From: Ancylobacter sp. Lp-2
GTDB lineage: Bacteria > Pseudomonadota > Alphaproteobacteria > Rhizobiales > Xanthobacteraceae
Direction of reading: 5' to 3'
Assembly (NCBI RefSeq): GCF_020523795.1
Contig: NZ_JAJALI010000003.1
Coordinates: forward strand, 124,001-188,000
Length of the DNA stretch: 64,000 bases
Position 1 is the first letter of the stretch, and each line of letters begins with the position of its first letter. A model generated the notes under the pieces. That model did no database searches, had not been told where the DNA came from, and saw nothing but the letters and a program-made list of their open reading frames with translations. Shown here in pieces: positions 1 to 64,000 of this stretch. A program made the translations under genes and the position numbers.

Positions 1-189
1 GCAGGTCCGTTAGTTCCATTTAGAAAGACAGCCCGACTTGTTAGCCTGGCTTAACGATCCAGCCTGCCCGCCGGCGCGCTTGCCCAAGTGCACGTTCGCC
101 GCACGTCCAGGGGGTGGAACTTTCCACGCAGGATCAGCCATCATGGCAGGGGTCGCCGGGGGCACGACGACATCAATGAGTGCAGGCCA

Positions 190-1518
190 ATGAACAGCAA
201 GATTGAAACACCCTCCCAAACTCACCGACCCCGCGTGGTGATCGCCGGCGCCGGCTTCGGCGGCCTTCAGGCGGCACGCGGCCTCGCCGGCGCACCGGTC
301 GACATCACGCTGATCGACCGGCACAACTACCATTGCTTCCAGCCGCTGCTCTATCAGGTGGCCACCGCCGTGCTCTCGCCGGCCGATATCGCCTGGCCGG
401 TGCGGCACGTGCTGTCGCGGCAGTCCAACGTGACGATGCTGATGGCGCGCGCCGAGGGCGTCGACCGCGCCGCCCGCGAGCTCGTCACCAGCGAGGGGCG
501 CATTCCCTACGACATCCTCGTGCTCGCCACCGGCGCCACGCATTCCTATTTCGGCCATGACGACTGGGCCGCTGACGCGCCCGGCCTCAAGGACATCGAG
601 GACGCCACTCGGCTGCGGCGCAGCATCCTCGTCTCCTTCGAGCGCGCCGAGGCGACCAATGACGACGAGTTGCGCCGGCGCCTGCTCACCTTCGTGATCA
701 TCGGCGGCGGACCGACCGGCGTCGAGCTCGCCGGGGCGGTCGCCGAGGTGGCGCGCCACGCGCTGGCGCCGGACTTCAAGCGCGTCGACCCGCGTACCGC
801 CCGCATCCTGCTGATCGAGGCCGGCGAGCGCATCCTGCCGAGCTTCCCCGAGCCGCTCTCCGCCTATGCGCGCCAGAAGCTGGAACAGATGGGCGTGGAG
901 GTGATGACCGGCCGCGCGGTGATCGATTGCGGGCCCGACCATGTCGACCTCGCCGGCGGCGAGCGCATCCATTCCTCGACCAAGATCTGGGCGGCCGGCG
1001 TACGCGCCTCGGCGGCGGCACAATGGCTCGGCGCCGAGACCGACCGGGCCGGGCGCTGCATCGTCGGCGCGGATCTCGCGCTACCCGGCGATCCCGACAT
1101 CTTCGTCATCGGCGACACCTCGGCGCCGCCGCCGGCCAATGGCCGGCCGATCCCCGGCATCGCGCCGGCCGCCAAGCAGATGGGCGACCACGTCGCGGCG
1201 GTGATCGCGGCGCGGGTCGCCGGCAAGCCGGCGCCGGGCGCCTTCCGCTACCGCCATGTCGGCGACCTCGCCACCATCGGGCGCAACGCCGCGGTGGTGA
1301 AGCTCGGCCGCTGGCAACTGAAGGGGTTCACCGGCTGGGCGTTCTGGGGCGTGGTGCACGTCTACTTCCTGATCGGCACCCGCAACCGCATCGCGGTGGC
1401 ACTGAGCTGGCTGTGGAACTACATCACCCACCAGCGCTCCGCCCGCCTGATCACCGGCGACCCGACACCCGGGGCCTCCGGCAGCGCTCCACCGCCGACG
1501 GCGGCCTCCCCGCACTGA
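190..1518 (+). CDS. ndh: type II NADH dehydrogenase (NDH-2)-like flavoprotein
   Basis: Predicted 442-residue FAD-dependent NAD(P)H:quinone oxidoreductase. It would pass electrons from NADH to membrane quinone without pumping protons. The N-terminal FAD-binding fold has GAGFGG at about residues 20-25. A second Rossmann motif, GGGPTGVELAG, near residue 172 is the NADH site, and a VIGDT motif lies near residue 306. The C-terminal 60 residues are rich in Trp and other hydrophobics, as in the membrane-anchoring tail of NDH-2. The ATG at 190 is chosen because homology begins just after it; the frame stays open upstream to 88 without family-like sequence. It is a single gene, convergent with the glycan operon. 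A related quinone reductase is the main alternative. Confidence 0.88.
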   Translation: MNSKIETPSQTHRPRVVIAGAGFGGLQAARGLAGAPVDITLIDRHNYHCFQPLLYQVATAVLSPADIAWPVRHVLSRQSNVTMLMARAEGVDRAARELVTSEGRIPYDILVLATGATHSYFGHDDWAADAPGLKDIEDATRLRRSILVSFERAEATNDDELRRRLLTFVIIGGGPTGVELAGAVAEVARHALAPDFKRVDPRTARILLIEAGERILPSFPEPLSAYARQKLEQMGVEVMTGRAVIDCGPDHVDLAGGERIHSSTKIWAAGVRASAAAQWLGAETDRAGRCIVGADLALPGDPDIFVIGDTSAPPPANGRPIPGIAPAAKQMGDHVAAVIAARVAGKPAPGAFRYRHVGDLATIGRNAAVVKLGRWQLKGFTGWAFWGVVHVYFLIGTRNRIAVALSWLWNYITHQRSARLITGDPTPGASGSAPPPTAASPH

Positions 1519-1570
1519 GCGGGGACACTCCACGCGGCGGCTCCGGGCGGGGCTTCCGGGCGGGAGCCCT

Positions 1571-1597
1571 GACGCCCCCGCCGGACGGCACGGCGTC
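1571..1597. terminator. possible hairpin between convergent genes
   Basis: GACGCC (1571-1576) can pair with GGCGTC (1592-1597), leaving a GC-rich loop. It lies in the 83-base gap between the stop of the NADH dehydrogenase and the stop of the glycosyltransferase read from the other strand. There is no T tract, so this is only a weak candidate for a bidirectional terminator. Confidence 0.25.
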
Positions 1598-1601
1598 GGG
1601 G

Positions 1602-4600
1602 CTAGTGCTTCACCGACGCGAACATCCGCTCCATCACCGCGATGCTGTCGTCGTAGAAAGCCTGGTAGCGGCGGCGGCTGGTTTCCGCCAGCGCCGACAG
1701 CGGCGTGGGATCGGCGGCCAGCCGCAGGATGCTCGCCACCAGCGCGTCGAGATCGTCATGGCCGTGCAGCGGATCGCCGGTCTCGATGCCCTTGCCGCCC
1801 CACTTCGTGGTCAGCAGCGGCATGCCATAGGCCATGGCCTGCACCGTCTTCACATTGATGCCGGTGCCCATGGTGACCGGCGAGACCACGACGTCGGCGT
1901 CGCCGTAGAAGGTGCCGATATCCGGCACGAAACCGTGCAGCTTCACCCAGGGACGGCGGAACAGCGCCGCCTCGCCGGGCGCTAGGTCGTCGATCATGTC
2001 CCGCACCTGCCCGGCAATGTGCAGGGTGAACGGGCTCTGCTTGCCGCCGAGCTGCCGCTCGATCGCCTGCAGCAGCTGCAGGGCGATAGCGAGATTGATG
2101 CGGTTAGCGCTCGCCACCATGCCGACATCGGTCATCTTGGTGAAGGGGCGGTCGAGGAAGCGGGCCTCCTCGACATGCGGGATGACAATAGCGGTCTCGC
2201 GGCCGGTGACCGAGTTGAAGTACGCGGCCTCCTCGGCGCGGCGGGCCACCACGAGATCGGCGCGGCGCAGATAGGCGCCCTCCTCCTCCGGCGAGCAGGA
2301 GAAGAATTCGAGCGGCTGGCCGTTCTTGCGCAGCATCTCGTAGCGGTCGCCCATCTTGTCGTGGGTGTCGATCACCTTGAGGATATGGGCCGGCACATAG
2401 TCGAGCAGGCGCGACTGGAAGACGTAGGAGCAGAACACCACGTCGATGTCGCGGCTGGCGCACAGGCGCTGGATGTGCTCGCCGAGCCCTTCCTCGTACC
2501 AGCCATCGAACGGGATCTGCTCGCCATTGGAGCCGAGCCCGCAGGTATTCGGCAGGATGTCGAGGCTGTCCCACTGCGCATGCATCATCGCCACCGTGCT
2601 GGCGTCGTACATGTGGCTTTCCAGCAGCGCGAAATGCACCTTGTGGCCCATCTGCTGGAACTTGCGGGCGAAGGCCTGGATGGTGGCCTGGTTGCCGTGA
2701 TTATCGGGGTGCGAGGGGAACGGGCTGAAATACAGCACGTTCAGCTTGCCGGACTGGCGGCGCTCCAGCGCCGAAAGCGGCGGCTGGCGCTCGGCATGCG
2801 CGGCGGCGATGTCCGACGGCGTGCCGGCCGGCAGATGCTCGATCAGGAAGGTATCGCGCCACTTCTCGACCAGCATGGCGCCGTTGCGCAGCGCCAGCGT
2901 CTTGGGCTGGGCAGCGCTCTCGGCGGCATAGGAGCCGTGCTCGAAATGGATGACCTCGGACTCGGCCACGCACACCACGCGGTGCCCCTTGTCGCGCGCG
3001 GTCATGGCGAGGTCGGAATCCTCGCAATAGGCCGGCACGTAGCGCTCGTCGAAGCCGCCGATCTCGCGCCAGAACGCGCCGCGCACCAGCATGGAGGCAC
3101 CGGTGGCGTAATCGACCTCGCGGGAGAACGCATAGAGCGGCGCCTGCCGGTCGCGGCCGCGGCCGATATTGGTCGCCGTGCCGTCGGAATAGAGCGCGGC
3201 GCCGGTCTCCTGGATGGTGCCGTCCTGGTAGATCAGCTTGGAGCCGGCGATGGCGATGCGCGGATCCTCGTCCATCGCCCGCAGCAGCGGCTCGAGCCAG
3301 CCGGGCAGCACCACGGTATCGTTGTTGAGGAACAGCAAATGCCGGCCGCTGGCGCGGGCGGCGGCGTTCTTGCAGTTCAAAAGGAAGCCCTGGTTGCTCT
3401 CGCCCTTGGCGACCCGCAGCCCGGGGAACAGCGTCGCCGCGTTCACCGTCTCGTCGGTGGAGCCGTCATCGGCCAGGATCACCTCGTAGCGGATGCCGGT
3501 GGCGCGCCCGGCGAGCAACACCGAGCTGAGGCAGGCCTGGGTCAGCTCCCATTTGTTGTAGGCCGGCACGATGATCGACACGTCGATCGGCGTGCTGGCG
3601 TCATAGACCGGGTAAGCCGCCGGCGGGGCGGCACGGCAGTTCTCGATGTAGAGATCGAGCGGCAGCACCCGCGCCCGGTCGAGCACGCGCAGCAGCGAGG
3701 AACGGTTGGCGAGCTCGCCGAAATTCTCCCGCACCAGCATGCGGCCATTGTCGGAGAGGCGCGACCACAGCGCCTCGTCGCGATAGAGCGCGATCACCGC
3801 GTCGGCGAAGGCTTCCGGCTCGTCGCGGATGAGCGCATGCAGGCCATCGACGATGCCCATGCCCTCGGCGGCGACGACGGTGCACACCGACGGCACGCCG
3901 GCGCCGAGGCTGGCGCCGAGCTTGCCCTTGATGCCCGCGCCAAAGAGCAGCGGCGCGACGCTCAGCCGGTAGGCGGCGAGCACCGGGTCGAGATCGGCGA
4001 CATAGCCGACATGGCGCACCCCCGGCTCGTTGGCGAGCGCCAGCACCTCGGGCGGCGCCTCGGCGCCGACGATGTGGAACTCGACACCGGGCAGCGCGGC
4101 GCGCACCCGCGGCCACACCTTGTCGACGAACCAGACGACGGCGCCGACATTCGGCGTGTGCTTGAAACCGCCGAGGAAGAACAGGTTGGCGCGCCCGCCA
4201 TAGCCGGGCGGGTTCTCGCTGACCGGGCTGTAGAGAGCCGGGAAGACCGAGACCTTGTCGAGGTCGAGATATGTCTCGAGGAAGGGGATCTCGGCGGCGC
4301 TGACCAGGATGACGTGGTCGACGGCGCGCATCATCGCGACCTCGCGCTCGCGGGTCGCCTCCGCCTTGGCACGATCCGCCGGGTCGCCGCTGAGATCGGC
4401 GGCACGCCCCTCGCGCAGGAAATAGAGGTCGGGCGCGTGCAGGATCACCAGCGCGTCGGGCGCCATCTGCCGCGCCGCCGGCAGCAGGGCTTCCGCCACG
4501 TCGAAGCGGACGAAGTAAAAGGCGCCGAAATCGCCGCCGCGCTCGCGCACATAGTCGCCGGCGCTGTGATAGCCGCTGGCATGGGTGATCACCGTGACGC

Positions 4601-6833
4601 CGAGGGCCTCGAGATTCTCCCGGTAAGGCGCGGTGTCGGTGAGATCGGTGGCGCAGAACGTCACCTCGAAGCCGAGGGCGCGCAGATCGGCGATCACGCC
4701 GAAGCTGGCGCGCTCGCCGGCCGAGACGTCGGGGCGCGGCAGCCGGTAGTCGGCGACCAGGATGCGCTTGGCGCGCAGCGGATCCTCCACCGGCGCGTGG
4801 ACCTTGCCCTGATCGGCGCCCTCGGCGGTCAGCTGCATGAGCAGCTCGGCCTCGCGCTGCGCCACGGCGATCTTCTCGGGATCGCGCTTGTCGGCGGAGC
4901 GGCGGAAGCGCGCGGCGGTGCGCTGCGAGAACGGCTTCACGCAGGCGGCGAGCACGCGCAGGGCAACCGCGTAGAGCGGTGCGCTGCTCATCTTCCGCGA
5001 CCGGCCCGTCTCGACCAGATGACCGCAGGCGCTCAGCCAGTCGCGCTGGAACCGGGCGCCCTTGCGGCTGTCCAGCGAGCGACGCAGGCTGTAGGCGCTG
5101 CGCTCGGGAAGGATCGCCTCCGGCAGCAGGAGAACGCGCAGCGCCGCCCGTTCCAGACCCTTGCGCAGCGGCCGGAACGGCTTGGAATAGGCCCGGCGCA
5201 GCTCGCTCACCAGCCGGTCGCCGGCGGTGGTCATCGCGGCGATGCGCAGCTCGGCCTGCCGCAGCGCGGCTTCGCCGGCGAATTTGCTCTCGGCCAGTTG
5301 CCGGCGCAGATCCTCGGCTTCCAGCCGCGCGCTGCGGCCGGACGTGGCCGACCCGCCCTGCAGCGCAGCCTCGCGCGCCTTGATCTCACGCTCGCGGGCT
5401 TCGAGAGCCGCGGCGAGGTCGGCGGCGCCGCGCTCGCGTGCCTGAAGCCTCTCGTTCTGCTCCGTCACCGCCTGCAGCCGGGTGGCGAACTCGGCGACCC
5501 TGACGCGCTCGTCGGCGGCGGTCGAGGTCAGGTTGTCGATGCGCCCGCGCAGCTCGTCGGAGAGCGCACGCTCCTTCGCCAGCTCGTCGGAACGGCGGAT
5601 GACGCTGGAGAGTGCCGATACCAGAGCCGCCCGCAGATGAGCCTCGTCGCCTTCCGCCGGAACCCCGATGTCCTCGATTGCCTTCATCAGTCGTTCGACG
5701 TCCCGTGCGTTGGATTCGGCCTGCTGGCCGGCGAGTTCCGCCAGCCGTGACAGGAGCTGGTTTCTCTCGGAAAGAAAGCGAAGGCTGGCGGCGCCGAGCT
5801 GGTCGACATCGGAGATGGCCGTCTCGGCACTACCCAGATAGGTATCCAGTGCCCCGCGCATCTTGTCACTAGAGCTCAAAGTATCTTCTGGCATCATGAT
5901 TAGCGGCACGGTACCGGCGCGCAGCGCCGCCAGCGCCAGATGCATGCGGCCGGTGACCACGAGGTCGACCGCCTTGAGCACGAGGACGTTGCCGCCGAAG
6001 CCGACGCCGGGATCGACCCGCACGGCCCGGTCGGGGCCGAGATTGGCCTCGATCCAGTCGAGGGCGAGCGCCTCGTAGTCCTCGTCGGAGGGATGGTTCT
6101 CCCAACCGCGCGCATCGCTCGACATCAGCACGTAGAAGGCCTGCGGGTGGGCGCGTGACAATTCGCCGAGGATGCGGGCGACGAAGTCGCGGCGCTTCTC
6201 CTCCGTCGGCTCGCCGGAGAAGTAGCGGAACGACTGCTCGGAGAAGTTGAGCCCGAGCACGGGATGCCGGTCGCCGGCGCCGGCGATGCGCGCCAGGGTC
6301 GCCTCGCTCGCCGCATTGGCCTCGGTGGGGCAGAAGAAGGACAGATCGGGAAAGAAGGTACCCTTGCGCCCGAGCTGGCGTTCGAAATTCGCCAGCGAGC
6401 GCTTGTCGCGTAGCCGGAAGGCCACCGAGGGCATCAGCCGCAGCCGCTCCAGTATCTCCGGCGCGACGCGGGAGCGGAACGAGCAGAAGACGAAGACGCC
6501 ATGGCCCCGTGCCACCGCCTCGCCGACCAGATCGAGGCGCTCGAAGCTCGATTCGAGGCCGCAGGAGCCGTCGACCACATCGGCGCCGAGCACCAGTAGG
6601 ACGTCGCCGGGCTCCAGCCGCTCGCCATATCCCTGGAACGGGCCGGGCGCCTCGCTGACATGGCCGTAGCCGGCCGGCAGGTCGAGCCAATCGAGCCACC
6701 GGCAATCCGCCGACAGGTTGGCGATTACCACCGGCCGATCGCGGAACAGCTCGATCACGCCGCGCAGCATGCCGTCATCGCCCTTGCTGCCCGGCGTGGC
6801 GGGAGGAACGAGGATGATGCGGCCCTGGCTCAT
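1602..6833 (-). CDS. giant fusion: pyruvyltransferase-like domain, coiled coil, GT4, GT2, GT4
   Basis: Predicted 1743-residue cytoplasmic enzyme for surface-glycan assembly. Approximate order: residues 1-370 resemble the polysaccharide pyruvyl transferase fold (TGRMHLALAALRAGT near 295); 380-560 are charged and Ala/Glu/Arg-rich, probably coiled coil; 690-1040 a GT4-type transferase (LFFLGGFKHTPNVGA near 888, GAGIKGKLGASLGAGVPS near 966); 1080-1340 a GT2 transferase with SIIVPAYN, DDGSTDE and LNNDTVVLPGWL; 1360-1740 a second GT4-type transferase (GTGINVKTVQAMAYGMPLL near 1658). No membrane segment is evident. The ATG at 6833 precedes MSQGRIILVPP; upstream codons are Arg/Pro-rich and unlike a domain. 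It is last in the gmhA-hddC/gmhB-hddA operon, so heptose transfer is a reasonable guess. Domain names are from motif reading; substrates are unknown. Confidence 0.85.
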   Translation of the reverse strand: MSQGRIILVPPATPGSKGDDGMLRGVIELFRDRPVVIANLSADCRWLDWLDLPAGYGHVSEAPGPFQGYGERLEPGDVLLVLGADVVDGSCGLESSFERLDLVGEAVARGHGVFVFCSFRSRVAPEILERLRLMPSVAFRLRDKRSLANFERQLGRKGTFFPDLSFFCPTEANAASEATLARIAGAGDRHPVLGLNFSEQSFRYFSGEPTEEKRRDFVARILGELSRAHPQAFYVLMSSDARGWENHPSDEDYEALALDWIEANLGPDRAVRVDPGVGFGGNVLVLKAVDLVVTGRMHLALAALRAGTVPLIMMPEDTLSSSDKMRGALDTYLGSAETAISDVDQLGAASLRFLSERNQLLSRLAELAGQQAESNARDVERLMKAIEDIGVPAEGDEAHLRAALVSALSSVIRRSDELAKERALSDELRGRIDNLTSTAADERVRVAEFATRLQAVTEQNERLQARERGAADLAAALEAREREIKAREAALQGGSATSGRSARLEAEDLRRQLAESKFAGEAALRQAELRIAAMTTAGDRLVSELRRAYSKPFRPLRKGLERAALRVLLLPEAILPERSAYSLRRSLDSRKGARFQRDWLSACGHLVETGRSRKMSSAPLYAVALRVLAACVKPFSQRTAARFRRSADKRDPEKIAVAQREAELLMQLTAEGADQGKVHAPVEDPLRAKRILVADYRLPRPDVSAGERASFGVIADLRALGFEVTFCATDLTDTAPYRENLEALGVTVITHASGYHSAGDYVRERGGDFGAFYFVRFDVAEALLPAARQMAPDALVILHAPDLYFLREGRAADLSGDPADRAKAEATREREVAMMRAVDHVILVSAAEIPFLETYLDLDKVSVFPALYSPVSENPPGYGGRANLFFLGGFKHTPNVGAVVWFVDKVWPRVRAALPGVEFHIVGAEAPPEVLALANEPGVRHVGYVADLDPVLAAYRLSVAPLLFGAGIKGKLGASLGAGVPSVCTVVAAEGMGIVDGLHALIRDEPEAFADAVIALYRDEALWSRLSDNGRMLVRENFGELANRSSLLRVLDRARVLPLDLYIENCRAAPPAAYPVYDASTPIDVSIIVPAYNKWELTQACLSSVLLAGRATGIRYEVILADDGSTDETVNAATLFPGLRVAKGESNQGFLLNCKNAAARASGRHLLFLNNDTVVLPGWLEPLLRAMDEDPRIAIAGSKLIYQDGTIQETGAALYSDGTATNIGRGRDRQAPLYAFSREVDYATGASMLVRGAFWREIGGFDERYVPAYCEDSDLAMTARDKGHRVVCVAESEVIHFEHGSYAAESAAQPKTLALRNGAMLVEKWRDTFLIEHLPAGTPSDIAAAHAERQPPLSALERRQSGKLNVLYFSPFPSHPDNHGNQATIQAFARKFQQMGHKVHFALLESHMYDASTVAMMHAQWDSLDILPNTCGLGSNGEQIPFDGWYEEGLGEHIQRLCASRDIDVVFCSYVFQSRLLDYVPAHILKVIDTHDKMGDRYEMLRKNGQPLEFFSCSPEEEGAYLRRADLVVARRAEEAAYFNSVTGRETAIVIPHVEEARFLDRPFTKMTDVGMVASANRINLAIALQLLQAIERQLGGKQSPFTLHIAGQVRDMIDDLAPGEAALFRRPWVKLHGFVPDIGTFYGDADVVVSPVTMGTGINVKTVQAMAYGMPLLTTKWGGKGIETGDPLHGHDDLDALVASILRLAADPTPLSALAETSRRRYQAFYDDSIAVMERMFASVKH

Positions 6834-6931
6834 AAAACGTCCTTGTCTGCGTCTCGGCTCGCCGGGCGGGTCCGTCATGCGGCGGCGACCGACCGGCTCG
6901 GTGGCGCCCCGCGCCACCCCTCCGCCGCGGA

Positions 6932-7927
6932 CTAGTGAATGTTGGTCACGGTGGAGCCGCCATTGGTCAGCGCCACCTTAACGACATTTCCGCTGCCGAA
7001 CCGTTCCGAAAACAACGGATGCAGGTTCGGATCGGCGAGGAACAGCACGAAGCCGCCGCCACCGGCGCCGAGCAGCTTGCCGCCCCAGGCGCCCAGCTCC
7101 TTGCCGTGGATATAGAGCTCGTCGATCGCCGAGTTCGACACCGAGGAACCCAGTTGGCGCTTCAGCTGCCAGCCATGGTCGAGCAGCTCGGCGAAGCGCA
7201 CCACGGTCGACAGGTCGTCGCCCGGCGCCTCCAGCAGCGAGGCCCCGATCCGGGTCATCTCGTACATCTCGCGCAGATAGGCCTCGTTGGCGCCGGACTT
7301 GGTGCGCTGGTCCTGGCTCTGCAGCACCGTCGAGGCGCTGCGCTGGCCGCCGGTATAGACCAGCAGCATCGAGGAGTTCAGCAAGGTAAGGCGGCTGGTG
7401 GTCAGCCGCAGCGGCTCGATGGAGAAGGAATCGCCGGTGAACTCGTAGCGCGCGAGGCCGCCGAACGCCGCATGGATCTGGTCCTGGACGCCGACATTCT
7501 CCTTGAGGATGTCCTGCTCCATGTGGATCGCCTGCCGCGCCAGCTCGTAGCGGGTGAGCTCGATGCCGCGCATGCGGTTGAGCAGGTTCAGGAAGCCGAC
7601 GGTGAAGGAGGACGACGAGCCGAGCCCGGTCGAGCCCGGCAGGTCCGACATGGTGGCGATGTTGAGCGGTGCGGTCCAGCCGTGCAGCTTCAGCGCCTCG
7701 CGGATCACCGGATGCTGGATGTCCTCCACCCGGTCGACGCTTTCCGTCGTGCGGTAGGTGACGCGGAAATGCTGATCGGCGATCGCGGCCAGCGGCAGCG
7801 CCTGGATATAGACGAACTTGTCGATCGTGCCGCCGAGAACCGCGCCGGGATGCGAGCGGAAATGCGAGGGGTAGTCGGTTCCGCCGCCGAGAAAGCTCGC
7901 CCTAAGGGGGGTCCTGCTGATCCACAT
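6932..7927 (-). CDS. hddA: D-glycero-alpha-D-manno-heptose 7-phosphate kinase
   Basis: Predicted 331-residue GHMP-superfamily kinase that phosphorylates heptose 7-phosphate at C1 to give the 1,7-bisphosphate. The N-terminus (RTPLRASFLGGGTDYP) and the ATP loop DLPGSTGLGSSSS at residues 95-107 are the HddA/FKP-type GHMP signature. The Gly-rich GAGGGGF near the C-terminus is the third GHMP motif. The length fits the family. It lies 15 bases after the nucleotidyltransferase-phosphatase gene and about 100 bases before the glycosyltransferase, in a complete heptose operon, which favours heptose over fucose or galactose as substrate. Confidence 0.88.
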   Translation of the reverse strand: MWISRTPLRASFLGGGTDYPSHFRSHPGAVLGGTIDKFVYIQALPLAAIADQHFRVTYRTTESVDRVEDIQHPVIREALKLHGWTAPLNIATMSDLPGSTGLGSSSSFTVGFLNLLNRMRGIELTRYELARQAIHMEQDILKENVGVQDQIHAAFGGLARYEFTGDSFSIEPLRLTTSRLTLLNSSMLLVYTGGQRSASTVLQSQDQRTKSGANEAYLREMYEMTRIGASLLEAPGDDLSTVVRFAELLDHGWQLKRQLGSSVSNSAIDELYIHGKELGAWGGKLLGAGGGGFVLFLADPNLHPLFSERFGSGNVVKVALTNGGSTVTNIH

Positions 7928-7942
7928 ATGTGCCTCGAAGAT

Positions 7943-9163
7943 TCAAATCGATTGTCGCAGCAGATCCAGCACGGAACCGCCCCCATAGCGCAGGCCGCGA
8001 ATGCCCGCGGCGGCGGCGGCCTGCATGTCCGCCTCGGTGTCGCCGATCATCACGCTGCGCGCCGCATCCACCGGCCAGGCGGCGAGCAGATCCTCGATCA
8101 TACCCGGCCCCGGCTTGCGGTGGCGGCTGTCGCGGCGATAGGCCTCGACGGTGGCCTCGATATGGTACGGGCAATATTCGAGCGCATCGATATGGCCGCC
8201 GATCTCGGCCAGCTCGCCCTGCATCGCCCGGTGAAAGGCGAGAATGGCGGGCTCTTCGTAACGGCCGCGCGCGACGCCGGCCTGGTTGGTCACCACGAAG
8301 ACCAGATAGCCCGCGGCATTGGCGTATTCGACCGCCTCGCGGGCGCCGGGCATCCAGTCGAGATCCTCGACGCGGTGCGTGTAGCCGGCATCGCGGTTCA
8401 GCGTGCCGTCGCGGTCGAAGAACACCGCCGGACGCCGACGCACGCGCGGAAGTTCCTCCTGCACGCGGGCGAAGGTCTCGGGCACGCCGATATCGATGAA
8501 ATAGCTGCCCGCCGGCGCCGGCACCGCCGCCACCCGGCCGGCCGCGACGAGGCGCGGCAACACGTCGGCCTCCAGCGAGCACGCCGTGCCGGCCGGGATG
8601 AGGTCGAGGATCTCGCGCGTCAGCAGATAGACGCCGGCATTGATCAGGCCAGGCTTGCCCGCCCGCTCCGGGCTCTTCTCCAGAAAGGCGCGGACATGGT
8701 GGCCGTCGAGCGTGACGCTGCCGAAACGGCCGGCGTCCGGCACGTGCTGCAGCAGCATCTGCGCGGCGAGGCCGGGCTCGGCGGCCTTCGCCTCGCGAAA
8801 GGCGCGCGCGAAGCGCACGAGGTCGGCGTCGATCCAGCTATCGCCGTTGAGCAGCAGGAATTCGTCGTCGAGCCGCGGACCGGCGAAGGCCAGCGCGCCG
8901 CCGGTGCCGAGCGGCGCCGGCTCCACCAGCACCTCGATATCGGCGCCATAGAGACGCTTGCCGTCGAACGCGTCGACGATCTGCTCGCCGAAGCGCCCGG
9001 CCAGCAGCACGATCCGGGTAATGCCGTAGCGGGCGACTTCCTGGATCAGGTGATCGAGGAAGGGCCGCCCGGCCACCGGCAGCATCGGCTTCGGGGTCGC
9101 GGCGGTCAGATCACCAAGTCGCGTCCCGAGCCCGCCGCAGAGGATCAGCGCTTGGGAGAGCAA
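7943..9163 (-). CDS. hddC-gmhB: fused heptose-1-phosphate guanylyltransferase and heptose bisphosphate phosphatase
   Basis: Predicted 406-residue bifunctional enzyme. Residues 1-230 are a sugar-nucleotide transferase: LILCGGLGTRLG at 6-17, then TPKPMLPVAGRPFLDHL. Residues 245-400 are a HAD phosphatase of the GmhB type: FFDRDGTLNRDAGYTH near 247, VTNQAGVARGRY, and MIGDTEADMQAA near 371. The phosphatase would remove the 7-phosphate and the transferase would then make GDP- (or another NDP-) heptose, two successive steps. The start is a TTG at 9163, overlapping gmhA by 19 bases. No ATG lies before the essential GG-x-GTR motif, so a non-ATG start is forced and translation is probably coupled. The nucleotide specificity is inferred from hddA next door. 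Confidence 0.87.
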   Translation of the reverse strand: MLSQALILCGGLGTRLGDLTAATPKPMLPVAGRPFLDHLIQEVARYGITRIVLLAGRFGEQIVDAFDGKRLYGADIEVLVEPAPLGTGGALAFAGPRLDDEFLLLNGDSWIDADLVRFARAFREAKAAEPGLAAQMLLQHVPDAGRFGSVTLDGHHVRAFLEKSPERAGKPGLINAGVYLLTREILDLIPAGTACSLEADVLPRLVAAGRVAAVPAPAGSYFIDIGVPETFARVQEELPRVRRRPAVFFDRDGTLNRDAGYTHRVEDLDWMPGAREAVEYANAAGYLVFVVTNQAGVARGRYEEPAILAFHRAMQGELAEIGGHIDALEYCPYHIEATVEAYRRDSRHRKPGPGMIEDLLAAWPVDAARSVMIGDTEADMQAAAAAGIRGLRYGGGSVLDLLRQSI

Positions 9164-9741
9164 AGGGTGGACTCGACGAGCGCGCAGATCAGGTGCCCGA
9201 CCGCGATGTGCGCTTCCTGGATGTGGTTGGTCTGGCCATGCGGCACGGCGATGAGGATGTCGGACAGCGCCGTCATCTTGCCGCCATTGGCGCCGGTGAG
9301 GCCGATGGTGACGATGCCCATCTCGCGCGCCGCCTCGAAGGCCTTCACCACATTGGCGCTGTTGCCGCTGGTCGACATGCCGACCAGCACGTCGCCCTCG
9401 CGGCCGATGCCGCGCAGCTGGCGCGAGAAGGTGTTCTCGTAGCCGTAATCATTGCCGATGGCGGTCAGCGCCGAGGTGTCCACCGTGAGCGACAGCGCCG
9501 CCATCGGCTCGCGGTCGAACAGGAAGCGGCCCATCAGCTCGGCCGCAAGGTGCTGGGCGTCGGCAGCCGAGCCGCCATTGCCGCAGAAGATCACCTTGCC
9601 GCCAGCGGTCAGCGCGGCCATCCACGCATCGGCGGCGCGCTCCACATCGGCGCTCACCTCGGTGAGGCGCTTCATCAGCTTTTCGGTTTCAGCGAAATAT
9701 GCCGAGATGACCGCCGCCCGGTCGGTCGACTTTGTCAGCAT
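9145..9741 (-). CDS. gmhA: sedoheptulose-7-phosphate isomerase
   Basis: Predicted 198-residue SIS-domain isomerase converting sedoheptulose 7-phosphate to D-glycero-D-manno-heptose 7-phosphate, the first heptose step. Characteristic features are GNGGSAADAQHLAAELMGRF, the conserved SLTVDTSALTAIGNDYGY block and GMSTSGNSANV. A GTG at 9753 is an alternative start, but the ATG at 9741 has a GAGAGA stretch just upstream. It is the first gene of the four-gene minus-strand glycan operon and overlaps the next gene by 19 bases. Confidence 0.9.
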   Translation of the reverse strand: MLTKSTDRAAVISAYFAETEKLMKRLTEVSADVERAADAWMAALTAGGKVIFCGNGGSAADAQHLAAELMGRFLFDREPMAALSLTVDTSALTAIGNDYGYENTFSRQLRGIGREGDVLVGMSTSGNSANVVKAFEAAREMGIVTIGLTGANGGKMTALSDILIAVPHGQTNHIQEAHIAVGHLICALVESTLCSPKR

Positions 9742-10092
9742 GCGTTCTCTCACGTTGCCGAATGCGCCCCCGCGTGTGCCCGCGTCGGCCTGTCATCATT
9801 CCAGGCGCATGATTCCGACATAGCCCTTCCTCCCGCAAAACGCCAGCGTCAGCTTAGTAAAGTTCAAAAATAGAAGCAGTTGGAACGCGATGAACGTCGG
9901 ACGTCGAGCCCGCCATCCGGCGGTTCGGCGATGGCGCGACCTCGGCAAATTGGCGGCTGGGCAAAGTTGGCGGCTGGGCCGTGGCGCCGGGGCCGGCGCG
10001 GCCGCGAGCCCCTCTGTCGCCTCGGCGAGGACGGAGCGGCGGCGAGAGGGGGGGGGAGCGGCCGGCAGCGCGCCGGCCGCTCCCCGGGAGCA
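9742..10092. other. intergenic region between heptose and molybdoenzyme operons
   Basis: About 350 bases with no supported gene. The side near 9742 should hold the promoter of the heptose operon (transcribed leftward); an A/T-richer stretch at about 9835-9880 is the likeliest place. The right end is a strong hairpin that follows the molybdoenzyme stop. In between, TTGGCGGCTGGGC occurs as a near-duplicate (around 9949-9978). Open frames here have no protein-like features. Confidence 0.6.
10053..10085 (-). terminator. perfect 14-bp hairpin after iorB
   Basis: GGGGAGCGGCCGGC (10053-10066) and GCCGGCCGCTCCCC (10072-10085) are exact reverse complements around a 5-base loop. The hairpin starts 7 bases beyond the stop codon of the minus-strand molybdenum subunit. 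It lacks a U tract, so it may act as an RNA-end stabiliser or a factor-assisted terminator rather than a classical intrinsic terminator. Confidence 0.6.
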
Positions 10093-12321
10093 TCACACCT
10101 TGAAGTCTTCCAGCCGGAACGGCAGCGAGCGCAGCCGCTGGCCGGTAGCGTCGAAGATGGCGTTGGACAGCGCCGGGGCGACGCCCGGCACGCCCGGCTC
10201 GCCAATGCCGGTCGGCGCGTTGGCGGAGGGCAGGATATGCACCTCCACCTTCGGCATTTCCGACATGCGCAGCGGGATATAGGTGTCGAAATTCGCCTGC
10301 TCGACCACGCCCTTGTCGAGGGTGATCTCGTCATGCAGCGCCGCGCCGAGCCCGAAGCCGACGCCGCCCTCGATCTGGGCGGCGATCACGTCCGGGTTGA
10401 CGGCGATGCCGCAATCGACGGCGCACACCACCTTCTCGACCTTGATCTGCCCGTTCACCACGGCGACGTCGATCACGCTGCCGACCACGGTGTTGAAGCT
10501 CTCGTGCAAGGCGAGGCCCCGGCCCTTGCCGGCGCCGGCCTTCGGGCCCCAGCCAGCCTTTTCGGCGAGCAGCTTGAGCACGGCGGCGTGGCGCGGCTTG
10601 TCCTTCAGCAGTTCGAGGCGGAACTCGACCGGGTCGCGACCGGCGGCATGGGCGAGCTCGTCGATGGTCACCTCCACCACATGGGCGGTGTGGGTGTGGC
10701 CGACCGAGCGCCACCACAGCGTCGGCACCTTCACCTTCGGCGAATGCAGCTGCACGCTGAAATCGCCGATGGCGTAGTTGGTGTCGGCCGCGCCCTCCAC
10801 CGAGGTGCCGTCGACGCCTTCCTTGATCGCGAAGGCCTCGAAGGGCGTGCCGGCCATGAAGGACTGGCCGACGATGCTCTGCTCCCAGCCGGCGATCTTG
10901 CCGTCGGCGGTCAGGCCGGCCCGGACCTTGTGGTAGAACATCGGGCGGTAATGGCCGCCCTTGATGTCGTCCTCGCGGGTCCAGACGAGGTGCACCGGCG
11001 CCCGGCCGTCGATCGCCTTGAGGATGGTGGCGGCCTCGGCGATGTAGTCGGCCGGCGGGTTGGCGCGACGACCGAAGGAGCCGCCGGCCCAGACGGTCTC
11101 GATCTTCACCTGTTCGGGCTTCAGTCCCATGATGCCGGCGGTGACCGCCTGCTCGATGGTCTGGAACTGCGAGCCAGCATGGATGGTGACGCCGTCGGCG
11201 GTCTTCTCGATCACGCAGTTCAGCGGTTCCATCGGCGCGTGGGCGAGATAGGGGAAGGCGAACTCACTCTCGATCGTCTTGGCCGCGCCGGCGATGCCCT
11301 TGGCGGCGTCGCCGCGCCGGGCGGCGTTGAGGCCGGGGGTGGCGGCGAGCGTCTTGTACTCGTCGAGCAGCTCGGTGGTGCCACGGCTCTCCGCCTGGCT
11401 CTCGTCCCATTCGATGGCGGCGAGCGCCTCGCGACCCTGGATCGCCGCCCAGGTGTTCTGCGCCAGCACCGCGACGCCGGCCGGCACCGCGACCACGTCG
11501 ACGACGCCCGGCACCTTCTTGGCGGCGGCGGCGTCGAAGGACTTCACCGTGGCGCCGAAGCGGTCCGGCCGCCGGAGGACGGCGGTGAGCATGCCGGGAA
11601 CACGGACATCGAGCGCATAGACCGCCTTGCCGTCGGTCTTGTCGACGGAATCGAGGCGCGGCAGGCGGGTGCCGATCAGCCGGAAGTCCTTGGGATCCTT
11701 CAGCGTCACATCAGTGGGGATCGGCAGGCGCGCCGCGTCGGCGGCGAACTCGCCGAAGCCGGCGCGGTGGCTGCCGCTGGTCAGCGTCCCCTTGTCGATG
11801 GTGACGCTGGCGGCCGGCACCTGCCATTTCGCGGCGGCGGCGGCGATCAGCATCTGGCGGGCGGCGGCGCCGGCCTTGCGCAGCTGCTCCCAGCTATTGG
11901 CGACCGAGGTCGAGCCGCCGGTACCCTGCACCGGGCCGAACAACAGGTTGTTGTAGAGCTGGGCGTCGGCCGGGGCGAAGGCGGCGCGCATCTGGCTCCA
12001 GTCGGCGTCGAGCTCCTCCGCGACGATGGTGGCGAGGCCGGTGGTGACGCCCTGGCCCATGTCGAGATGCTTGATGAGCACGGTGACGGTGCCGTCCGGC
12101 GCGATCTTCACGAAGGCGTTCGGCATCGGGCCGTCGGTCGGCGCGGCGGCGAGCGCCTCGGACGGGCCGAGCCGGACGCCGATGACGAGGGCGCCGGAAA
12201 TCGCGGCAGCGGCCTTCAGGAAGCCGCGGCGGGACGGCGCGGCAAGGGTGGCAGTGTTTGCGGACGCGGGAGCGAGGCGCTCAAGCATCCGGGCATAGTC
12301 GGCGGGCTTGATGATGTGCAT
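10093..12321 (-). CDS. iorB: molybdopterin-binding large subunit, isoquinoline 1-oxidoreductase beta type
   Basis: Predicted 742-residue xanthine-oxidase-family subunit that hydroxylates an N-heterocycle or aldehyde using Mo-cytosine dinucleotide. The N-terminus has a Tat motif, SRRGFLK, at residues 30-36 followed by an Ala-rich hydrophobic stretch, so the complex is probably exported folded to the periplasm. Family motifs include [34 protein letters not shown], and [18 protein letters not shown] near residue 707, which holds the catalytic Glu. The ATG at 12321 is chosen because it gives the Tat signal; the frame continues upstream only into the 2Fe-2S gene. No XdhC-like chaperone or cytochrome c gene is adjacent. 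The substrate is unknown; the name reflects family resemblance only. Confidence 0.87.
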
Positions 12322-12326
12322 GGCGC

Positions 12327-12779
12327 TCACGCGAGGTTGGAGGCGGCTTCGTGGATGGCGGCGCGGATGCGCTGATAGGTGGCGCAGCGGCAGACATTGC
12401 CGTCCATCGCGGCGTCGATGTCCTCGTCGGTCGGCTTGCGGTTCTCGCTGAGCAGGCCGACGGCCGACATGATCTGGCCGGACTGGCAGTAGCCGCATTG
12501 CACGACGTCGAGCTTGCGCCACGCCGTGACGACGGCGGTGCCGACCTCGCCGCCGACGCCCTCGATGGTGGTGACGTTCTTGCCCTCGACATCGGACAGC
12601 GCGGTCTGGCACGAGCGTACCGGCGTGCCGTCGACATGCACGGTGCAGGCGCCGCACAGCGCCGCGCCGCAGCCGAACTTGGTACCGGTCAGCCCGACCA
12701 CGTCCCGCAGCGCCCATAGCAGCGGCATGCTGCCATCGGCCTCGATGGTGTGTTCGGATCCGTTGAGTGTGAATTTCAT
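12327..12779 (-). CDS. iorA: 2Fe-2S subunit of molybdenum hydroxylase
   Basis: Predicted 150-residue electron-transfer subunit for the neighbouring molybdenum protein. The N-terminal half is a plant-type ferredoxin with the C-x4-C-x2-C pattern CGAALCGAC and a later Cys in PVRSC. The C-terminal half is the alpha-helical 2Fe-2S domain with [12 protein letters not shown] and [11 protein letters not shown]. It has no signal peptide, so export would depend on riding with the Tat-tagged large subunit. The ATG at 12779 begins MKFTLNG, the usual family start. It is the first gene of a two-gene operon, 5 bases before iorB. Confidence 0.9.
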
Positions 12780-12939
12780 CTTCGCCCTCTCCAATGGGGA
12801 TGAGGACGCGCGGGCGCACGCCGCCGAGTTTCCCGGCCGACGACGAACACCTCTACGCTCCCGCCAAAAGGCTAGGCTTCATGACGACCATCATCTAATC
12901 ACCAGTCCGTGACTGATCAGGACCGCCCGGGCGGCCCCC

Positions 12940-13593
12940 TCACCCGCCGCCGGCGACGCCGGGAAGCCAGGCCTCCACCGTCGGCAGGATGCGGGAGACG
13001 ATGACGTCGATCCCCGCTGCGTTGGGATGCATGCCGTCGCGCAGGTTCAGCGACGGCACCGCCGCCACCCCGGACAGGAAGAAGCGATAGAGCGGAACGC
13101 CGTGCTTGCGCGCCAGTCGCGGATAGATCGCCTGGAAGCGCGACATGTAGACGAGACCCTGGCTCGGCGGCGCGATCATGCCGGCGAGCAGCACGGAAAT
13201 GCCCCGCGCCCTGAGGCGCGACAGGATGGCGTCGAGCGCCGCCTCCGTCTCCGCCGGGTCGGCTCCGCGCAGCGCGTCATTGGCCCCGAGTTCGAGGATC
13301 ACGCCTCGCGTGCCGGTTGGCACCGAGCGGTCGAGGCGCGCCAGCCCGGCACTCGCCGTATCGCCGGAGACCCCGGCATTGACAATGGTCACGTCGTGCC
13401 CGCGAGCCCGCAGCGCCACCTGGAGCTTGGCGGGAAGGGCATCGCCGGCGGCGAGGCGATAGCCACTGGTCAGGCTGTCGCCGAGCGCGACAATGCGCAG
13501 CGTCTCGGCCCGCGCGCCCAGGGTGGACAGCAGCAGGACAGCCAGCAACAGGGTGAGGCTTCGAAGCCGGAGCGGCGGTGCGGGAAGGCTCAT
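12940..13593 (-). CDS. SGNH-family arylesterase / lysophospholipase (TesA-like)
   Basis: Predicted 217-residue secreted serine hydrolase. The ATG at 13593 gives a typical signal peptide: Arg-rich start, Leu-rich core, cleavage near GARA. Blocks of the family follow: GDSLTSGYRL (nucleophile Ser), NAGVSGDTASAGLARL (Gly), LELGANDALRG (Asn) and DGMHPNAAGI (Asp/His). These match periplasmic arylesterase/acyl-CoA thioesterase I proteins. It stands alone, divergent from the proline-rich protein gene. The natural ester is not evident. Confidence 0.9.
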   Translation of the reverse strand: MSLPAPPLRLRSLTLLLAVLLLSTLGARAETLRIVALGDSLTSGYRLAAGDALPAKLQVALRARGHDVTIVNAGVSGDTASAGLARLDRSVPTGTRGVILELGANDALRGADPAETEAALDAILSRLRARGISVLLAGMIAPPSQGLVYMSRFQAIYPRLARKHGVPLYRFFLSGVAAVPSLNLRDGMHPNAAGIDVIVSRILPTVEAWLPGVAGGG

Positions 13594-13775
13594 GCGGCGG
13601 ATATTCCGCTGTTCCGCCGCCACGATCCAGACCCTCGCCGGGACCTCACCAACCTCTTACCGGCGCCACGAGGTCGCCGCCGGATGGGAGGGGCCGACGG
13701 CGCGAACCTTCGGCACCCGGCCGGAACACTCGCCTCCCCCCGGCGTTGGCCAGAAGACCGAAGGGGAGATAGCGC

Positions 13776-14078
13776 ATGAGACTGTCGATCGTGCTGGCGG
13801 CAAGCGCCGCCCTGGTGGGCATTTCCGGCCCGGCCCTCGCGCAGGATGGTGGAAATCCGCCCGGAACCGGCCCCGCGCCGACACAGCCGGCACCCGCACC
13901 GCCGCCGATGCCGGGAGGCCCGCCCGCCCCGCCGCCGGGAGCACCCGACGGACCGCCGGCACCCGGATCGGCGGTGCGACAGCCGCCTCCGGGACCGCCG
14001 CCGGGACGTGCGGAAAACCAGTCCCCGCTGCCGGATTGCTCGCCGCCGAACTGCGGCACCCCGAAGATCATGGACTAG
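13776..14078 (+). CDS. small secreted proline-rich protein
   Basis: Predicted 100-residue protein of unknown function. It has a clear signal peptide (hydrophobic AASAALVGISGPALA, cleavage before QDGG), then about 65 residues made almost wholly of Pro, Gly and Ala, with repeated PPP/PGGPP runs. A short C-terminal tail holds two Cys (DCSPPNCGTP). A GGGGAG ribosome site precedes the ATG. The low-complexity middle suggests a flexible periplasmic or surface linker, possibly disulfide-tethered. No family is recognised; the coding call rests on the signal peptide and ribosome site. Confidence 0.7.
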   Translation: MRLSIVLAASAALVGISGPALAQDGGNPPGTGPAPTQPAPAPPPMPGGPPAPPPGAPDGPPAPGSAVRQPPPGPPPGRAENQSPLPDCSPPNCGTPKIMD

Positions 14079-14089
14079 CGTACCGGCAC

Positions 14090-14109
14090 GGCCGGGCTGG
14101 CGCCCGGCC
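14090..14109. terminator. 8-bp hairpin between convergent genes
   Basis: GGCCGGGC (14090-14097) pairs exactly with GCCCGGCC (14102-14109) around a 4-base loop. It lies midway in the 48-base gap between the proline-rich protein stop and the flavin reductase stop, so it could serve both directions. No T tract follows. Confidence 0.45.
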
Positions 14110-14126
14110 CGCTCAAGGCCCGGCAC

Positions 14127-14666
14127 TCACTCCGGCGGCTTGCCCAGCGCGTGATAGCCGCGCAGGAAATACATCAGCCCCTCGCGGGTGCCGGCCTCGT
14201 CGAGGCCGACCACCTCGCAGAACAGCACGTCATGCGTGCCGACCTCGACGAAGCGGGTGATGCGGCAATCGAAGCTCGCCAGCGCCCCGACCAGCACCGG
14301 CGCGCCAGTGATGCCGGGACGCCACTCGCCGGCGTGGAAGCGCTCGGCCGGCGGCACCTTGCCGCCGAAGCGGTCGGACAGCTCCTGCTGCCCGGCCGCC
14401 AGCGTGTTGACGCACAATACCCCATTGGCGTGGATGGTGGCGCTCGCGGACGAGCCGCGATTGAGGCACACCAGCAGCGTCGGGGGGTCGTCGGTGACGC
14501 TGCACACGGCGGAGGCGGTGAAGCCGTGCCGCCCGCCGGGCCCGTCGGTGGTCACCACGTTCACCGCCGCGCCGAGGCGGGCCATGGCGTCGCGATACTC
14601 CTGTCGGCCGACCGGAGCGAGCTCCGGTTCGGCCGGCACGATGTCCTTGTGCAGGCAGGAACCCAT
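14127..14666 (-). CDS. flavin reductase of a two-component monooxygenase
   Basis: Predicted 179-residue flavin:NAD(P)H oxidoreductase of the RutF/HpaC-like flavin-binding split-barrel family. It would supply reduced FMN to the monooxygenase encoded just upstream. Typical motifs are AMARLGAAVNVVTTDGP, FTASAVCSVTDDPPTLLVC, and GVLCVNTL; the C-terminus has DVLFCEVV and YFLRGYHAL. It is the last gene of the ABC-transporter/monooxygenase operon, 38 bases after the monooxygenase stop. Confidence 0.88.
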   Translation of the reverse strand: MGSCLHKDIVPAEPELAPVGRQEYRDAMARLGAAVNVVTTDGPGGRHGFTASAVCSVTDDPPTLLVCLNRGSSASATIHANGVLCVNTLAAGQQELSDRFGGKVPPAERFHAGEWRPGITGAPVLVGALASFDCRITRFVEVGTHDVLFCEVVGLDEAGTREGLMYFLRGYHALGKPPE

Positions 14667-14704
14667 GGGGATCTCCTTATCCCGCGCGATGTCCGCGCTG
14701 TCGC

Positions 14705-16018
14705 TCAGAATTCGCGCAGGTTGTCGCGCAGAAGCTGGTGCTTGTACTCGGTGCGCACAAGCCCGCGCGCCTGCAGCTCAGGCACCAGCCCGTCGCAGAT
14801 CTCGGTGATGTAGCGGCGCGAGACGCGCAGCACCGGGGTGGTGATCAGGAAGCCGTCGCCGCCGACCTCCTCCATCGCCGCGCCCATCTTCTCCGCCACC
14901 TGCGCCGGCGTGCCGATCAGTTCCAGCGAGGAGACGAGGCCGCCGCCGCCCGACGCCGCCAGCTGGCGCAGCGTCTTGCCGGAGCCCCACTGCTGGAACT
15001 TGTCGAGCGTGCCGGACTCGCCGTTGGTCACCAGCTTTTCCGGCAGCGGCTTGTCGAGGTCGTACTTCGAGAAGTCGATCTCGGTGATGGCGGAGATCGA
15101 GATCAGCACGTCGGTGACGAAATTGTCGGACATGGTGACGTTGTCGTAGCGGGCGCGCGCCTCCGCTTCCGTCTCGCCGAGGCTCGGACAGATGCAGAAG
15201 AACACCTTGATGTCGTCCGGGTTGCGGCCGAATTTCTCGGCGCGGGCGCGGATGTCGGCGCGGAACTCCTTCATGCCCTCGATGCCGTTCGCCACCGAGA
15301 CGATGGCGTCGGAATGCTGGGCGGCGAAGTCGCGGCCGCGCGGCGAGGCGCCCGCCTGAAGGTAGACCGGGCGGCGCTGCGGTGAGGGCACGGTGTTGAG
15401 CGGGCCGCGCACCTTGTAGAACCGGCCTTCGTGATCGACGGTGTGCACCTTGGAGCCGTCGGCATAGATGCCGTTCTTGCGGTCGAGCACCACCGCGTCC
15501 GGCTCCCATGAGTCGAACAGCTTGCCGACCACTTCCATGTACTCGTCGGCCATGGCGTAGCGGTCCTCGCGGGCCGGCAGCTTGTCCATGCCGAAATTCT
15601 TCGCCATCAGGTCCTCGGCCGAGGTGACGACGTTCCAGCCGAAGCGGCCCTTGGTCAGGCTGTCGATGGTGGAGGACAACCGCGCCAGCATGAAGGGCGG
15701 ATAGGCCATGGTGGACATGGTGGCGACGACGCCGAGATGGCTGGTCGCCATGCCCATGGCCACCGCGAGCGGCGCCGGATCGGCCTTCGGCACCATCATG
15801 GCGTGCGCGAGCGAGATGTCGCGCGAGGCGCCGTAGGTCTCCGGCACCATCAGCTTGTCCTCGATCATGATCAGATCGAAGCAGGCGCGCTCCATGGCCT
15901 GCGCCATCTCGATATAGAACCGGCCGTCCCACGGATTGCCGCCCTGGCCGAAGGGTTCGCGCCATTCGTCGGGCGTGAAGTTCATGAACCAGGCGAGGTG
16001 GAAGCGCTTGTCGGCCAT
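14705..16018 (-). CDS. flavin-dependent monooxygenase, NtaA/SnaA/DszA type
   Basis: Predicted 437-residue luciferase-like (LLM) TIM-barrel monooxygenase using reduced FMN and oxygen. The pattern of an N-terminal FHLAWFMN stretch, ITKG-like FGWNVVTS (here GRFGWNVVTSAEDLMAKNFG) and LQAGASPRGRDFAAQHSD is that of the NtaA/SnaA/DszA/SoxA group, which cleaves C-N or C-S bonds in chelators, sulfones or similar compounds. It sits between an ABC importer and a flavin reductase, so it probably attacks what the importer brings in. The substrate cannot be read from the sequence. Confidence 0.88.
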   Translation of the reverse strand: MADKRFHLAWFMNFTPDEWREPFGQGGNPWDGRFYIEMAQAMERACFDLIMIEDKLMVPETYGASRDISLAHAMMVPKADPAPLAVAMGMATSHLGVVATMSTMAYPPFMLARLSSTIDSLTKGRFGWNVVTSAEDLMAKNFGMDKLPAREDRYAMADEYMEVVGKLFDSWEPDAVVLDRKNGIYADGSKVHTVDHEGRFYKVRGPLNTVPSPQRRPVYLQAGASPRGRDFAAQHSDAIVSVANGIEGMKEFRADIRARAEKFGRNPDDIKVFFCICPSLGETEAEARARYDNVTMSDNFVTDVLISISAITEIDFSKYDLDKPLPEKLVTNGESGTLDKFQQWGSGKTLRQLAASGGGGLVSSLELIGTPAQVAEKMGAAMEEVGGDGFLITTPVLRVSRRYITEICDGLVPELQARGLVRTEYKHQLLRDNLREF

Positions 16019-16022
16019 TGTG

Positions 16023-16859
16023 TCAGTCCTTCACCAGTGCCGCAGCGGAGGTGCCGCCAGCGGATAAGAGAGAGTCGGGAACCAGAGCGAGACGTGCCTG
16101 GGCGCGGTCCGCCTCGAAGCGGCGACTGTCGCGGACGATCCGGCACTTGGTCTCGTAGTCGGAGACGATAGTGGCGCCGAAGCGCTCCGGCGCCTGCGGG
16201 TCCTTGCGCGGCCGCTCGACGGCGATGACGCGGGTGCCGAGCAGGAACGCCTCGGGCAGATCGTGGGTGACCATGACGATGGTCATGGCGTTCTCTTCCC
16301 ACAGCTCGCTGACCAGCTCGTGCATCTGCTTGCGGGTGCCGGGGTCGAGCGCGCCGAACGGCTCGTCGAGCAGCAGCACCTTCGGCTTCATGATCAGCGC
16401 CTGCGCGAGGGCGAGGCGCTGCTGCATGCCGCCGGATAGCTGGGCGGGATATTTCTCCGCGTGCTCGGCGAGGCCGACGCGGGTGAGCAGCGCCATGGCG
16501 CGCTCCTCCACCGCCCGGCGGCGGGCGCCGAACAGCCGGCCGAGCAGCGGCGACGCCGCCCATTGCGGACCCATCATGACGTTGCCCAGCACGGTACGGT
16601 GCGGGAACACCGAGTAGCGCTGGAACACCACGCCGCGATCGGCGGTCGGCTCGGGGGCGATCGGCTCGCCATCGATCAGGATGCGCCCGCGCGTCGGGGC
16701 CTCCTGCGAGAGCAGCATGCGCAGGAAGGTGGTCTTGCCGGCACCGGAGGGGCCGATCACGGCGAGGAATTCGTGGTCGTCCAGCGTCAGGTTGATGCGC
16801 TCGAGCACGATATGCTCGCCATATTCCTTCCAGACGTCGTCGAAGATGATCTGGGTCAT
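16023..16859 (-). CDS. ABC transporter ATPase, NitT/TauT (SsuB/TauB-like) class
   Basis: Predicted 278-residue ATP-hydrolysing subunit. It has Walker A GPSGAGKTT, a Q-loop in GVVFQRYSVFP, the signature LSGGMQQRLALAQAL, Walker B VLLLDEPFGALD and the switch His in VMVTHD. About 50 residues after the core form a charged C-terminal extension. The start abuts the permease stop exactly, with no gap, and the monooxygenase follows after 4 bases, so the genes are one transcript. It powers import of the substrate bound by the periplasmic protein at 17764-18846. Confidence 0.92.
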   Translation of the reverse strand: MTQIIFDDVWKEYGEHIVLERINLTLDDHEFLAVIGPSGAGKTTFLRMLLSQEAPTRGRILIDGEPIAPEPTADRGVVFQRYSVFPHRTVLGNVMMGPQWAASPLLGRLFGARRRAVEERAMALLTRVGLAEHAEKYPAQLSGGMQQRLALAQALIMKPKVLLLDEPFGALDPGTRKQMHELVSELWEENAMTIVMVTHDLPEAFLLGTRVIAVERPRKDPQAPERFGATIVSDYETKCRIVRDSRRFEADRAQARLALVPDSLLSAGGTSAAALVKD

Positions 16860-17678
16860 TCAGGCCGCCTTGATCCGGTCCCAGGGATAGGCGACGGCGG
16901 CGATCTTGCGCAGCGCGTAGTCCATCAGGAAAGCGAGCAGCGTGATCCAGGCGACATAGGGCAGGATCACGTCCATCGCGAGATAGCGACGCACCAGGAA
17001 GATGCGGTAGCCGAGCCCGCCCTCGGCGGTGATCGCCTCGGCGGCGATGACGAACAGCCAGGCGGCGCCGAGCGAGAGGCGCACCGAGTCGAGCAGGCGC
17101 GGCATCACCTGCGGCAGGATCACCCCGGTGATCATCTGCCAGGTGGAGGCGCCGAGCGTCTGCGCCTTGACGATCTGCTCGGTCGGCAGCGAGGCCACGC
17201 GCAGCATCACGTCGCGGGTGATGAAGGGCGCGATGCCGAACACGATCAGCACGATCTTCGACTGTTCGCCGAGCCCGAACAGGATGAACAGGATCGGCAG
17301 CACGGCGAGCGGCGGGATCAGCGAGAAGGCGGCGAAGAACGGCTCGAAGGTGGCGCGCAGATAGGGCACGAAGCCGACGAGGATGCCGAGCACCAGCCCG
17401 ATCAGCGCGGAGATGCCGAGGCCGAGGAACAGCCGCTGCAGGCTCAGCCAGGTATCCCACCAGAGCAGGTACTGCTTGGTGGCGATGTCGATGGTGGTGC
17501 CGAGCCGCATCATGCTGGCATAGAAGGACGAGAAGCCGGGCATCAGCTTGTCGGCCGGGTCGATGGCGAGCCGGGCGCTGGAGCCGAGGAAATAGACGCC
17601 CACCAGCAGCACGAACGGCAATATGGCGAGGATCACCTTCGCGCCAGGGCTCGGCGCATAATTGATGATGCGGCGCAT
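16860..17678 (-). CDS. ABC transporter permease
   Basis: Predicted 272-residue inner-membrane subunit with about six hydrophobic helices. The BPD-transporter EAA-type loop reads EQIVKAQTLGASTWQMITG, followed by VILPQVMPRLLDS. The sequence style, including the long periplasmic stretch between helix 1 and the core, is like permeases encoded near urea/guanidine carboxylase genes, but that is a resemblance from memory only. It is second in the operon after the binding protein, from which it is separated by 85 bases with a strong hairpin. Confidence 0.9.
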   Translation of the reverse strand: MRRIINYAPSPGAKVILAILPFVLLVGVYFLGSSARLAIDPADKLMPGFSSFYASMMRLGTTIDIATKQYLLWWDTWLSLQRLFLGLGISALIGLVLGILVGFVPYLRATFEPFFAAFSLIPPLAVLPILFILFGLGEQSKIVLIVFGIAPFITRDVMLRVASLPTEQIVKAQTLGASTWQMITGVILPQVMPRLLDSVRLSLGAAWLFVIAAEAITAEGGLGYRIFLVRRYLAMDVILPYVAWITLLAFLMDYALRKIAAVAYPWDRIKAA

Positions 17679-17729
17679 GGATCAGCCTTCCGTTGCGAGA
17701 CGGTGAGCGAAGTCGGAATGGGGGAGGAA

Positions 17730-17753
17730 ACCGGGCCGGCGGGCCGGCCCGGT
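17730..17753 (-). promoter_or_regulatory. intercistronic hairpin after binding-protein gene
   Basis: ACCGGGCCGGC (17730-17740) and GCCGGCCCGGT (17743-17753) are exact reverse complements, allowing a stem of about 10 pairs. It lies 11 bases after the stop of the substrate-binding protein gene and before the permease. In ABC operons such hairpins protect or attenuate the transcript so that binding protein is made in excess; that role is inferred here. Confidence 0.5.
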
Positions 17754-17763
17754 GTCACGCGGC

Positions 17764-18846
17764 TCAGAGCTTGCCGTCGGCGGCGAGCTTGGTGAAGGTC
17801 GGGTTGATCCGCATCTTGATGTTGGCCTTGTCGCCGAGCACCGTGCCGTCGGCGACCTCGATGCCGATCGAGTCGACGCTGGTGGCGCCCTGGCCGAACA
17901 GGCCCTGCGAGAAGCAGAACTGGCGGATGCTGTCCCAGATCTTGGCGTTGTCGGCGGAGGTCAGGAAGGCGAGCGCCTCGGCCGGGGTGTAGAAGAAATG
18001 GGTGGTGTCGAGCTGGCTCTGCAGGCCGCCGGCGTCGGTGCCCATGGCGCTGGTCATCACCGCGCGCATCTCGTCGCCGTTGGCGCCGCCGGCCTTGAGC
18101 ACGCCGAGCGCCTCATACCAGGCGCCAAGCACCGCCTTGGCGAAGTCGGGATTGTCCTTCAGCACCTCGGTCTTGCCGACGAACACGTCCATGATCTCGC
18201 CGGGGATCTTGGAGCTGTCGAACAGCAGCGTCGAGCCCGGCACCTTCAGCATGTCCTCGGTCAGCGGCTTCCACGACACCGCGTGCTTCAGGTCCGGCTG
18301 CGAGACATAGGCGGCGGAGATCTCGCTGTCGGAGATGTTCACCGTCTTGGTGGCGGTCGGGTCTGTGACGCCGGCCTGCTGGAGGCCGCGATTCAGCAGG
18401 TAATGCGAGACGCTGTACTGCAGCAGGTAGACGTCCTGGCCGGCCAGTTCCTTGATGTCCTTGGCGGTCTTGGACATCACGATGTCGTTGCCGTTCGAAT
18501 AGTCGGTGATCAGGAACACCGAGGTATCGACGCCGCCGGCGGCGGGCATGGTCAGGCCGTCCATCGAGGCGACGCCGACCGCGTCGATCTCGCCGGCGAT
18601 GAACTGGTTGACCGAGCCGACATAGTCGTTGGCCTGGATCAGCTCGACATCGATGCCGTACTTGTCGGCCCACTTCTTCATGATGCCGGACGACTTCATG
18701 TAGGCCAGCGGCATGAAGCCGATATAGACCGTGTAGGCGACCTTGAAACTCTTCTTGGGGGCGGCATGCGCCGGGCTGTCGGCGCTGGCGAGGACGACGG
18801 CGGCGAGGCCGGCGGCAAGCGCGGCGGCTCTCAGGAAACGCTTCAT
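17764..18846 (-). CDS. ABC transporter periplasmic substrate-binding protein
   Basis: Predicted 360-residue NitT/TauT-type binding protein. The ATG at 18846 gives a clean signal peptide ending near SPAHAA. The mature protein begins KKSFKVAYTVYIGFMPLAY and contains ANDYVGSVNQFIAGEIDAVG and TDYSNGNDIVMSK. These stretches recall the binding proteins encoded beside urea/guanidine carboxylases, so a small nitrogen compound is possible; a sulfonate or other compound cleaved by the adjacent monooxygenase is equally open. It is the first gene of the five-gene operon, divergent from a TetR gene with a palindrome between. Confidence 0.9.
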   Translation of the reverse strand: MKRFLRAAALAAGLAAVVLASADSPAHAAPKKSFKVAYTVYIGFMPLAYMKSSGIMKKWADKYGIDVELIQANDYVGSVNQFIAGEIDAVGVASMDGLTMPAAGGVDTSVFLITDYSNGNDIVMSKTAKDIKELAGQDVYLLQYSVSHYLLNRGLQQAGVTDPTATKTVNISDSEISAAYVSQPDLKHAVSWKPLTEDMLKVPGSTLLFDSSKIPGEIMDVFVGKTEVLKDNPDFAKAVLGAWYEALGVLKAGGANGDEMRAVMTSAMGTDAGGLQSQLDTTHFFYTPAEALAFLTSADNAKIWDSIRQFCFSQGLFGQGATSVDSIGIEVADGTVLGDKANIKMRINPTFTKLAADGKL

Positions 18847-18891
18847 AGGGCGGGGCTCCGGGTCGCGGGGGACGTCGCTGGGATACCTCGC

Positions 18892-18911
18892 TATTAAGCG
18901 TTGACTTAATA
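18892..18911. promoter_or_regulatory. 20-bp palindrome, likely TetR operator
   Basis: TATTAAG (18892-18898) and CTTAATA (18905-18911) are exact reverse complements separated by CGTTGA. The site is in the 159-base gap between the divergent transporter operon and the tetR gene, and overlaps a TTGACT at 18901-18906 that could be the tetR -35 box. Position and symmetry fit autoregulation by the adjacent TetR protein. Confidence 0.65.
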
Positions 18912-19005
18912 CGGCATGCAAGCCTAACAAATGAGCACGCATAGCATGCAGGCAAGGCAGAAAATGCCGTGCTTTTCCGATCGGGATTTCTACGGAGGAA
19001 GCCTC

Positions 19006-19635
19006 ATGACCGCAAAAGCGGCACGCCGGCGCCTGCCACCGGCCGAGCGCCGGGTGATGATCCTCGACGAGGCGCTGCGCCTGTTCGCCGAGCGGCATTA
19101 CTCGATCGTCACGGTCCGCGACATCGCGCAGGTGTGCGACATGAATGTCGGGCTGCTCTACCACTATTTCGACAGCAAGGACGATCTGGTGCGCCGGGCG
19201 CTGGAGCACGCCATCCAGCAGCTGACGCTCGGCTACGAGGCGCGCCGCACCGATCAGCCCGATCCGCTGGCCGAGATCCTCGCCTGGCTGGAGACCCATA
19301 TCGAGATCGCCCCGACGCTGGTCCGCATGGTGAAGCTGATGGCGGATTATGCGAGTTCCGGCATGCAGGACGAGGTGCTGGACGCGCTGATCGCCGGCTT
19401 CTACCGCAGCGAGAAGGAACTGCTGGAAGACGCCCTGCAGCGCGGCATCGCGGCCGGGCTGTTCCGGCCGCACGACATCTCCCGCACCGCGCGCCGTATC
19501 GGCCTGATGCTCGACGGCATCTTCTTCGCCTCGACCAGCCGCGGCGACAACCGCGTCTCGCAGGACATACGCGACCTCGCCGATGTGGTGCCGGGCTGGA
19601 TCGGCGCAACCGCCGCCGCCCCACAGGCGTCCTGA
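19006..19635 (+). CDS. TetR-family transcriptional regulator
   Basis: Predicted 209-residue repressor. The N-terminal helix-turn-helix includes ITVRDIAQVC-like sequence (VTVRDIAQVCDMNVGLLY) and the typical YHYFDSKDDLVRRALE. The C-terminal ligand domain is not assignable. The ATG at 19006 has GGAGG eight bases upstream (18994-18998); an earlier in-frame ATG at 18931 lacks a ribosome site. Being divergent from the importer/monooxygenase operon, with a 20-bp palindrome between, it most likely controls that operon in response to its substrate. Confidence 0.9.
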   Translation: MTAKAARRRLPPAERRVMILDEALRLFAERHYSIVTVRDIAQVCDMNVGLLYHYFDSKDDLVRRALEHAIQQLTLGYEARRTDQPDPLAEILAWLETHIEIAPTLVRMVKLMADYASSGMQDEVLDALIAGFYRSEKELLEDALQRGIAAGLFRPHDISRTARRIGLMLDGIFFASTSRGDNRVSQDIRDLADVVPGWIGATAAAPQAS

Positions 19636-20294
19636 AGGGCCGGCCGAACGCCGACAGGTGTCGCCCTGCTCGGCGGCGCGTGCCCGTCTTGCCTCCGGCG
19701 AGCCAGGGACAGGCACAGCGAGACGTGAGGAATGCGCAGCAAAGCGCGCCCGGACGCGCCACCTTCGAGGCCCGGCCGACGCCGCGCCTCAGAGCGGGCA
19801 CCTTGGCGCGGGCAGCCAAGAGAGTGCCCCAGAGTCGGCCTCGCCATTCCGCCTACCGAAAGCGAGGCGATCCGGCTACGACGGAGATGTCGTCGGTGCG
19901 CAGCGGCGCGGTGAGACGCGACGCCATCGGCAGGCGTCGAACCCCTCCCACCCCAGCCTCGCCCCGAAGGAGAGACGCGGATTGAGAGGCTTCGACAATA
20001 GCGGACCGGACTCTGGACGACGTCCCGGCCGGTCGAGCCGGCCCTCGGGGGCCCGGCTCCGATGCCGCAGCGGCATCGGCAGGTGTTGCCCCCTCCCACC
20101 TCAGCCCTCGCCCCGAGGGAGAGAGACGGATTGAGAGGCTTCGACAGTAGCGGACCGGACGCGGGATGACGTCCCGGCCGGTCGAGCCGGCCCTCGGGGG
20201 CCCGGCTCCGATGCCACGGCATCTTGGAAGCGGCGGCCGATTGCGGCATGGTCGGACGGCCCCGCCCTGCCCGCCACCGAAGCCCTCCCCCGCC
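19636..20294. other. non-coding region holding tandem repeats
   Basis: About 660 bases between tetR and the cysteine hydrolase without a supported gene. The first 290 bases show nothing I recognise. The second half is two tandem copies of a 149-bp unit, listed separately. Open frames crossing it repeat the same peptide because of the repeat and have no protein features. Confidence 0.7.
19925..20215. repeat. two tandem 149-bp units with short terminal inverted repeats
   Basis: Unit 1 (about 19925-20066) and unit 2 (about 20074-20215) align along their length with few changes; for example GACGTCCCGGCCGGTCGAGC and ATTGAGAGGCTTCGACA occur in both. Unit 2 begins with GGCATCGG, and both units end with CCGATGCC, its reverse complement; unit 1 begins with the near match GCCATCGG. 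At the junction, CCGATGCC (20059-20066) and GGCATCGG (20072-20079) form a perfect 8-bp hairpin. This looks like a small non-coding repeat element of the MITE or REP kind. No transposase is present. Confidence 0.75.
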
Positions 20295-20990
20295 ATGTCC
20301 CCTCCCGCCACGTCCCACGTCGCCGCCCGCCCCTATGACTGGCCGCATGGCCGCGATCTCGCGCCGGCGACCACGGCGCTGATCATCATCGACATGCAGC
20401 GCGATTTCTGCGCCCCCGGCGGCTATGTCGACGCCATGGGCTACGATGTCGGCCCGGCGCAGGCGCTCATTCCCCGCATCGTGGCGCTGCGCGAGGCGGT
20501 GCGGGCGTTCGGCGGGCTGGTGATCTACACACGCGAGGGCCACCGGCCGGACCTCTCCGACCTGACGCCGCAGAAACGCTTCCGCTCGCGGCTCGCCGGG
20601 GCGGAAATCGGCAGCCCCGGCCCGCTGGGGCGCCTGCTGATCCGTGGCGAGCCCGGCTGGGACATCGTGCCGGAGCTCGCTGCCGCGCCGGGCGAGCCGG
20701 TGATCGACAAGCCGGGCTTCTCCGCCTTCTACGCCACCGACCTCGACCGCATCCTGGTGGCGCGCGGCGTCCGGCACCTCGTCATCTGCGGCGTGACGAC
20801 GGATGTGTGCGTGCATTCGACGATCCGCGAGGCGGTGGATCGCGGCTACGAGCCGCTCCTGGTGGAGGATGGCTGCGCCGCCACCGTCGAGGCCAACCAT
20901 CGGGCGGCAATCGACACCATCACGACCGAAGGCGGCATCTTCGGCACCGTGGCCGCCAGCGCGACGGTGATCGCCGCCCTGCGCGGCTGA
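20295..20990 (+). CDS. isochorismatase-family cysteine hydrolase
   Basis: Predicted 231-residue cytoplasmic amidohydrolase. The catalytic triad of the family is visible: Asp33 in IIDMQRDFCAPGG, Lys140 in VIDKPGFSAFY and Cys173 in GVTTDVCVHST. The CxxT-rich nucleophile region resembles biuret and ureidoacrylate amidohydrolases, suggesting hydrolysis of a small amide or ureide. The ATG at 20295 is chosen because upstream codons fall in the repeat. A membrane-dipeptidase gene follows after 29 bases and is probably co-transcribed. True isochorismatase activity is less likely, as no siderophore genes are near. Confidence 0.87.
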   Translation: MSPPATSHVAARPYDWPHGRDLAPATTALIIIDMQRDFCAPGGYVDAMGYDVGPAQALIPRIVALREAVRAFGGLVIYTREGHRPDLSDLTPQKRFRSRLAGAEIGSPGPLGRLLIRGEPGWDIVPELAAAPGEPVIDKPGFSAFYATDLDRILVARGVRHLVICGVTTDVCVHSTIREAVDRGYEPLLVEDGCAATVEANHRAAIDTITTEGGIFGTVAASATVIAALRG

Positions 20991-21019
20991 CCATTTGAAG
21001 ACGAAACGGACGGACAGGA

Positions 21020-22075
21020 ATGGAAGCGGTTTTCGACGGGCATAACGACGTGCTGCTGCGGCTGTGGGAGCACGCCCGGGCCGGCATCGACCCGGTGCGC
21101 GAATTCGGCGAGGGCACCGGCAAGGGCCATATCGACGCGCCCCGCGCCCGCAAAGGCGGGCTCGCCGGTGGCCTGTGCGCCATCTACATCCCGTCTGGCG
21201 AGCTGATCCTGAAGCAGCCCGACGCGAACGGCCATTATTCGACCCCACTGGCCGAACCGCTGGAGCGATCGTCCTCACTGGACACCGCACTGGACATGGC
21301 GGCGATCGCCTTCCGGCTCGACCAGGCCGGCCTGTGGAAGCTGTGCCGCTCCACCGCCGAGATCCGCGCGACCATGGCCGCCGGCACCTTCGCCGCCGTG
21401 CTGCACATGGAGGGCTGCGAGGCGATCGGGCCGGACCTCGCGGCTCTGGAGACCTTCTACGCCGCCGGCCTGCGCTCGCTCGGCCCGGTGTGGAGCCGCA
21501 ACAACATCTTCGGCCACGGCGTGCCCTTCGCCTTCCCGATGAGCCCGGACACCGGGCCGGGCTTGACCGAGGCCGGCTTCGAGCTGGTCCGCGCCTGCAA
21601 CCGCTTGGGAATCCTCATAGATCTCGCCCACATCACCGAAAAGGGCTTCTGGGACGTGGCGAAGACCACCGACCAGCCGTTGATCGCCAGCCATTCCAAC
21701 GCTCACGCGCTAACCCCGGTGGCGCGCAACCTCACCGACCGCCAGCTCGACGCCATCCGCGAGAGCGAGGGGCTGGTCGGGCTCAACTACGCCACCACCA
21801 TGCTGCGGCCGGACGGCATGGAGAACGCCGACACGCCGCTCTCGGCGATGGTCGCGCATATCCGCCATCTGGTGGAGCGGGTCGGCATCGACGGCGTGGC
21901 GCTGGGCTCGGATTATGACGGCGCCACCATCCCCGCCGCCATCGGCGACGCCGCCGGGCAGCAGGCGCTGGTGGAAGCGCTGGCCGCCGACGGGTTCACC
22001 TCCGACGAACTCGCCAAGCTGTGCCGGGAGAACTGGCTGCGGGTGCTCGCCCGCGCCTGGCACGAAGACGTCTGA
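21020..22075 (+). CDS. membrane dipeptidase (renal dipeptidase, M19) family
   Basis: Predicted 351-residue zinc dipeptidase-like enzyme. The N-terminal metal motif is DGHNDVLLR (His8, Asp10). The bridging Glu is in HMEGCEAIG, and later metal ligands are in LIDLAHITEKGFWDV and IASHSNAHAL. GSDYDGATIP near the C-terminus completes the amidohydrolase-fold barrel. Family members cleave dipeptides or D-aminoacyl linkages. No signal peptide is seen, so it is cytoplasmic. It is preceded by the cysteine hydrolase, and the two may process the same small amide. Confidence 0.88.
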   Translation: MEAVFDGHNDVLLRLWEHARAGIDPVREFGEGTGKGHIDAPRARKGGLAGGLCAIYIPSGELILKQPDANGHYSTPLAEPLERSSSLDTALDMAAIAFRLDQAGLWKLCRSTAEIRATMAAGTFAAVLHMEGCEAIGPDLAALETFYAAGLRSLGPVWSRNNIFGHGVPFAFPMSPDTGPGLTEAGFELVRACNRLGILIDLAHITEKGFWDVAKTTDQPLIASHSNAHALTPVARNLTDRQLDAIRESEGLVGLNYATTMLRPDGMENADTPLSAMVAHIRHLVERVGIDGVALGSDYDGATIPAAIGDAAGQQALVEALAADGFTSDELAKLCRENWLRVLARAWHEDV

Positions 22076-22086
22076 GATTCGCGGGC

Positions 22087-23865
22087 TTAATCAGGGCGTT
22101 CGCCGGTGATCTCGCTGAGACGCCGGCTCATCTCCTCGCTGTAGCGGCGGATGGCGTGCGTCTCGCTGAGCACGCCGACCAGCTGCCGGCCGCGCGCATC
22201 CGCCACCACGGCGAGCACGTCCGCCTCGGCGTGGTCGAAGGCGTCCAGCGCCTCGCGAATGGTCATGCCGGGGAGCAGCGCCGTATCCGGCAGGCGCAGC
22301 AGGGCGCGCAGCGACGCCGGCGGCGCGACGCCCTCCTCCGCCGCGGCATAGAGTGCCGCCAGCGGCACCATGCCGGCATAGGCTCCGTCCGCTTCGGTGG
22401 CGACGACATAGGCGGTGGAGCCGGGCGGATAGGTGCGGCGCGCCGCCTCGAGCGTGGTGTCGGCAGCCAGCCGCGGCACCTCGATCCGCATCAGCTCGCC
22501 GACCTTGAGGTCGCGCAGCCAGCCGATGTCGTGGGCGCCGCGAATGCTTTCCCCACGTAAATGGAAGCGCCAGGTGGCGAAGGAGAAGCCGAACAGCCGG
22601 CGCGTCATCAGCGAGGAAACGCCCGACGCCGCCAGCACCGCCAGCGTCAGATGCAGGTCGCCGGTCATCTCCAGCGCCAGCAGCGTCATGGTCATCGGCC
22701 CGCCGACCACCGAGACCGCCAGCGCCGCCATGCCAATCAGCGCATAGAGCGCGTGATCGGCGGCGATGTCGGGCAGCACCGCCTCCAGCGCGCCGGCATA
22801 GACCCGTCCCGCCAGAACCCCCATCAGCAGCGAGGCGAAGAACAGGCCGCCGCGAAAGCCGGAGCCGATGGAGACCGAGGACGCCGCTACCTTGGCGAGC
22901 AGCAGCAGCGCCAGCGGCGCCAGCAATTCATCGCTGGCGATGTGCTGGTAGACCGCGCCATGGCCGGCGGAGAGCACGGCGGGGGTGGCGAGCGCCATCA
23001 GCCCGACCGCCAGCCCGCCCAGCGCCGGCCGCGCATAGACAGGCACCGGCGAACGGCGGAACCCCGCCTCGACCAGTGTCGCCCCGCGCATCACCGCGAT
23101 GCCGACAAGGGCGCAGAGCGCGCCGAGCAGCAGCACCGCCGGCAGATCGGCGAACGCCGGCGCGGCAAGGTCCGGCAACGTCGGCACCGCCTCCGGCATC
23201 AGCAGCCGGCGCGTCAGGGCGGCGGTGAAGCTCGCCGTCATCATCGGCGCGAAGGCGGGGATGGCGTAGGTGCCGAGGATCAGCTCGAAGCCATAGAAGG
23301 CGCCCATCAGCGGCGCGTCGAAGGCGGCGCCGATCGCCGCCCCGGACGCGCAGCCGACCATCGTCCGGAGATCGACGCGTCGCAGATGCAGCGCCTGCCC
23401 CAGGCGGGAAGCGATGCCGCTGGAGGCCTGCGTGTAGCCGGCTTCCAAACCGACCGACGCGCCCACGCCGCTCGACGCCATGGTCTGGACGGCGACAACG
23501 AGGCTGTCCGTCAGCGACATGCGCCCGCCATGCAGCGCGTTGGCCTCGATGGGATCGACCGGCGCACCGGAAGAGAACCGCCGCGCCAGCAGGCTGGCGA
23601 GGCCGAAGGCGAGCCCGCCGAGCGTCGGCACCAGCACCAGCAGCAGCGGCGCAAGGCCGATGGTCGTGGAGAGATGGGCATCCGGCGCGATGCCGAACAG
23701 CACGACATGCAGCCACTGGGTGGCCTGGCCGAGGACGACCACCACGACCCCGGCCAGAACGCCGATCAGGCCGGCCAGCGCGACCACCACCAGCTCGCTG
23801 GTCCGCACCATGGAGCGCAGCCGGGCGGCGAGCGAGCGCGGTTGCGGAACAGGGTCGAGCGTCAC
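22087..23865 (-). CDS. ClC-family chloride channel/transporter with CBS domains
   Basis: Predicted 592-residue membrane protein. Residues 20-440 hold the ClC helices, with GVGASVGLEAGYTQ (the gating Glu position, normally in G-x-E-G-P, is kept but the following residues differ), and GSGFRGGLFFASLLMG, the third anion-binding loop. Residues 450-590 form two CBS domains (GVLSETHAIRRYSEEM at the end), which usually bind adenine nucleotides. The start is a GTG at 23865. It is convergent with the dipeptidase, 11 bases away. Whether it is a channel or a proton exchanger cannot be told. Confidence 0.9.
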   Translation of the reverse strand: MTLDPVPQPRSLAARLRSMVRTSELVVVALAGLIGVLAGVVVVVLGQATQWLHVVLFGIAPDAHLSTTIGLAPLLLVLVPTLGGLAFGLASLLARRFSSGAPVDPIEANALHGGRMSLTDSLVVAVQTMASSGVGASVGLEAGYTQASSGIASRLGQALHLRRVDLRTMVGCASGAAIGAAFDAPLMGAFYGFELILGTYAIPAFAPMMTASFTAALTRRLLMPEAVPTLPDLAAPAFADLPAVLLLGALCALVGIAVMRGATLVEAGFRRSPVPVYARPALGGLAVGLMALATPAVLSAGHGAVYQHIASDELLAPLALLLLAKVAASSVSIGSGFRGGLFFASLLMGVLAGRVYAGALEAVLPDIAADHALYALIGMAALAVSVVGGPMTMTLLALEMTGDLHLTLAVLAASGVSSLMTRRLFGFSFATWRFHLRGESIRGAHDIGWLRDLKVGELMRIEVPRLAADTTLEAARRTYPPGSTAYVVATEADGAYAGMVPLAALYAAAEEGVAPPASLRALLRLPDTALLPGMTIREALDAFDHAEADVLAVVADARGRQLVGVLSETHAIRRYSEEMSRRLSEITGERPD

Positions 23866-23975
23866 GGGCCAGCCTTCGCGGATCGGGCGTTGCGCTCCCG
23901 TGTTTAGGCAGTGCCGGCGATGCCGGCAACCGCCAATCGGAACGTGGGAGGCAGGCGCGACGCCGCGGCCAAGGG

Positions 23976-24233
23976 TCAGGATTTGCCGGCTTTGCGATCC
24001 TCGATATCGGCCTCCGGCCGGTCGGTGCCCTCGGAGGTCTCCTGGTGCCAGGCGCCGGAGGCGTCCTGATAGAGGATCGGCCGGGTCTCGCCGCTCAGCG
24101 ACTGGCGCGCCGCCGCGTCGCGGGCGGCCTTCAGCGCCCCCTCATGGGTGGCGTGGGTTTCGGAAAACACGTCGCCGAGCTTGTAGGCCCAGCCGCCGTC
24201 ATGCTCGACGATCTCGTAGCGAATATGGCTCAT
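23976..24233 (-). CDS. small DUF2188-like protein
   Basis: Predicted 85-residue soluble protein. The core YEIVEHDGGWAYKLGDVFSE followed by HEGALKAARDAA resembles the two-stranded DUF2188-type domain of unknown function, in which a sequence about viewing a value is followed by a helix with Ala residues. The tail is highly charged. It lies alone between the ClC gene and a divergent MFS gene. Function unknown. Confidence 0.7.
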   Translation of the reverse strand: MSHIRYEIVEHDGGWAYKLGDVFSETHATHEGALKAARDAAARQSLSGETRPILYQDASGAWHQETSEGTDRPEADIEDRKAGKS

Positions 24234-24485
24234 CTGACATCCTCCCAGCCTTGGGAAATCGCCGGCGCAGCCGCCGGTTCCGCTCGAAGCGCTGCGCGCA
24301 GTCTAGCACCGCCGCGACGGCGGGACTTGCCCATTCCCATGATGGCTCCCGTGACGGCCGCGACACGCTCCACGCGCCGGCCGAACCCTTTCCGATGCGG
24401 AAAGCGGGTGGCGAGGGCCGGCGGAATGGGCTATCGAGCCTCGCCCGGGCCCATGCGGCCCCGTGCAGAGTGCGGAGTGCAGGCC

Positions 24486-26036
24486 ATGCGTGCCGACCAC
24501 GACGAGCCGACCGGCCCCGGCACCACCCCCGGCACTGCCCCCGGACTCCGGGCGACGCGCAAGGAGTGGATCGGCCTCGCCGTCATCGCCATCCCCTGCC
24601 TCGTCTATGCGATGGACCTGACGGTGCTGCACCTCGCGGTGCCGCAGCTCGCTTTGCATCTGTCGCCGAGCGCCACGCAGCTTCTGTGGATCATCGACAT
24701 CTACGGCTTCATGGTCGCCGGAACGCTGATGCTGATGGGCACGCTCGGCGACCGCATCGGCCGCCGGCGCCTGCTGCTCATCGGCGCGGCCTGCTTCGCC
24801 GCGACCTCGGTGCTCGCGGCCTTCGCGCGCACCGCGGAGGAGCTGATCGCCGCCCGCGCCCTGCTCGGCATCGCCGGCGCGACGCTGGCGCCGTCCACCC
24901 TCTCGCTCATCCGCAACATGTTTCTCGACGAGCGCCAGCGCACGCTCGCCATCGGCGTGTGGATCGCCTGCTTCTCGGCGGGAGCGGCCATCGGGCCGCT
25001 GGTCGGCGGCGCGGTGCTGGCGCATTTCTGGTGGGGAGCGGTGTTCCTGCTCGCGGTGCCGGTGATGCTCGGCCTGCTTCTGATCGGACCGCTGCTGCTG
25101 CCGGAATATCGCGACGAGAAGGCCGGCCGGCTCGACATCGTCAGCGCCGTACAGTCGGTGGTCGCGGTGCTGGCGCTGATCTACGGCATGAAGCATGTCG
25201 CCGAGGCGGGACCGGACGGACAGGCGGCGGTAGCCGTCGCGCTCGGCCTCGTCGTCGGCGTCTTCTTCATCGCCCGCCAGAAGCGCCTCGCCGACCCGAT
25301 GATCGACCTCGCGCTGCTGCGCCACCCGATGATCGGCCCGGCGCTCGGCGTCAACATCATGGCGATGTTCGGCGCCATGGGCATCTTCCTCGCGCTGTCG
25401 CAATATCTCCAGCTGGTGCTCGGCATGGGGCCGTTCGAGGCCGGGCTGTGGACCGCGCCGTCCGGGGTGTGCTTCGCCATCGGCTCGCTGGCGACGCCGC
25501 ATATCGTGCGCCGGGTGCGGCCGGTCCGCCTGCTGGTCGTGTGCCTTGTCCTCTCCGCCGCCGGCTTCGCGCTGCTGAGCCAGATCGACCGCGCGCCGCT
25601 GCCGATCATGACCGCCTCGATCGTGATGTTCTGCCTCGGCCTGTCGCCGGTCGGCACGCTGACCACCGACCTGATGATGCGCTTCGCCCCGGCGGAGCGG
25701 GCCGGCGCCGCCTCGGCGATCTCCGAGATCAGCTTCGAGTTCGGCGGCGCGCTCGGCATCGCCGTGCTCGGCAGCGTCGTGGCGGCGACCTACCGGGTGG
25801 ACATGGCGCGCCTTGCTTTGCCCGAGGTAGGCCCCGAGACGCTCGCGCTGGCCCGGCGGACGCTCGACGGCGCGGTGACGGCGGCGCGGCAACTCGGCGG
25901 GCCGGCGGGCGAGGCGCTGATGGACGCGGCACACGCCGCCTTCGCCCACGGCCTCGGCCTGGCGGCGCTGAGCTGCGCGCTCATCACCCTTGCCGCCGCC
26001 GTCGTCGCGCAACGGCTGCTGGGCGGCACGCGCTGA
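24486..26036 (+). CDS. MFS drug-efflux transporter, DHA2 (14-helix) family
   Basis: Predicted 516-residue inner-membrane proton-drug antiporter. It has the family motifs AMDLTVLHLAVPQL (motif D1) and LMGTLGDRIGRRRLL (motif A), and SAGAAIGPLVGGAVL (motif C) typical of exporters. Length and number of hydrophobic segments suit 14 helices. It is like SmvA-type transporters for quaternary ammonium compounds. The ATG at 24486 is chosen because it begins shortly before helix 1; the frame is open further upstream. It is not in an operon. Confidence 0.88.
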   Translation: MRADHDEPTGPGTTPGTAPGLRATRKEWIGLAVIAIPCLVYAMDLTVLHLAVPQLALHLSPSATQLLWIIDIYGFMVAGTLMLMGTLGDRIGRRRLLLIGAACFAATSVLAAFARTAEELIAARALLGIAGATLAPSTLSLIRNMFLDERQRTLAIGVWIACFSAGAAIGPLVGGAVLAHFWWGAVFLLAVPVMLGLLLIGPLLLPEYRDEKAGRLDIVSAVQSVVAVLALIYGMKHVAEAGPDGQAAVAVALGLVVGVFFIARQKRLADPMIDLALLRHPMIGPALGVNIMAMFGAMGIFLALSQYLQLVLGMGPFEAGLWTAPSGVCFAIGSLATPHIVRRVRPVRLLVVCLVLSAAGFALLSQIDRAPLPIMTASIVMFCLGLSPVGTLTTDLMMRFAPAERAGAASAISEISFEFGGALGIAVLGSVVAATYRVDMARLALPEVGPETLALARRTLDGAVTAARQLGGPAGEALMDAAHAAFAHGLGLAALSCALITLAAAVVAQRLLGGTR

Positions 26037-26206
26037 TCGCCGCGACAAGGATCGCAGTTGCGGGGGAACCGGCGAGGTTTCATAGTCCGCGCAACGGATT
26101 CTCCGATCGATGACCGCAGCGCGTGGCCCGGCCGAGGCCGGGGCGGGCGGAGGGAGGCGAGACGTCCGTCCCTGCCGCCGCTCCAGCCCTTCCGGTACCT
26201 CCCTCC

Positions 26207-27922
26207 ATGCCGCGCAAACCGTCCAACATCGTCTACGCCGCCGACGACAAGATGCCGCTCGGCACGCTGCTGGTCCTCGGCGTGCAGCATGCGACGCTCG
26301 CTTTGCTCTTCGTCGTCTATCCCCTGGTCGCTGCCACCGAGGCCGGCCTGTCGTTCACCGACACGCAGATCCTGATCACCAGCTGCATCATCTTCATGGG
26401 GGTGGCGACCATCCTCGAATGCCTGCCGCGCTCGAAATCCGGCGCCGGCATGCTGCTGGTGCAGATTCCCAACACCGCGCACCTGCCGCTGGCGGTGCAG
26501 GCGCTCTCGGCCGGCGGCACCGCGCTCTATGCCACGATGAGCCTGATCGCGGCGGTCTCGCAGTTCTCGCTGACCCGGTTCCAGAACGCGATGCGGGCGA
26601 TGTTCCCGCCGGAGATCTGCGGCGTGGCGGTGACCATGCTCGGCGTCGCGCTCGCCGCGCCGGCGCTGCGCCGCATGTTCGGCCTCAGCGCCCATGAGGC
26701 GACGACGCTGCTCGACCTGCGCTACCCGCTGGTAAGCTTCACCGCGCTGTTGATCATCATCGTGCTGGCGATCTTCTCGCGCGGCGCGCTGCGGCTGTTC
26801 GCGGTGGCCATCGGCGCCGGCGTCGGCTGGGTGCTCGCCGCCTATGTCGGGGTCGCCCGGGCGCCGGCGGAGCCCGGCCTCGGCGCGCTCGCCTTCGTCG
26901 ACCTGCCGCAGCTGGGCTGGCCCGGCCTCGCCTTTTCCTGGGCCATGGTGCCCGCCGCCGTACTGACCGGCATCATCTCCGCCGTCGATATGCTCGGCAC
27001 GGTGGTCTCCATGCAGCGCATGGACGATTCCGACTGGCGCCGCGCCGACATGGGACAGGCGGCGCGCGCCATCCGTGCCAACACGCTGAGCGATGCCGGC
27101 GCCGCCGTCACGGGCGGCTTCGCCAGCGCCTCCTCCTCCGCGGCCATCGGCGTCGCCTTCGCCACCGGCGCCACCGCCTGGCGCATCGGCGTGGTCTCCG
27201 GAGTGCTGATCCTGCTCGCGGCCTTCTCGCCGAAGCTGATCGGCGCGCTGACGGTGATTCCCGATCCGGTCGTCGGCGCCATCCTAGTCTACAGCGCGGC
27301 GTTCCTGATCGTTGCCGGCATGGAGCTCATCCTGTCCCGGCGGCTGAGCGACCGGCGCATCTTCACCGTCGGCCTCGCGGTGATGGCCGGGCTCGCGGTG
27401 GCGATCCTGCCCGAGCTGGTCCATGCCGCGCCGACCTGGGCGCAGCCGATCCTGGAATCGCCGCTCTCGGTGTCGACGGCGGTCGCCGTCGCCCTCAACC
27501 TGTTCTTCCGCATCGGCATCCGCCAGGAGGCGGCGGTGACGGTGACCACCGAGGACAACCCGTTCACCCTCGCCACCGAGTTCCTGGAGCGGCAAGGCGA
27601 CGTGTGGGGCGCGCGGCGCGACGTGGTCGCCGCCGCCATTCCGGTGGTCGCCGAGGCGGTGGAGATGCTGCTCGACACCGGCGTCGCCCCCGGCACGCTG
27701 GAGATGCGCGCCAAGTTCGACGAGATGAATTTCGACGTCGTGCTCGCGTATCAGGGCGAGGCGATCGAGATCCCCACCCTGCGCCCCTCGCCCGAGGACC
27801 TACTCGGCGACAGCGCGGCGGTGGCGCGCTTCGTCGGCTACATGCTGAGCAAGCGCGCCGACAAGCTGGTGATCGGCAAGGTCGGCGACCGCCAGACGCT
27901 CACCCTGCGCTTCGAGCATTGA
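26207..27922 (+). CDS. NCS2 xanthine/uracil-type permease with C-terminal degenerate GHKL-like domain
   Basis: Predicted 571-residue membrane protein. Residues 1-440 match the nucleobase permease fold: YAADDKMPLGTLLVLGVQH, LLVQIPNTAHLP and the long run of hydrophobic helices, with GGFASASSSAAIGVAFATG near helix 10. Residues about 455-571 are soluble and laid out like an RsbW ATPase: VVAEAVEMLLDTGV sits where the N-box should be but lacks the Asn, the DxGxG motif is missing (AYQGEAI), and KVGDRQTLTLRFEH resembles the last strand of the RsbW protein encoded two genes later. I infer a non-catalytic binding domain. The ATG at 26207 precedes MPRKPSN; upstream codons are Pro-rich. STAS and RsbW genes follow on the same strand. 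Substrate unknown. Confidence 0.82.
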   Translation: MPRKPSNIVYAADDKMPLGTLLVLGVQHATLALLFVVYPLVAATEAGLSFTDTQILITSCIIFMGVATILECLPRSKSGAGMLLVQIPNTAHLPLAVQALSAGGTALYATMSLIAAVSQFSLTRFQNAMRAMFPPEICGVAVTMLGVALAAPALRRMFGLSAHEATTLLDLRYPLVSFTALLIIIVLAIFSRGALRLFAVAIGAGVGWVLAAYVGVARAPAEPGLGALAFVDLPQLGWPGLAFSWAMVPAAVLTGIISAVDMLGTVVSMQRMDDSDWRRADMGQAARAIRANTLSDAGAAVTGGFASASSSAAIGVAFATGATAWRIGVVSGVLILLAAFSPKLIGALTVIPDPVVGAILVYSAAFLIVAGMELILSRRLSDRRIFTVGLAVMAGLAVAILPELVHAAPTWAQPILESPLSVSTAVAVALNLFFRIGIRQEAAVTVTTEDNPFTLATEFLERQGDVWGARRDVVAAAIPVVAEAVEMLLDTGVAPGTLEMRAKFDEMNFDVVLAYQGEAIEIPTLRPSPEDLLGDSAAVARFVGYMLSKRADKLVIGKVGDRQTLTLRFEH

Positions 27923-28041
27923 GGCGGAGTACCTCCCACGCGCGCCGCTTGCCGGCGACCGCCGATCTCGGATAGTTCTGGTGCGGCCGGATGCGGTTTT
28001 GTCCCGCCGTGCCCGAACCCCTAGCCGGAGCCGTGTCTTCC

Positions 28042-28374
28042 ATGCAGATCGACCGCTTTGTCGAAAAGGACGTCGTGATCACCGCGGTACGGGGGCGGCT
28101 CGACAGCTCGACCTCGCCGAAGCTCGACGAGTTCATGGCGGTGATCCCGGATGGCAGCAGCGTGCTGCTGCTCGATTTCGCCGAGCTCACCTATATCTCC
28201 TCGGCGGGGCTGCGCGTGGTGCTGAAGGCCGCCAAGCTGGCCAAGGGTTCCGGCGTCACGCTCGCCATTTGCGGGCTGATCCCGCCGGTGCACGAGGTGT
28301 TCGACGTCAGCGGCTTCTCGACCCTGATCCCGATTCATCCGAACCGCGACGCCGCACTGGCGACGCTGGGCTGA
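28042..28374 (+). CDS. STAS-domain anti-sigma factor antagonist (RsbV/SpoIIAA-like)
   Basis: Predicted 110-residue single-domain STAS protein. The strand-turn motif DFAELTYISSAGLRVVL holds Ser53/Ser54, the phosphorylation site of this family. When unphosphorylated such a protein binds the RsbW-like kinase and frees its partner. An earlier in-frame start at 27991 is possible, but the ATG at 28042 fits domain boundaries. The gene is 119 bases after the permease and 31 bases before the kinase gene. Confidence 0.9.
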   Translation: MQIDRFVEKDVVITAVRGRLDSSTSPKLDEFMAVIPDGSSVLLLDFAELTYISSAGLRVVLKAAKLAKGSGVTLAICGLIPPVHEVFDVSGFSTLIPIHPNRDAALATLG

Positions 28375-28405
28375 GCATTCGTTCCGAGGCGGCCGCGGAG
28401 AGTAC

Positions 28406-28828
28406 ATGATCATCGCGCAGCTCGATCTCCGCCTTGAGAATGACCTTGCGGAACTCGAGCCTCTGGTTCGGGCGCTCGACTTCTTCTGCGAGACGTCTGC
28501 GCTGCCGGAGAAGGTAGCACACCGCCTCACCATGGCGGTCGACGAGCTGATCAACAACGCCGTCGATTACGGCTATCCCGACCACCGGGCCGGCGAGATC
28601 ACGGTCTCGCTCCGCCATCGCGGAACGCAGGTGGAGATCGAGCTCGCCGACGATGGCGACGCCTTCGACCCGTTCACCGCGCCGGCTCCGGATCTGACCA
28701 GCCCGATCGAGGATCGGCGCATCGGCGGCCTCGGCGTGCATCTCATCCGCACGCTGGCGGCGAGCTTCGCCTACCGCCGCGACGGCGACCGCAACGTGGT
28801 GACGCTCGCCTTCACCCTCGACATCTAG
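28406..28828 (+). CDS. RsbW-like anti-sigma factor / serine kinase (GHKL ATPase)
   Basis: Predicted 140-residue cytoplasmic ATPase. The N-box is AVDELINNAVDYGY (Asp46, Glu47, Asn50, Asn51), G1 is ADDGDAFDP (82-89), and the G2 loop is GGLGVHLIRTL (107-117), so the ATP site is intact. The protein would phosphorylate the STAS protein encoded next to it and bind a second partner. No sigma factor is encoded in the window, so that partner is either elsewhere or is the permease's C-terminal domain or some other protein. It is convergent with the Na/Pi-type transporter. Confidence 0.9.
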   Translation: MIIAQLDLRLENDLAELEPLVRALDFFCETSALPEKVAHRLTMAVDELINNAVDYGYPDHRAGEITVSLRHRGTQVEIELADDGDAFDPFTAPAPDLTSPIEDRRIGGLGVHLIRTLAASFAYRRDGDRNVVTLAFTLDI

Positions 28829-28863
28829 AACACCGCCCACAGCAGCCAGCGAGAGCCCCACCG

Positions 28864-30444
28864 TCAGGCCCGGTACGCCTGGGTCAGGCTGTTCACCAGC
28901 TGGCGCGCCAGCCAGACGATGCGCTCGAACAGGATGGTCATGCGGAACAGCGCGTCCTGCTGCATCGGCGTGAGCGCGTGCTGCTCGGACAGCCGATGGC
29001 GCAGCGCCTCCATCACCTGGTCCCGGTGCCCGAGCAGGCTGAGCACCATTTCAGGGTCGTCGGCGCCGAGGCTTTCGCCGTGCTCGGCCACCGCGCCGAG
29101 CAGCGCGTGCAGCGCCTCGATGAGCCGCCGCGCGGTCGGCAGCGCCTGCGCCGGCCCGGCCACCTCGGCGAACTCGCCCAGCGCCTCGTGCAGGGCGCTG
29201 ACATTCATCGCCGCATCGTCGAGCAGTAGGGCCACCGAGACCTGACGCCGGCTCATCTGGCCGTCCAGAAGGGCGGCGAGATAGGCCTTGACGCTGCCGG
29301 CAAGAGCGACGCCCGCCACGCGCAACGTCGCCGGTGCTGGCGTTGTCGTGTCCGCCTCCTCGCGCACCTTGTCGAGCATCATCGGCAGCCGGTCGGCGAG
29401 GCGTGCCAGTTCGCGGACGGTCAGGTCGAGCGCGGCGGCGGGATCGGACAGCGATTCCCGCAGCAGGAAGGCCGGCTGCGCCAGTGTTTCGGCCGCGCTG
29501 GCCGGCAGCATGCGCTCCAGAAGCCGGCAGGTCGCGCCCTGCGCGAGCGCGGCGATGAAGGCGCCGCCGATCTGCGCCAAGAGGAAGATCACCGCGATCT
29601 GCGCCCGCGTGTCGCCATCGGCCGGCAACACGCCATCGAAGACGCCGGGAAAGACGGCGACGGCGACGCTCAGCGCCGCCAGCAGCAGCGAGCCGGCCCC
29701 CTTCTGCACCACCTGGATGGCGAAGATCGCCCGCCCGGCCATGGTCTCGCCCGGCACCATCAGCGCATTGTTGAGCATGCCGGCGGCATTGGCGCCGGCG
29801 ACCAGCGGCAACGCCGAGCCGAGGTCGAGCAGCCCGCCGCCGACCGCGGCGACAGCAACCGCCGCCGCGACCGAGGAGGACTGCGCCGCTACGGAGAAGC
29901 CGAAGCCGATCAGCGCCAGCAGCAGCGGATGCTCGAGCGCGACGTCCCACCACGGGTTGTGCATCAGCTCGTCGCGGATCGGGCCGACCGCGATTGAGAC
30001 CAGATGCATGCCGAACAGCAGTAGCCCCGCCCCCAGCGCCGCCTCCACCACATGGCGCATGCGGTCGCCACGGGCGAGCTTGAAATAGGTGATGAAGCCG
30101 CCGAGGCCGATCACCACCCCCGCCGCCGTCGAGGTGTCGATGGCGACGATCAGCGGCAGCAACGCGGTGCCGACATTCGCCCAGTTCGGCGCGCCCAGCG
30201 CCGGACCGGCCGGCAGCACGCCGCCGCGCACGAAGGACACGATGATCCACGACACCGCCGTCGAGCTCTGGGTGACGATGCCGGCAACGGTGCCGCTGAG
30301 CGCCACGCTCAGCGGCCCGCGCAGGGCGCGGGAAAACGCGGCACGGCCACGCCGGCCGACCAGCGGCACCAGATTGGCGGACAAGGAACGCACGCCGATG
30401 AAGAACAGGCCAAGGCCACTGAGCAGCAGCGCCAGGGTCGCCAT
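28864..30444 (-). CDS. Na/Pi cotransporter-family protein with C-terminal helical domain
   Basis: Predicted 526-residue membrane protein of the NptA/YjbB type. The two inverted repeats carry the family motifs TQSSTAVSWIIVS (near 58) and AAQSSSVAAAVAV. About eight hydrophobic segments end near residue 310. The remaining 200 residues are helical and resemble the PhoU-like tail of this family (FERIVWLARQLVNSL). Role: phosphate export or sodium-coupled phosphate movement. The ATG at 30444 begins MATLALLLSGLGLFFIG; upstream residues are not membrane-like. It is downstream of the receiver gene on the same strand, 147 bases away. Confidence 0.87.
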   Translation of the reverse strand: MATLALLLSGLGLFFIGVRSLSANLVPLVGRRGRAAFSRALRGPLSVALSGTVAGIVTQSSTAVSWIIVSFVRGGVLPAGPALGAPNWANVGTALLPLIVAIDTSTAAGVVIGLGGFITYFKLARGDRMRHVVEAALGAGLLLFGMHLVSIAVGPIRDELMHNPWWDVALEHPLLLALIGFGFSVAAQSSSVAAAVAVAAVGGGLLDLGSALPLVAGANAAGMLNNALMVPGETMAGRAIFAIQVVQKGAGSLLLAALSVAVAVFPGVFDGVLPADGDTRAQIAVIFLLAQIGGAFIAALAQGATCRLLERMLPASAAETLAQPAFLLRESLSDPAAALDLTVRELARLADRLPMMLDKVREEADTTTPAPATLRVAGVALAGSVKAYLAALLDGQMSRRQVSVALLLDDAAMNVSALHEALGEFAEVAGPAQALPTARRLIEALHALLGAVAEHGESLGADDPEMVLSLLGHRDQVMEALRHRLSEQHALTPMQQDALFRMTILFERIVWLARQLVNSLTQAYRA

Positions 30445-30591
30445 ACGCTCAGCGACCCCGCGGATATAAGAAAGGCATTCAGTTTCCCCGATGACGGACG
30501 GCAGGGCTAACGAAACGCCCACGCTTGCCGTCCTGTTCCAGCGGCACGTAGTGACAGTTTGATGACAGATGGTCCGTTTCGCGACAGCGGG

Positions 30592-30963
30592 TCATCCGGC
30601 CGGCGCCAGCAGCGCCCGGATCTTCTCCATCAGCCGCGGCAGTTCGACCGGCTTGGTGTCGAAATCGTCGCAGCCGGCCGCCAGCGCCGCCTGCCGGTCC
30701 TGCTCCATCGCGTGGGCGGTCAGGGCGATGACGGGAATCGCGGCCGTCTGGGGATCGGCCTTCACCCGCCGCGTCGCCTCCCAGCCGTCGAGCACCGGCA
30801 GGCTCATATCCATCAGGATGAGATCGGGCCGGCGCGATGTGGCGAGGTCCACCCCCTGCTGCCCGTCCACCGCCAGCAGCACCTCGAAGCCGTTGCGGGT
30901 GAGCCGTCGCGAGAGCATGTCGCGGTTCAACTCATTGTCCTCGACGAGGAGAATCGTCGCCAT
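30592..30963 (-). CDS. single-domain response regulator (CheY-like)
   Basis: Predicted 123-residue receiver with no output domain. Key residues are the acidic pair in LLVEDNELN, phospho-acceptor Asp52 in LILMDMSLPVLDG, Thr82 in IALTAHAM and Lys104 in DTKPVELPRL. It starts 5 bases after the hybrid kinase stop and is very likely co-translated and phosphorylated by it. With no output domain it must act by binding another protein. Confidence 0.93.
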   Translation of the reverse strand: MATILLVEDNELNRDMLSRRLTRNGFEVLLAVDGQQGVDLATSRRPDLILMDMSLPVLDGWEATRRVKADPQTAAIPVIALTAHAMEQDRQAALAAGCDDFDTKPVELPRLMEKIRALLAPAG

Positions 30964-30968
30964 GCCCG

Positions 30969-33362
<2,394 letters not shown>

Positions 33363-33404
33363 GCATTTGCGCCACCGACCGCTGGAGCCGAGGGCGATTC
33401 CGGC

Positions 33405-34574
33405 CTAGATCACATCGAAGGTCAAAAGGATGGCCGCCATGTCGTCCGATTGCGGCTCGCCGGCCTCGAAGGCACGCACCGCCTCGACCATCGACCGCAA
33501 GCAGGCCTGCCCGCCCGAGCCCGCGGCCAGCAGCTCGCCGATCGGTGCCTCGCCATAGAGCGTCCCGGCCGGGTCCTGCGCCTCGGTGAACCCGTCGGTG
33601 ACGATGAGCAGGCGGTCGCCCGGCGTCAGCTCGGCGCGGTCCGCCCGGTAGGCGAAGCCCTCGACGATACCCAGCGCCGGCCCGCCGCCGCCGCCGAGCC
33701 GTGCGACCGAGCCGTCGGTCCGCGCGAGATAGGGCGGCACATGGCCGGCCCGCACATAAGCGAGCACGCCGGTGGCGAGATCGACGCTGACCAGCGCGAA
33801 GGTGACGAACATGCAGCTGGCATTGCCGCGCGCCAGCGCCTCGTTGACCAGCCCGACCGCCCTCGCCGGATCGGCGAACAGCTCCGGCGCGTCCGGCCGC
33901 GCGGCGAGCGCGCGGAACAGAGCATGGGTGCGCGCCATCATCAGCGCCGCGCCGGCCCCCTTGTCGGAGACGTCGCCGAGCGCCAGCACGATCTGGTCGT
34001 CGCCGATGAAGAAATAATCGACGAGATCGCCGCCGACTTCCTTTGCCGGCTCCAGCAGTGCCGCGACGGCGATCTGCCGCCCCACCGCCTCCCCGGCGAA
34101 GGGCGGCGGCACCAGGGCCAGCTGGAGCGTACGCGCCTCGTTCAGCTCGGCCTGCTTGCGCTTGAGTTCGTCGCGGGTGCGATCGCGCAGCACCTTCTTC
34201 TCCAGCGTGGCGAGCACGCGGGCCCGCAGCAGCGTCGGGTTGAAGGGCTTGAAGATGAAGTCGTCGGCACCGAGCTCGATGCAGCGCACCACCGGGTCGA
34301 GCTCGTTGAGCGCGGAGACCACGATCACCGGCAGATCGTTCAGCCGGCCGTCGGCGCGTAGCGCCTCCAGCACGCCGAAGCCGTCGAGCTCCGGCATCAT
34401 GATGTCGAGCAGCACGAGATCGTAGGGCGTCTTGGCGATGGCCGCCAGCGCCTCGTGGCCATTGGCGGCCTCGTCGATGCGGCTCAGGCCGAGCCGGCGC
34501 AGGCGACGGGCCAGCAGGTCGCGATTCTCAGCCACGTCGTCGACCACCAGAATGGCCGCATTCTGGTCCACCAT
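33405..34574 (-). CDS. receiver-PP2C serine phosphatase (RsbU/SpoIIE type)
   Basis: Predicted 389-residue response regulator with phosphatase output. Residues 8-125 are a receiver with Asp57 in VLLDIMMPELDG. After a short coiled linker (KRKQAELNEARTLQLALVP), residues 170-389 form a SpoIIE-like PP2C domain: EVGGDLVDYFFIGDD, LALGDVSDKGAGAA, YVRAGHVPPYL, LLIVTDGFTEAQ and SDDMAAILL, which contain the metal-binding Asp residues. Such enzymes dephosphorylate STAS proteins. The ATG at 34574 is chosen since the receiver starts just after. The likely target is the STAS protein at 28042-28374, encoded about 5 kb away on the other strand. Confidence 0.92.
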   Translation of the reverse strand: MVDQNAAILVVDDVAENRDLLARRLRRLGLSRIDEAANGHEALAAIAKTPYDLVLLDIMMPELDGFGVLEALRADGRLNDLPVIVVSALNELDPVVRCIELGADDFIFKPFNPTLLRARVLATLEKKVLRDRTRDELKRKQAELNEARTLQLALVPPPFAGEAVGRQIAVAALLEPAKEVGGDLVDYFFIGDDQIVLALGDVSDKGAGAALMMARTHALFRALAARPDAPELFADPARAVGLVNEALARGNASCMFVTFALVSVDLATGVLAYVRAGHVPPYLARTDGSVARLGGGGGPALGIVEGFAYRADRAELTPGDRLLIVTDGFTEAQDPAGTLYGEAPIGELLAAGSGGQACLRSMVEAVRAFEAGEPQSDDMAAILLTFDVI

Positions 34575-34726
34575 GCCCGCGACACCACCGTACTGCGCTT
34601 GATAGGAAGGCGCCGAACGACGCCGGGCGGGACTATCCGCGCAATCGGCCGGCTTCGCAACGGCCTGAATGCGCCGGAACCCCCTCGCCCCCTCCGGCAT
34701 TCACAGACGGAGAGCGGAGGGTTTCC

Positions 34727-34915
34727 ATGCTGACGATCATCGTGCTGATCCTGATCCTGGTACTGCTGGGCGGTGGCTATGCCGGCCACCGGGCCTATGG
34801 GCTGCGTGGCCTCATCGGCGTGCTGGTGATCGTGCTGCTGGTGCTCGCCGTGCTCGGCTTCGTCAGCGACGAGATCGCCGTCGGGCCCGGCGTCGCGCCG
34901 ATCATGCGGGAATAG
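34727..34915 (+). CDS. small membrane protein, DUF3309-like
   Basis: Predicted 62-residue protein with two hydrophobic helices: LTIIVLILILVLLGGGYAG at the start and GLIGVLVIVLLVLAVLGFV in the middle, joined by a short Arg-containing loop. It resembles small DUF3309-type membrane proteins, whose function is not known. GGAGGG precedes the ATG. It is divergent from the phosphatase gene and convergent with the dehydrogenase operon. Confidence 0.7.
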   Translation: MLTIIVLILILVLLGGGYAGHRAYGLRGLIGVLVIVLLVLAVLGFVSDEIAVGPGVAPIMRE

Positions 34916-34919
34916 ACGG

Positions 34920-35657
34920 TCAGCGTGCCGTCCAGCCGCCATCGACCCGCAGGCTGTCGCCGGTGACGAAGCGGGCGCCGGGCGAGACGAGAAAGAGGAT
35001 CGCCTCGGCGATGTCCTCCGGCACCGGCAGATCGTTCAGCGGCACCATGTCGTAGACGAAGCGCTTGAACTCGGGGTCCTCGAACATGCCCTGCGTCATC
35101 GGCGTCACCACGAAGGTCGGGGCCACCGCGACGACGCGGATGCCGCGCGGCGCCAACTCCACCGCCATCGCCTTGGTGAGCCCCTCCACCGCATGCTTGG
35201 TCATGCAGTAGACGGTGCGCTTGGGCGAACCCACATGGCCCATCTGCGAGGACATGTTGACGATGACGCCGCCGGCTCCCATCGCCCGCGCCGCCGCCCG
35301 CGCGACGCGGTAGACCGAGCGGATGTTGAGGTCGATCATCCAGTCGAGCGTCTCGTCGTCGACATCGACCATCATTTTCGGGCGGTTGCCGCCGGCATTG
35401 TTCACGAGGATGTCGAGATCGGTCATCGCCTGGAGGCAGGCGAGGAACGCCTCGTCGCGCACATCGGCGGCGAGCGGCTCGATGCGCCCCTCGCCTTCCG
35501 CCGCCAGCGTGTCGAGATCCGCCTGCGTGCGGGCGACCGCGATCACCTTCGCGCCCGCCTGCGCCAGGGCCAGCGCCGTCGCCCGGCCGATGCCGCGACC
35601 GGCGCCGGTGACCAGTGCCGTCTTTCCGTCCAGCCTCGCGGCGTCCAGCCTCGCCAT
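34920..35657 (-). CDS. short-chain dehydrogenase/reductase
   Basis: Predicted 245-residue NAD(P)-dependent oxidoreductase. The cofactor motif is TGAGRGIGRA (17-26), followed by NNAGGNRP; the catalytic set is Ser in NMSSQMGHVG and the YCMTK motif (Tyr, Lys) near residue 155. It is the last of a four-gene minus-strand operon (alpha/beta hydrolase, 3-hydroxyacid dehydrogenase, GlcG-like protein, this gene) with gaps of only a few bases. Substrate unknown, probably a hydroxyacid or alcohol in the same catabolic route. Confidence 0.9.
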   Translation of the reverse strand: MARLDAARLDGKTALVTGAGRGIGRATALALAQAGAKVIAVARTQADLDTLAAEGEGRIEPLAADVRDEAFLACLQAMTDLDILVNNAGGNRPKMMVDVDDETLDWMIDLNIRSVYRVARAAARAMGAGGVIVNMSSQMGHVGSPKRTVYCMTKHAVEGLTKAMAVELAPRGIRVVAVAPTFVVTPMTQGMFEDPEFKRFVYDMVPLNDLPVPEDIAEAILFLVSPGARFVTGDSLRVDGGWTAR

Positions 35658-35660
35658 CGC

Positions 35661-36101
35661 TCAGCGCTCCTCGATGTCCGGCACGAGGCCGGCCGCCTCG
35701 ATGCCGGCGATGGCACAGAGCTCGTCGATGTCGGACGTGTCGCCGCTGATACCGACCGCGCCGATGATCGGTCCGCCGGGTCGCTCGCGCACCAGCACGC
35801 CGCCGGGCACCGGCACCACCCGGCCATCGGTGGCGGCGGCGAGCGCGGTGAAGAAGCCGCCCATCTTCGCCGCCCGCGCCGCCAGCCCGCGCGAGGAGAT
35901 GCCCATGCCGAGCGCACCCCACGCCTTGCCATAGGCGATCTCGAAGCGGGCGATGCCGCTGCCGTCCTCGCGGCGCACCAGCTTCACATGGCCGCCGGCG
36001 TCGAGCACCACCACGGTGAGCGGCTGGGCGCTGCGCGTGCGGGCGTCCTCCAGCGCCACGCGGCCGATGATGTCGGCCCGGTCGAGGGTGAGCTCGCCCA
36101 T
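35661..36101 (-). CDS. GlcG/HbpS-family protein
   Basis: Predicted 146-residue cytoplasmic protein of the haem-degrading/GlcG domain family. Typical sequence includes LTVVVLDAGGHVKLVRRED, GALGMGISSRG and IIGAVGISGDTSDIDE. The family occurs in catabolic operons, for example beside glycolate and diol dehydrogenases, but its biochemical role is mostly unclear. It is wedged between two dehydrogenase genes with 1 and 3 bases between stops and starts, so it is part of their operon. Confidence 0.88.
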   Translation of the reverse strand: MGELTLDRADIIGRVALEDARTRSAQPLTVVVLDAGGHVKLVRREDGSGIARFEIAYGKAWGALGMGISSRGLAARAAKMGGFFTALAAATDGRVVPVPGGVLVRERPGGPIIGAVGISGDTSDIDELCAIAGIEAAGLVPDIEER

Positions 36102-36102
36102 C

Positions 36103-37023
36103 TCAGTCCCCCTTGCTGCCGTCTTTGCCGCGTGCGCCGGTCATGCCCTTGAGCACCGCGAACAGCGAGGCGGTGTCCTCCTTACCGCGCCCTTCCGCCA
36201 GCGCGGCGAAATAGAAGGGCAGGCTCGCCGCCATCAGCGGTGTCGGGCTGCGCATCTCGCGGGCGAAGTCCATGATGAGCTGCAGGTCCTTGATGTAGAT
36301 ATCCATCTTCATCGTGGCCGGCTCGTAGCGCTCCTCGATCATCATCGGCGCCCGTACGTCGAACATGCGCGAGCCGCCCGCACCCGGCCGGATCGCGTCA
36401 TAGACGAGGTTGAGGTCGAGCCCGGCGCGCTCGGCGAGCAGCAGCGCCTCGGCGGTCGAGAGGTTGTGGATCGTCACCAGGAGATTGGCGATGTATTTCA
36501 GCTTCATGCCGGTGCCGAACGCACCGCAATAGCGGACGTCGCGGGCAAAGCCGGCGAAGGCCGCCTCCACCTTGCGGAACGCCGCCTCCTCGCCGCTGGC
36601 ATAGATGGAGAGGTCGCGCTTCGCCGCCTGCGCGCCGGTGCCGCTGACCGGGCAGTCGAGCACATCGGCACCCTCTGCCTCCAGCGCGGCGCGGCAGGCC
36701 TCCTTGGCGTCGATGGGCAGCGTGCCCATCTCGCACACCACCGCACCGGGGCGCAGCGCCTCGGCGATCTCCTTCGTCACCGCCTCCAGCGCCTTCACCG
36801 AGGGCAGCGCCAGCAGCAGGATGTCGGCCGCCTCGGCCACCTCGCGCGCCGAGCCGACCGGCGTGCCGCCCTGCCCTGCCAGCGTCGCCATGGCCTCGTC
36901 GGCGACATCGGTGCCGACGACGCCGAACCCGGCGTCCAGCAGGTTCTTCGCATAGGCCGAACCCATGATGCCGAGACCGATGATGCCGACGGTCCCCTTG
37001 GTCTCACTCGTCACGCGCGTCAC
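36103..37023 (-). CDS. 3-hydroxyisobutyrate dehydrogenase-like (beta-hydroxyacid) dehydrogenase
   Basis: Predicted 306-residue NAD(P)-dependent enzyme. It has the Rossmann motif IIGLGIMGSAYAKNL, the family signature DCPVSGTGAQAAKRDL (substrate binding) and the catalytic Lys region GTGMKLKYIANLL. It oxidises a beta-hydroxyacid to a semialdehyde or reduces one. No ATG is near the Rossmann motif; the GTG at 37023 overlaps the preceding stop in GTGA and is preferred over a second GTG at 37014. Translation is probably coupled to the hydrolase gene upstream. Confidence 0.9.
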   Translation of the reverse strand: MTRVTSETKGTVGIIGLGIMGSAYAKNLLDAGFGVVGTDVADEAMATLAGQGGTPVGSAREVAEAADILLLALPSVKALEAVTKEIAEALRPGAVVCEMGTLPIDAKEACRAALEAEGADVLDCPVSGTGAQAAKRDLSIYASGEEAAFRKVEAAFAGFARDVRYCGAFGTGMKLKYIANLLVTIHNLSTAEALLLAERAGLDLNLVYDAIRPGAGGSRMFDVRAPMMIEERYEPATMKMDIYIKDLQLIMDFAREMRSPTPLMAASLPFYFAALAEGRGKEDTASLFAVLKGMTGARGKDGSKGD

Positions 37024-37883
37024 TCCGCCGCTTGCCTGGAAATGTCGAGAAACTCCGCCACCCGCGCATTGAAGCCGGCGACGTCCTCCATATTGGCGAT
37101 ATGCGCCACGCCGGGCAGGCTCACATGGGTCGCGCCGGGTGTCGCCGCGGCCATGGCGCGCATCGCCTCCGCCGGCGCCGCGCCGTCCTCGGCGCCGCCG
37201 ATGTAGAGCGTCTCGGACGTCAGGCGCGGCAGATGGCGCAGATAGTCGAGCCGCTTCAGCGCCTCGGCGCAGCCGATATAGCCGACCGGCGAGGTCGCCA
37301 GCACCATGCGGGCGGCGCGGTCCACCACTTCCGGCCGGTCCTGTCGCGTCGGCGCGGTGAACCAGCGCTCCATGGTGCCGGCGAGGATCGCGCCCATGCC
37401 GCCCGCCTCGACCGCCGCGATGCGCTGGTCCCAGCCGGCGACGAAGGGAGGCGGGGCATCGGCCCGCGCATCGGCGCAGATCAGCCGGTTCACCCGCTCG
37501 GGGTGGGCGAGACCAACGCCGAGCGCTGTCATGCCACCCATGGAGAGGCCGAGCACATCGGCCTGCCGCACGTCGAAATGGTCCATCACCGCGATGAAAT
37601 CCGCCACCAGCATGTCGAAGCTGTAGGGCCCGGCCGGCGCGCTGCTGCGCCCATGCCCGCGCGTGTCGTAGCGCAGCACGCGGTAGCTGCGGGTGAGGAA
37701 GGGGATCTGGTCGTCCCACATGGTGAGATCGGCGGCCAGCGAGTTCGACAGCACGATCCAGGGCAGGTGCACGGCGCCGTCCACGCGCACGGCGAGTTGC
37801 GCCTCGCCCGAGACGACGCGGTCCGTGATGCCGGCGTTCGTGATGGCAGTGTTGGTGCTGCCCGTCCCCTCGACTTGGTTCAT
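37020..37883 (-). CDS. alpha/beta hydrolase, 3-oxoadipate enol-lactonase-like
   Basis: Predicted 287-residue serine hydrolase. The nucleophile elbow is LGLSMGGM with Ser114; RYDTRGHGRSSAP and IVLSNSLAADLTMWDDQIP are typical of PcaD-like lactonases; the final His is in PGVAHIANMED. It would open a lactone or hydrolyse an ester. The N-terminal 20 residues are Thr/Asn-rich with no signal. It is the first gene of the four-gene operon, divergent from the cyclase-family operon across a 345-base gap. Confidence 0.87.
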   Translation of the reverse strand: MNQVEGTGSTNTAITNAGITDRVVSGEAQLAVRVDGAVHLPWIVLSNSLAADLTMWDDQIPFLTRSYRVLRYDTRGHGRSSAPAGPYSFDMLVADFIAVMDHFDVRQADVLGLSMGGMTALGVGLAHPERVNRLICADARADAPPPFVAGWDQRIAAVEAGGMGAILAGTMERWFTAPTRQDRPEVVDRAARMVLATSPVGYIGCAEALKRLDYLRHLPRLTSETLYIGGAEDGAAPAEAMRAMAAATPGATHVSLPGVAHIANMEDVAGFNARVAEFLDISRQAAE

Positions 37884-38228
37884 GGGGTGTCTCCTCTCCA
37901 TTGTCTTTGCGGGGCGTTTGCCGCCTCCGGCCCGTCGCGACGCTAAAGGCGCCCCGCGCGGGCGGCGAAACCATATGTTCTGATCCGCGCGATCACGATT
38001 GCTGATCGCCGCCCGACGTTGGCGTTCGCCCGGCGGGATATGCGCCTCCCCCACTTTCTTGCCGCTCCGGACGATTGACAAACCCGGCGCGCCGATCTGA
38101 TATTTATCAGACGATAAACAAATCGGATGCGGTTGCAAGCCCTGTCATCGCTACGCGGACAGCCGCACCCCGACCCGGCGGACGCCAACCGCCCGGCTGC
38201 GCAAAAATCGAAAAAAGTGAGGAAACCC
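37884..38228. other. divergent regulatory region
   Basis: The 345 bases between the alpha/beta hydrolase (leftward) and the cyclase-family gene (rightward) hold no supported gene. The right half has a promoter and palindrome, listed separately. The left part includes GATC-rich sequence around 37982-38008 (GATCCGCGCGATCACGATT), which may be a second regulatory site; I cannot assign it. Confidence 0.6.
38075..38118 (+). promoter_or_regulatory. promoter with TTTATC-N4-GATAAA operator (site A)
   Basis: A TTGACA box at 38075-38080 is followed about 17-18 bases later by a weak -10 (around 38098-38104). TTTATC (38103-38108) and GATAAA (38113-38118) are exact reverse complements around AGAC and cover the -10/start region, where a repressor would block RNA polymerase. 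It drives the cyclase-BKACE-Gfo-SDR operon. The same palindrome occurs at 42155, 48925 and, imperfectly, 48856. Confidence 0.7.
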
Positions 38229-39182
38229 ATGGATATCGACGTCGGACTCGCCGCCATCGAAGAAGCCTCGCGCAAGCTCTCCAACTGGGGACGCTGGGGC
38301 AAGGACGACCACAGCGGCACGCTCAACCATGTCACGCCGCAGGACATCGTCGAGGCCGCCGGACTCATCAAGACCGGTCGGGTGTTCTCGCTCGGCATCC
38401 CGCTCGACCGCGAGGGACCGCAGAACGGCCTGTTCGGCGGGCGCTTCAACCCGATCCACCAGATGCTCGCCACCGGCACCGACGCCATCACCGGCCAGCA
38501 GGACTGGAACAAGATCCGCTATGCCGACGACACGCTGAACCTCTGCGTGCAGGGCGCCACCCACTGGGACGCGCTCGGCCACATCTTCTACGAGGACAAG
38601 GCCTATAACGGCCACGATCCGCGCCACATCAACGCGCGCGGGCTCAACGTGCTCGGCATCGAGCATTCCAAGTCGAAGATGAACGGGCGCGGCGTGCTGC
38701 TCGACATCGCCCGCTTTCGCGACGTCGACTGGCTCAAGGACGGCGAGAGCATCTCCAATGACGAGCTCGACGCCTGCGCCAAGAAGCAGGGCGTGGAGAT
38801 CCGCCGCGCCGATTTCGTCATCGTCCGCACCGGCCAGATGGAACGCTGCCTCGCCGAGGGCGAATGGGGTGGCTATGCCGGCGGCGACGCGCCGGGCGTG
38901 AAGTTCGAGAACTGCTACTGGTGCCACGAGAAGGAGGTCGCGGCGATCTGCTCCGACACCTGGGGCGTCGAGGTGCGGCCGAACGAGACCACCGAGGCCA
39001 ACCAGCCCTGGCACTGGGTGGTGATCCCCGCCATGGGCCTGTGCATGGGCGAGATCTTCTACCTGAAGGAGCTCGCCGAGGACTGCGCGAAGGACGGCGT
39101 GTACGAGTTCTTCTTCTGCGGCCCGCCGCTGATCATCACCGGCGGCACCGGCTCGCCGATCAACCCGCAGGCGATCAAGTAG
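38229..39182 (+). CDS. cyclase-family (PF04199-type) metal-dependent hydrolase
   Basis: Predicted 317-residue enzyme of the kynurenine formamidase/isatin hydrolase superfamily. The metal motif HxDxxxH is in ATHWDALGH (His112, Asp114, His118), with another likely ligand in the acidic region near ICSDTWGVEV. Members hydrolyse amide or lactam bonds. The length of about 317 matches the larger subgroup annotated as cyclase-family protein. The ATG at 38229 begins MDIDVG; upstream sequence is promoter. It is the first gene of a four-gene catabolic operon. Confidence 0.87.
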   Translation: MDIDVGLAAIEEASRKLSNWGRWGKDDHSGTLNHVTPQDIVEAAGLIKTGRVFSLGIPLDREGPQNGLFGGRFNPIHQMLATGTDAITGQQDWNKIRYADDTLNLCVQGATHWDALGHIFYEDKAYNGHDPRHINARGLNVLGIEHSKSKMNGRGVLLDIARFRDVDWLKDGESISNDELDACAKKQGVEIRRADFVIVRTGQMERCLAEGEWGGYAGGDAPGVKFENCYWCHEKEVAAICSDTWGVEVRPNETTEANQPWHWVVIPAMGLCMGEIFYLKELAEDCAKDGVYEFFFCGPPLIITGGTGSPINPQAIK

Positions 39183-39258
39183 CGCCCGTCACCGGACGAC
39201 ATCGCCGGGCGGCGCGGGAATGCGCCGTCCCTCGCCGCTCTCATCATCGGAGCCGACC

Positions 39259-40191
39259 ATGGCTGCCGCCCGCAAGGTCATCGTCACCTGCGCCTGCACC
39301 GGCGCGATCCACACCCCCTCCATGTCGCCGCATCTGCCGGTGACGCCGGACGAGATCATCGCCGACGCGCTCGGCGCCGCCGAGGCCGGCGCGGCGATCC
39401 TGCATCTGCACGCCCGCAACCCGGAGACCGGCAAGCCGGACCAGACGCCCGAGGCGTTCGGCCGCTTCCTGCCGCAGCTCAAGCAGCAGACCAACGCCGC
39501 CATCAACATCACCACCGGCGGCAGCCCCTATATGAAGGTCGAGGAGCGCGTGCTGCCGGCGGCGCAATTCAAGCCGGAAGTCGCCTCGCTCAATATGGGC
39601 TCGATCAATTTCGGCCTCTACCACCTGCTCGACCGCTACAAGGACTTCAAGTTCGAGTGGGAGCGCCAGCATCTGGAAGCCACCCGCGACCTCGTTTTCC
39701 GCAACTCCTTCAAGGACATCGAGTACATACTCGCGACCTGCTACGGCAACGGCACCCGCTTCGAGTTCGAGTGCTATGACATCGCGCATCTCTACAATCT
39801 CAAGCATTTCCTCGACCGTGGCCTCGTCAAGCCGCCTCTGTTCGTGCAGTCGGTGTTCGGCATTCTCGGCGGCATCGGCACGCATCCCGAGGACATCATC
39901 CACATGAAGCGCACTGCCGACCGGCTGTTCGGCGACAAGTATCGCTGGTCGGTGCTCGGCGCCGGCGCCTCGCAGCTGCGCGTCGCCGCCATGGCCGCCT
40001 CGATGGGGGCGAATGTCCGCGTCGGGCTGGAGGATTCGCTGTGGCTCGGGCCGGGCGAACTCGCCACGTCCAGCGGCGCGCAGGTTCGCAAGGCGCGGCA
40101 GATCCTCGAAGGCATGGGCCTGGAGCTTGCCACACCCGATGAGGCGCGTGCCATGCTGGAGCTGAAGGGCGCCGACCAGGTCGCCTTCTGA
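39259..40191 (+). CDS. beta-keto acid cleavage enzyme (BKACE, DUF849 family)
   Basis: Predicted 310-residue zinc TIM-barrel enzyme. BKACE proteins condense a beta-keto acid with acetyl-CoA and split it to acetoacetate and a new CoA ester. The zinc motif is ILHLHARN (His49, His51); ITTGGSPYM, GVFGILGGIGTH-like QSVFGILGGIGTHPED and VGLEDSLWL are family blocks. The ATG at 39259 begins MAAARKVIVTCACTGA. It follows the cyclase gene by 76 bases. The specific keto acid is unknown, but its presence means the pathway makes a beta-keto acid intermediate. Confidence 0.9.
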   Translation: MAAARKVIVTCACTGAIHTPSMSPHLPVTPDEIIADALGAAEAGAAILHLHARNPETGKPDQTPEAFGRFLPQLKQQTNAAINITTGGSPYMKVEERVLPAAQFKPEVASLNMGSINFGLYHLLDRYKDFKFEWERQHLEATRDLVFRNSFKDIEYILATCYGNGTRFEFECYDIAHLYNLKHFLDRGLVKPPLFVQSVFGILGGIGTHPEDIIHMKRTADRLFGDKYRWSVLGAGASQLRVAAMAASMGANVRVGLEDSLWLGPGELATSSGAQVRKARQILEGMGLELATPDEARAMLELKGADQVAF

Positions 40192-40224
40192 CACGCCGTC
40201 TTCTGATCGAATGGATCCGCGAAC

Positions 40225-41226
40225 ATGCTGAACGTCGCCATCATCGGGCTTGGCCGCTGGGGCCAGACCCTCGTCGCCTCCGTGCAGGAGAAGAGCGACC
40301 TGCTGCGCTTCACCACCGGCGCCACCGGCAGCCGCGCCAAGGCGGAAGCCTTCGCCGCCGGCGCCGGCATCACCCTCAAGGACAGCTATGAGGAGGTGCT
40401 GGCCGATCCCGCCGTGGAGGCGGTGGTGCTGGCGACGCCGCATCTCCAGCACGCCGCGCAGATCGAGGCCGCCGCGCGCGCCGGCAAGCATGTCTTCGTC
40501 GAAAAGCCCTTCACCATGAGCAAGGCGAGCGCCGAGGCGGCGGTCGCGGCGAGCGAGGCCGCCGGCATCACGCTGGCGCTCGGCCACAACCGGCGCTTCC
40601 ATCCCCACATGCAGCGCCTGCGCGCGCTGGTGCGCGGCGGCGAGCTCGGCACCATCCTGCATTGCCACGCCGAGCTGAGCTCGCCCACCGGCCTGTTCCT
40701 GCCGAAGGGCGTGTGGCGCACCGATCCCGAGCAGTCGCCGGCCGGCGGCATGACCGGGCTCGGCATCCATCTCGTCGATTCGATGATCGACCTGTTCGGC
40801 GCGATCGAGGCCGTCGCCTGCCAGAGCGTCAACCGTGTCGCGCCGTCCGGCGCCGAGGACACCACCTCGGTGATGCTGCGCTTCGCAAGCGGGCAGACCG
40901 GCACCCTGCTCGCCTTCACCGCGACGGCACCGGTGTTCCGCTTCTCCGCCTATGGCGCGAAGGGGGTGGCCAGCATCACCACGCCGACGCTCGGCGGCTT
41001 CAGCCTCGAGCCCGCCCCGACCGCGCCGGGCCAGCCGGCGCCGGCCGCCACGCACGAGACCCTCGCCGGCTTCGACACGCTGCACGCCGAGCTGGAGGCC
41101 TTCGCGCGGGCGGTGCGCGGGCAGGCGCCCTATCCGATCCCGCCGGCCGACATGATCCACGGCGTCGCGGTGCTGGAAGCCATCGTCGCCGCCGTCGGCC
41201 GGGACCGCTTCGTCCCCGTCGCCTGA
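40225..41226 (+). CDS. Gfo/Idh/MocA-family oxidoreductase
   Basis: Predicted 333-residue NAD(P)-dependent dehydrogenase. Residues 1-120 form the Rossmann domain (VAIIGLGRWGQTL) with the EKP motif in HVFVEKPFT near residue 93. The C-terminal domain holds GHNRRFHPHMQRLR and GGMTGLGIHLVDSMIDLFG, the substrate and His catalytic region. Most characterised members act on sugars or cyclitols, but others act on different substrates. It follows the BKACE gene by 33 bases in the same operon. Confidence 0.9.
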   Translation: MLNVAIIGLGRWGQTLVASVQEKSDLLRFTTGATGSRAKAEAFAAGAGITLKDSYEEVLADPAVEAVVLATPHLQHAAQIEAAARAGKHVFVEKPFTMSKASAEAAVAASEAAGITLALGHNRRFHPHMQRLRALVRGGELGTILHCHAELSSPTGLFLPKGVWRTDPEQSPAGGMTGLGIHLVDSMIDLFGAIEAVACQSVNRVAPSGAEDTTSVMLRFASGQTGTLLAFTATAPVFRFSAYGAKGVASITTPTLGGFSLEPAPTAPGQPAPAATHETLAGFDTLHAELEAFARAVRGQAPYPIPPADMIHGVAVLEAIVAAVGRDRFVPVA

Positions 41227-41236
41227 GGAGATCAGC

Positions 41237-41995
41237 ATGTCCGACGCCGCGCCCCGCACCCTCATCGTCACCGGCGGTTCCCGGGGCATTGGCGCCGCCA
41301 TCGCCCGTGCCGCCGGCCGCGCCGGCTTCCGCGTCGCCCTGAGCTACAAGGGCGATGCGGCCGGAGCCGGGGCGGTCGCCGACGCCATCGCCGCCGCCGG
41401 GGGCGAGGCGCTGGCCGTCCGGGCCGACGTGGCGCGCGAAGAAGACGTCGTCGCGCTGTTCGCGGCGGTCGATACCCGCTTCGGGCCGCCGGACGTGCTG
41501 GTCAACAATGCCGGCGGCGTCGGCCCGCTCGGCCGTGTCGAGGCGATCACCGCCGCCACCCTCGCCGAGGTGATGGCGGTCAATGTGACCGGCAGCTTCC
41601 TGTGCTGCCGCGAGGCGGTGACGCGCATGTCGACCCGTCATGGCGGGCGTGGTGGCGTCATCGTCAACATGTCCTCGCGCGCCGCCGAGCTCGGCGGTGC
41701 CGGCGAATGGGTACACTACGCCGCCAGCAAGGGGGCGGTGGACAGCCTCACCATCGGCCTCGCCCGCGAGGTGGCGACGGAGGGCATCCGCGTGAATGCC
41801 GTCGCCCCCGGCCTGATCGCCACCGAGCTGCACGCCAGGGCCGGCGCGCCCGACCGGCTGGCGCGGCTCGCCCCCGCCATCCCGATGCAGCGCCCCGGCA
41901 CCGCCGAGGAAGTTGCCGACATCGTGATGTGGCTCGCCTCCCCCGCCAGCGCCTATGTCACGGGTGCGATCGTGCCGGTGGCCGGCGGGCGCTGA
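41237..41995 (+). CDS. short-chain dehydrogenase/reductase (FabG-like)
   Basis: Predicted 252-residue oxidoreductase. TGGSRGIGAA at 12-21 binds the cofactor; the NNAGG motif, Ser in VNMSSRAAELGG, and Tyr161/Lys165 in YAASK form the active site. The C-terminus AYVTGAIVPVAGGR is typical. GAGGAG precedes the ATG, 10 bases after the Gfo/Idh gene. It is the last gene of the site A operon; a hairpin follows its stop. Confidence 0.9.
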   Translation: MSDAAPRTLIVTGGSRGIGAAIARAAGRAGFRVALSYKGDAAGAGAVADAIAAAGGEALAVRADVAREEDVVALFAAVDTRFGPPDVLVNNAGGVGPLGRVEAITAATLAEVMAVNVTGSFLCCREAVTRMSTRHGGRGGVIVNMSSRAAELGGAGEWVHYAASKGAVDSLTIGLAREVATEGIRVNAVAPGLIATELHARAGAPDRLARLAPAIPMQRPGTAEEVADIVMWLASPASAYVTGAIVPVAGGR

Positions 41996-42029
41996 GGCGT
42001 TTTCCCTGGTGATGGCTCGATGATGCGGC

Positions 42030-42054
42030 GGCCTCCGTCGACGCGGCGGAGGCC
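42030..42054 (+). terminator. hairpin after SDR gene
   Basis: GGCCTCCG (42030-42037) pairs exactly with CGGAGGCC (42047-42054) around a 9-base loop, 35 bases after the operon's last stop. No T tract follows, so it is a moderate terminator candidate. Confidence 0.45.
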
Positions 42055-42130
42055 ACGACGCGCACGGGCGCGGATGCCGCGGCGCCGCATGGATTCAGCT
42101 TGCGAACGAAGCGCAAATCATCTTGCATCG

Positions 42131-42170
42131 TTGACATGATCGAAAATCCACGTGATTATCAATCGATAAA
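42131..42170 (+). promoter_or_regulatory. promoter with TTATC-N4-GATAA operator (site B)
   Basis: TTGACA (42131-42136), a 17-base spacer and GATTAT (42154-42159) form a near-consensus promoter. The palindrome TTATC (42156-42160), AATC, GATAA (42165-42169) overlaps the -10 box. It drives the ABC importer operon starting at 42358. The arrangement copies site A, implying the same repressor. Confidence 0.75.
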
Positions 42171-42357
42171 CAAGCAGACACCGCCGCGTTGAAAACCAGC
42201 GGCGGGCAACGCCAAGCTGACGCTACCAAGCCGACGATACCAAGCCGACCGGGACGCTCATCGATGCCCGCGCGGGAGTCGTGGAACAGCCCGGACGACG
42301 CTACCGAGAACAACAAGCCACCCGGCGACGATCCGGGGGCATCGGGAGAAGACGACC

Positions 42358-43386
42358 ATGGCAACACGACGCGGCGCGCTGGCGCTCGCGGCCGCTTTGG
42401 CGGCCCTCATCATCGCCCCCGGCGCCCTGCCGGCGGCGCAGGCCGACCCGGTGAAGATCCGCATCGGCTGGTCGACCATGCCGGGGCACCTGATCCCCGT
42501 GCTCTACAGCAAGCCGGACATCCTCAAATATTACGGCAAGAGCTACACGGTGGAGCCGATCCGCTTCCGGGGCTCCTCGCCGCAGATCACCGCCATGGCG
42601 GCGGGCGAGATCGACATGGCCGCCTTCGGGCCGCTGGTGCTGGCGCTCGCCGTCACCAATGCCCGGCTCGACGTGAAGGCGGTCGCCGACATCATCCAGG
42701 ACGGCGTCGAGGACTATCACAGCGAGACCTTCCTGGTCCGCAGCGATTCCGGCATCTCGAAGGTGACGGACATGAAGGGCAAGCGGGTCGGCACCAACGC
42801 CATCGGCTCGGCCTCCGATACCGCGATGCGGGCGATGTTCCGCAAGAGCAACATGCAGGACAAGCGCGACTACACCATGGTGGAGGTCGCCTTCCCGAAC
42901 ATTCCCGCCATGCTCGACGAGCACAAGATCGACCTCGGCACCGTGCTGCAGCCGATGTCCGACCAGTTGCTCGCCACCGGCAAGTACAAGGTGCTGTTCA
43001 CCTCCGAGGATGCCATGGGCCCCTCGCAGCTGGTGTTCCTCGCCGCCAACGGCAAGTTCCTGAACGACAACCGCGCGGCGCTGATGGACTTCTTCGAGGA
43101 CCATGTGCGCGCGGTGCGCTGGTTCACCGATCCGAAGAACCATGACGAGGCGGTGAAGATCATCGCCAACTTCATGCAGCAGCCGCCCGAGACGCTGCAA
43201 TACCTCTTCACCAAGGGGGATTATTTCCGCGATCCCTTCATGGTGCCGAACGTCAAGGCGCTGCAGGAGAGCATCGACATCGCCGTCGATCTCGGCCTCG
43301 CCCCGCGCGGCATCAAGGTCGATCCCGACTATGTCGATCTGAGCTTCGTCAAGGAAGCGCAGAAGCGGATCGAGGCCAGCCAATGA
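42358..43386 (+). CDS. ABC transporter periplasmic substrate-binding protein, NitT/TauT class
   Basis: Predicted 342-residue secreted binding protein. The signal peptide ends near PAAQA; the mature part has KIRIGWSTMPGHLIPVLYS, MAAGEIDMAAFGPLVLALA and the family-like GKRVGTNAIGSASDTAMRA. It would capture an organic solute in the periplasm for the two permeases downstream. First gene of the operon, with a 4-base overlap (ATGA) to the ATPase gene. The substrate is unknown but should be the compound degraded by the co-regulated enzymes. Confidence 0.9.
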   Translation: MATRRGALALAAALAALIIAPGALPAAQADPVKIRIGWSTMPGHLIPVLYSKPDILKYYGKSYTVEPIRFRGSSPQITAMAAGEIDMAAFGPLVLALAVTNARLDVKAVADIIQDGVEDYHSETFLVRSDSGISKVTDMKGKRVGTNAIGSASDTAMRAMFRKSNMQDKRDYTMVEVAFPNIPAMLDEHKIDLGTVLQPMSDQLLATGKYKVLFTSEDAMGPSQLVFLAANGKFLNDNRAALMDFFEDHVRAVRWFTDPKNHDEAVKIIANFMQQPPETLQYLFTKGDYFRDPFMVPNVKALQESIDIAVDLGLAPRGIKVDPDYVDLSFVKEAQKRIEASQ

Positions 43387-44216
43387 GCGTCACCCATCTC
43401 GCGCCGCCCCCGCGCAGCCGTGCCCACGCCGCCAGCAGCATCTCGATCAGCGACGTCTCCCACACCTATGGCGCCCGCACCGCCGGCGGCATGCTGGCGC
43501 TCGACGGCATCAACCTCGACATCGGCGACGGCGAGTTCCATTGCCTGCTCGGCCCCTCCGGCTGCGGCAAGAGCACGCTGCTGTATCTGATCGGCGGCTT
43601 CATCCCGGTGCAGGCGGGAATGATCTCCACATCGGCCGGACCGGTCACCGCACCGGGCCCGGATCGCAGTATCGTTTTCCAGAACTTCGCGCTGTTCCCG
43701 TGGAAGACCGTGAAGGACAACGTGCTTTACGGGCTGAAGAAGGCCGGCTTCAACGCCGCCGAGCGCGAGCAGCGCGCCCGGCATTACATCGACATGGTGC
43801 ACCTCACCGGCTTCGAGAACGCCTATCCCTCGCAATTGTCCGGCGGCATGCAGCAACGCGCCGCCATCGCCCGCACCCTGGCGGTGGATCCCGGCATCCT
43901 CCTGATGGACGAACCGTTCGGCGCACTGGACGCCCAGACCCGGCGCGTCATGCAGGAAGAGCTGCGCACCATCTGGCGCGACAGCCGCAAGACAGTGGTG
44001 TTCGTCACCCATGACGTGCAGGAGGCGGTGTTCCTCGCCGACCGCATCTCGATCATGAGCGCCCGGCCCGGCCGCATCCAGCACGTCATCGACGTCGACC
44101 TGCCCAAGGAGCGCGGCGAGGAAATCCTCGAGAACCGCGAGTTCATCGGCCTCAGCGAGCACATCTGGCGGCTGGTACGCGAGCAGGCGGTGGCGGCGAC
44201 GCGGGGGGCGCATTGA
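43383..44216 (+). CDS. ABC transporter ATPase, NitT/TauT class
   Basis: Predicted 277-residue ATPase. Walker A is GPSGCGKSTLLYL, the Q-loop is in IVFQNFALFPWKTV, signature LSGGMQQRAAIARTL, Walker B ILLMDEPFGALD and switch VFVTHDVQEAVFLAD. The N-terminal 20 residues are a variable extension. Start and previous stop overlap in ATGA, and the next ATG overlaps its own stop, so the set is translationally coupled. Confidence 0.93.
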   Translation: MSVTHLAPPPRSRAHAASSISISDVSHTYGARTAGGMLALDGINLDIGDGEFHCLLGPSGCGKSTLLYLIGGFIPVQAGMISTSAGPVTAPGPDRSIVFQNFALFPWKTVKDNVLYGLKKAGFNAAEREQRARHYIDMVHLTGFENAYPSQLSGGMQQRAAIARTLAVDPGILLMDEPFGALDAQTRRVMQEELRTIWRDSRKTVVFVTHDVQEAVFLADRISIMSARPGRIQHVIDVDLPKERGEEILENREFIGLSEHIWRLVREQAVAATRGAH

Positions 44217-45025
44217 TGAGCGACGTCCTCGCCGGCGGTCGCGGGCGGGGCCGCGTCGGCCCGTCGCTGTCCTATGCCGTCGTCAATACCGTGGTGCGCT
44301 TCACGCCGCTGCTGGTGCTCGCGCTCGGCTGGGAGTTCCTCGGCCTCAGCGGGCTGGTGTCGCGGCAGATGCTGCCGGGGCTCGGCGAGATCTTCGCCGC
44401 CTTTTCCGACATGCTGTTCGGCGGCGACCTCCTCTACAACACCCTGCGCTCGGTCAGCCGCGCCGCCGCCGGCCTCGGCGCGGCGGTGGTGGTCGGCATC
44501 TCCGCCGGCCTCTTAATGGCCTCGTTCCGCCCGGTGCGGCTGCTCATCAACCCCATCGTGCAGATCTTCTACCCGATGCCGAAATCGGCGCTGATCCCAG
44601 TGGTGATGATCTGGCTGGGGTTGGGCGATTCCTCGAAGATCCTGCTGATCTTCCTCGGCTGCCTGCTGCCGGTCATCGTCGGCACCTATAATGGCGCGCG
44701 CGGGGTGAACCCGTTCCTTTTGTGGTCGGCGGCGAGCCTCGGCGCCTCGCGCTTCGATGTACTGCGCGAGGTGGTGCTGCGCGGCGCCATGCCGGACATC
44801 CTCAATGGCTGCCGTACCGCGCTCGCCTTCTCCTTCATCTTGATGGTGAGCTCGGAATTCGTCATCGCCACCGACGGCGTTGGCTTCATGATCTCCTCGC
44901 TCGGCGACGGCGGCCAGTACCCGGCCATGTTCGCCGCCATCTTCTTCGTCGCTGGCATCGGGTTTGCCGCCGACCGCCTCTACGCGCTGCTGTCCCGGCG
45001 CCTGCTTCGCTGGAGGGAGGCATGA
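44216..45025 (+). CDS. ABC transporter permease 1
   Basis: Predicted 269-residue inner-membrane subunit with about six helices. The cytoplasmic coupling loop reads LLWSAASLGASRFDVLREV followed by VLRGAMPDILNG. The ATG at 44216 overlaps the ATPase stop by one base (TGATG); a TTG at 44213 is the alternative. Permease 2 follows directly with a 4-base overlap; the two may form a heterodimer. Confidence 0.9.
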   Translation: MSDVLAGGRGRGRVGPSLSYAVVNTVVRFTPLLVLALGWEFLGLSGLVSRQMLPGLGEIFAAFSDMLFGGDLLYNTLRSVSRAAAGLGAAVVVGISAGLLMASFRPVRLLINPIVQIFYPMPKSALIPVVMIWLGLGDSSKILLIFLGCLLPVIVGTYNGARGVNPFLLWSAASLGASRFDVLREVVLRGAMPDILNGCRTALAFSFILMVSSEFVIATDGVGFMISSLGDGGQYPAMFAAIFFVAGIGFAADRLYALLSRRLLRWREA

Positions 45026-45870
45026 TGAACATGGCTGACGCCAAGCCGCTCGCCGGCGCCGGCAAGTCGCCGGTCCAGAAGGCCCCGCGCCCATCGCGTC
45101 CGATCTCGCCGCGGATGGTCGACATCGCGGTGCAGGTCGCGGTGGTGGCGGCGCTCGCCGGCATCTGGGAATTCGGCGCCCGCTTCGGCGCGCTCAACCC
45201 CTTCCTGCTGCCGCCGCTCAGTGTGGTGCTGGGGCGGATCTGGGAAGACCTCATCGCCGGCACCGTGCCGGTCGATCTCGGCCTCACCCTCTACCGGGCG
45301 CTGACCGGCTTCGCCATCGGTGCCGTCATCGGCATTCCCACGGGCATATTGATGGCACGCTCGGCGCTTGTGCGCTGGTTCTTCGATCCACTGGTGTCGA
45401 TCGGCTTCCCGATGCCGAAGATCGCCTTCCTGCCGATCTTCATCCTGTGGTTCGACATCTACGACACCTCGAAGATCATCATGGTGGCGTTTTCCTGCTT
45501 CTTTCCCGTGGTGGCGGCGACCTGCGCCGGCTGCTCCAGCCTCGACAAATGGCCGATCTGGTCGGCCCGTTCCTTCGGGGCGAAGGAGCGGGAGCTCCTG
45601 TGGGAAGTCTATCTGCCGATGGCGATGCCGCAGATCCTCACCGGCCTGCAGGTGGCGCTGCCGACCGGCATGATCACCACCATCGTCACGGAGATGCTGA
45701 TGGGCGGACGCGGGGTGGGCGGCGCGATGATCATGGCCGGGCGCTTCGCCGACTCGGTCGGGGTGTTCGCCGGCATCGTGCAGATCATCATCCTCGGCTT
45801 CGTGGTGGTGAAGAGCCTGGAGATCGTCCGCCGCCGCCTGCTTATCTGGCATCCCGAAAGCCGCAAGTAA
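45022..45870 (+). CDS. ABC transporter permease 2
   Basis: Predicted 282-residue inner-membrane subunit. A 35-residue Pro/Lys-rich N-terminus precedes about six helices. The coupling loop is WPIWSARSFGAKERELLWE followed by VYLPMAMPQILTGL. GGAGGGAGG precedes the ATG at 45022, which overlaps the permease 1 stop. Two different permeases are less usual than a homodimer in NitT/TauT systems, but are known. Confidence 0.9.
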   Translation: MMNMADAKPLAGAGKSPVQKAPRPSRPISPRMVDIAVQVAVVAALAGIWEFGARFGALNPFLLPPLSVVLGRIWEDLIAGTVPVDLGLTLYRALTGFAIGAVIGIPTGILMARSALVRWFFDPLVSIGFPMPKIAFLPIFILWFDIYDTSKIIMVAFSCFFPVVAATCAGCSSLDKWPIWSARSFGAKERELLWEVYLPMAMPQILTGLQVALPTGMITTIVTEMLMGGRGVGGAMIMAGRFADSVGVFAGIVQIIILGFVVVKSLEIVRRRLLIWHPESRK

Positions 45871-45878
45871 CGGTGCAG

Positions 45879-46556
45879 ATGACGCAGCACCTGACGCCGA
45901 AGCTGCCGGCCCTCGTCTTCTACGGCGTGGACAGGGCGCCGGTCGATCCGTCCCGGTTCGACGGCCTCCTCCGGATGCGCCTGCTTCCGGGGGAGGTCCT
46001 GCGCCTGAACGACGAGGCCTTCGACCTGCCACCACCGGCGATCGGGCAGGAGAAGGTCGCGACCGACCTCCGGCTGGCGGAGCACCTCAAGCGTCTCGCC
46101 GGCGGCTGGAACCGCAACGCCGCGCACTTCATCGACGGCTATGTCGCGCATCTTCACGCCGTCATCGCCGCGCATCGCGAGGAGATCGCCGAGCGGCTCC
46201 GCCCGATGGCCGGCCTGTTCGCGCCGGAGGACGTGCTCTATTCCGCCCCGCTGCCACTGCCGCGCGCGCTGCTGCCGCTCGACGACGGTGGCGGGCCGGT
46301 GCCGGTCGACATGTTTCTCTGGCTGGGAGGCCGCGCGGAGGCCGTGCTGTTCGCCCCCTCGCCGCTGCTGCCGGCCGCCGAACGGCGACGTCGCGAGCGC
46401 CTTGCTGCCGCCGGGATCCGCGTGACGGTGCTGGCCGCCGCCGACCTCGCGAAACCGGATGTCGTCGCCGATCTGCTCGGCGAACGCGGCAACGGCTTCT
46501 GGCGCGACGAGGTGTTCCCCGTCGCGCCCGGCGCGCCGCGCCTGCCGGATTTTTAA
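45879..46556 (+). CDS. unrecognised protein at end of ABC operon
   Basis: Predicted 225-residue soluble protein; I recognise no family. It has no signal peptide or membrane helix. Visible features: an N-terminal VFYGVDRAPVDPSRFDGLL, a helical middle rich in Ala/His/Arg (HFIDGYVAHLHAVIAAHREE), and a C-terminal part with VDMFLWLGGRAEAVLFAPS, then an alpha/beta pattern. The ATG at 45879 (or GTG at 45873) is 8 bases after the permease stop, so it is co-transcribed with the importer. Its stop overlaps that of the convergent deacetylase-like gene by 3-4 bases. It may be a catabolic or accessory factor for the transported compound. Confidence 0.65.
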   Translation: MTQHLTPKLPALVFYGVDRAPVDPSRFDGLLRMRLLPGEVLRLNDEAFDLPPPAIGQEKVATDLRLAEHLKRLAGGWNRNAAHFIDGYVAHLHAVIAAHREEIAERLRPMAGLFAPEDVLYSAPLPLPRALLPLDDGGGPVPVDMFLWLGGRAEAVLFAPSPLLPAAERRRRERLAAAGIRVTVLAAADLAKPDVVADLLGERGNGFWRDEVFPVAPGAPRLPDF

Positions 46557-47464
46557 CCCGGCCCCGCCCCGCTCGCGCCGCGATACCAGTCGGCGATCTC
46601 CTCGCCGGTCATCATCGCCACCTGCCGGCGCGACAGCACATAATCGAGCAGTTCCTCGAAATAGCCGATGCGGTGCGGCACGCCTGTGAGGTAGGGGTGA
46701 GTGCTGATCGCCATCACCTTGGCGTTGTCCGCCCCCTCCTCCCACAGCCGGTCGAACTGGTCCACGCAGCGGCGCAGGAAGGCGTCGGAGGGCTGGTGCT
46801 GCACGGCGTGGACGACGATGTCGTTGGTCTCCACCGAATAAGGCACCGACAGCATCGGCCCGTGCGCGGTCGACAGCTCCAGCGGCAGATCGTCGATCAC
46901 CCAGTTGGCGACATAGCCGACGCCCGCCTCCTTCAGGAGGTCGAGCGTCTGGTCGTTCTCGGTGAGGCCGGGGCTCTCCCAGCCGGGCGGCGGCCGGCCG
47001 GTGAAGTCGCGGATGGTCTCCACCGTGTCGAAGATCGCTTTGCGCTGATCCTCCACATGGTGCATCGGCCGCTGCACATAGCCGTGCCCCATGAACTCCC
47101 AGCCGGCATCGCGCGCCGCCCGTGCCACTCGCTCATAGGAACGGCACACATGGCCGTTCACCGCGAAGGTAGCGCGCAGGCCACGCGACTCGATGGCTTT
47201 CAACAGCCGCCAGAAGCCGACCCGCATGCCGTATTCGTGCCAGGCCCAGTTAGGCAGGTCCGGCATCAGCGGCTGGCCCATGGGCGGCGGCAGCACGGTG
47301 CGCGGCATGGCGCGGGCGATGGACCATTCCTCGACATTGACGATGATCCACACCGCGACGCGGGCGTCGCCCGGCAGATGCAGGCGCGGCCGATCCGGGA
47401 AGGCAAGATAGGGCGCGCGCTCGCTGAGCAACGCCTTTGGCGGGGCGCTCGATGATGCGTTCAT
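46553..47464 (-). CDS. polysaccharide deacetylase-like (NodB fold) hydrolase
   Basis: Predicted 303-residue cytoplasmic protein of the carbohydrate esterase 4/PuuE-like fold. It has VAVWIIVNVEEWSIARAM, ATFAVNGHVCRSYERVARA, AGWEFMGHGYVQRP and WESPGLTEN, matching the NodB-like blocks seen in PuuE-type allantoinases and peptidoglycan or imidase-like deacetylases. The DD/HxxxH metal motif of true deacetylases is not clearly intact: the first Asp pair is VNVEE here. The ATG is 4 bases from the upstream dehydrogenase stop. In this setting an amide or ureide hydrolase is likelier than a cell-wall enzyme. Confidence 0.82.
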   Translation of the reverse strand: MNASSSAPPKALLSERAPYLAFPDRPRLHLPGDARVAVWIIVNVEEWSIARAMPRTVLPPPMGQPLMPDLPNWAWHEYGMRVGFWRLLKAIESRGLRATFAVNGHVCRSYERVARAARDAGWEFMGHGYVQRPMHHVEDQRKAIFDTVETIRDFTGRPPPGWESPGLTENDQTLDLLKEAGVGYVANWVIDDLPLELSTAHGPMLSVPYSVETNDIVVHAVQHQPSDAFLRRCVDQFDRLWEEGADNAKVMAISTHPYLTGVPHRIGYFEELLDYVLSRRQVAMMTGEEIADWYRGASGAGPG

Positions 47465-47467
47465 GGC

Positions 47468-48784
47468 TCACCCCGCCCGCCGCGCCGCCGTCGCATAGTC
47501 GACATTGCCGCCGCCATAGCGGCGCACACGGACATTGGCCTGCTCGGCATGGCCGAGAAAGCCTTCCAGCACGCAGAGCCGCGAGCAATATTCGCCGACC
47601 TCGGCGCTGGCGGCGTCGCTGGTCACCTTCTGATAGGTGCAGGTCTTGAGGAACTTGCCGACCCACAGCCCGCCGGTGTAACGCGCCGCCTTCTTGGTCG
47701 GCAGCGTGTGGTTGGTGCCGATCACCTTGTCGCCATAGGCGACATTGGTGCGCGGGCCGAGGAATAGCGCGCCGTAATTGCGCATGTTGGCGAGGAAATA
47801 ATCCGGGTCGGCGGTCATCACCTGCACATGCTCGGAGGCGATGCGGTCGGCCTCGACAACCATCTCCTCGACGCTGTCGCAGACGATCACCTCGCCGAAA
47901 TCGCGCCACGCCGCCGCGGCGATCTCCGCCGTCGGCAGGATGGTCAGCAGCCGCTCGACTTCCGCCATTGTCTCGCGGGCCAGCTTCTCCGAATTGGTGA
48001 GCAGCACCGCCGGCGAGGTTGGCCCGTGCTCGGCCTGCCCGAGAAGGTCGGTGGCGCAAATCTCGGCGTCCACCGTGTCGTCGGCGATCACCAGCGTCTC
48101 GGTCGGCCCGGCGAACAGGTCGATGCCGACCCGGCCGTAAAGCTGGCGCTTGGCCTCGGCGACGAAGGCATTGCCCGGCCCGACCAGCATGTCGACCGGC
48201 GCGATGCTCTCGGTTCCCAGCGCCATCGCCGCCACCGCCTGCACGCCGCCCAGCACCAGGATCTCGTCGGCGCCGGCGAGATGCATCGCCGCGACGATGG
48301 CTGGGTGCGGCCCGTTGCGGAACGGCGGCGCCGCCGCCACCACGCTCTTCACCCCCGCGACCTTCGCCGTCACCACGCTCATATGCGCCGAGGCGACCAT
48401 CGGGTATTTGCCGCCCGGCACATAACAGCCGACCCGCTCCACCGGCACGTTCTTATGGCCGAGGATCACCCCCGGCAGCGTCTCCACCTCGAGGTCGAGC
48501 ACGCAGGCGCGCTGCTTCTCGGCGAAGTTGCGCACCTGCGCCTGCGCGAAGCGGATGTCGTCGAGATCGGACTTCGACACGCTGGACAGCGCCGCCTCGA
48601 TCTCCTGGTCGGACAGGCGGAAGCTCGCCGGCGACCATTTGTCGAAGCGCTCGGAATAGGCGCGGACAGAGGCGTCGCCGCCGGTCTCGATTTCCTTGAG
48701 GATGGTCTCGACGGTGGCGCGCACCTGCGCGTCGGCATCGGCGCGCTCCTCGACGGAACGCGCGGTCTTGAGATGGCGGGCCAT
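47468..48784 (-). CDS. histidinol dehydrogenase-family alcohol dehydrogenase (HpsN-like paralogue)
   Basis: Predicted 438-residue zinc, NAD-dependent dehydrogenase of the HisD fold. Zinc ligands are kept: Gln/His in [11 protein letters not shown], Asp in [15 protein letters not shown], and His in [12 protein letters not shown]; the catalytic Glu-His is in ASEHVQVM. No histidine biosynthesis gene is near and expression appears to be from a catabolic promoter, so it is probably a paralogue oxidising another amino- or sulfo-alcohol, as HpsN (dihydroxypropanesulfonate dehydrogenase) does. ATG at 48784. It heads the leftward two-gene operon with the deacetylase-like gene. Confidence 0.85.
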
Positions 48785-48855
48785 GTTTTCCTCCCGGCGC
48801 CGACGTAGCGGCACCCGCTTCGATGCACCTTGCATCCGCTAGCGATCGATTGTTA

Positions 48856-48892
48856 TTTATCGAGTGAAAACTAAATCGAGCGACAGTGTCAA
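48856..48892 (-). promoter_or_regulatory. leftward promoter with imperfect operator (site C)
   Basis: Read on the minus strand, TTGACA is at 48892-48887. Downstream, TTTATC (48856-48861) and GAAAAC (48866-48871) around GAGT make an imperfect copy of the TTTATC-N4-GATAAA palindrome, covering the -10 area. It should control the histidinol dehydrogenase-like gene starting at 48784. Confidence 0.5.
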
Positions 48893-48924
48893 GCCTGCCT
48901 TGCCCACCACCTTCCTTGATGTTA

Positions 48925-48940
48925 TTTATCGAACGATAAT
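48925..48940 (+). promoter_or_regulatory. TTATC-N4-GATAA operator (site D)
   Basis: TTATC (48926-48930), GAAC and GATAA (48935-48939) are exact reverse complements. The site sits 20 bases before the VOC gene ATG at 48959 and just before an AAGGAGG ribosome site (48946-48952). It matches sites A and B, and lies 54 bases from site C, so both divergent operons here should respond to the same regulator. Confidence 0.65.
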
Positions 48941-48958
48941 TAAATAAGGAGGAACGCC

Positions 48959-49435
48959 ATGAAAGCCACCGGCCTCAACCATCTGTCGATCGGCGCCAGG
49001 GACGTCGACGCCTCCGTGCGCTTCTATGTCGAGATGTTCGGCATGGAGGTGATCCCAACCTATAATTTCGGCTTCCGCACCCAGTATCTGCGCTGCGGCG
49101 ACCAGCAGCTGCACGTCTTCGGCCTGCCCGACACCACGCCGCACTACCAGCACTTCGCCATCAATGTGGACGACTTCATGGGCGTGTATGAGCGCGCCCG
49201 CGACGCCGGCCTCATCGACCACAAGACCTTCGGCAACGGCGTCAACGAGATGCCGGACGGCACGGTGCAGCTCTATCTGCGCGATCCCGGCGGCAACCTC
49301 GTCGAGGTCGACTGGCCGGACGTCGCCAGCCTCGACACCGCCCGCATTCCCGAATTGAAGCGCCTCGCCGACCGCTTCGAGCAGGTGGGCGAGAACCTCG
49401 AGGCGACGCTGTTCCTCAACCGCCGGCGCGCCTGA
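48959..49435 (+). CDS. VOC-superfamily (glyoxalase/extradiol dioxygenase-like) protein
   Basis: Predicted 158-residue single- or paired-module metal enzyme. It begins TGLNHLSIGARDVDASVRFY with a His8 ligand and later HFAINVDDFMGVY and MPDGTVQLYLRDPGGNLVEVDW, the two metal-ligand-bearing strands of the VOC fold. A strong AAGGAGG site is 7 bases before the ATG. A monooxygenase follows after 11 bases. It might be a ring-cleaving dioxygenase or isomerase in the pathway. Confidence 0.88.
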   Translation: MKATGLNHLSIGARDVDASVRFYVEMFGMEVIPTYNFGFRTQYLRCGDQQLHVFGLPDTTPHYQHFAINVDDFMGVYERARDAGLIDHKTFGNGVNEMPDGTVQLYLRDPGGNLVEVDWPDVASLDTARIPELKRLADRFEQVGENLEATLFLNRRRA

Positions 49436-49446
49436 GGGAGGAAGCG

Positions 49447-50685
49447 ATGACCGACACCGCCTCGCCCCTCGTCTCCCCTGCCCTCGCCGCGCCGCGTGCC
49501 CTGCGTTCGCCGGACGAGCAGCGCCATGACGACTTGCTCCAGCGCGCCACCGACCTCGCCTCGGTCTTCGCCGAGCGGGCGCCGCGCGCCGAGGAGTTGC
49601 GCCGGCTGCCGCCGGAGAACGAGCGCGACCTGCATGATAGCGGCCTCTACCGCATGCTGCAGCCCCGGGCGGTCGGCGGCGCCGAGCTCGGCTATGAAAG
49701 CCTGATCACCATCGGCGCGGCGCTCGCCGCCGGCTGCGCCTCCACGGCGTGGAACCTCACCAATCTCGCCAGCCACCACTGGATGCTGGCGATGTTCCCG
49801 CCCGCCGCGCAGGACCGCATCTGGAAGGAGGATCCCGACGCGCTGATCGCCTCCTCCTTCGTGTTCCCGGCCGCGAAGGTGACGAAGGCGCCGGGCGGCT
49901 ATGTCGTCTCCGGCCGCTGGCCATTCTCCTCCGGCGTCGACGTCTGCTCGTGGAACATGCTGGCCGGCATCGTCCGCGCCGAGGGCGAGGCGCCCGATCA
50001 CCGTGTCTTCCTCGTCCCCCGCGCCGACTACCGCATCCTCGACACCTGGCACGTCACCGGCCTCAAGGGCACCGGCTCGAACGACGTCGTCTGCGAGGAG
50101 GTGTTCGTGCCGGAGGAGATGACCGTCTCGGTCGCCGACCTCAAGGGCGGCACGACACCGGGCAGCGAACGCCACCCCGCCCCGCTCTACCGGCTGCCGG
50201 TCTTCGCGCTGTTCCCCGCCATCCTGTCCGGCGTCGGGCTCGGCAATGGCGAGGGCGCGCTCACCGATTACGTCGCTTCCACCCGCAAGCGCGCGGCCAA
50301 CTACACCGGCGCGCGGCTGGCCGAATTGCAGAGCCTGCAGATCCATGTCGGCAACGCCGCCGCCCGGCTCAGCCATGCGAGGCGGATGATGCTCGCCATC
50401 TGCGAGGAGGCGATGCGCGATGCCGAGCGCGGCCATGTGCCGGACCTGGTGACGAAATTCGCCTATCGCCGCGACCTCGCCTTTGCGACCCAGCTCACCA
50501 CGCAGGCGGTCGACGAGATCGACGCCGGCAGCGGCGCGCAGGCACTTTACCTCGGCGGAAGCCAGCAGCGCCGCTTCCGCGACGCCCATGCTATAAGCGC
50601 GCATATCGCCTTCAGTACCGATGTCGCCAATGCCGCCTTCGGGCGTCTGGCGCTCGGCCTCGATGCCGATAATCCGGTCGTGTGA
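49447..50685 (+). CDS. acyl-CoA dehydrogenase-like flavin monooxygenase (group D) or dehydrogenase
   Basis: Predicted 412-residue protein with the acyl-CoA dehydrogenase fold. Residues 30-150 are the helical N-terminal domain, with GYESLITIGAALAAGCASTAW; the middle beta domain has YVVSGRWPFSSGVDVCSW and VTGLKGTGSNDVVCEEVFVP; the C-terminal helices follow. The SGRWPFSSG stretch is typical of group D monooxygenases (HpaB, HsaA, DszC types) that use reduced flavin from a separate reductase. The catalytic Glu of true dehydrogenases is not seen. It lies between the VOC and TetR genes. Confidence 0.85.
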   Translation: MTDTASPLVSPALAAPRALRSPDEQRHDDLLQRATDLASVFAERAPRAEELRRLPPENERDLHDSGLYRMLQPRAVGGAELGYESLITIGAALAAGCASTAWNLTNLASHHWMLAMFPPAAQDRIWKEDPDALIASSFVFPAAKVTKAPGGYVVSGRWPFSSGVDVCSWNMLAGIVRAEGEAPDHRVFLVPRADYRILDTWHVTGLKGTGSNDVVCEEVFVPEEMTVSVADLKGGTTPGSERHPAPLYRLPVFALFPAILSGVGLGNGEGALTDYVASTRKRAANYTGARLAELQSLQIHVGNAAARLSHARRMMLAICEEAMRDAERGHVPDLVTKFAYRRDLAFATQLTTQAVDEIDAGSGAQALYLGGSQQRRFRDAHAISAHIAFSTDVANAAFGRLALGLDADNPVV

Positions 50686-51416
50686 TCAACGCGACGGCGG
50701 ACGAAAGGAACGTGACGACACCGATGGCGGGACGCTCATCCTCATTGGCCGCGGCGGAGGGCAAGGCCCTCGCGCCACGGCGCACGCGCAACAAGCCGGA
50801 AGAACGGCACAAGGAGTTCGTCCGCAAGGCCATCGAGCTGTTCGCCGAGGTCGGCTTCGAGGCCGGCACCCGCGAACTCGCCCAGCGGCTCGGCGTCACC
50901 CAGCCGCTGCTCTACCGCTATTTCCCCAGCAAGGACGACCTGATCGCCGCCGTCTACCAGGAGATCTACGTCAATCGCTGGAAGCCACAATGGCGCGAGG
51001 GCCTGCTCGACGAAAGCCGGCCGATCCGCGAGCGCATCGTCGCCTTCTACGAGGATTATGCCGGCACGATCTTCACCCCCGAGTGGATCCGCATCTATCT
51101 CTTTGCCGGCCTGCGCGGCGTCGACATCAACCGGCGCTACGCCACCACCGTCGAGGAGCAGATCCTGCGGCCGATCACCCTCGCCACCCGCACCAGCTTC
51201 GGCCTCGGGGGCGGCGAGCCGCCGACCCCGGAAGAGGTCGAGCTGTTCTGGACCCTTCAGGGCGGCATCTTCTACTATGGCGTGCGGGAGATCGTGTACC
51301 GGTTCCCCATGCCGGTGGACCGGCCGACCATGATCCGCAACGCCGTCGACACTTTCCTGACCGGCGTCGGCCCGGTGCTGAAGCGGCTGGCCGAGCGCGG
51401 CGACGCCCCGGCTTAG
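50682..51416 (+). CDS. TetR-family transcriptional regulator
   Basis: Predicted 244-residue repressor. The DNA-binding region has LAQRLGVTQPLLYRYFPSK; the rest is a helical ligand domain that I cannot place. The GTG at 50682 overlaps the monooxygenase stop in GTGA; an ATG at 50724 would also fit the domain. As it is in the VOC-monooxygenase operon, it probably regulates that operon or the whole region. Confidence 0.87.
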   Translation: MINATADERNVTTPMAGRSSSLAAAEGKALAPRRTRNKPEERHKEFVRKAIELFAEVGFEAGTRELAQRLGVTQPLLYRYFPSKDDLIAAVYQEIYVNRWKPQWREGLLDESRPIRERIVAFYEDYAGTIFTPEWIRIYLFAGLRGVDINRRYATTVEEQILRPITLATRTSFGLGGGEPPTPEEVELFWTLQGGIFYYGVREIVYRFPMPVDRPTMIRNAVDTFLTGVGPVLKRLAERGDAPA

Positions 51417-51460
51417 ACCATTCGCCGACAAACGCTCGAACATCGGCGCCTTGATCGAAG

Positions 51461-52246
51461 ATGCCCTCCGCCTATGATCAGGGGACGAGTCTGTCGCGAG
51501 CGGAGAGTGCCGTGTCCCTTTCATCTGTCGCGCCCGGTGACGACGATGCCACCACGCTGGGCATCGAGATCTATGCCCGCCTGCGTCGCGACCTCATCGC
51601 CGGCCATCTGAAGCCGGGCGAGCGGCTGCGCTTCCGCCAGCTCAGCGCCGCCTATGGCGTCGGCATCGCGCCATTGCGCGAGGCGCTGTCCCGGCTGGTG
51701 TCCGACCAATTGGTCCGCTTCGAGGGCCATCGCGGCTACACCGTCGCCCCGCTGTCGCTGTCCGACCTTCACGATCTCTGCGCGCTGCGCACCGAGCTTT
51801 CCTGCAACGCGCTGCGCCGTGCCATCGCCCGCGGCGACGAGGACTGGGAAGCCGAGATCCTCGCCGCGCTGCACCGGCTGGAGCGCACGCCGCTGCCGCA
51901 CTCGGTGGAGGACCGCAAGGCGGTGGACGAATGGGAGCAGCGCCACGACCGCTTCCACTACAGCCTGATCGCCGCCTGCGATTCGCCGTGGCTGCTGCAT
52001 TTCTGCGGCGCGCTCTCCGATCACTTCCAGCGCTACCGCCGGGCGGTGATCGTCGTCACCTCCTCGTCGGAAGCCCTGCTGAAGCGGGTGCGCGAGCAGC
52101 ACCGCACCGTGGCGGAAGCTGCGATCGCCCGCGATGCCGAGCGCGCCACCGCCGTGCTCGCCGAGCATTTCCAGGGCAGCGTCGAGGTGGTGATCCGCAA
52201 TTACGAGGAGGTCTCGCGCAGCCTGTCGGCCGGCAACGGCGACTGA
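51461..52246 (+). CDS. GntR-family regulator, FCD (FadR/VanR) subfamily
   Basis: Predicted 261-residue regulator. Winged helix: RLRRDLIAGHLKPGERL and LSAAYGVGIAPLREALSRL. The C-terminal FCD domain of about 130 residues has His and Asp positions (ERTPLPHS, RHDRFHYSLIA, EQHRTVAEA) suited to metal or carboxylate effector binding. An ATG at 51461 is taken; a GTG at 51512 is a plausible later start. It is one of two regulators in the region and a candidate for the TTATC-N4-GATAA repressor, because FCD proteins commonly control acid or aromatic catabolism. Confidence 0.88.
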   Translation: MPSAYDQGTSLSRAESAVSLSSVAPGDDDATTLGIEIYARLRRDLIAGHLKPGERLRFRQLSAAYGVGIAPLREALSRLVSDQLVRFEGHRGYTVAPLSLSDLHDLCALRTELSCNALRRAIARGDEDWEAEILAALHRLERTPLPHSVEDRKAVDEWEQRHDRFHYSLIAACDSPWLLHFCGALSDHFQRYRRAVIVVTSSSEALLKRVREQHRTVAEAAIARDAERATAVLAEHFQGSVEVVIRNYEEVSRSLSAGNGD

Positions 52247-52277
52247 GGTTTTCGCGAACCACCAACCGCCCATTTTA

Positions 52278-52302
52278 TTGACATCGATAATTTGTTCGAA
52301 CA
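52278..52302 (+). promoter_or_regulatory. possible promoter with TGTTCGAACA palindrome
   Basis: TTGACA (52278-52283) is followed by ATCGATAATT and then TGTTCGAACA (52293-52302), a perfect 10-bp palindrome. The spot is 73 bases before the LVIVD gene. The same TCGAACATC string occurs at about 51435-51445 upstream of the GntR gene, so a shared site is possible. No good -10 box is seen; weak call. Confidence 0.4.
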
Positions 52303-52374
52303 TCCTTGCGATTAACAATCACAAGGACCGCTCGACGGGCGTGCGCTCGCGACGCTCCGCCGGGAGGACGCCTG

Positions 52375-53613
52375 ATGCTCGACCACACCAAGGCCGCCGA
52401 CGTTAAAATCGACCTCATCTCCGGCATGCGGCTGATCGCGCACGACCCGCTGGCCGGTTTCGGCGGCGTTGGCGAAGGCATGTCGCTGCAACGGGCGCCG
52501 GACGGGCGGCGCATATTGTGGGTGGCGCATGAGGGTCCGCCGAAGAACTTCACCGGCATCGACGTCACCGATCCGAGCCGGCCAAAGGTGATCGTGCAGA
52601 CCGAGCTGCCGCACAACAAGGTGCGCTCCAACTCGCTGGAGACCACCGGCGACCTGATGGCGGTGGCCTACCAGACCGTGCAGCCTGGCCTCCAGCCGGC
52701 CGGCATCGACCTGTTCGACATCTCCGTGCCCGAGACGCCGCGGTTGATCAGCCATTTCGACTGCTCCGGCCCGCATTCGCGCGGCGTGCACCAGGTGTGG
52801 TTCGTCGATGGCGAGTTCATCCACTGCGCCGCCGGCGCCGCCGACTTCACCCCGCGCAACCCGCTGGACGATCAGGCCTACCGCATCATCGACGTGCGCA
52901 ACCCGTCAAAGCCGGTCGAGGCCGGCCGCTGGTGGCTGCCCGGCACCGCCGAGGGTGACGCTGCCGCACCCCCGGAGCGGCTGAAGATCGACAGCGGCTT
53001 TCGCTGCCACAACACCAATGTCTATCCCGCCCGCCCGGACCGCGCCTATGTCGGCTATATCGACGGCGGCTTCCACGTGATCGACATTTCCGACAAGTCG
53101 CGCCCCACCGTCATCTCCCGCTTCAATCCGAACCCGCCCTTCCCCGGCTTCGCGCACACGCTGATGCCGCTGTTCGGCCGCGACCTCGCAGTGGCCAGCC
53201 ACGAATGCATCCACGATGACGGCTTCGACTGGCCGAAGCTGACCTGGCTCCTCGACATCCGCCGCGAGGACAACCCGGTGCCGCTCTCCACCCTGCCCAT
53301 GCCCTCCTTCGAGGAATATTCCCGCAAGGGCGGGCGCTTCGGCTGCCACAACCTGCATGAGAACCCGCCGCGCGACACCGCGCTCCACTCCGAGACGCTG
53401 CTGTTCTCGACGCTTTTCAATGGCGGCCTGCGCGTGCACGACATCAGCGATCCGCTGGCCCCGCGCGAGGTGGCGGCCTTCGTGCCCTCCGCCCCGCCCG
53501 GCGCCCGCGTGCCGGCGACCCAGATCAACGAGGTCTATGTCGACGAGAACGGCATCGTCTATTGCGGCGACCGTCATGCCGGCGGCATCTACATATTGGA
53601 GCTCGACATCTGA
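52375..53613 (+). CDS. Cys/His-rich LVIVD-repeat beta-propeller protein
   Basis: Predicted 412-residue cytoplasmic protein with LVIVD-type propeller repeats (IDLFDISVPETPRL, IIDVRNPSKP, HVIDISDKSRP, VHDISDPLAPREV). Unusual for that fold, many His and Cys lie in equivalent loops: His134/His139, His150-Cys151, Cys211-His212, His261, His276/Cys278/His280, Cys324-His325, His328, His338, Cys397, His401. These may bind metal, as in selenium-binding/methanethiol-oxidase relatives. GGGAGG precedes the ATG. A COG0523 metallochaperone-like gene follows after 16 bases. Function unknown; metal binding is inferred. Confidence 0.8.
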   Translation: MLDHTKAADVKIDLISGMRLIAHDPLAGFGGVGEGMSLQRAPDGRRILWVAHEGPPKNFTGIDVTDPSRPKVIVQTELPHNKVRSNSLETTGDLMAVAYQTVQPGLQPAGIDLFDISVPETPRLISHFDCSGPHSRGVHQVWFVDGEFIHCAAGAADFTPRNPLDDQAYRIIDVRNPSKPVEAGRWWLPGTAEGDAAAPPERLKIDSGFRCHNTNVYPARPDRAYVGYIDGGFHVIDISDKSRPTVISRFNPNPPFPGFAHTLMPLFGRDLAVASHECIHDDGFDWPKLTWLLDIRREDNPVPLSTLPMPSFEEYSRKGGRFGCHNLHENPPRDTALHSETLLFSTLFNGGLRVHDISDPLAPREVAAFVPSAPPGARVPATQINEVYVDENGIVYCGDRHAGGIYILELDI

Positions 53614-53629
53614 GCCGCGGGGAAAGGCG

Positions 53630-54634
<1,005 letters not shown>

Positions 54635-55156
54635 AAGAAGCACCGGCGCCGGCCGGACATCGTCGCGATAACCCTGATCAGAATTATGTATACAATATCC
54701 TTCGCCGGATCGAACGAAGCATTCCCAGATGTAATGTCGCACATACGTCAGAATTACTGACATATAGGCATCCTCCTGCTCTTATAATTTCGGGAAGCCT
54801 ATCACGCACTTCTGGACAATGTCGACAAATCGGATGGTTATCGGATCACGATCGAATAAATACTCGAACAACACACGCCAATAACCGTCAAAACATAGAA
54901 CTCCGCCGCAATGATGCGCCGACCGGAGCGCCGCATGCCGCTTTTCAGCGATCTTCCCTCACCCGCCGCCCCACCACTTTATTCAAGTAAAAATCCTATT
55001 CATGCTATTTTGTACTATAGCCATGCCGAACAGCTATAGCTTATTCGGGTATGAATATTTCATTTTAACTTGACAATGCCGCAACGGCACTCTCTCCTCA
55101 GGCCACAAGACGTCACAAGACGCTGTGCCATCGTCCTGCCTGGGAAGGAACGCCAC
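54635..55156. other. A/T-rich intergenic island
   Basis: Between the COG0523 gene and the TTT receptor, 522 bases hold no clear gene. Base composition falls well below the neighbours: 26 of 60 bases are G/C at 54781-54840, and 23 of 60 at 55021-55080. A short GTG frame at 54631-54990 is open but has no domain or signal. CTATAG occurs at 55015-55020 and 55033-55038 around ATGCCGAACAG. A TTGACA at 55070-55075 may be the -35 of the receptor gene. The rest is unassigned; it may carry regulatory sites or be foreign. Confidence 0.6.
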
Positions 55157-56179
55157 ATGATCCCCTCTCGTGCCGCTCGGCCCTTACATCTGCGTCTGAA
55201 ACACGCCGCGCTCGCCGCCGCGTTCGGTGCCGCGCTGGTCGCGGCGCCGGCCGCGTCCCATGCGCAGGCCGCCCTCACCGGCCCCATCGAGATCACCACC
55301 GGCACCAGCCCCGGCGGCACGCCGGACGTGCTGATGCGCCGGGCCGCCAAGATCCTCAACGAGCAGAAGATCATCACCAACCCGCTGGTGGTGCAGAACC
55401 GCACCGGCGGCTCGTGGATGGTCGCGGCCAATTTCGTGATGGGCAAGAAGGGCGACCGCAACATCGTTTTGTGCATCGCCCAGCCGATCCTCACCACCCC
55501 GATCACCCAGGGCCTGCCGACGCTCTACGACAAGCTGACCCCGATCAGCATGTTCATCCAGGGCGACCTGGTGCTGGTGGTGCAGCCGGATTCACCGGTG
55601 AAGGACCTCAAGCAACTGGTCGCGCTCGCCGCCCAGCGCGAGCGCTCGGTGAAGGTGGCCGGTGCCCAGTCCGGCTCCACCGACCACATGGTGGCCGGCC
55701 TCGTCGAGAAGGCCGGCAAGGTGAAGCTGAATTACGTACCCTTCGACGGCGGTGGCGCCGCCCAGGCCGCCTTCCTCGGCGGCAATGTCGATTTGATGAC
55801 CCTCACCCCCAGCGAGGCACTGCCGCTGGTGAAGGGTGGCAAAGCCCGCATCCTCGCCATCCTGTCGACCGAGCGCAGCGCGGCGCCGGAGCTGAAGGAC
55901 GTCCCGACCGCCAAGGAGCAGGGCTTCGACATCGTCTGGGGCCAGGCCTGGGGCCTTGCCGGCCCGCCCGGCCTTGACGCCGAGACGGTGAAGTTCTGGG
56001 ACGACGCCATCGCCAAGCTGGTGGCCAACCCGGAATGGCAGGCGAGCCTCAAGGAGAACTTCCTGCGCAGCCGGATGGTCCCCGCCGCCGAGGTGAAGCC
56101 CTACATGCAGAAGCTGCATGACGAGCATCTCGCGCTGCTGCGCGATCTCGGCCTCGCCAAGCAGCCGGCGGTGCAGTGA
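55157..56179 (+). CDS. tctC: Bug/TctC-type periplasmic receptor of tripartite tricarboxylate transporter
   Basis: Predicted 340-residue binding protein. The signal peptide ends near ASHAQA; the mature part begins GPIEITTGTSPGGTPDVLMRRA, has the family loop VVQNRTGGSWMVAANF and the C-terminal EWQASLKENFL. Such receptors bind carboxylates with high affinity and work with TctA/TctB. GGAAGGA is 8 bases before the ATG. Separated from tctB by a 515-base gap containing small hairpin repeats. Confidence 0.88.
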   Translation: MIPSRAARPLHLRLKHAALAAAFGAALVAAPAASHAQAALTGPIEITTGTSPGGTPDVLMRRAAKILNEQKIITNPLVVQNRTGGSWMVAANFVMGKKGDRNIVLCIAQPILTTPITQGLPTLYDKLTPISMFIQGDLVLVVQPDSPVKDLKQLVALAAQRERSVKVAGAQSGSTDHMVAGLVEKAGKVKLNYVPFDGGGAAQAAFLGGNVDLMTLTPSEALPLVKGGKARILAILSTERSAAPELKDVPTAKEQGFDIVWGQAWGLAGPPGLDAETVKFWDDAIAKLVANPEWQASLKENFLRSRMVPAAEVKPYMQKLHDEHLALLRDLGLAKQPAVQ

Positions 56180-56694
56180 GCGGCGGGAGGTTCGCCCGGC
56201 CGGAGACCGCTCGTCTTCGGCCGGGAAGCCACCTCTCCCGGAGGGGATGAACGCCGCCGCGGCACCGTTCCCCTCTCCGCGGTCCGCCGCGGCCTGTCCG
56301 TTCCCCTCGAGGATCGTTCAGGCCGGCCGGCCGAAAGCGTCCCTTCTCCCTATCGGGGGGGAGGGTTGGGACTGAAGGGTCTCCGGATGAAGGGTCTTCG
56401 CCGCTCCGCAGCCCCATCCCCTCGCCGCCTCGCGGGGCGGCGCCATGTCTCCTGTCGGGAGAGGGGCGGAAGAAGATCGGCGGACCGCTTCCCGTGAGTG
56501 GCGATGCCGCGCCTCTTCCTCCTCTCCTGTCGGGAGCGAGAACGATGAGGTCCTGGCCTCGAAGATCCTGATCCGAAGGTTTTGCCCGCCGAAGTTCTTC
56601 ACCCCGTGAAGGTCTTCCTACCTCCGCCCGAACCGCCTCGCCCAGACCGCCCCGCCCAGACTGCCCGCCCCTGCCCAGTGCGACGGAGCCTTGC
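56180..56694. repeat. intergenic region with short hairpin repeats
   Basis: The region between tctC and tctB contains no supported gene. TGAAGGGTCT occurs twice (56373-56382, 56388-56397). CTCCTGTCGGGAG, itself a small hairpin, occurs at 56449-56461 and 56524-56536. These repeats may be fragments of an intergenic repeat element, and could also attenuate tctBA relative to tctC. Confidence 0.55.
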
Positions 56695-57147
56695 ATGAAA
56701 GCCACCAACTTCATCATTGCCGCAGTACTGTTCGGCCTGTCCGCCCTGGCGCTGCTCGGCACCTGGGGGCTGCCCTATTGGGCGGACTTTGCGCCCGGCT
56801 CAGCCTTCGCGCCGTTCTGGGTGGCCGCAATCGGTCTCGTCCTCGCCATCGCCCTGCTCGTCACCACGCTGGCGGATGATGGCCACGAGCCGCACAGCTT
56901 CCCGGACCGGCGCGGCATTGTTCGCGTCGCCGCCCTCACCGCCGGACTGTGGCTGATGGTGCTGCTCATCCCGCTCGTCGGCTTCATGACCGCCGCCATC
57001 GCCTTTTCCCTCTTTCTGCTTCTCGGCATCGAACGGCGCCCTCTGGTCCCGAGCCTGCTCACCACCGCGGTGGTGAGCGGCCTCGTCTATGGCGTGTTCA
57101 TCGCGTGGCTCGGCATCGCCCTGCCCACCGGTCCGTTCGGCCTCTGA
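56695..57147 (+). CDS. tctB: TctB-like small membrane subunit of TTT transporter
   Basis: Predicted 150-residue membrane protein with about four helices. It begins KATNFIIAAVLFGLSALAL, then has a polar loop (TLADDGHEPHSFPDRRG), and two further helices (ALTAGLWLMVLLIPLVGF; LTTAVVSGLVYGVFIAWLG). It follows the TctB pattern and sits directly before tctA, 18 bases apart. Confidence 0.87.
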   Translation: MKATNFIIAAVLFGLSALALLGTWGLPYWADFAPGSAFAPFWVAAIGLVLAIALLVTTLADDGHEPHSFPDRRGIVRVAALTAGLWLMVLLIPLVGFMTAAIAFSLFLLLGIERRPLVPSLLTTAVVSGLVYGVFIAWLGIALPTGPFGL

Positions 57148-57165
57148 AGCGCCGGGAGCTCATCC

Positions 57166-58695
57166 ATGGACGCCCTCGCCTCCCTCGCCCAGGGCTTTTC
57201 GGTCGCCATGACGCCGACGAACCTCCTGTTCGTGCTCATCGGCGTCACCCTCGGCCAATTGATCGGCGCCCTGCCCGGCATCGGCCCCTCGGCCGGCATG
57301 GCGCTGCTGCTGCCGGTCACCTTCGGCCTCGATCCGGTCACCGCCCTCGTGATGCTCTCCGGCATCATGTATGGCGGCATGTATGGCGGCACCCTCACCT
57401 CGGTGCTGGTGAACGTCCCCGGTGAGGCCGCGAGCGTCATGACCGCCGTCGATGGCAACCAGCTGGCGCGGCAGGGCCGCGCCGGGCAGGCGCTCGCGGC
57501 CTCCGCCATCGGCTCCTTCCTCGCCGGCATCGGCGCCGTCACCGCCCTCGTCTTCCTCACCCCGGCGCTCAGCGCCTTCGCGCTCGGCTTCTCCGCCCCG
57601 GAATATTTCCTGCTCGCCCTACTCGGCATCACCGCCACCGCCAGCATGGGCACCGGATCGGCGGTGAAGGCGATGATCGGCGCAACCCTCGGGCTGATGA
57701 TCGCCCTCGTCGGCACCGACCCGATCCAGGGCACCTCGCGCCTCACCTTTGGCTCGCTGGAACTCCTGGAGGGGGTGGACTTCCTGCCCGTCGCCATCGG
57801 CGTGTTCGGCATCGCCGAGATCCTGGTCTCGATGGAGCAGACGCAGGCCAGCGCGGCGGTGCGCACCCGGCTGCGCGACATGTGGCTGACCCGCAAGGAT
57901 TGGGTCGAGTGCCGCATGGCGATGCTGCGCGGCGGGGTGATCGGCTTCGTCATCGGCCTGATGCCCGGCGCCGGCCCGACGGTCGCCGCCCTGCTCGCCT
58001 ATGTCGTCGAGAAGAAGGCGAGCCCGCACCCGGAGAAATTCGGCCATGGCGCGCTGGACGGCGTGGCGGCGGCCGAATCCGCCAACAATTCGGCGGCGCA
58101 CGGCGCCATGGTGCCCATGCTGGCGCTCGGCATTCCCGGCTCGGCCTCGACGGCGGTGTTGCTGGCGGCGCTCGTGCTGCTCGGCATCCGCCCCGGCCCG
58201 ATGCTGCTCACCGAGCAGGCAGACCTCGTCTGGGGCCTCATCGCCTCGATGTTCATCGGCAACGTGATTCTCTTGATCATGAACCTGCCGCTGGCCCCGC
58301 TCTTCGCCAGCGTGCTGCGCATTCCCTATTCCTATCTGGTGCCGGGCATCCTCATCGTGTCGCTGGTCGGCGCCTATGCGATCAGCCTCAGCCTGTTCAA
58401 TGTCGGGCTGACGCTGTTCTTCGGCATGGTCGGCTATCTGATGATCCGTGCCGACATTCCCCGCGCGCCGCTGGTGCTCGCCGTGGTGCTGGCGCCGCTG
58501 ATGGAAAGCTCGCTGCGCCAGAGCCTGATGCTGTCGGAAGGCAGCGCGGCGATCTTCGTCCAGCGCCCGCTCTCCGCCGTGCTGGCGCTCCTGGTGATCG
58601 GCTCGCTCGCTTTGCCGCTGTTCAACTTCATGCTCGCCCGCCGGGCGGCGCGCCGCGCCGGCGTCGCCGAGGCGCTGTCCCATTCCTCCGACTAG
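57166..58695 (+). CDS. tctA: TctA-like large membrane subunit of TTT transporter
   Basis: Predicted 509-residue membrane permease with about 11-12 helices. The family signatures are LGQLIGALPGIGPSAGMALL near residue 30 and its inverted copy GFVIGLMPGAGPTVAALLAY near residue 265; SANNSAAHGAMVPMLALGI and IPGSASTAVLLAAL are also family blocks. With TctC and TctB it imports a carboxylate driven by an ion gradient. It starts 18 bases after tctB. Confidence 0.93.
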   Translation: MDALASLAQGFSVAMTPTNLLFVLIGVTLGQLIGALPGIGPSAGMALLLPVTFGLDPVTALVMLSGIMYGGMYGGTLTSVLVNVPGEAASVMTAVDGNQLARQGRAGQALAASAIGSFLAGIGAVTALVFLTPALSAFALGFSAPEYFLLALLGITATASMGTGSAVKAMIGATLGLMIALVGTDPIQGTSRLTFGSLELLEGVDFLPVAIGVFGIAEILVSMEQTQASAAVRTRLRDMWLTRKDWVECRMAMLRGGVIGFVIGLMPGAGPTVAALLAYVVEKKASPHPEKFGHGALDGVAAAESANNSAAHGAMVPMLALGIPGSASTAVLLAALVLLGIRPGPMLLTEQADLVWGLIASMFIGNVILLIMNLPLAPLFASVLRIPYSYLVPGILIVSLVGAYAISLSLFNVGLTLFFGMVGYLMIRADIPRAPLVLAVVLAPLMESSLRQSLMLSEGSAAIFVQRPLSAVLALLVIGSLALPLFNFMLARRAARRAGVAEALSHSSD

Positions 58696-58704
58696 GACCT
58701 ACCG

Positions 58705-59730
58705 ATGACCGCACCCGTGATCGACGTCCACGCCCATATCCTCACCGAGGAGATGATGGCCCGCATGCGCCGCGAGGCGCCCGAGATCGGCCCGACGCTG
58801 TCGGAGGTCGATGCCGAGGGCGGCGTGCTCAAGGTCGGCGACATCGTGCAGCGCCCGTTCCCGCGCGGCGGCTGGGACCTCGACCGGCGCCTCGCCGATC
58901 TCGCCCTCGCCGGCTTTGACCTTCAGGTGCTGTCCAACTGCCCGCAGACCTTCCTCTATGACCGCGAGGCGGCGCTCACCGCCGCCTTGTGCCAGATCCA
59001 GAACGAAGCGATCGCCGATCTCGCCCGTCGTCACCCCGACCGCTTCCTCGGCATCGCCACCCTGCCGATGCAGGACCCGGCCCGCGCCGCCGACGAATTG
59101 CGCCGCGCCGTCACCAAGCTCGGGCTGAAGGGCGCGCAGATCGGCTCGCACATCGAGGGCAAGAACCTCGACGACCCGGCGCTGGAGCCGATCTGGGCGA
59201 CCGCCGAGGAGCTCGGCGCCTTCATCCTGATCCACCCGCAGAAGACGGCGGCAGGCAACCGCACTCAGGAGTTCTACCTCAAGAACCTGATCGGCAACCC
59301 GCTGGAGACCACCATCGCCGCCGCCTCGCTCGTCTTCGGCGGCGTGCTGGAGCGCTACCCCGATCTCAAGATCTGCCTCGTACATGGCGGCGGCTTCCTG
59401 CCCTTCCAGACCGGGCGCATGATCCATGGCTGGAAGGAGCGCCCGGAATGCCGGCGCTTCATTAAGGAGAGCCCGGAAGTCTCGATCCGCCGGCTATATT
59501 TCGACACGCTGACGCATTTCGGCCCGGCGCTGCGCTACCTCACCGACACGTTCGGCGCCGATCATGTGCTGCTCGGCAGCGACTATCCGTTCGACATGGG
59601 CACGCTGGAGGGCGCCCGGCAGGTCCGCGCCGCCGGCCTCGCGCCGGCCGACGAGGCGGCGATCCTCGGCGATACCGCGGCTGGCTGGTTCGGCCTGAGT
59701 GCCGAGCAGCGCAAGGCGGTCAACGCATGA
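58705..59730 (+). CDS. amidohydrolase-2 family (ACMSD-like) decarboxylase/hydrolase
   Basis: Predicted 341-residue metal TIM-barrel enzyme. The HxH motif is VIDVHAHILTEE (His9, His11); a later His is in CLVHGGGFLPF and the catalytic Asp in LLGSDYPFDMG. Members include 2-amino-3-carboxymuconate-semialdehyde decarboxylase and gamma-resorcylate decarboxylase, so decarboxylation of an aromatic or ring-opened acid is plausible. It lies 9 bases after tctA and overlaps the following cupin gene by 4 bases. Confidence 0.88.
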   Translation: MTAPVIDVHAHILTEEMMARMRREAPEIGPTLSEVDAEGGVLKVGDIVQRPFPRGGWDLDRRLADLALAGFDLQVLSNCPQTFLYDREAALTAALCQIQNEAIADLARRHPDRFLGIATLPMQDPARAADELRRAVTKLGLKGAQIGSHIEGKNLDDPALEPIWATAEELGAFILIHPQKTAAGNRTQEFYLKNLIGNPLETTIAAASLVFGGVLERYPDLKICLVHGGGFLPFQTGRMIHGWKERPECRRFIKESPEVSIRRLYFDTLTHFGPALRYLTDTFGADHVLLGSDYPFDMGTLEGARQVRAAGLAPADEAAILGDTAAGWFGLSAEQRKAVNA

Positions 59731-60137
59731 GCACCGCCGCCATCCTCCGCCCGAGCGCGCTCCCCGTCACCGAGCGTGGCGGCGGCGCGCGCACCGTGCG
59801 CCTCGTCACCGCCGAGCTCGGCTCGCAAAAGCTGCTCAACGGCATCACCCGCTTCGGGCCGGGCGCGGCGATCCCGCTGCACAGCCATAATTGCGAGGAG
59901 AGCGTCATCATCCTCGACGGCGACGCGGTGTTCGAGATCGACGACGTCACCCACGAACTGACGACGCACGACACCACATGGATCCCGCCGGACGTGCCGC
60001 ATCGCTTCCGCAACGCCTCGGACAGCGCGCCGCTCGCCATCTTCTGGACTTACGCCGACGTCGCCGCCACCCGCACCCTGTCGGCGAGCGGCGAGACCCG
60101 GTCCATCGCCTCCGAACATGCCGGGAGCCGGGCATGA
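59727..60137 (+). CDS. cupin-domain protein
   Basis: Predicted 136-residue single cupin. The first metal motif is PLHSHNCEE, followed by VIILDGDAVFEID; the second is IPPDVPHRFRNASD. It may be a small dioxygenase, isomerase or binding protein. Its ATG overlaps the amidohydrolase stop (ATGA) and its stop overlaps the next ATG, so it is tightly coupled to both. Confidence 0.87.
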   Translation: MSTAAILRPSALPVTERGGGARTVRLVTAELGSQKLLNGITRFGPGAAIPLHSHNCEESVIILDGDAVFEIDDVTHELTTHDTTWIPPDVPHRFRNASDSAPLAIFWTYADVAATRTLSASGETRSIASEHAGSRA

Positions 60138-61222
60138 ACGCCGCCGTGCAGCCTGAAGCGCCCTCCACCGCGCCGGCATCGGCGCTCGAGGGCCTCGTCG
60201 CCGACGCCATGCGCGCCTGCGGCCTTCCCGCCGAGGACGCGCAGCGCGTCGGCAAGCTGATGGCCGAGGCCGACCTCACCGGCGCCGACGGCCACGGCAT
60301 CTTCCGCCTGCCGCAATATGTGCGGCGGCTGAGGGGCGGCGGCGTCAATCCGCGCCCGCGCATCGAGGTGGAGCGCGCCGCCCCCGGCGTCGCCCTCGTC
60401 GACGGCGACAACGGCATGGGCCATCTGGTGATGAGCGTGGCGGCGGATACCGCCACCGCCATCGCCCGCGAAATCGGCATCGGCTGGGTCGGCGTGCGCC
60501 GCTCCAACCATGCCGGCCCGGCGGCGCTCTATGTCGACATGCTGGCGCAGCGCAGCCTGGTCGGCATCTATTCCGTGGTGGCGAGCTCCAACCACATGGC
60601 GCCGTGGGGCGGCACCTCCTCGCTGCTCGGCACCAACCCGCTCGCCATTGCCATCCCCGCCGGCGAGGGAGCGCCGACCGTGCTGCTCGACATCGCCACC
60701 ACCGTCGTCTCCTACGGCACGGTGAAGAAGCACGTCCTCAACGACATGCCGATGCCCGAGGGCTGGCTGGTCAGCAAGGCGGATGGCAGCGCCATCACCG
60801 ATCCGAAGCGCAGCGGCGAGGGCCTGCTCCTGCCGATCGGCGGTCACAAGGGCTCCGGCCTCGCGCTGATGCTCGGCCTCTTGGCCGGCACGCTCAACGG
60901 CGCCGCCTTCGGCCGCGAGGTGGTCGACTTCAACGCGGATTCGGCGACCGAGACCAATACCGGCCACTTCATCCTGGCACTCGACATCGCCCGCTTCATG
61001 CCGCCGGCCGCCTTCGCCGCGGTGCTGCAGCGCCAGCTCGACGAACTGCGCCACGACGCGCCGCTGCCCGGCACGGACGGCGTGCGCATCCCCGGCGACC
61101 GCCGCGCCGTGCTGCGCAACGCCCGCGCCCGCGACGGCGTACCGATCCCCCTGCCGCTGCGCCGCCAGCTCGACGAGCTCGCCGCGACGCTCGGCATCCA
61201 CCCGCTTGCCAGCCGGCTTTGA
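60134..61222 (+). CDS. malate/L-lactate dehydrogenase family (Ldh_2) oxidoreductase
   Basis: Predicted 362-residue NAD(P)-dependent dehydrogenase of the sulfolactate/ureidoglycolate/malate dehydrogenase family. Motifs: DGHGIFRLPQYVRRL, GNGMGHLVMS-like DNGMGHLVMSVAAD, RRSNHAGPAALYVDML and GHKGSGLALMLGLLAG. The N-terminal 15 residues are Pro/Ala-rich. It oxidises a 2-hydroxyacid; the actual one is not given by sequence. Fifth in the tct-linked operon. Confidence 0.9.
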   Translation: MNAAVQPEAPSTAPASALEGLVADAMRACGLPAEDAQRVGKLMAEADLTGADGHGIFRLPQYVRRLRGGGVNPRPRIEVERAAPGVALVDGDNGMGHLVMSVAADTATAIAREIGIGWVGVRRSNHAGPAALYVDMLAQRSLVGIYSVVASSNHMAPWGGTSSLLGTNPLAIAIPAGEGAPTVLLDIATTVVSYGTVKKHVLNDMPMPEGWLVSKADGSAITDPKRSGEGLLLPIGGHKGSGLALMLGLLAGTLNGAAFGREVVDFNADSATETNTGHFILALDIARFMPPAAFAAVLQRQLDELRHDAPLPGTDGVRIPGDRRAVLRNARARDGVPIPLPLRRQLDELAATLGIHPLASRL

Positions 61223-61235
61223 AGGAGACCGCGAC

Positions 61236-61703
61236 ATGTCTGCAACCGCCGAGACCGCAACCGCCGAACGCGCCACCATCAACGAAGGCGCCTTCAAGGC
61301 CGGCGACGGCGCCTATCTGTTCCAGCTCGACCAGCTCTCCGCCATCGAGGGCGGGCCGGGCTATTCCACCGCCATCGGCTCCGTGGTGGAGGGCATCCGC
61401 ACCCAGGTCGGGCTGATGCGCAAGGCGGCCGGTACCGGCGCCCGGCCGCACTCCCACCCGAACGAGCAGTGGAACTACGTGGTGCAGGGTCGCCTGCGGG
61501 TGAACATCGAGGGCCAGCCCGAGCGCATCGCCGGGCCGGGCACCCTCATCTACTTCCCGCCGGGCGTCATCCACTGGACCGTGGCGCTGCCGGAGGAGGA
61601 CGTGGTGTTCTTCGTGGTGAAGGACGCCACCCACGGCATCGCCGGCAAGGCCGCCGACGGCACGATGAGTGGCGGCCATTACGACGCGCCGGCCTCCTCG
61701 TAG
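61236..61703 (+). CDS. cupin-domain protein
   Basis: Predicted 155-residue cupin. The first metal motif is PHSHPNEQWNYVVQG, the second FPPGVIHWTVALPEED. It starts 13 bases after the dehydrogenase with GAAGGAG before the ATG, and its last 25 bases overlap the convergent LysR gene. A sensor, isomerase or dioxygenase role is possible. Confidence 0.87.
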   Translation: MSATAETATAERATINEGAFKAGDGAYLFQLDQLSAIEGGPGYSTAIGSVVEGIRTQVGLMRKAAGTGARPHSHPNEQWNYVVQGRLRVNIEGQPERIAGPGTLIYFPPGVIHWTVALPEEDVVFFVVKDATHGIAGKAADGTMSGGHYDAPASS

Positions 61704-62665
61704 AGCCCGGCGCTCTCGCCCCAGACGCGGCCGATCCGCGCCGTCTCCTGCGCCAGCACGTCGAGAAAGGCGGCCGCTACGGGTTCCAGCGGCCGCCGCG
61801 CCGGCTCGATCAGCACCAGGTCCATGCCGAGCGGCGGGGCGGCGATCGGGTTGATGGCGAAGCGCCGGGGCACGTCCCACCCGGCCGGCCGCGTGGCCGA
61901 CCATTCGACCTCCTGCGCCATCATCAGGCCCGGCAGAATCGCCACCCAATCGGTCGAGGCGACGAAGTCGAGCGTGCCCATCATGGCGTCGAGCTCCAGC
62001 CGCCGCTCGACGATCACGCCGTTGGAGGCGAAATAGGTCTCGATATTGGCGCGCCGCGCGTTCTGCCCGCTCGGCACCACCACCTTGAGCGGCCCGAGAT
62101 CGGCGAGCGTCACCGGCTTCATATGCGCCCGCCCGGATGCCGCGCCGGAGACCAGCACCTCCGGCGTATAGGCGAAGCGCGTCGTCTTCACCCCCACCGA
62201 GCCGGTGGAGGCCGGCACGATGGCGAAGGCGAGCTCGCCGGCCCGCACCTGCTGGGTGAGGGTCGCCGAATAGGCCTCGGTGATGCGCACCACCACATTG
62301 GGGTGCGCAGCCACGAAGCGCGCCAGCGCCGGCGCCAGCACCGAACGGGTCATGGTCGGCATCAGGCCCACCACCATCTCGCCGTCGAGCCCGGTGCCGA
62401 ACCGCTCCACCGAGCGGTTCGCCGTCTCGTTGAGCCGCAGCAGCTCGATGCAGTGATGGTAATAGCTCTCCCCGGCCGGGGTCGGCTGCACCGTGCCGCC
62501 GCCGCGCGCGAACAGCTTCACCCCGAAGCGGTCCTCGATCTTGCGGATGTGCTGGGAGACGCCGGACTGCGTGGCGTTCTCCCGCTCGGCCGCCGCCGTG
62601 AAGGAGCGCTCCTCATAGGCTGCCACGAACAGCCGGACATCCCGCAGCGTCTCGCTCATCGCCAT
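61679..62665 (-). CDS. LysR-family transcriptional regulator
   Basis: Predicted 328-residue activator or repressor. The helix-turn-helix is in FVAAYEERSFTAAAERENAT followed by QSGVSQHIRKIEDRFG; residues 95-295 form the periplasmic-binding-protein-like effector domain. ATG at 62665 (or 62659). Its 3' end overlaps the cupin gene by 25 bases and it is divergent from the flavin reductase gene; it may control both the tct-linked operon and the reductase/monooxygenase operon, with a carboxylate as effector. Confidence 0.9.
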   Translation of the reverse strand: MAMSETLRDVRLFVAAYEERSFTAAAERENATQSGVSQHIRKIEDRFGVKLFARGGGTVQPTPAGESYYHHCIELLRLNETANRSVERFGTGLDGEMVVGLMPTMTRSVLAPALARFVAAHPNVVVRITEAYSATLTQQVRAGELAFAIVPASTGSVGVKTTRFAYTPEVLVSGAASGRAHMKPVTLADLGPLKVVVPSGQNARRANIETYFASNGVIVERRLELDAMMGTLDFVASTDWVAILPGLMMAQEVEWSATRPAGWDVPRRFAINPIAAPPLGMDLVLIEPARRPLEPVAAAFLDVLAQETARIGRVWGESAGLYEEAGAS

Positions 62666-62736
62666 TACGTTTCCTGATGAAGAGAAGCAGATCATATCAT
62701 TTCTACAGCGGGAGGCGCCAGCCTAAGCTCGCTACC
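62666..62736. promoter_or_regulatory. divergent promoter region of LysR and flavin reductase
   Basis: This 71-base gap should contain promoters for both directions. It has an A/T-rich GATCATATCATTT (62690-62702) with local dyad character (GATCATATC), a candidate LysR T-N11-A box. A GGGAGG ribosome site precedes the ATG at 62737. No firm -35/-10 pair is called. Confidence 0.5.
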
Positions 62737-63309
62737 ATGAGCGAACATGTCATCGACTTCCGATCTTCAGACGATCATGGCCATTTCCGGCGTGCGCTCG
62801 GACGCTTCGCCACCGGCGTCACCATCGTCACCACCCGTACCGCCGAGGGAAAGCTCGAGGGGCTGACCGCCAACAGCTTCTCCTCGGTCTCGCTCGACCC
62901 GCCGCTGGTGCTGTGGAGCCTGCGTCGGCAGGCCCCGTCGCTGGCGAGCTTCACCGCCTCGGGCGTCTTCGCGGTCAACGTGCTCGGCACCCACCAGAAG
63001 CACCTGTGCCGCCACTTCGCCACCCCGCATCCCGACAAGTTCGACGATGTGGCGCATTGCATCGGCGATCACGGCGCGCCGCTCATCGAGGACGCCATCG
63101 CCCGCTTCGAATGCCGCACCGAGCAGGTCATCGAGGCCGGCGACCATCTCATCTTCCTCGGCCGGGTGTTGCGCGCCGCCCATCGCGACGGCGAGCCGCT
63201 GATCTATGCCACCGGCGCGCTGTGCGGCCCGGCGTTGCTGCCCGCCGACCCGCCGTCACATGCCATTTCCGCGAACCACATCTCCGCGAACCGGGAACGC
63301 GCCTCATGA
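62737..63309 (+). CDS. flavin reductase of a two-component monooxygenase
   Basis: Predicted 190-residue flavin:NAD(P)H reductase. It has HFRRALGRFATGVTIVTTRT, LTANSFSSVSLDPPLVLW and GVFAVNVLG, with a C-terminal HLIFLGRVL, as in the HpaC/RutF family. The tail after residue 170 is low-complexity. Its stop overlaps the luciferase-like monooxygenase start in ATGA, so the two form one enzyme system. This is the second such pair in the window. Confidence 0.9.
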   Translation: MSEHVIDFRSSDDHGHFRRALGRFATGVTIVTTRTAEGKLEGLTANSFSSVSLDPPLVLWSLRRQAPSLASFTASGVFAVNVLGTHQKHLCRHFATPHPDKFDDVAHCIGDHGAPLIEDAIARFECRTEQVIEAGDHLIFLGRVLRAAHRDGEPLIYATGALCGPALLPADPPSHAISANHISANRERAS

Positions 63310-64000
63310 AACTCGGCTTCTTCACCATGCCGATCCACCCGCTGCACCGTCCGCTTGCCGAGACGCTGCGGGAGGACCGGGAGTTCTGCCTCATCGCCGA
63401 GAAGCTCGGCTTCTGCGAGGGCTATTTCGGCGAGCACGTCACCGACGGCGCCGAGACCATCACCTCCTCGCTGATCTTCATCGCCTGGCTGCTGGAGGAG
63501 ACGAAGACCATCAAGCTCGGCTCCGGCACCATCAACCTGCCGAACCAGCACCCGGCCCGCGTCGCCGGCGAGGTGGCGATGCTCGATCACATGGCGCAGG
63601 GCCGCTACATCATGGGCATCAGCCCGGGCGGCCTTTTGTCGGACGCTGAGGTGTTCGGCAATCTCGACAAGAACCGCACCGAGATGTTCGTCGAGGCCAT
63701 CGACCACATCCTCGGCATCTGGTCCGGCGAGGCGCCCTACAAGCGCGTCGGCCAGCACTGGACCATCTCGACCGAGCGCACCTATCTGCCGGCGCTCGGC
63801 CAGGGGATGATGCACAAGCCCTACCAGACCCCGCACCCGCCGATCGTCGTCACCGCCGTCGCGCCGTTCTCCAAGGGCGTCTCGGAAGCCGCCGCGCGCG
63901 GCTGGGAGCCGATCTCGGCGAACTTCCTGCTGCCCTGCTGGGTGAAGACCCACTGGCCGAAATATGTCGAGGGCTGCGAGAAGGGCGGGCGGCCGGCGGA
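63306..64000 (+). CDS. luciferase-like flavin monooxygenase (partial, window end)
   Basis: The first 231 residues of a luciferase-like TIM-barrel monooxygenase; the gene runs off the window. It begins MKLGFFTMPIHPLHRP, typical of the group related to bacterial luciferase/limonene monooxygenases, with GYFGEHVTDG, LPNQHPARVAGEVAMLDHM and GRYIMGISPGG. Coupled to the reductase gene by ATGA. It differs from the NtaA-type monooxygenase at 14705-16018. Substrate unknown. Confidence 0.88.
   Translation, partial: MKLGFFTMPIHPLHRPLAETLREDREFCLIAEKLGFCEGYFGEHVTDGAETITSSLIFIAWLLEETKTIKLGSGTINLPNQHPARVAGEVAMLDHMAQGRYIMGISPGGLLSDAEVFGNLDKNRTEMFVEAIDHILGIWSGEAPYKRVGQHWTISTERTYLPALGQGMMHKPYQTPHPPIVVTAVAPFSKGVSEAAARGWEPISANFLLPCWVKTHWPKYVEGCEKGGRPA

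Follow-up and report, generated by a model that had tools for sequence, protein, structure and literature searches.

A shared TTATC-N4-GATAA operator and its probable TetR-family repressor in a catabolic gene cluster of Ancylobacter sp. Lp-2

Four copies of a TTATC-N4-GATAA palindrome appear to place a catabolic gene cluster of Ancylobacter sp. Lp-2 in one local regulon with one shared operator. This conclusion is strongly supported by comparison of sequences across genomes, and neither of the outcomes named as counting against the original prediction of a single regulon was observed: the exact motif is rare genome-wide, and relatives carry it at the corresponding promoters. The TetR-family regulator encoded in the cluster very probably binds all four sites and represses the operons behind them, and it is well supported that control of the cluster is of the ordinary, local kind exerted by a cluster-encoded TetR protein. 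Joint control and conserved linkage make a single compound plausible as the target of all four units. Features of the window, meaning the whole 64,000-nucleotide stretch that was analyzed, are given in Table 1.

Table 1. Operators, regulators and genes of the cluster, in positions of the window.
Feature	Position	Strand	Remarks
Operator S1	38104-38117	.	exact TTATC-N4-GATAA; divergent gap between cyclase-BKACE operon (+) and alpha/beta-hydrolase operon (-)
Operator S2	42156-42169	.	exact TTATC-N4-GATAA; upstream of ABC importer
Operator S3a	48857-48870	.	one mismatch, TTATCGAGTGAAAA; promoter of HDH-like/deacetylase operon (-)
Operator S3b	48926-48939	.	exact TTATC-N4-GATAA; promoter of VOC-HsaA-TetR(-GntR) operon
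Divergent operon at S1	34920-37883	-	four genes
SDR, divergent operon	34920-35657	-	
HbpS-like protein, divergent operon	35661-36101	-	
HIBADH-type dehydrogenase, divergent operon	36103-37014	-	
Alpha/beta hydrolase, divergent operon	37020-37883	-	PcaD-like, just below cut-off
Cyclase-family hydrolase	38229-39182	+	PF04199; closest solved chain 5ibz_A, uncharacterized
BKACE, 3,5-dioxohexanoate type	39220-40191	+	PF05853; NF053538 542 bits, cut-off 430
Gfo/Idh/MocA-type oxidoreductase	40225-41226	+	
SDR oxidoreductase	41237-41995	+	
ABC importer	42358-45870	+	four genes
NMT1/SsuA-like binding protein, ABC importer	42358-43386	+	
ATPase, ABC importer	43383-44216	+	
Permeases, ABC importer	44213-45025 and 45022-45870	+	
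Protein adjoining importer genes	45882-46556	+	no Pfam or NCBIfam match
Polysaccharide-deacetylase-fold protein	46553-47464	-	PuuE-like, below cut-off
Histidinol-dehydrogenase-family (HDH-like) enzyme	47468-48835	-	nearest solved relative HpsN, 406 bits
VOC protein (glyoxalase/dioxygenase superfamily)	48959-49435	+	
HsaA-like flavin-dependent monooxygenase/acyl-CoA dehydrogenase fold	49447-50685	+	308 bits, below HsaA cut-off 450
TetR-family regulator	50682-51416	+	PF00440 4.2e-15, 55.7 bits (cut-off 24); proposed operator binder
GntR/FCD regulator, CsiR-like	51461-52246	+	PF00392, PF07729; NF008576 CsiR 176 bits, under cut-off 218

The three palindromes predicted to be exact (S1, S2 and S3b) were exact on re-scanning, and the predicted imperfect one (S3a) was present with a single mismatch, although its coordinates differ from the 48856-48871 first given. 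These three are the only exact matches in the whole 5.59 Mb genome and lie inside an 11 kb stretch, so the motif is not common genome-wide; a reversed-pattern control gave one exact match. With up to one mismatch allowed, the window held 4 matches against a shuffle mean of 0.13 (shuffle maximum 2). In the whole genome the same search returned 22 matches versus 12 for the control, indicating that one-mismatch matches away from the cluster are close to background. When all perfect 5-N4-5 palindromes were scanned in 12 homologous clusters, TTATC was the top enriched half-site (34 versus 0.01 expected) and occurred in every cluster. A matrix of 63 sites, which included the window's own and left out rows from G004 and an Aurantimonadaceae MAG as near copies, scored the four operators at 33-44 bits and three genomic one-mismatch places at 13.7, 6.7 and 7.0 bits. 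A second model, built on 39 sites from 10 other genomes and searched against the window's genome with scores covering 150 of 482 first-look candidates, returned the four cluster sites alone at E <= 10; within that coverage and that of the one-mismatch scan, no additional targets were found outside the cluster.

The operators sit in promoters, and three of them lie downstream of a TTGACA, as had been predicted. S1 begins 23 bp 3' of the hexamer at 38075-38080 (+), in a promoter-like stretch (38075-38104, 10/12), and S2 begins 19 bp 3' of the one at 42131-42136 (+), in a similar stretch (42131-42159, 10/12) whose predicted -10 it overlaps. S3a is 16 bp from a minus-strand TTGACA (48892-48887), while S3b has TTGCCC in place of TTGACA upstream and leaves 19 bases between its end and the start codon of the VOC gene. 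These distances are kept in relatives: 22-23 bp at S1 in 11/11 clusters, 19 bp from S2 to TTGAC(A/T) in 12/12 genus clusters, 15-16 bp from S3a to TTGAC in 15/15 loci, and 20-22 bp from S3b to a TTGC/TTGA-type hexamer in 15/15 loci. A constant distance between operator and -35-like hexamer in all clusters measured fits the expectation for a repressor acting by blockage of RNA polymerase. The S3a core is identical and asymmetric in all 15 loci, suggesting that this site may be tuned differently from the others, and it could be taken as a sign that at some sites the TetR protein activates transcription or has a dual role. We consider this very improbable, because each of the four operators sits over the expected -10/+1 region, where repressors usually bind, rather than upstream of the -35.

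TetR as the probable binder draws further support from the distribution of regulator and sites. In a genus sample of 30 genomes, counting the window's own, each of the 12 that encode an orthologue of the cluster's TetR (75-100% identity) carried 3-5 exact sites, while 16 of the 18 without one carried none and 2 carried one (Fisher 1.2e-8, for genomes that include close relatives and are not independent). Stray sites in genomes lacking the orthologue were exact in G019 and G028 and weak in G012. The motif was kept at matching promoters of orthologous operons: S2, S3a and S3b were found in 12/12 genus clusters and S1 in all 11 clusters whose stretch was examined, and S3a and S3b extended to Antarcticirhabdus, an Aurantimonadaceae MAG and Methylobrevis, each being present in 15/15 loci overall. 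In L078, L079 and L080, paralogous TetR proteins (43-49% identity) are accompanied by the same motif, which lies either next to cyclase/HDH genes or in front of the TetR gene itself.

The TetR protein has the N-terminal TetR_N helix-turn-helix, and its AlphaFold2 model (pLDDT 84.6) is an all-helical body of ten helices with a C-terminal ligand domain; Foldseek matched the model to solved structures of TetR-family regulators, up to E 3e-5. Helix 3 serves as recognition helix in this fold, and the model has that helix at residues 74-80. The recognition helix reads TQPL[LI]YRYFP in 18/18 site-associated TetRs and in 0/14 other homologues, where the latter were assessed on 1.5 kb flanks and labels for the 12 genus orthologues came from their larger clusters. 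Among 8 further TetRs from other orders, 7 had TQPL[LI][YF]RYFP, and 6 of these 7 had a site at one mismatch or fewer (3 exact) in stretches of 11-12.5 kb. The L107 site is weak (15 bits), the L110 site is located downstream of its TetR at a distance of about 870 bp, and L108 had the helix and no site in its stretch. The eighth TetR, with the helix TQSLLFNYF, had no site.

Both regulators at 50682-52246 had been put forward as candidate repressors. The TetR protein is retained through its co-occurrence with the sites and its recognition helix; the GntR/FCD protein is not, its distribution being independent of them. That the latter is the operator-binding repressor, with TetR acting elsewhere, is very unlikely. 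Its gene directly follows TetR in the genus clusters and in Methylobrevis, and catabolic genes are often among the targets of FCD regulators, but G003 has a 75% GntR orthologue with TetR absent (E <= 1e-20), zero exact sites in its genome and no one-mismatch site within 20 kb. Conversely, L052, L053, L078, L080, L104, L105 and L106 have TetR and sites and lack the GntR orthologue in the stretch examined, an absence judged locally, with the exception of G002 (L078), whose main cluster carries GntR. More distant GntR relatives occur at some TetR loci (a 24% one at L052/L053 and a 28% one 6.5 kb off at L079). Operator and GntR thus do not travel together across the genomes and stretches compared, and GntR/FCD was rejected as the binder on this distribution. 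It is scarcely credible that promoter or chance sequence, without a common regulator, accounts for the palindromes, for although AT-rich -10-like sequence recurs in promoters and genomic one-mismatch matches are near background, the exact sites are confined to the cluster, rank first among 5-N4-5 palindromes and track TetR across genomes, and this explanation is already refuted in large part.

We infer the following course for TetR binding, repression rather than activation, autoregulation and inducer release. A TetR dimer would occupy the palindrome, with extended consensus TATTTATCRNNYGATAAATA, at all four places, repressing the cyclase-BKACE operon, the ABC importer and the HDH-deacetylase operon as well as the VOC-HsaA-TetR operon to which its own gene belongs. 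The divergent alpha/beta-hydrolase operon would probably be repressed too, through S1. Each operator is predicted to span -10/+1 in its promoter, where bound repressor would exclude RNA polymerase, and the overlap of the TetR GTG start with the 3' end of the HsaA-like gene implies autoregulation through S3b. TetR may then be released from DNA when its C-terminal domain binds either the imported compound or a metabolite of the pathway. Among local repressors of catabolic genes, RutR, PsrA and PaaR belong to the TetR family and have palindromic operators; the Ancylobacter system resembles them in its cluster-encoded TetR, its palindrome over the promoter and its joint control of importer and enzymes, and differs in the TTATC half-site with N4. 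A literature search found no TetR regulon with a TTATC-N4-GATAA operator among the matches listed, and it returned no paper containing the operator strings.

The operon contents were as predicted, except that the proposed amide/lactam hydrolase can be called only as a PF04199 cyclase-family protein. The BKACE scores above the cut-off of the NCBIfam 3,5-dioxohexanoate model. The phloroglucinol cluster of Clostridium scatologenes likewise has a cyclase-family hydrolase, a dehydrogenase and a BKACE acting on 3,5-dioxohexanoate side by side (PMC10470551); Ancylobacter adds Gfo/Idh, the ABC importer, the HDH-like enzyme, the HsaA-like oxygenase and VOC. Among the annotated genes of the Ancylobacter cluster, which include unassigned SDRs, no phloroglucinol reductase was recognized. 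The HDH-like enzyme shares the histidinol-dehydrogenase family with HpsN, the DHPS dehydrogenase (8v35), in which His126 recognizes the sulfonate (PMC11382572). Unlike HpsN, the window protein has Met146 at the position aligned with His126 (taking chain index 127 as His126), and we rejected its assignment as a DHPS 3-dehydrogenase on the basis of this diagnostic residue.

A joint reading, which we put forward tentatively and regard as doubtful, is that a broad alphaproteobacterial TetR subfamily with TQPL[LI][YF]RYFP reads TTATC-N4-GATAA, that TGACC-N4-GGTCA, a site of the same geometry, is read by a sister clade whose helix is THSAIYRHFP, and that the subfamily here controls an undescribed aerobic pathway in which the cyclase-family hydrolase opens a cyclic compound and 3,5-dioxohexanoate is the end point. 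If true, the two clades would form a small readable helix-to-operator code. Comparative evidence links a TetR subfamily that is unstudied with the operator it probably binds, the closed four-operator regulon marks genes that would belong to one pathway, and the operator-bearing promoters could serve directly in an inducible-promoter test to find the substrate.

Pfam scans of the neighbours of L104, L105, L078 and L079 indicated no clear substrate, and they placed Mo-hydroxylase-type subunits near two paralogous clusters. In G003, the GntR orthologue is accompanied by LVIVD, CobW, an alpha/beta hydrolase and a protein of the type encoded at 45882.

The original prediction placed three exact TTATC-N4-GATAA palindromes and one imperfect copy in this region, and a scan of the window recovered all four (exact at 38104, 42156 and 48926, with one mismatch at 48857), compared with a shuffle mean of 0.13 at one mismatch or fewer. 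The exact motif occurs three times in the entire 5.59 Mb genome, always within the cluster, and the reversed-pattern control once. At least three exact sites within 10.8 kb have a probability of about 3e-12 if the background is set by the 18 genomes of the window's genus (Ancylobacter) that lack the TetR, which have two exact sites between them, with genome sizes rounded. At one mismatch or fewer the genome holds 22 matches against 12 for the control, so such copies outside the cluster carry little meaning. The symmetrised consensus over 63 sites, TATTTATCRNNYGATAAATA, is broader than the motif initially proposed. A sequence-only model built on 39 sites from 10 other genomes, excluding the window's genome and its closest relative (G004), was run on the window's genome and returned at E <= 10 the four cluster sites and nothing else among the 150 of 482 candidates scored. 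Of 12 genomes of the genus that lack the TetR, 11 gave no match to this model and the other (G012) a single weak one.

Comparison with relatives, which the prediction also called for, showed the sites to be conserved. An orthologue of the TetR-family regulator (75-100% identity) is present in 12 of 30 genomes of the genus, the window's included, and all 12 contain 3-5 exact sites; among the 18 TetR-less genomes, a single exact site occurs in each of G019 and G028 and none in the other 16. S2, S3a and S3b are retained in 12/12 fetched clusters of the genus, and S1 in all 11 whose fetched stretch covers it (that of G021 ends inside BKACE). Both S3 sites are also kept in Antarcticirhabdus, an Aurantimonadaceae MAG and Methylobrevis, three loci of other families with TetR identities of 60-73%. 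In seven clusters of the genus (L065, L067, L068, L070, L071, L072, L075), a second ABC-type unit and another GntR-like gene are inserted between the deacetylase and HDH-like genes, with a TGATC-N4-GATAA site of their own upstream.

Features of the putative regulon and of related loci (spacings in bp, with the number of loci sharing them)
Feature	Position	Promoter geometry	Predicted targets or site found
S1	38104-38117	22-23 downstream of TTGACA, 11/11	Cyclase-family hydrolase, BKACE (39220-40191), Gfo/Idh, SDR; perhaps divergent alpha/beta-hydrolase operon
S2	42156-42169	19 downstream of TTGAC(A/T), 12/12	ABC importer
S3a	48857-48870	15-16 downstream of minus-strand TTGAC, 15/15	HDH-like (histidinol-dehydrogenase-family) enzyme (47468-48835), deacetylase-fold protein
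S3b	48926-48939	20-22 downstream of TTGC/TTGA-type hexamer, 15/15	VOC (48959-49435), HsaA-like oxygenase (49447-50685), TetR (50682-51416), GntR (51461-52246)
Further TetR locus	L103		Site with at most one mismatch
Further TetR locus	L104		Two exact sites
Further TetR locus	L105		One exact and one one-mismatch site upstream of HsaA-TetR pair; two cyclases, HDH fragment close by
Further TetR locus	L106		Exact site ~80 bp upstream of TetR match
Further TetR locus	L107		Weak site
Further TetR locus	L110		Site ~870 bp downstream of TetR
Sister-clade loci	G000:C22:743542-744168 (L038, L081); relatives L030, L034, L036, L039		
Single strong operator copy (31.7 bits), another contig of closest relative	G004:C30:55895-55908 (L091:3896)		
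Molybdenum-hydroxylase-type subunits	L079:5235-8578; L078:6349-7320		

Both the TetR and the GntR/FCD genes had been named as candidate repressors; the first tracks the sites and the second does not. In G003 a 75% GntR orthologue stands beside LVIVD, CobW, an alpha/beta hydrolase and a protein related to the one at 45882-46556; no TetR reaches E <= 1e-20 there, the genome lacks the exact motif, and the fetched 20 kb contain no one-mismatch site. Seven loci with this TetR type and sites (L052, L053, L078, L080, L104, L105, L106) have no GntR orthologue in the fetched stretch; GntR relatives occur in L052 and L053 (24%) and in L079 (28%, 6.5 kb away). The TetR protein has a PF00440 domain, and its predicted structure (mean pLDDT 84.6, ten helices) matches TetR-family folds, with QPLLYRY in helix 74-80. 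Among 32 TetR homologues, the recognition helix TQPL[LI]YRYFP is found in all 18 that are site-associated and in 0/14 others (two of which read TQPLLYKYFP). These 14 were assessed on 1.5 kb flanks, but for the 12 orthologues of the genus the whole fetched cluster was used. On a quick tree of the 32, with long-branch warnings, the site label requires 2 changes, compared with a shuffled mean of about 10.7.

Searching 385 genomes of the class (E <= 1e-45) yielded eight further TetRs besides the window's two, and 11-12.5 kb around each was scanned. Six of the seven with TQPL[LI][YF]RYFP have a site at one mismatch or fewer; in the scanned stretches L108 (helix present) and L109 (TQSLLFNYF) have none. 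One-mismatch matches outside the cluster number 18 per 5.59 Mb in the window's genome, about 0.04 per 12 kb, and would be commoner in genomes of lower GC content. In a sister TetR clade with the helix THSAIYRHFP, TGACC-N4-GGTCA lies 56-135 bp upstream of the TetR match in 5/8 loci, four of them close relatives from one genus, and is absent from 15/15 other loci tested. Identical geometry with a different half-site fits a helix-specified operator. As judged from these sequence comparisons, the local regulon is real, conserved and apparently TetR-centred; it is ordinary in kind and uncharacterised in detail.

Of the region's three top sigma-70-like matches in the window, two fall on S1 and S2 (10/12 each) and the third, at 49038, lies within the VOC gene. 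The predicted operators cover -10/+1, a placement suggesting repression by exclusion of RNA polymerase. The imperfect S3a core, TTATCGAGTGAAAA, is identical in 15/15 loci, those of the three other-family genomes among them, and conservation thus extends to its asymmetry; the odd base falls where the -10 element of the HDH promoter is expected, a possible reason for the imperfection. The GTG start of TetR overlaps the 3' end of the HsaA-like gene, so the two genes are probably transcribed together from S3b and TetR probably controls its own expression.

The BKACE protein scores above the cut-off of NF053538 (3,5-dioxohexanoate type; 542 vs 430 bits). In C. scatologenes, dihydrophloroglucinol is degraded by a cyclase-family enzyme, a dehydrogenase and a 3,5-dioxohexanoate-type BKACE (PMC10470551). 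The nearest relative of the HDH-like enzyme is HpsN, whose His126 recognises the sulfonate according to PMC11382572; the HDH-like enzyme has Met at the aligned place, making DHPS an unlikely substrate. The predicted enzyme probably oxidises a non-sulfonate alcohol. Molybdenum-hydroxylase-type subunits near paralogous cyclase/HDH/TetR clusters hint at a cyclic or heteroaromatic substrate.
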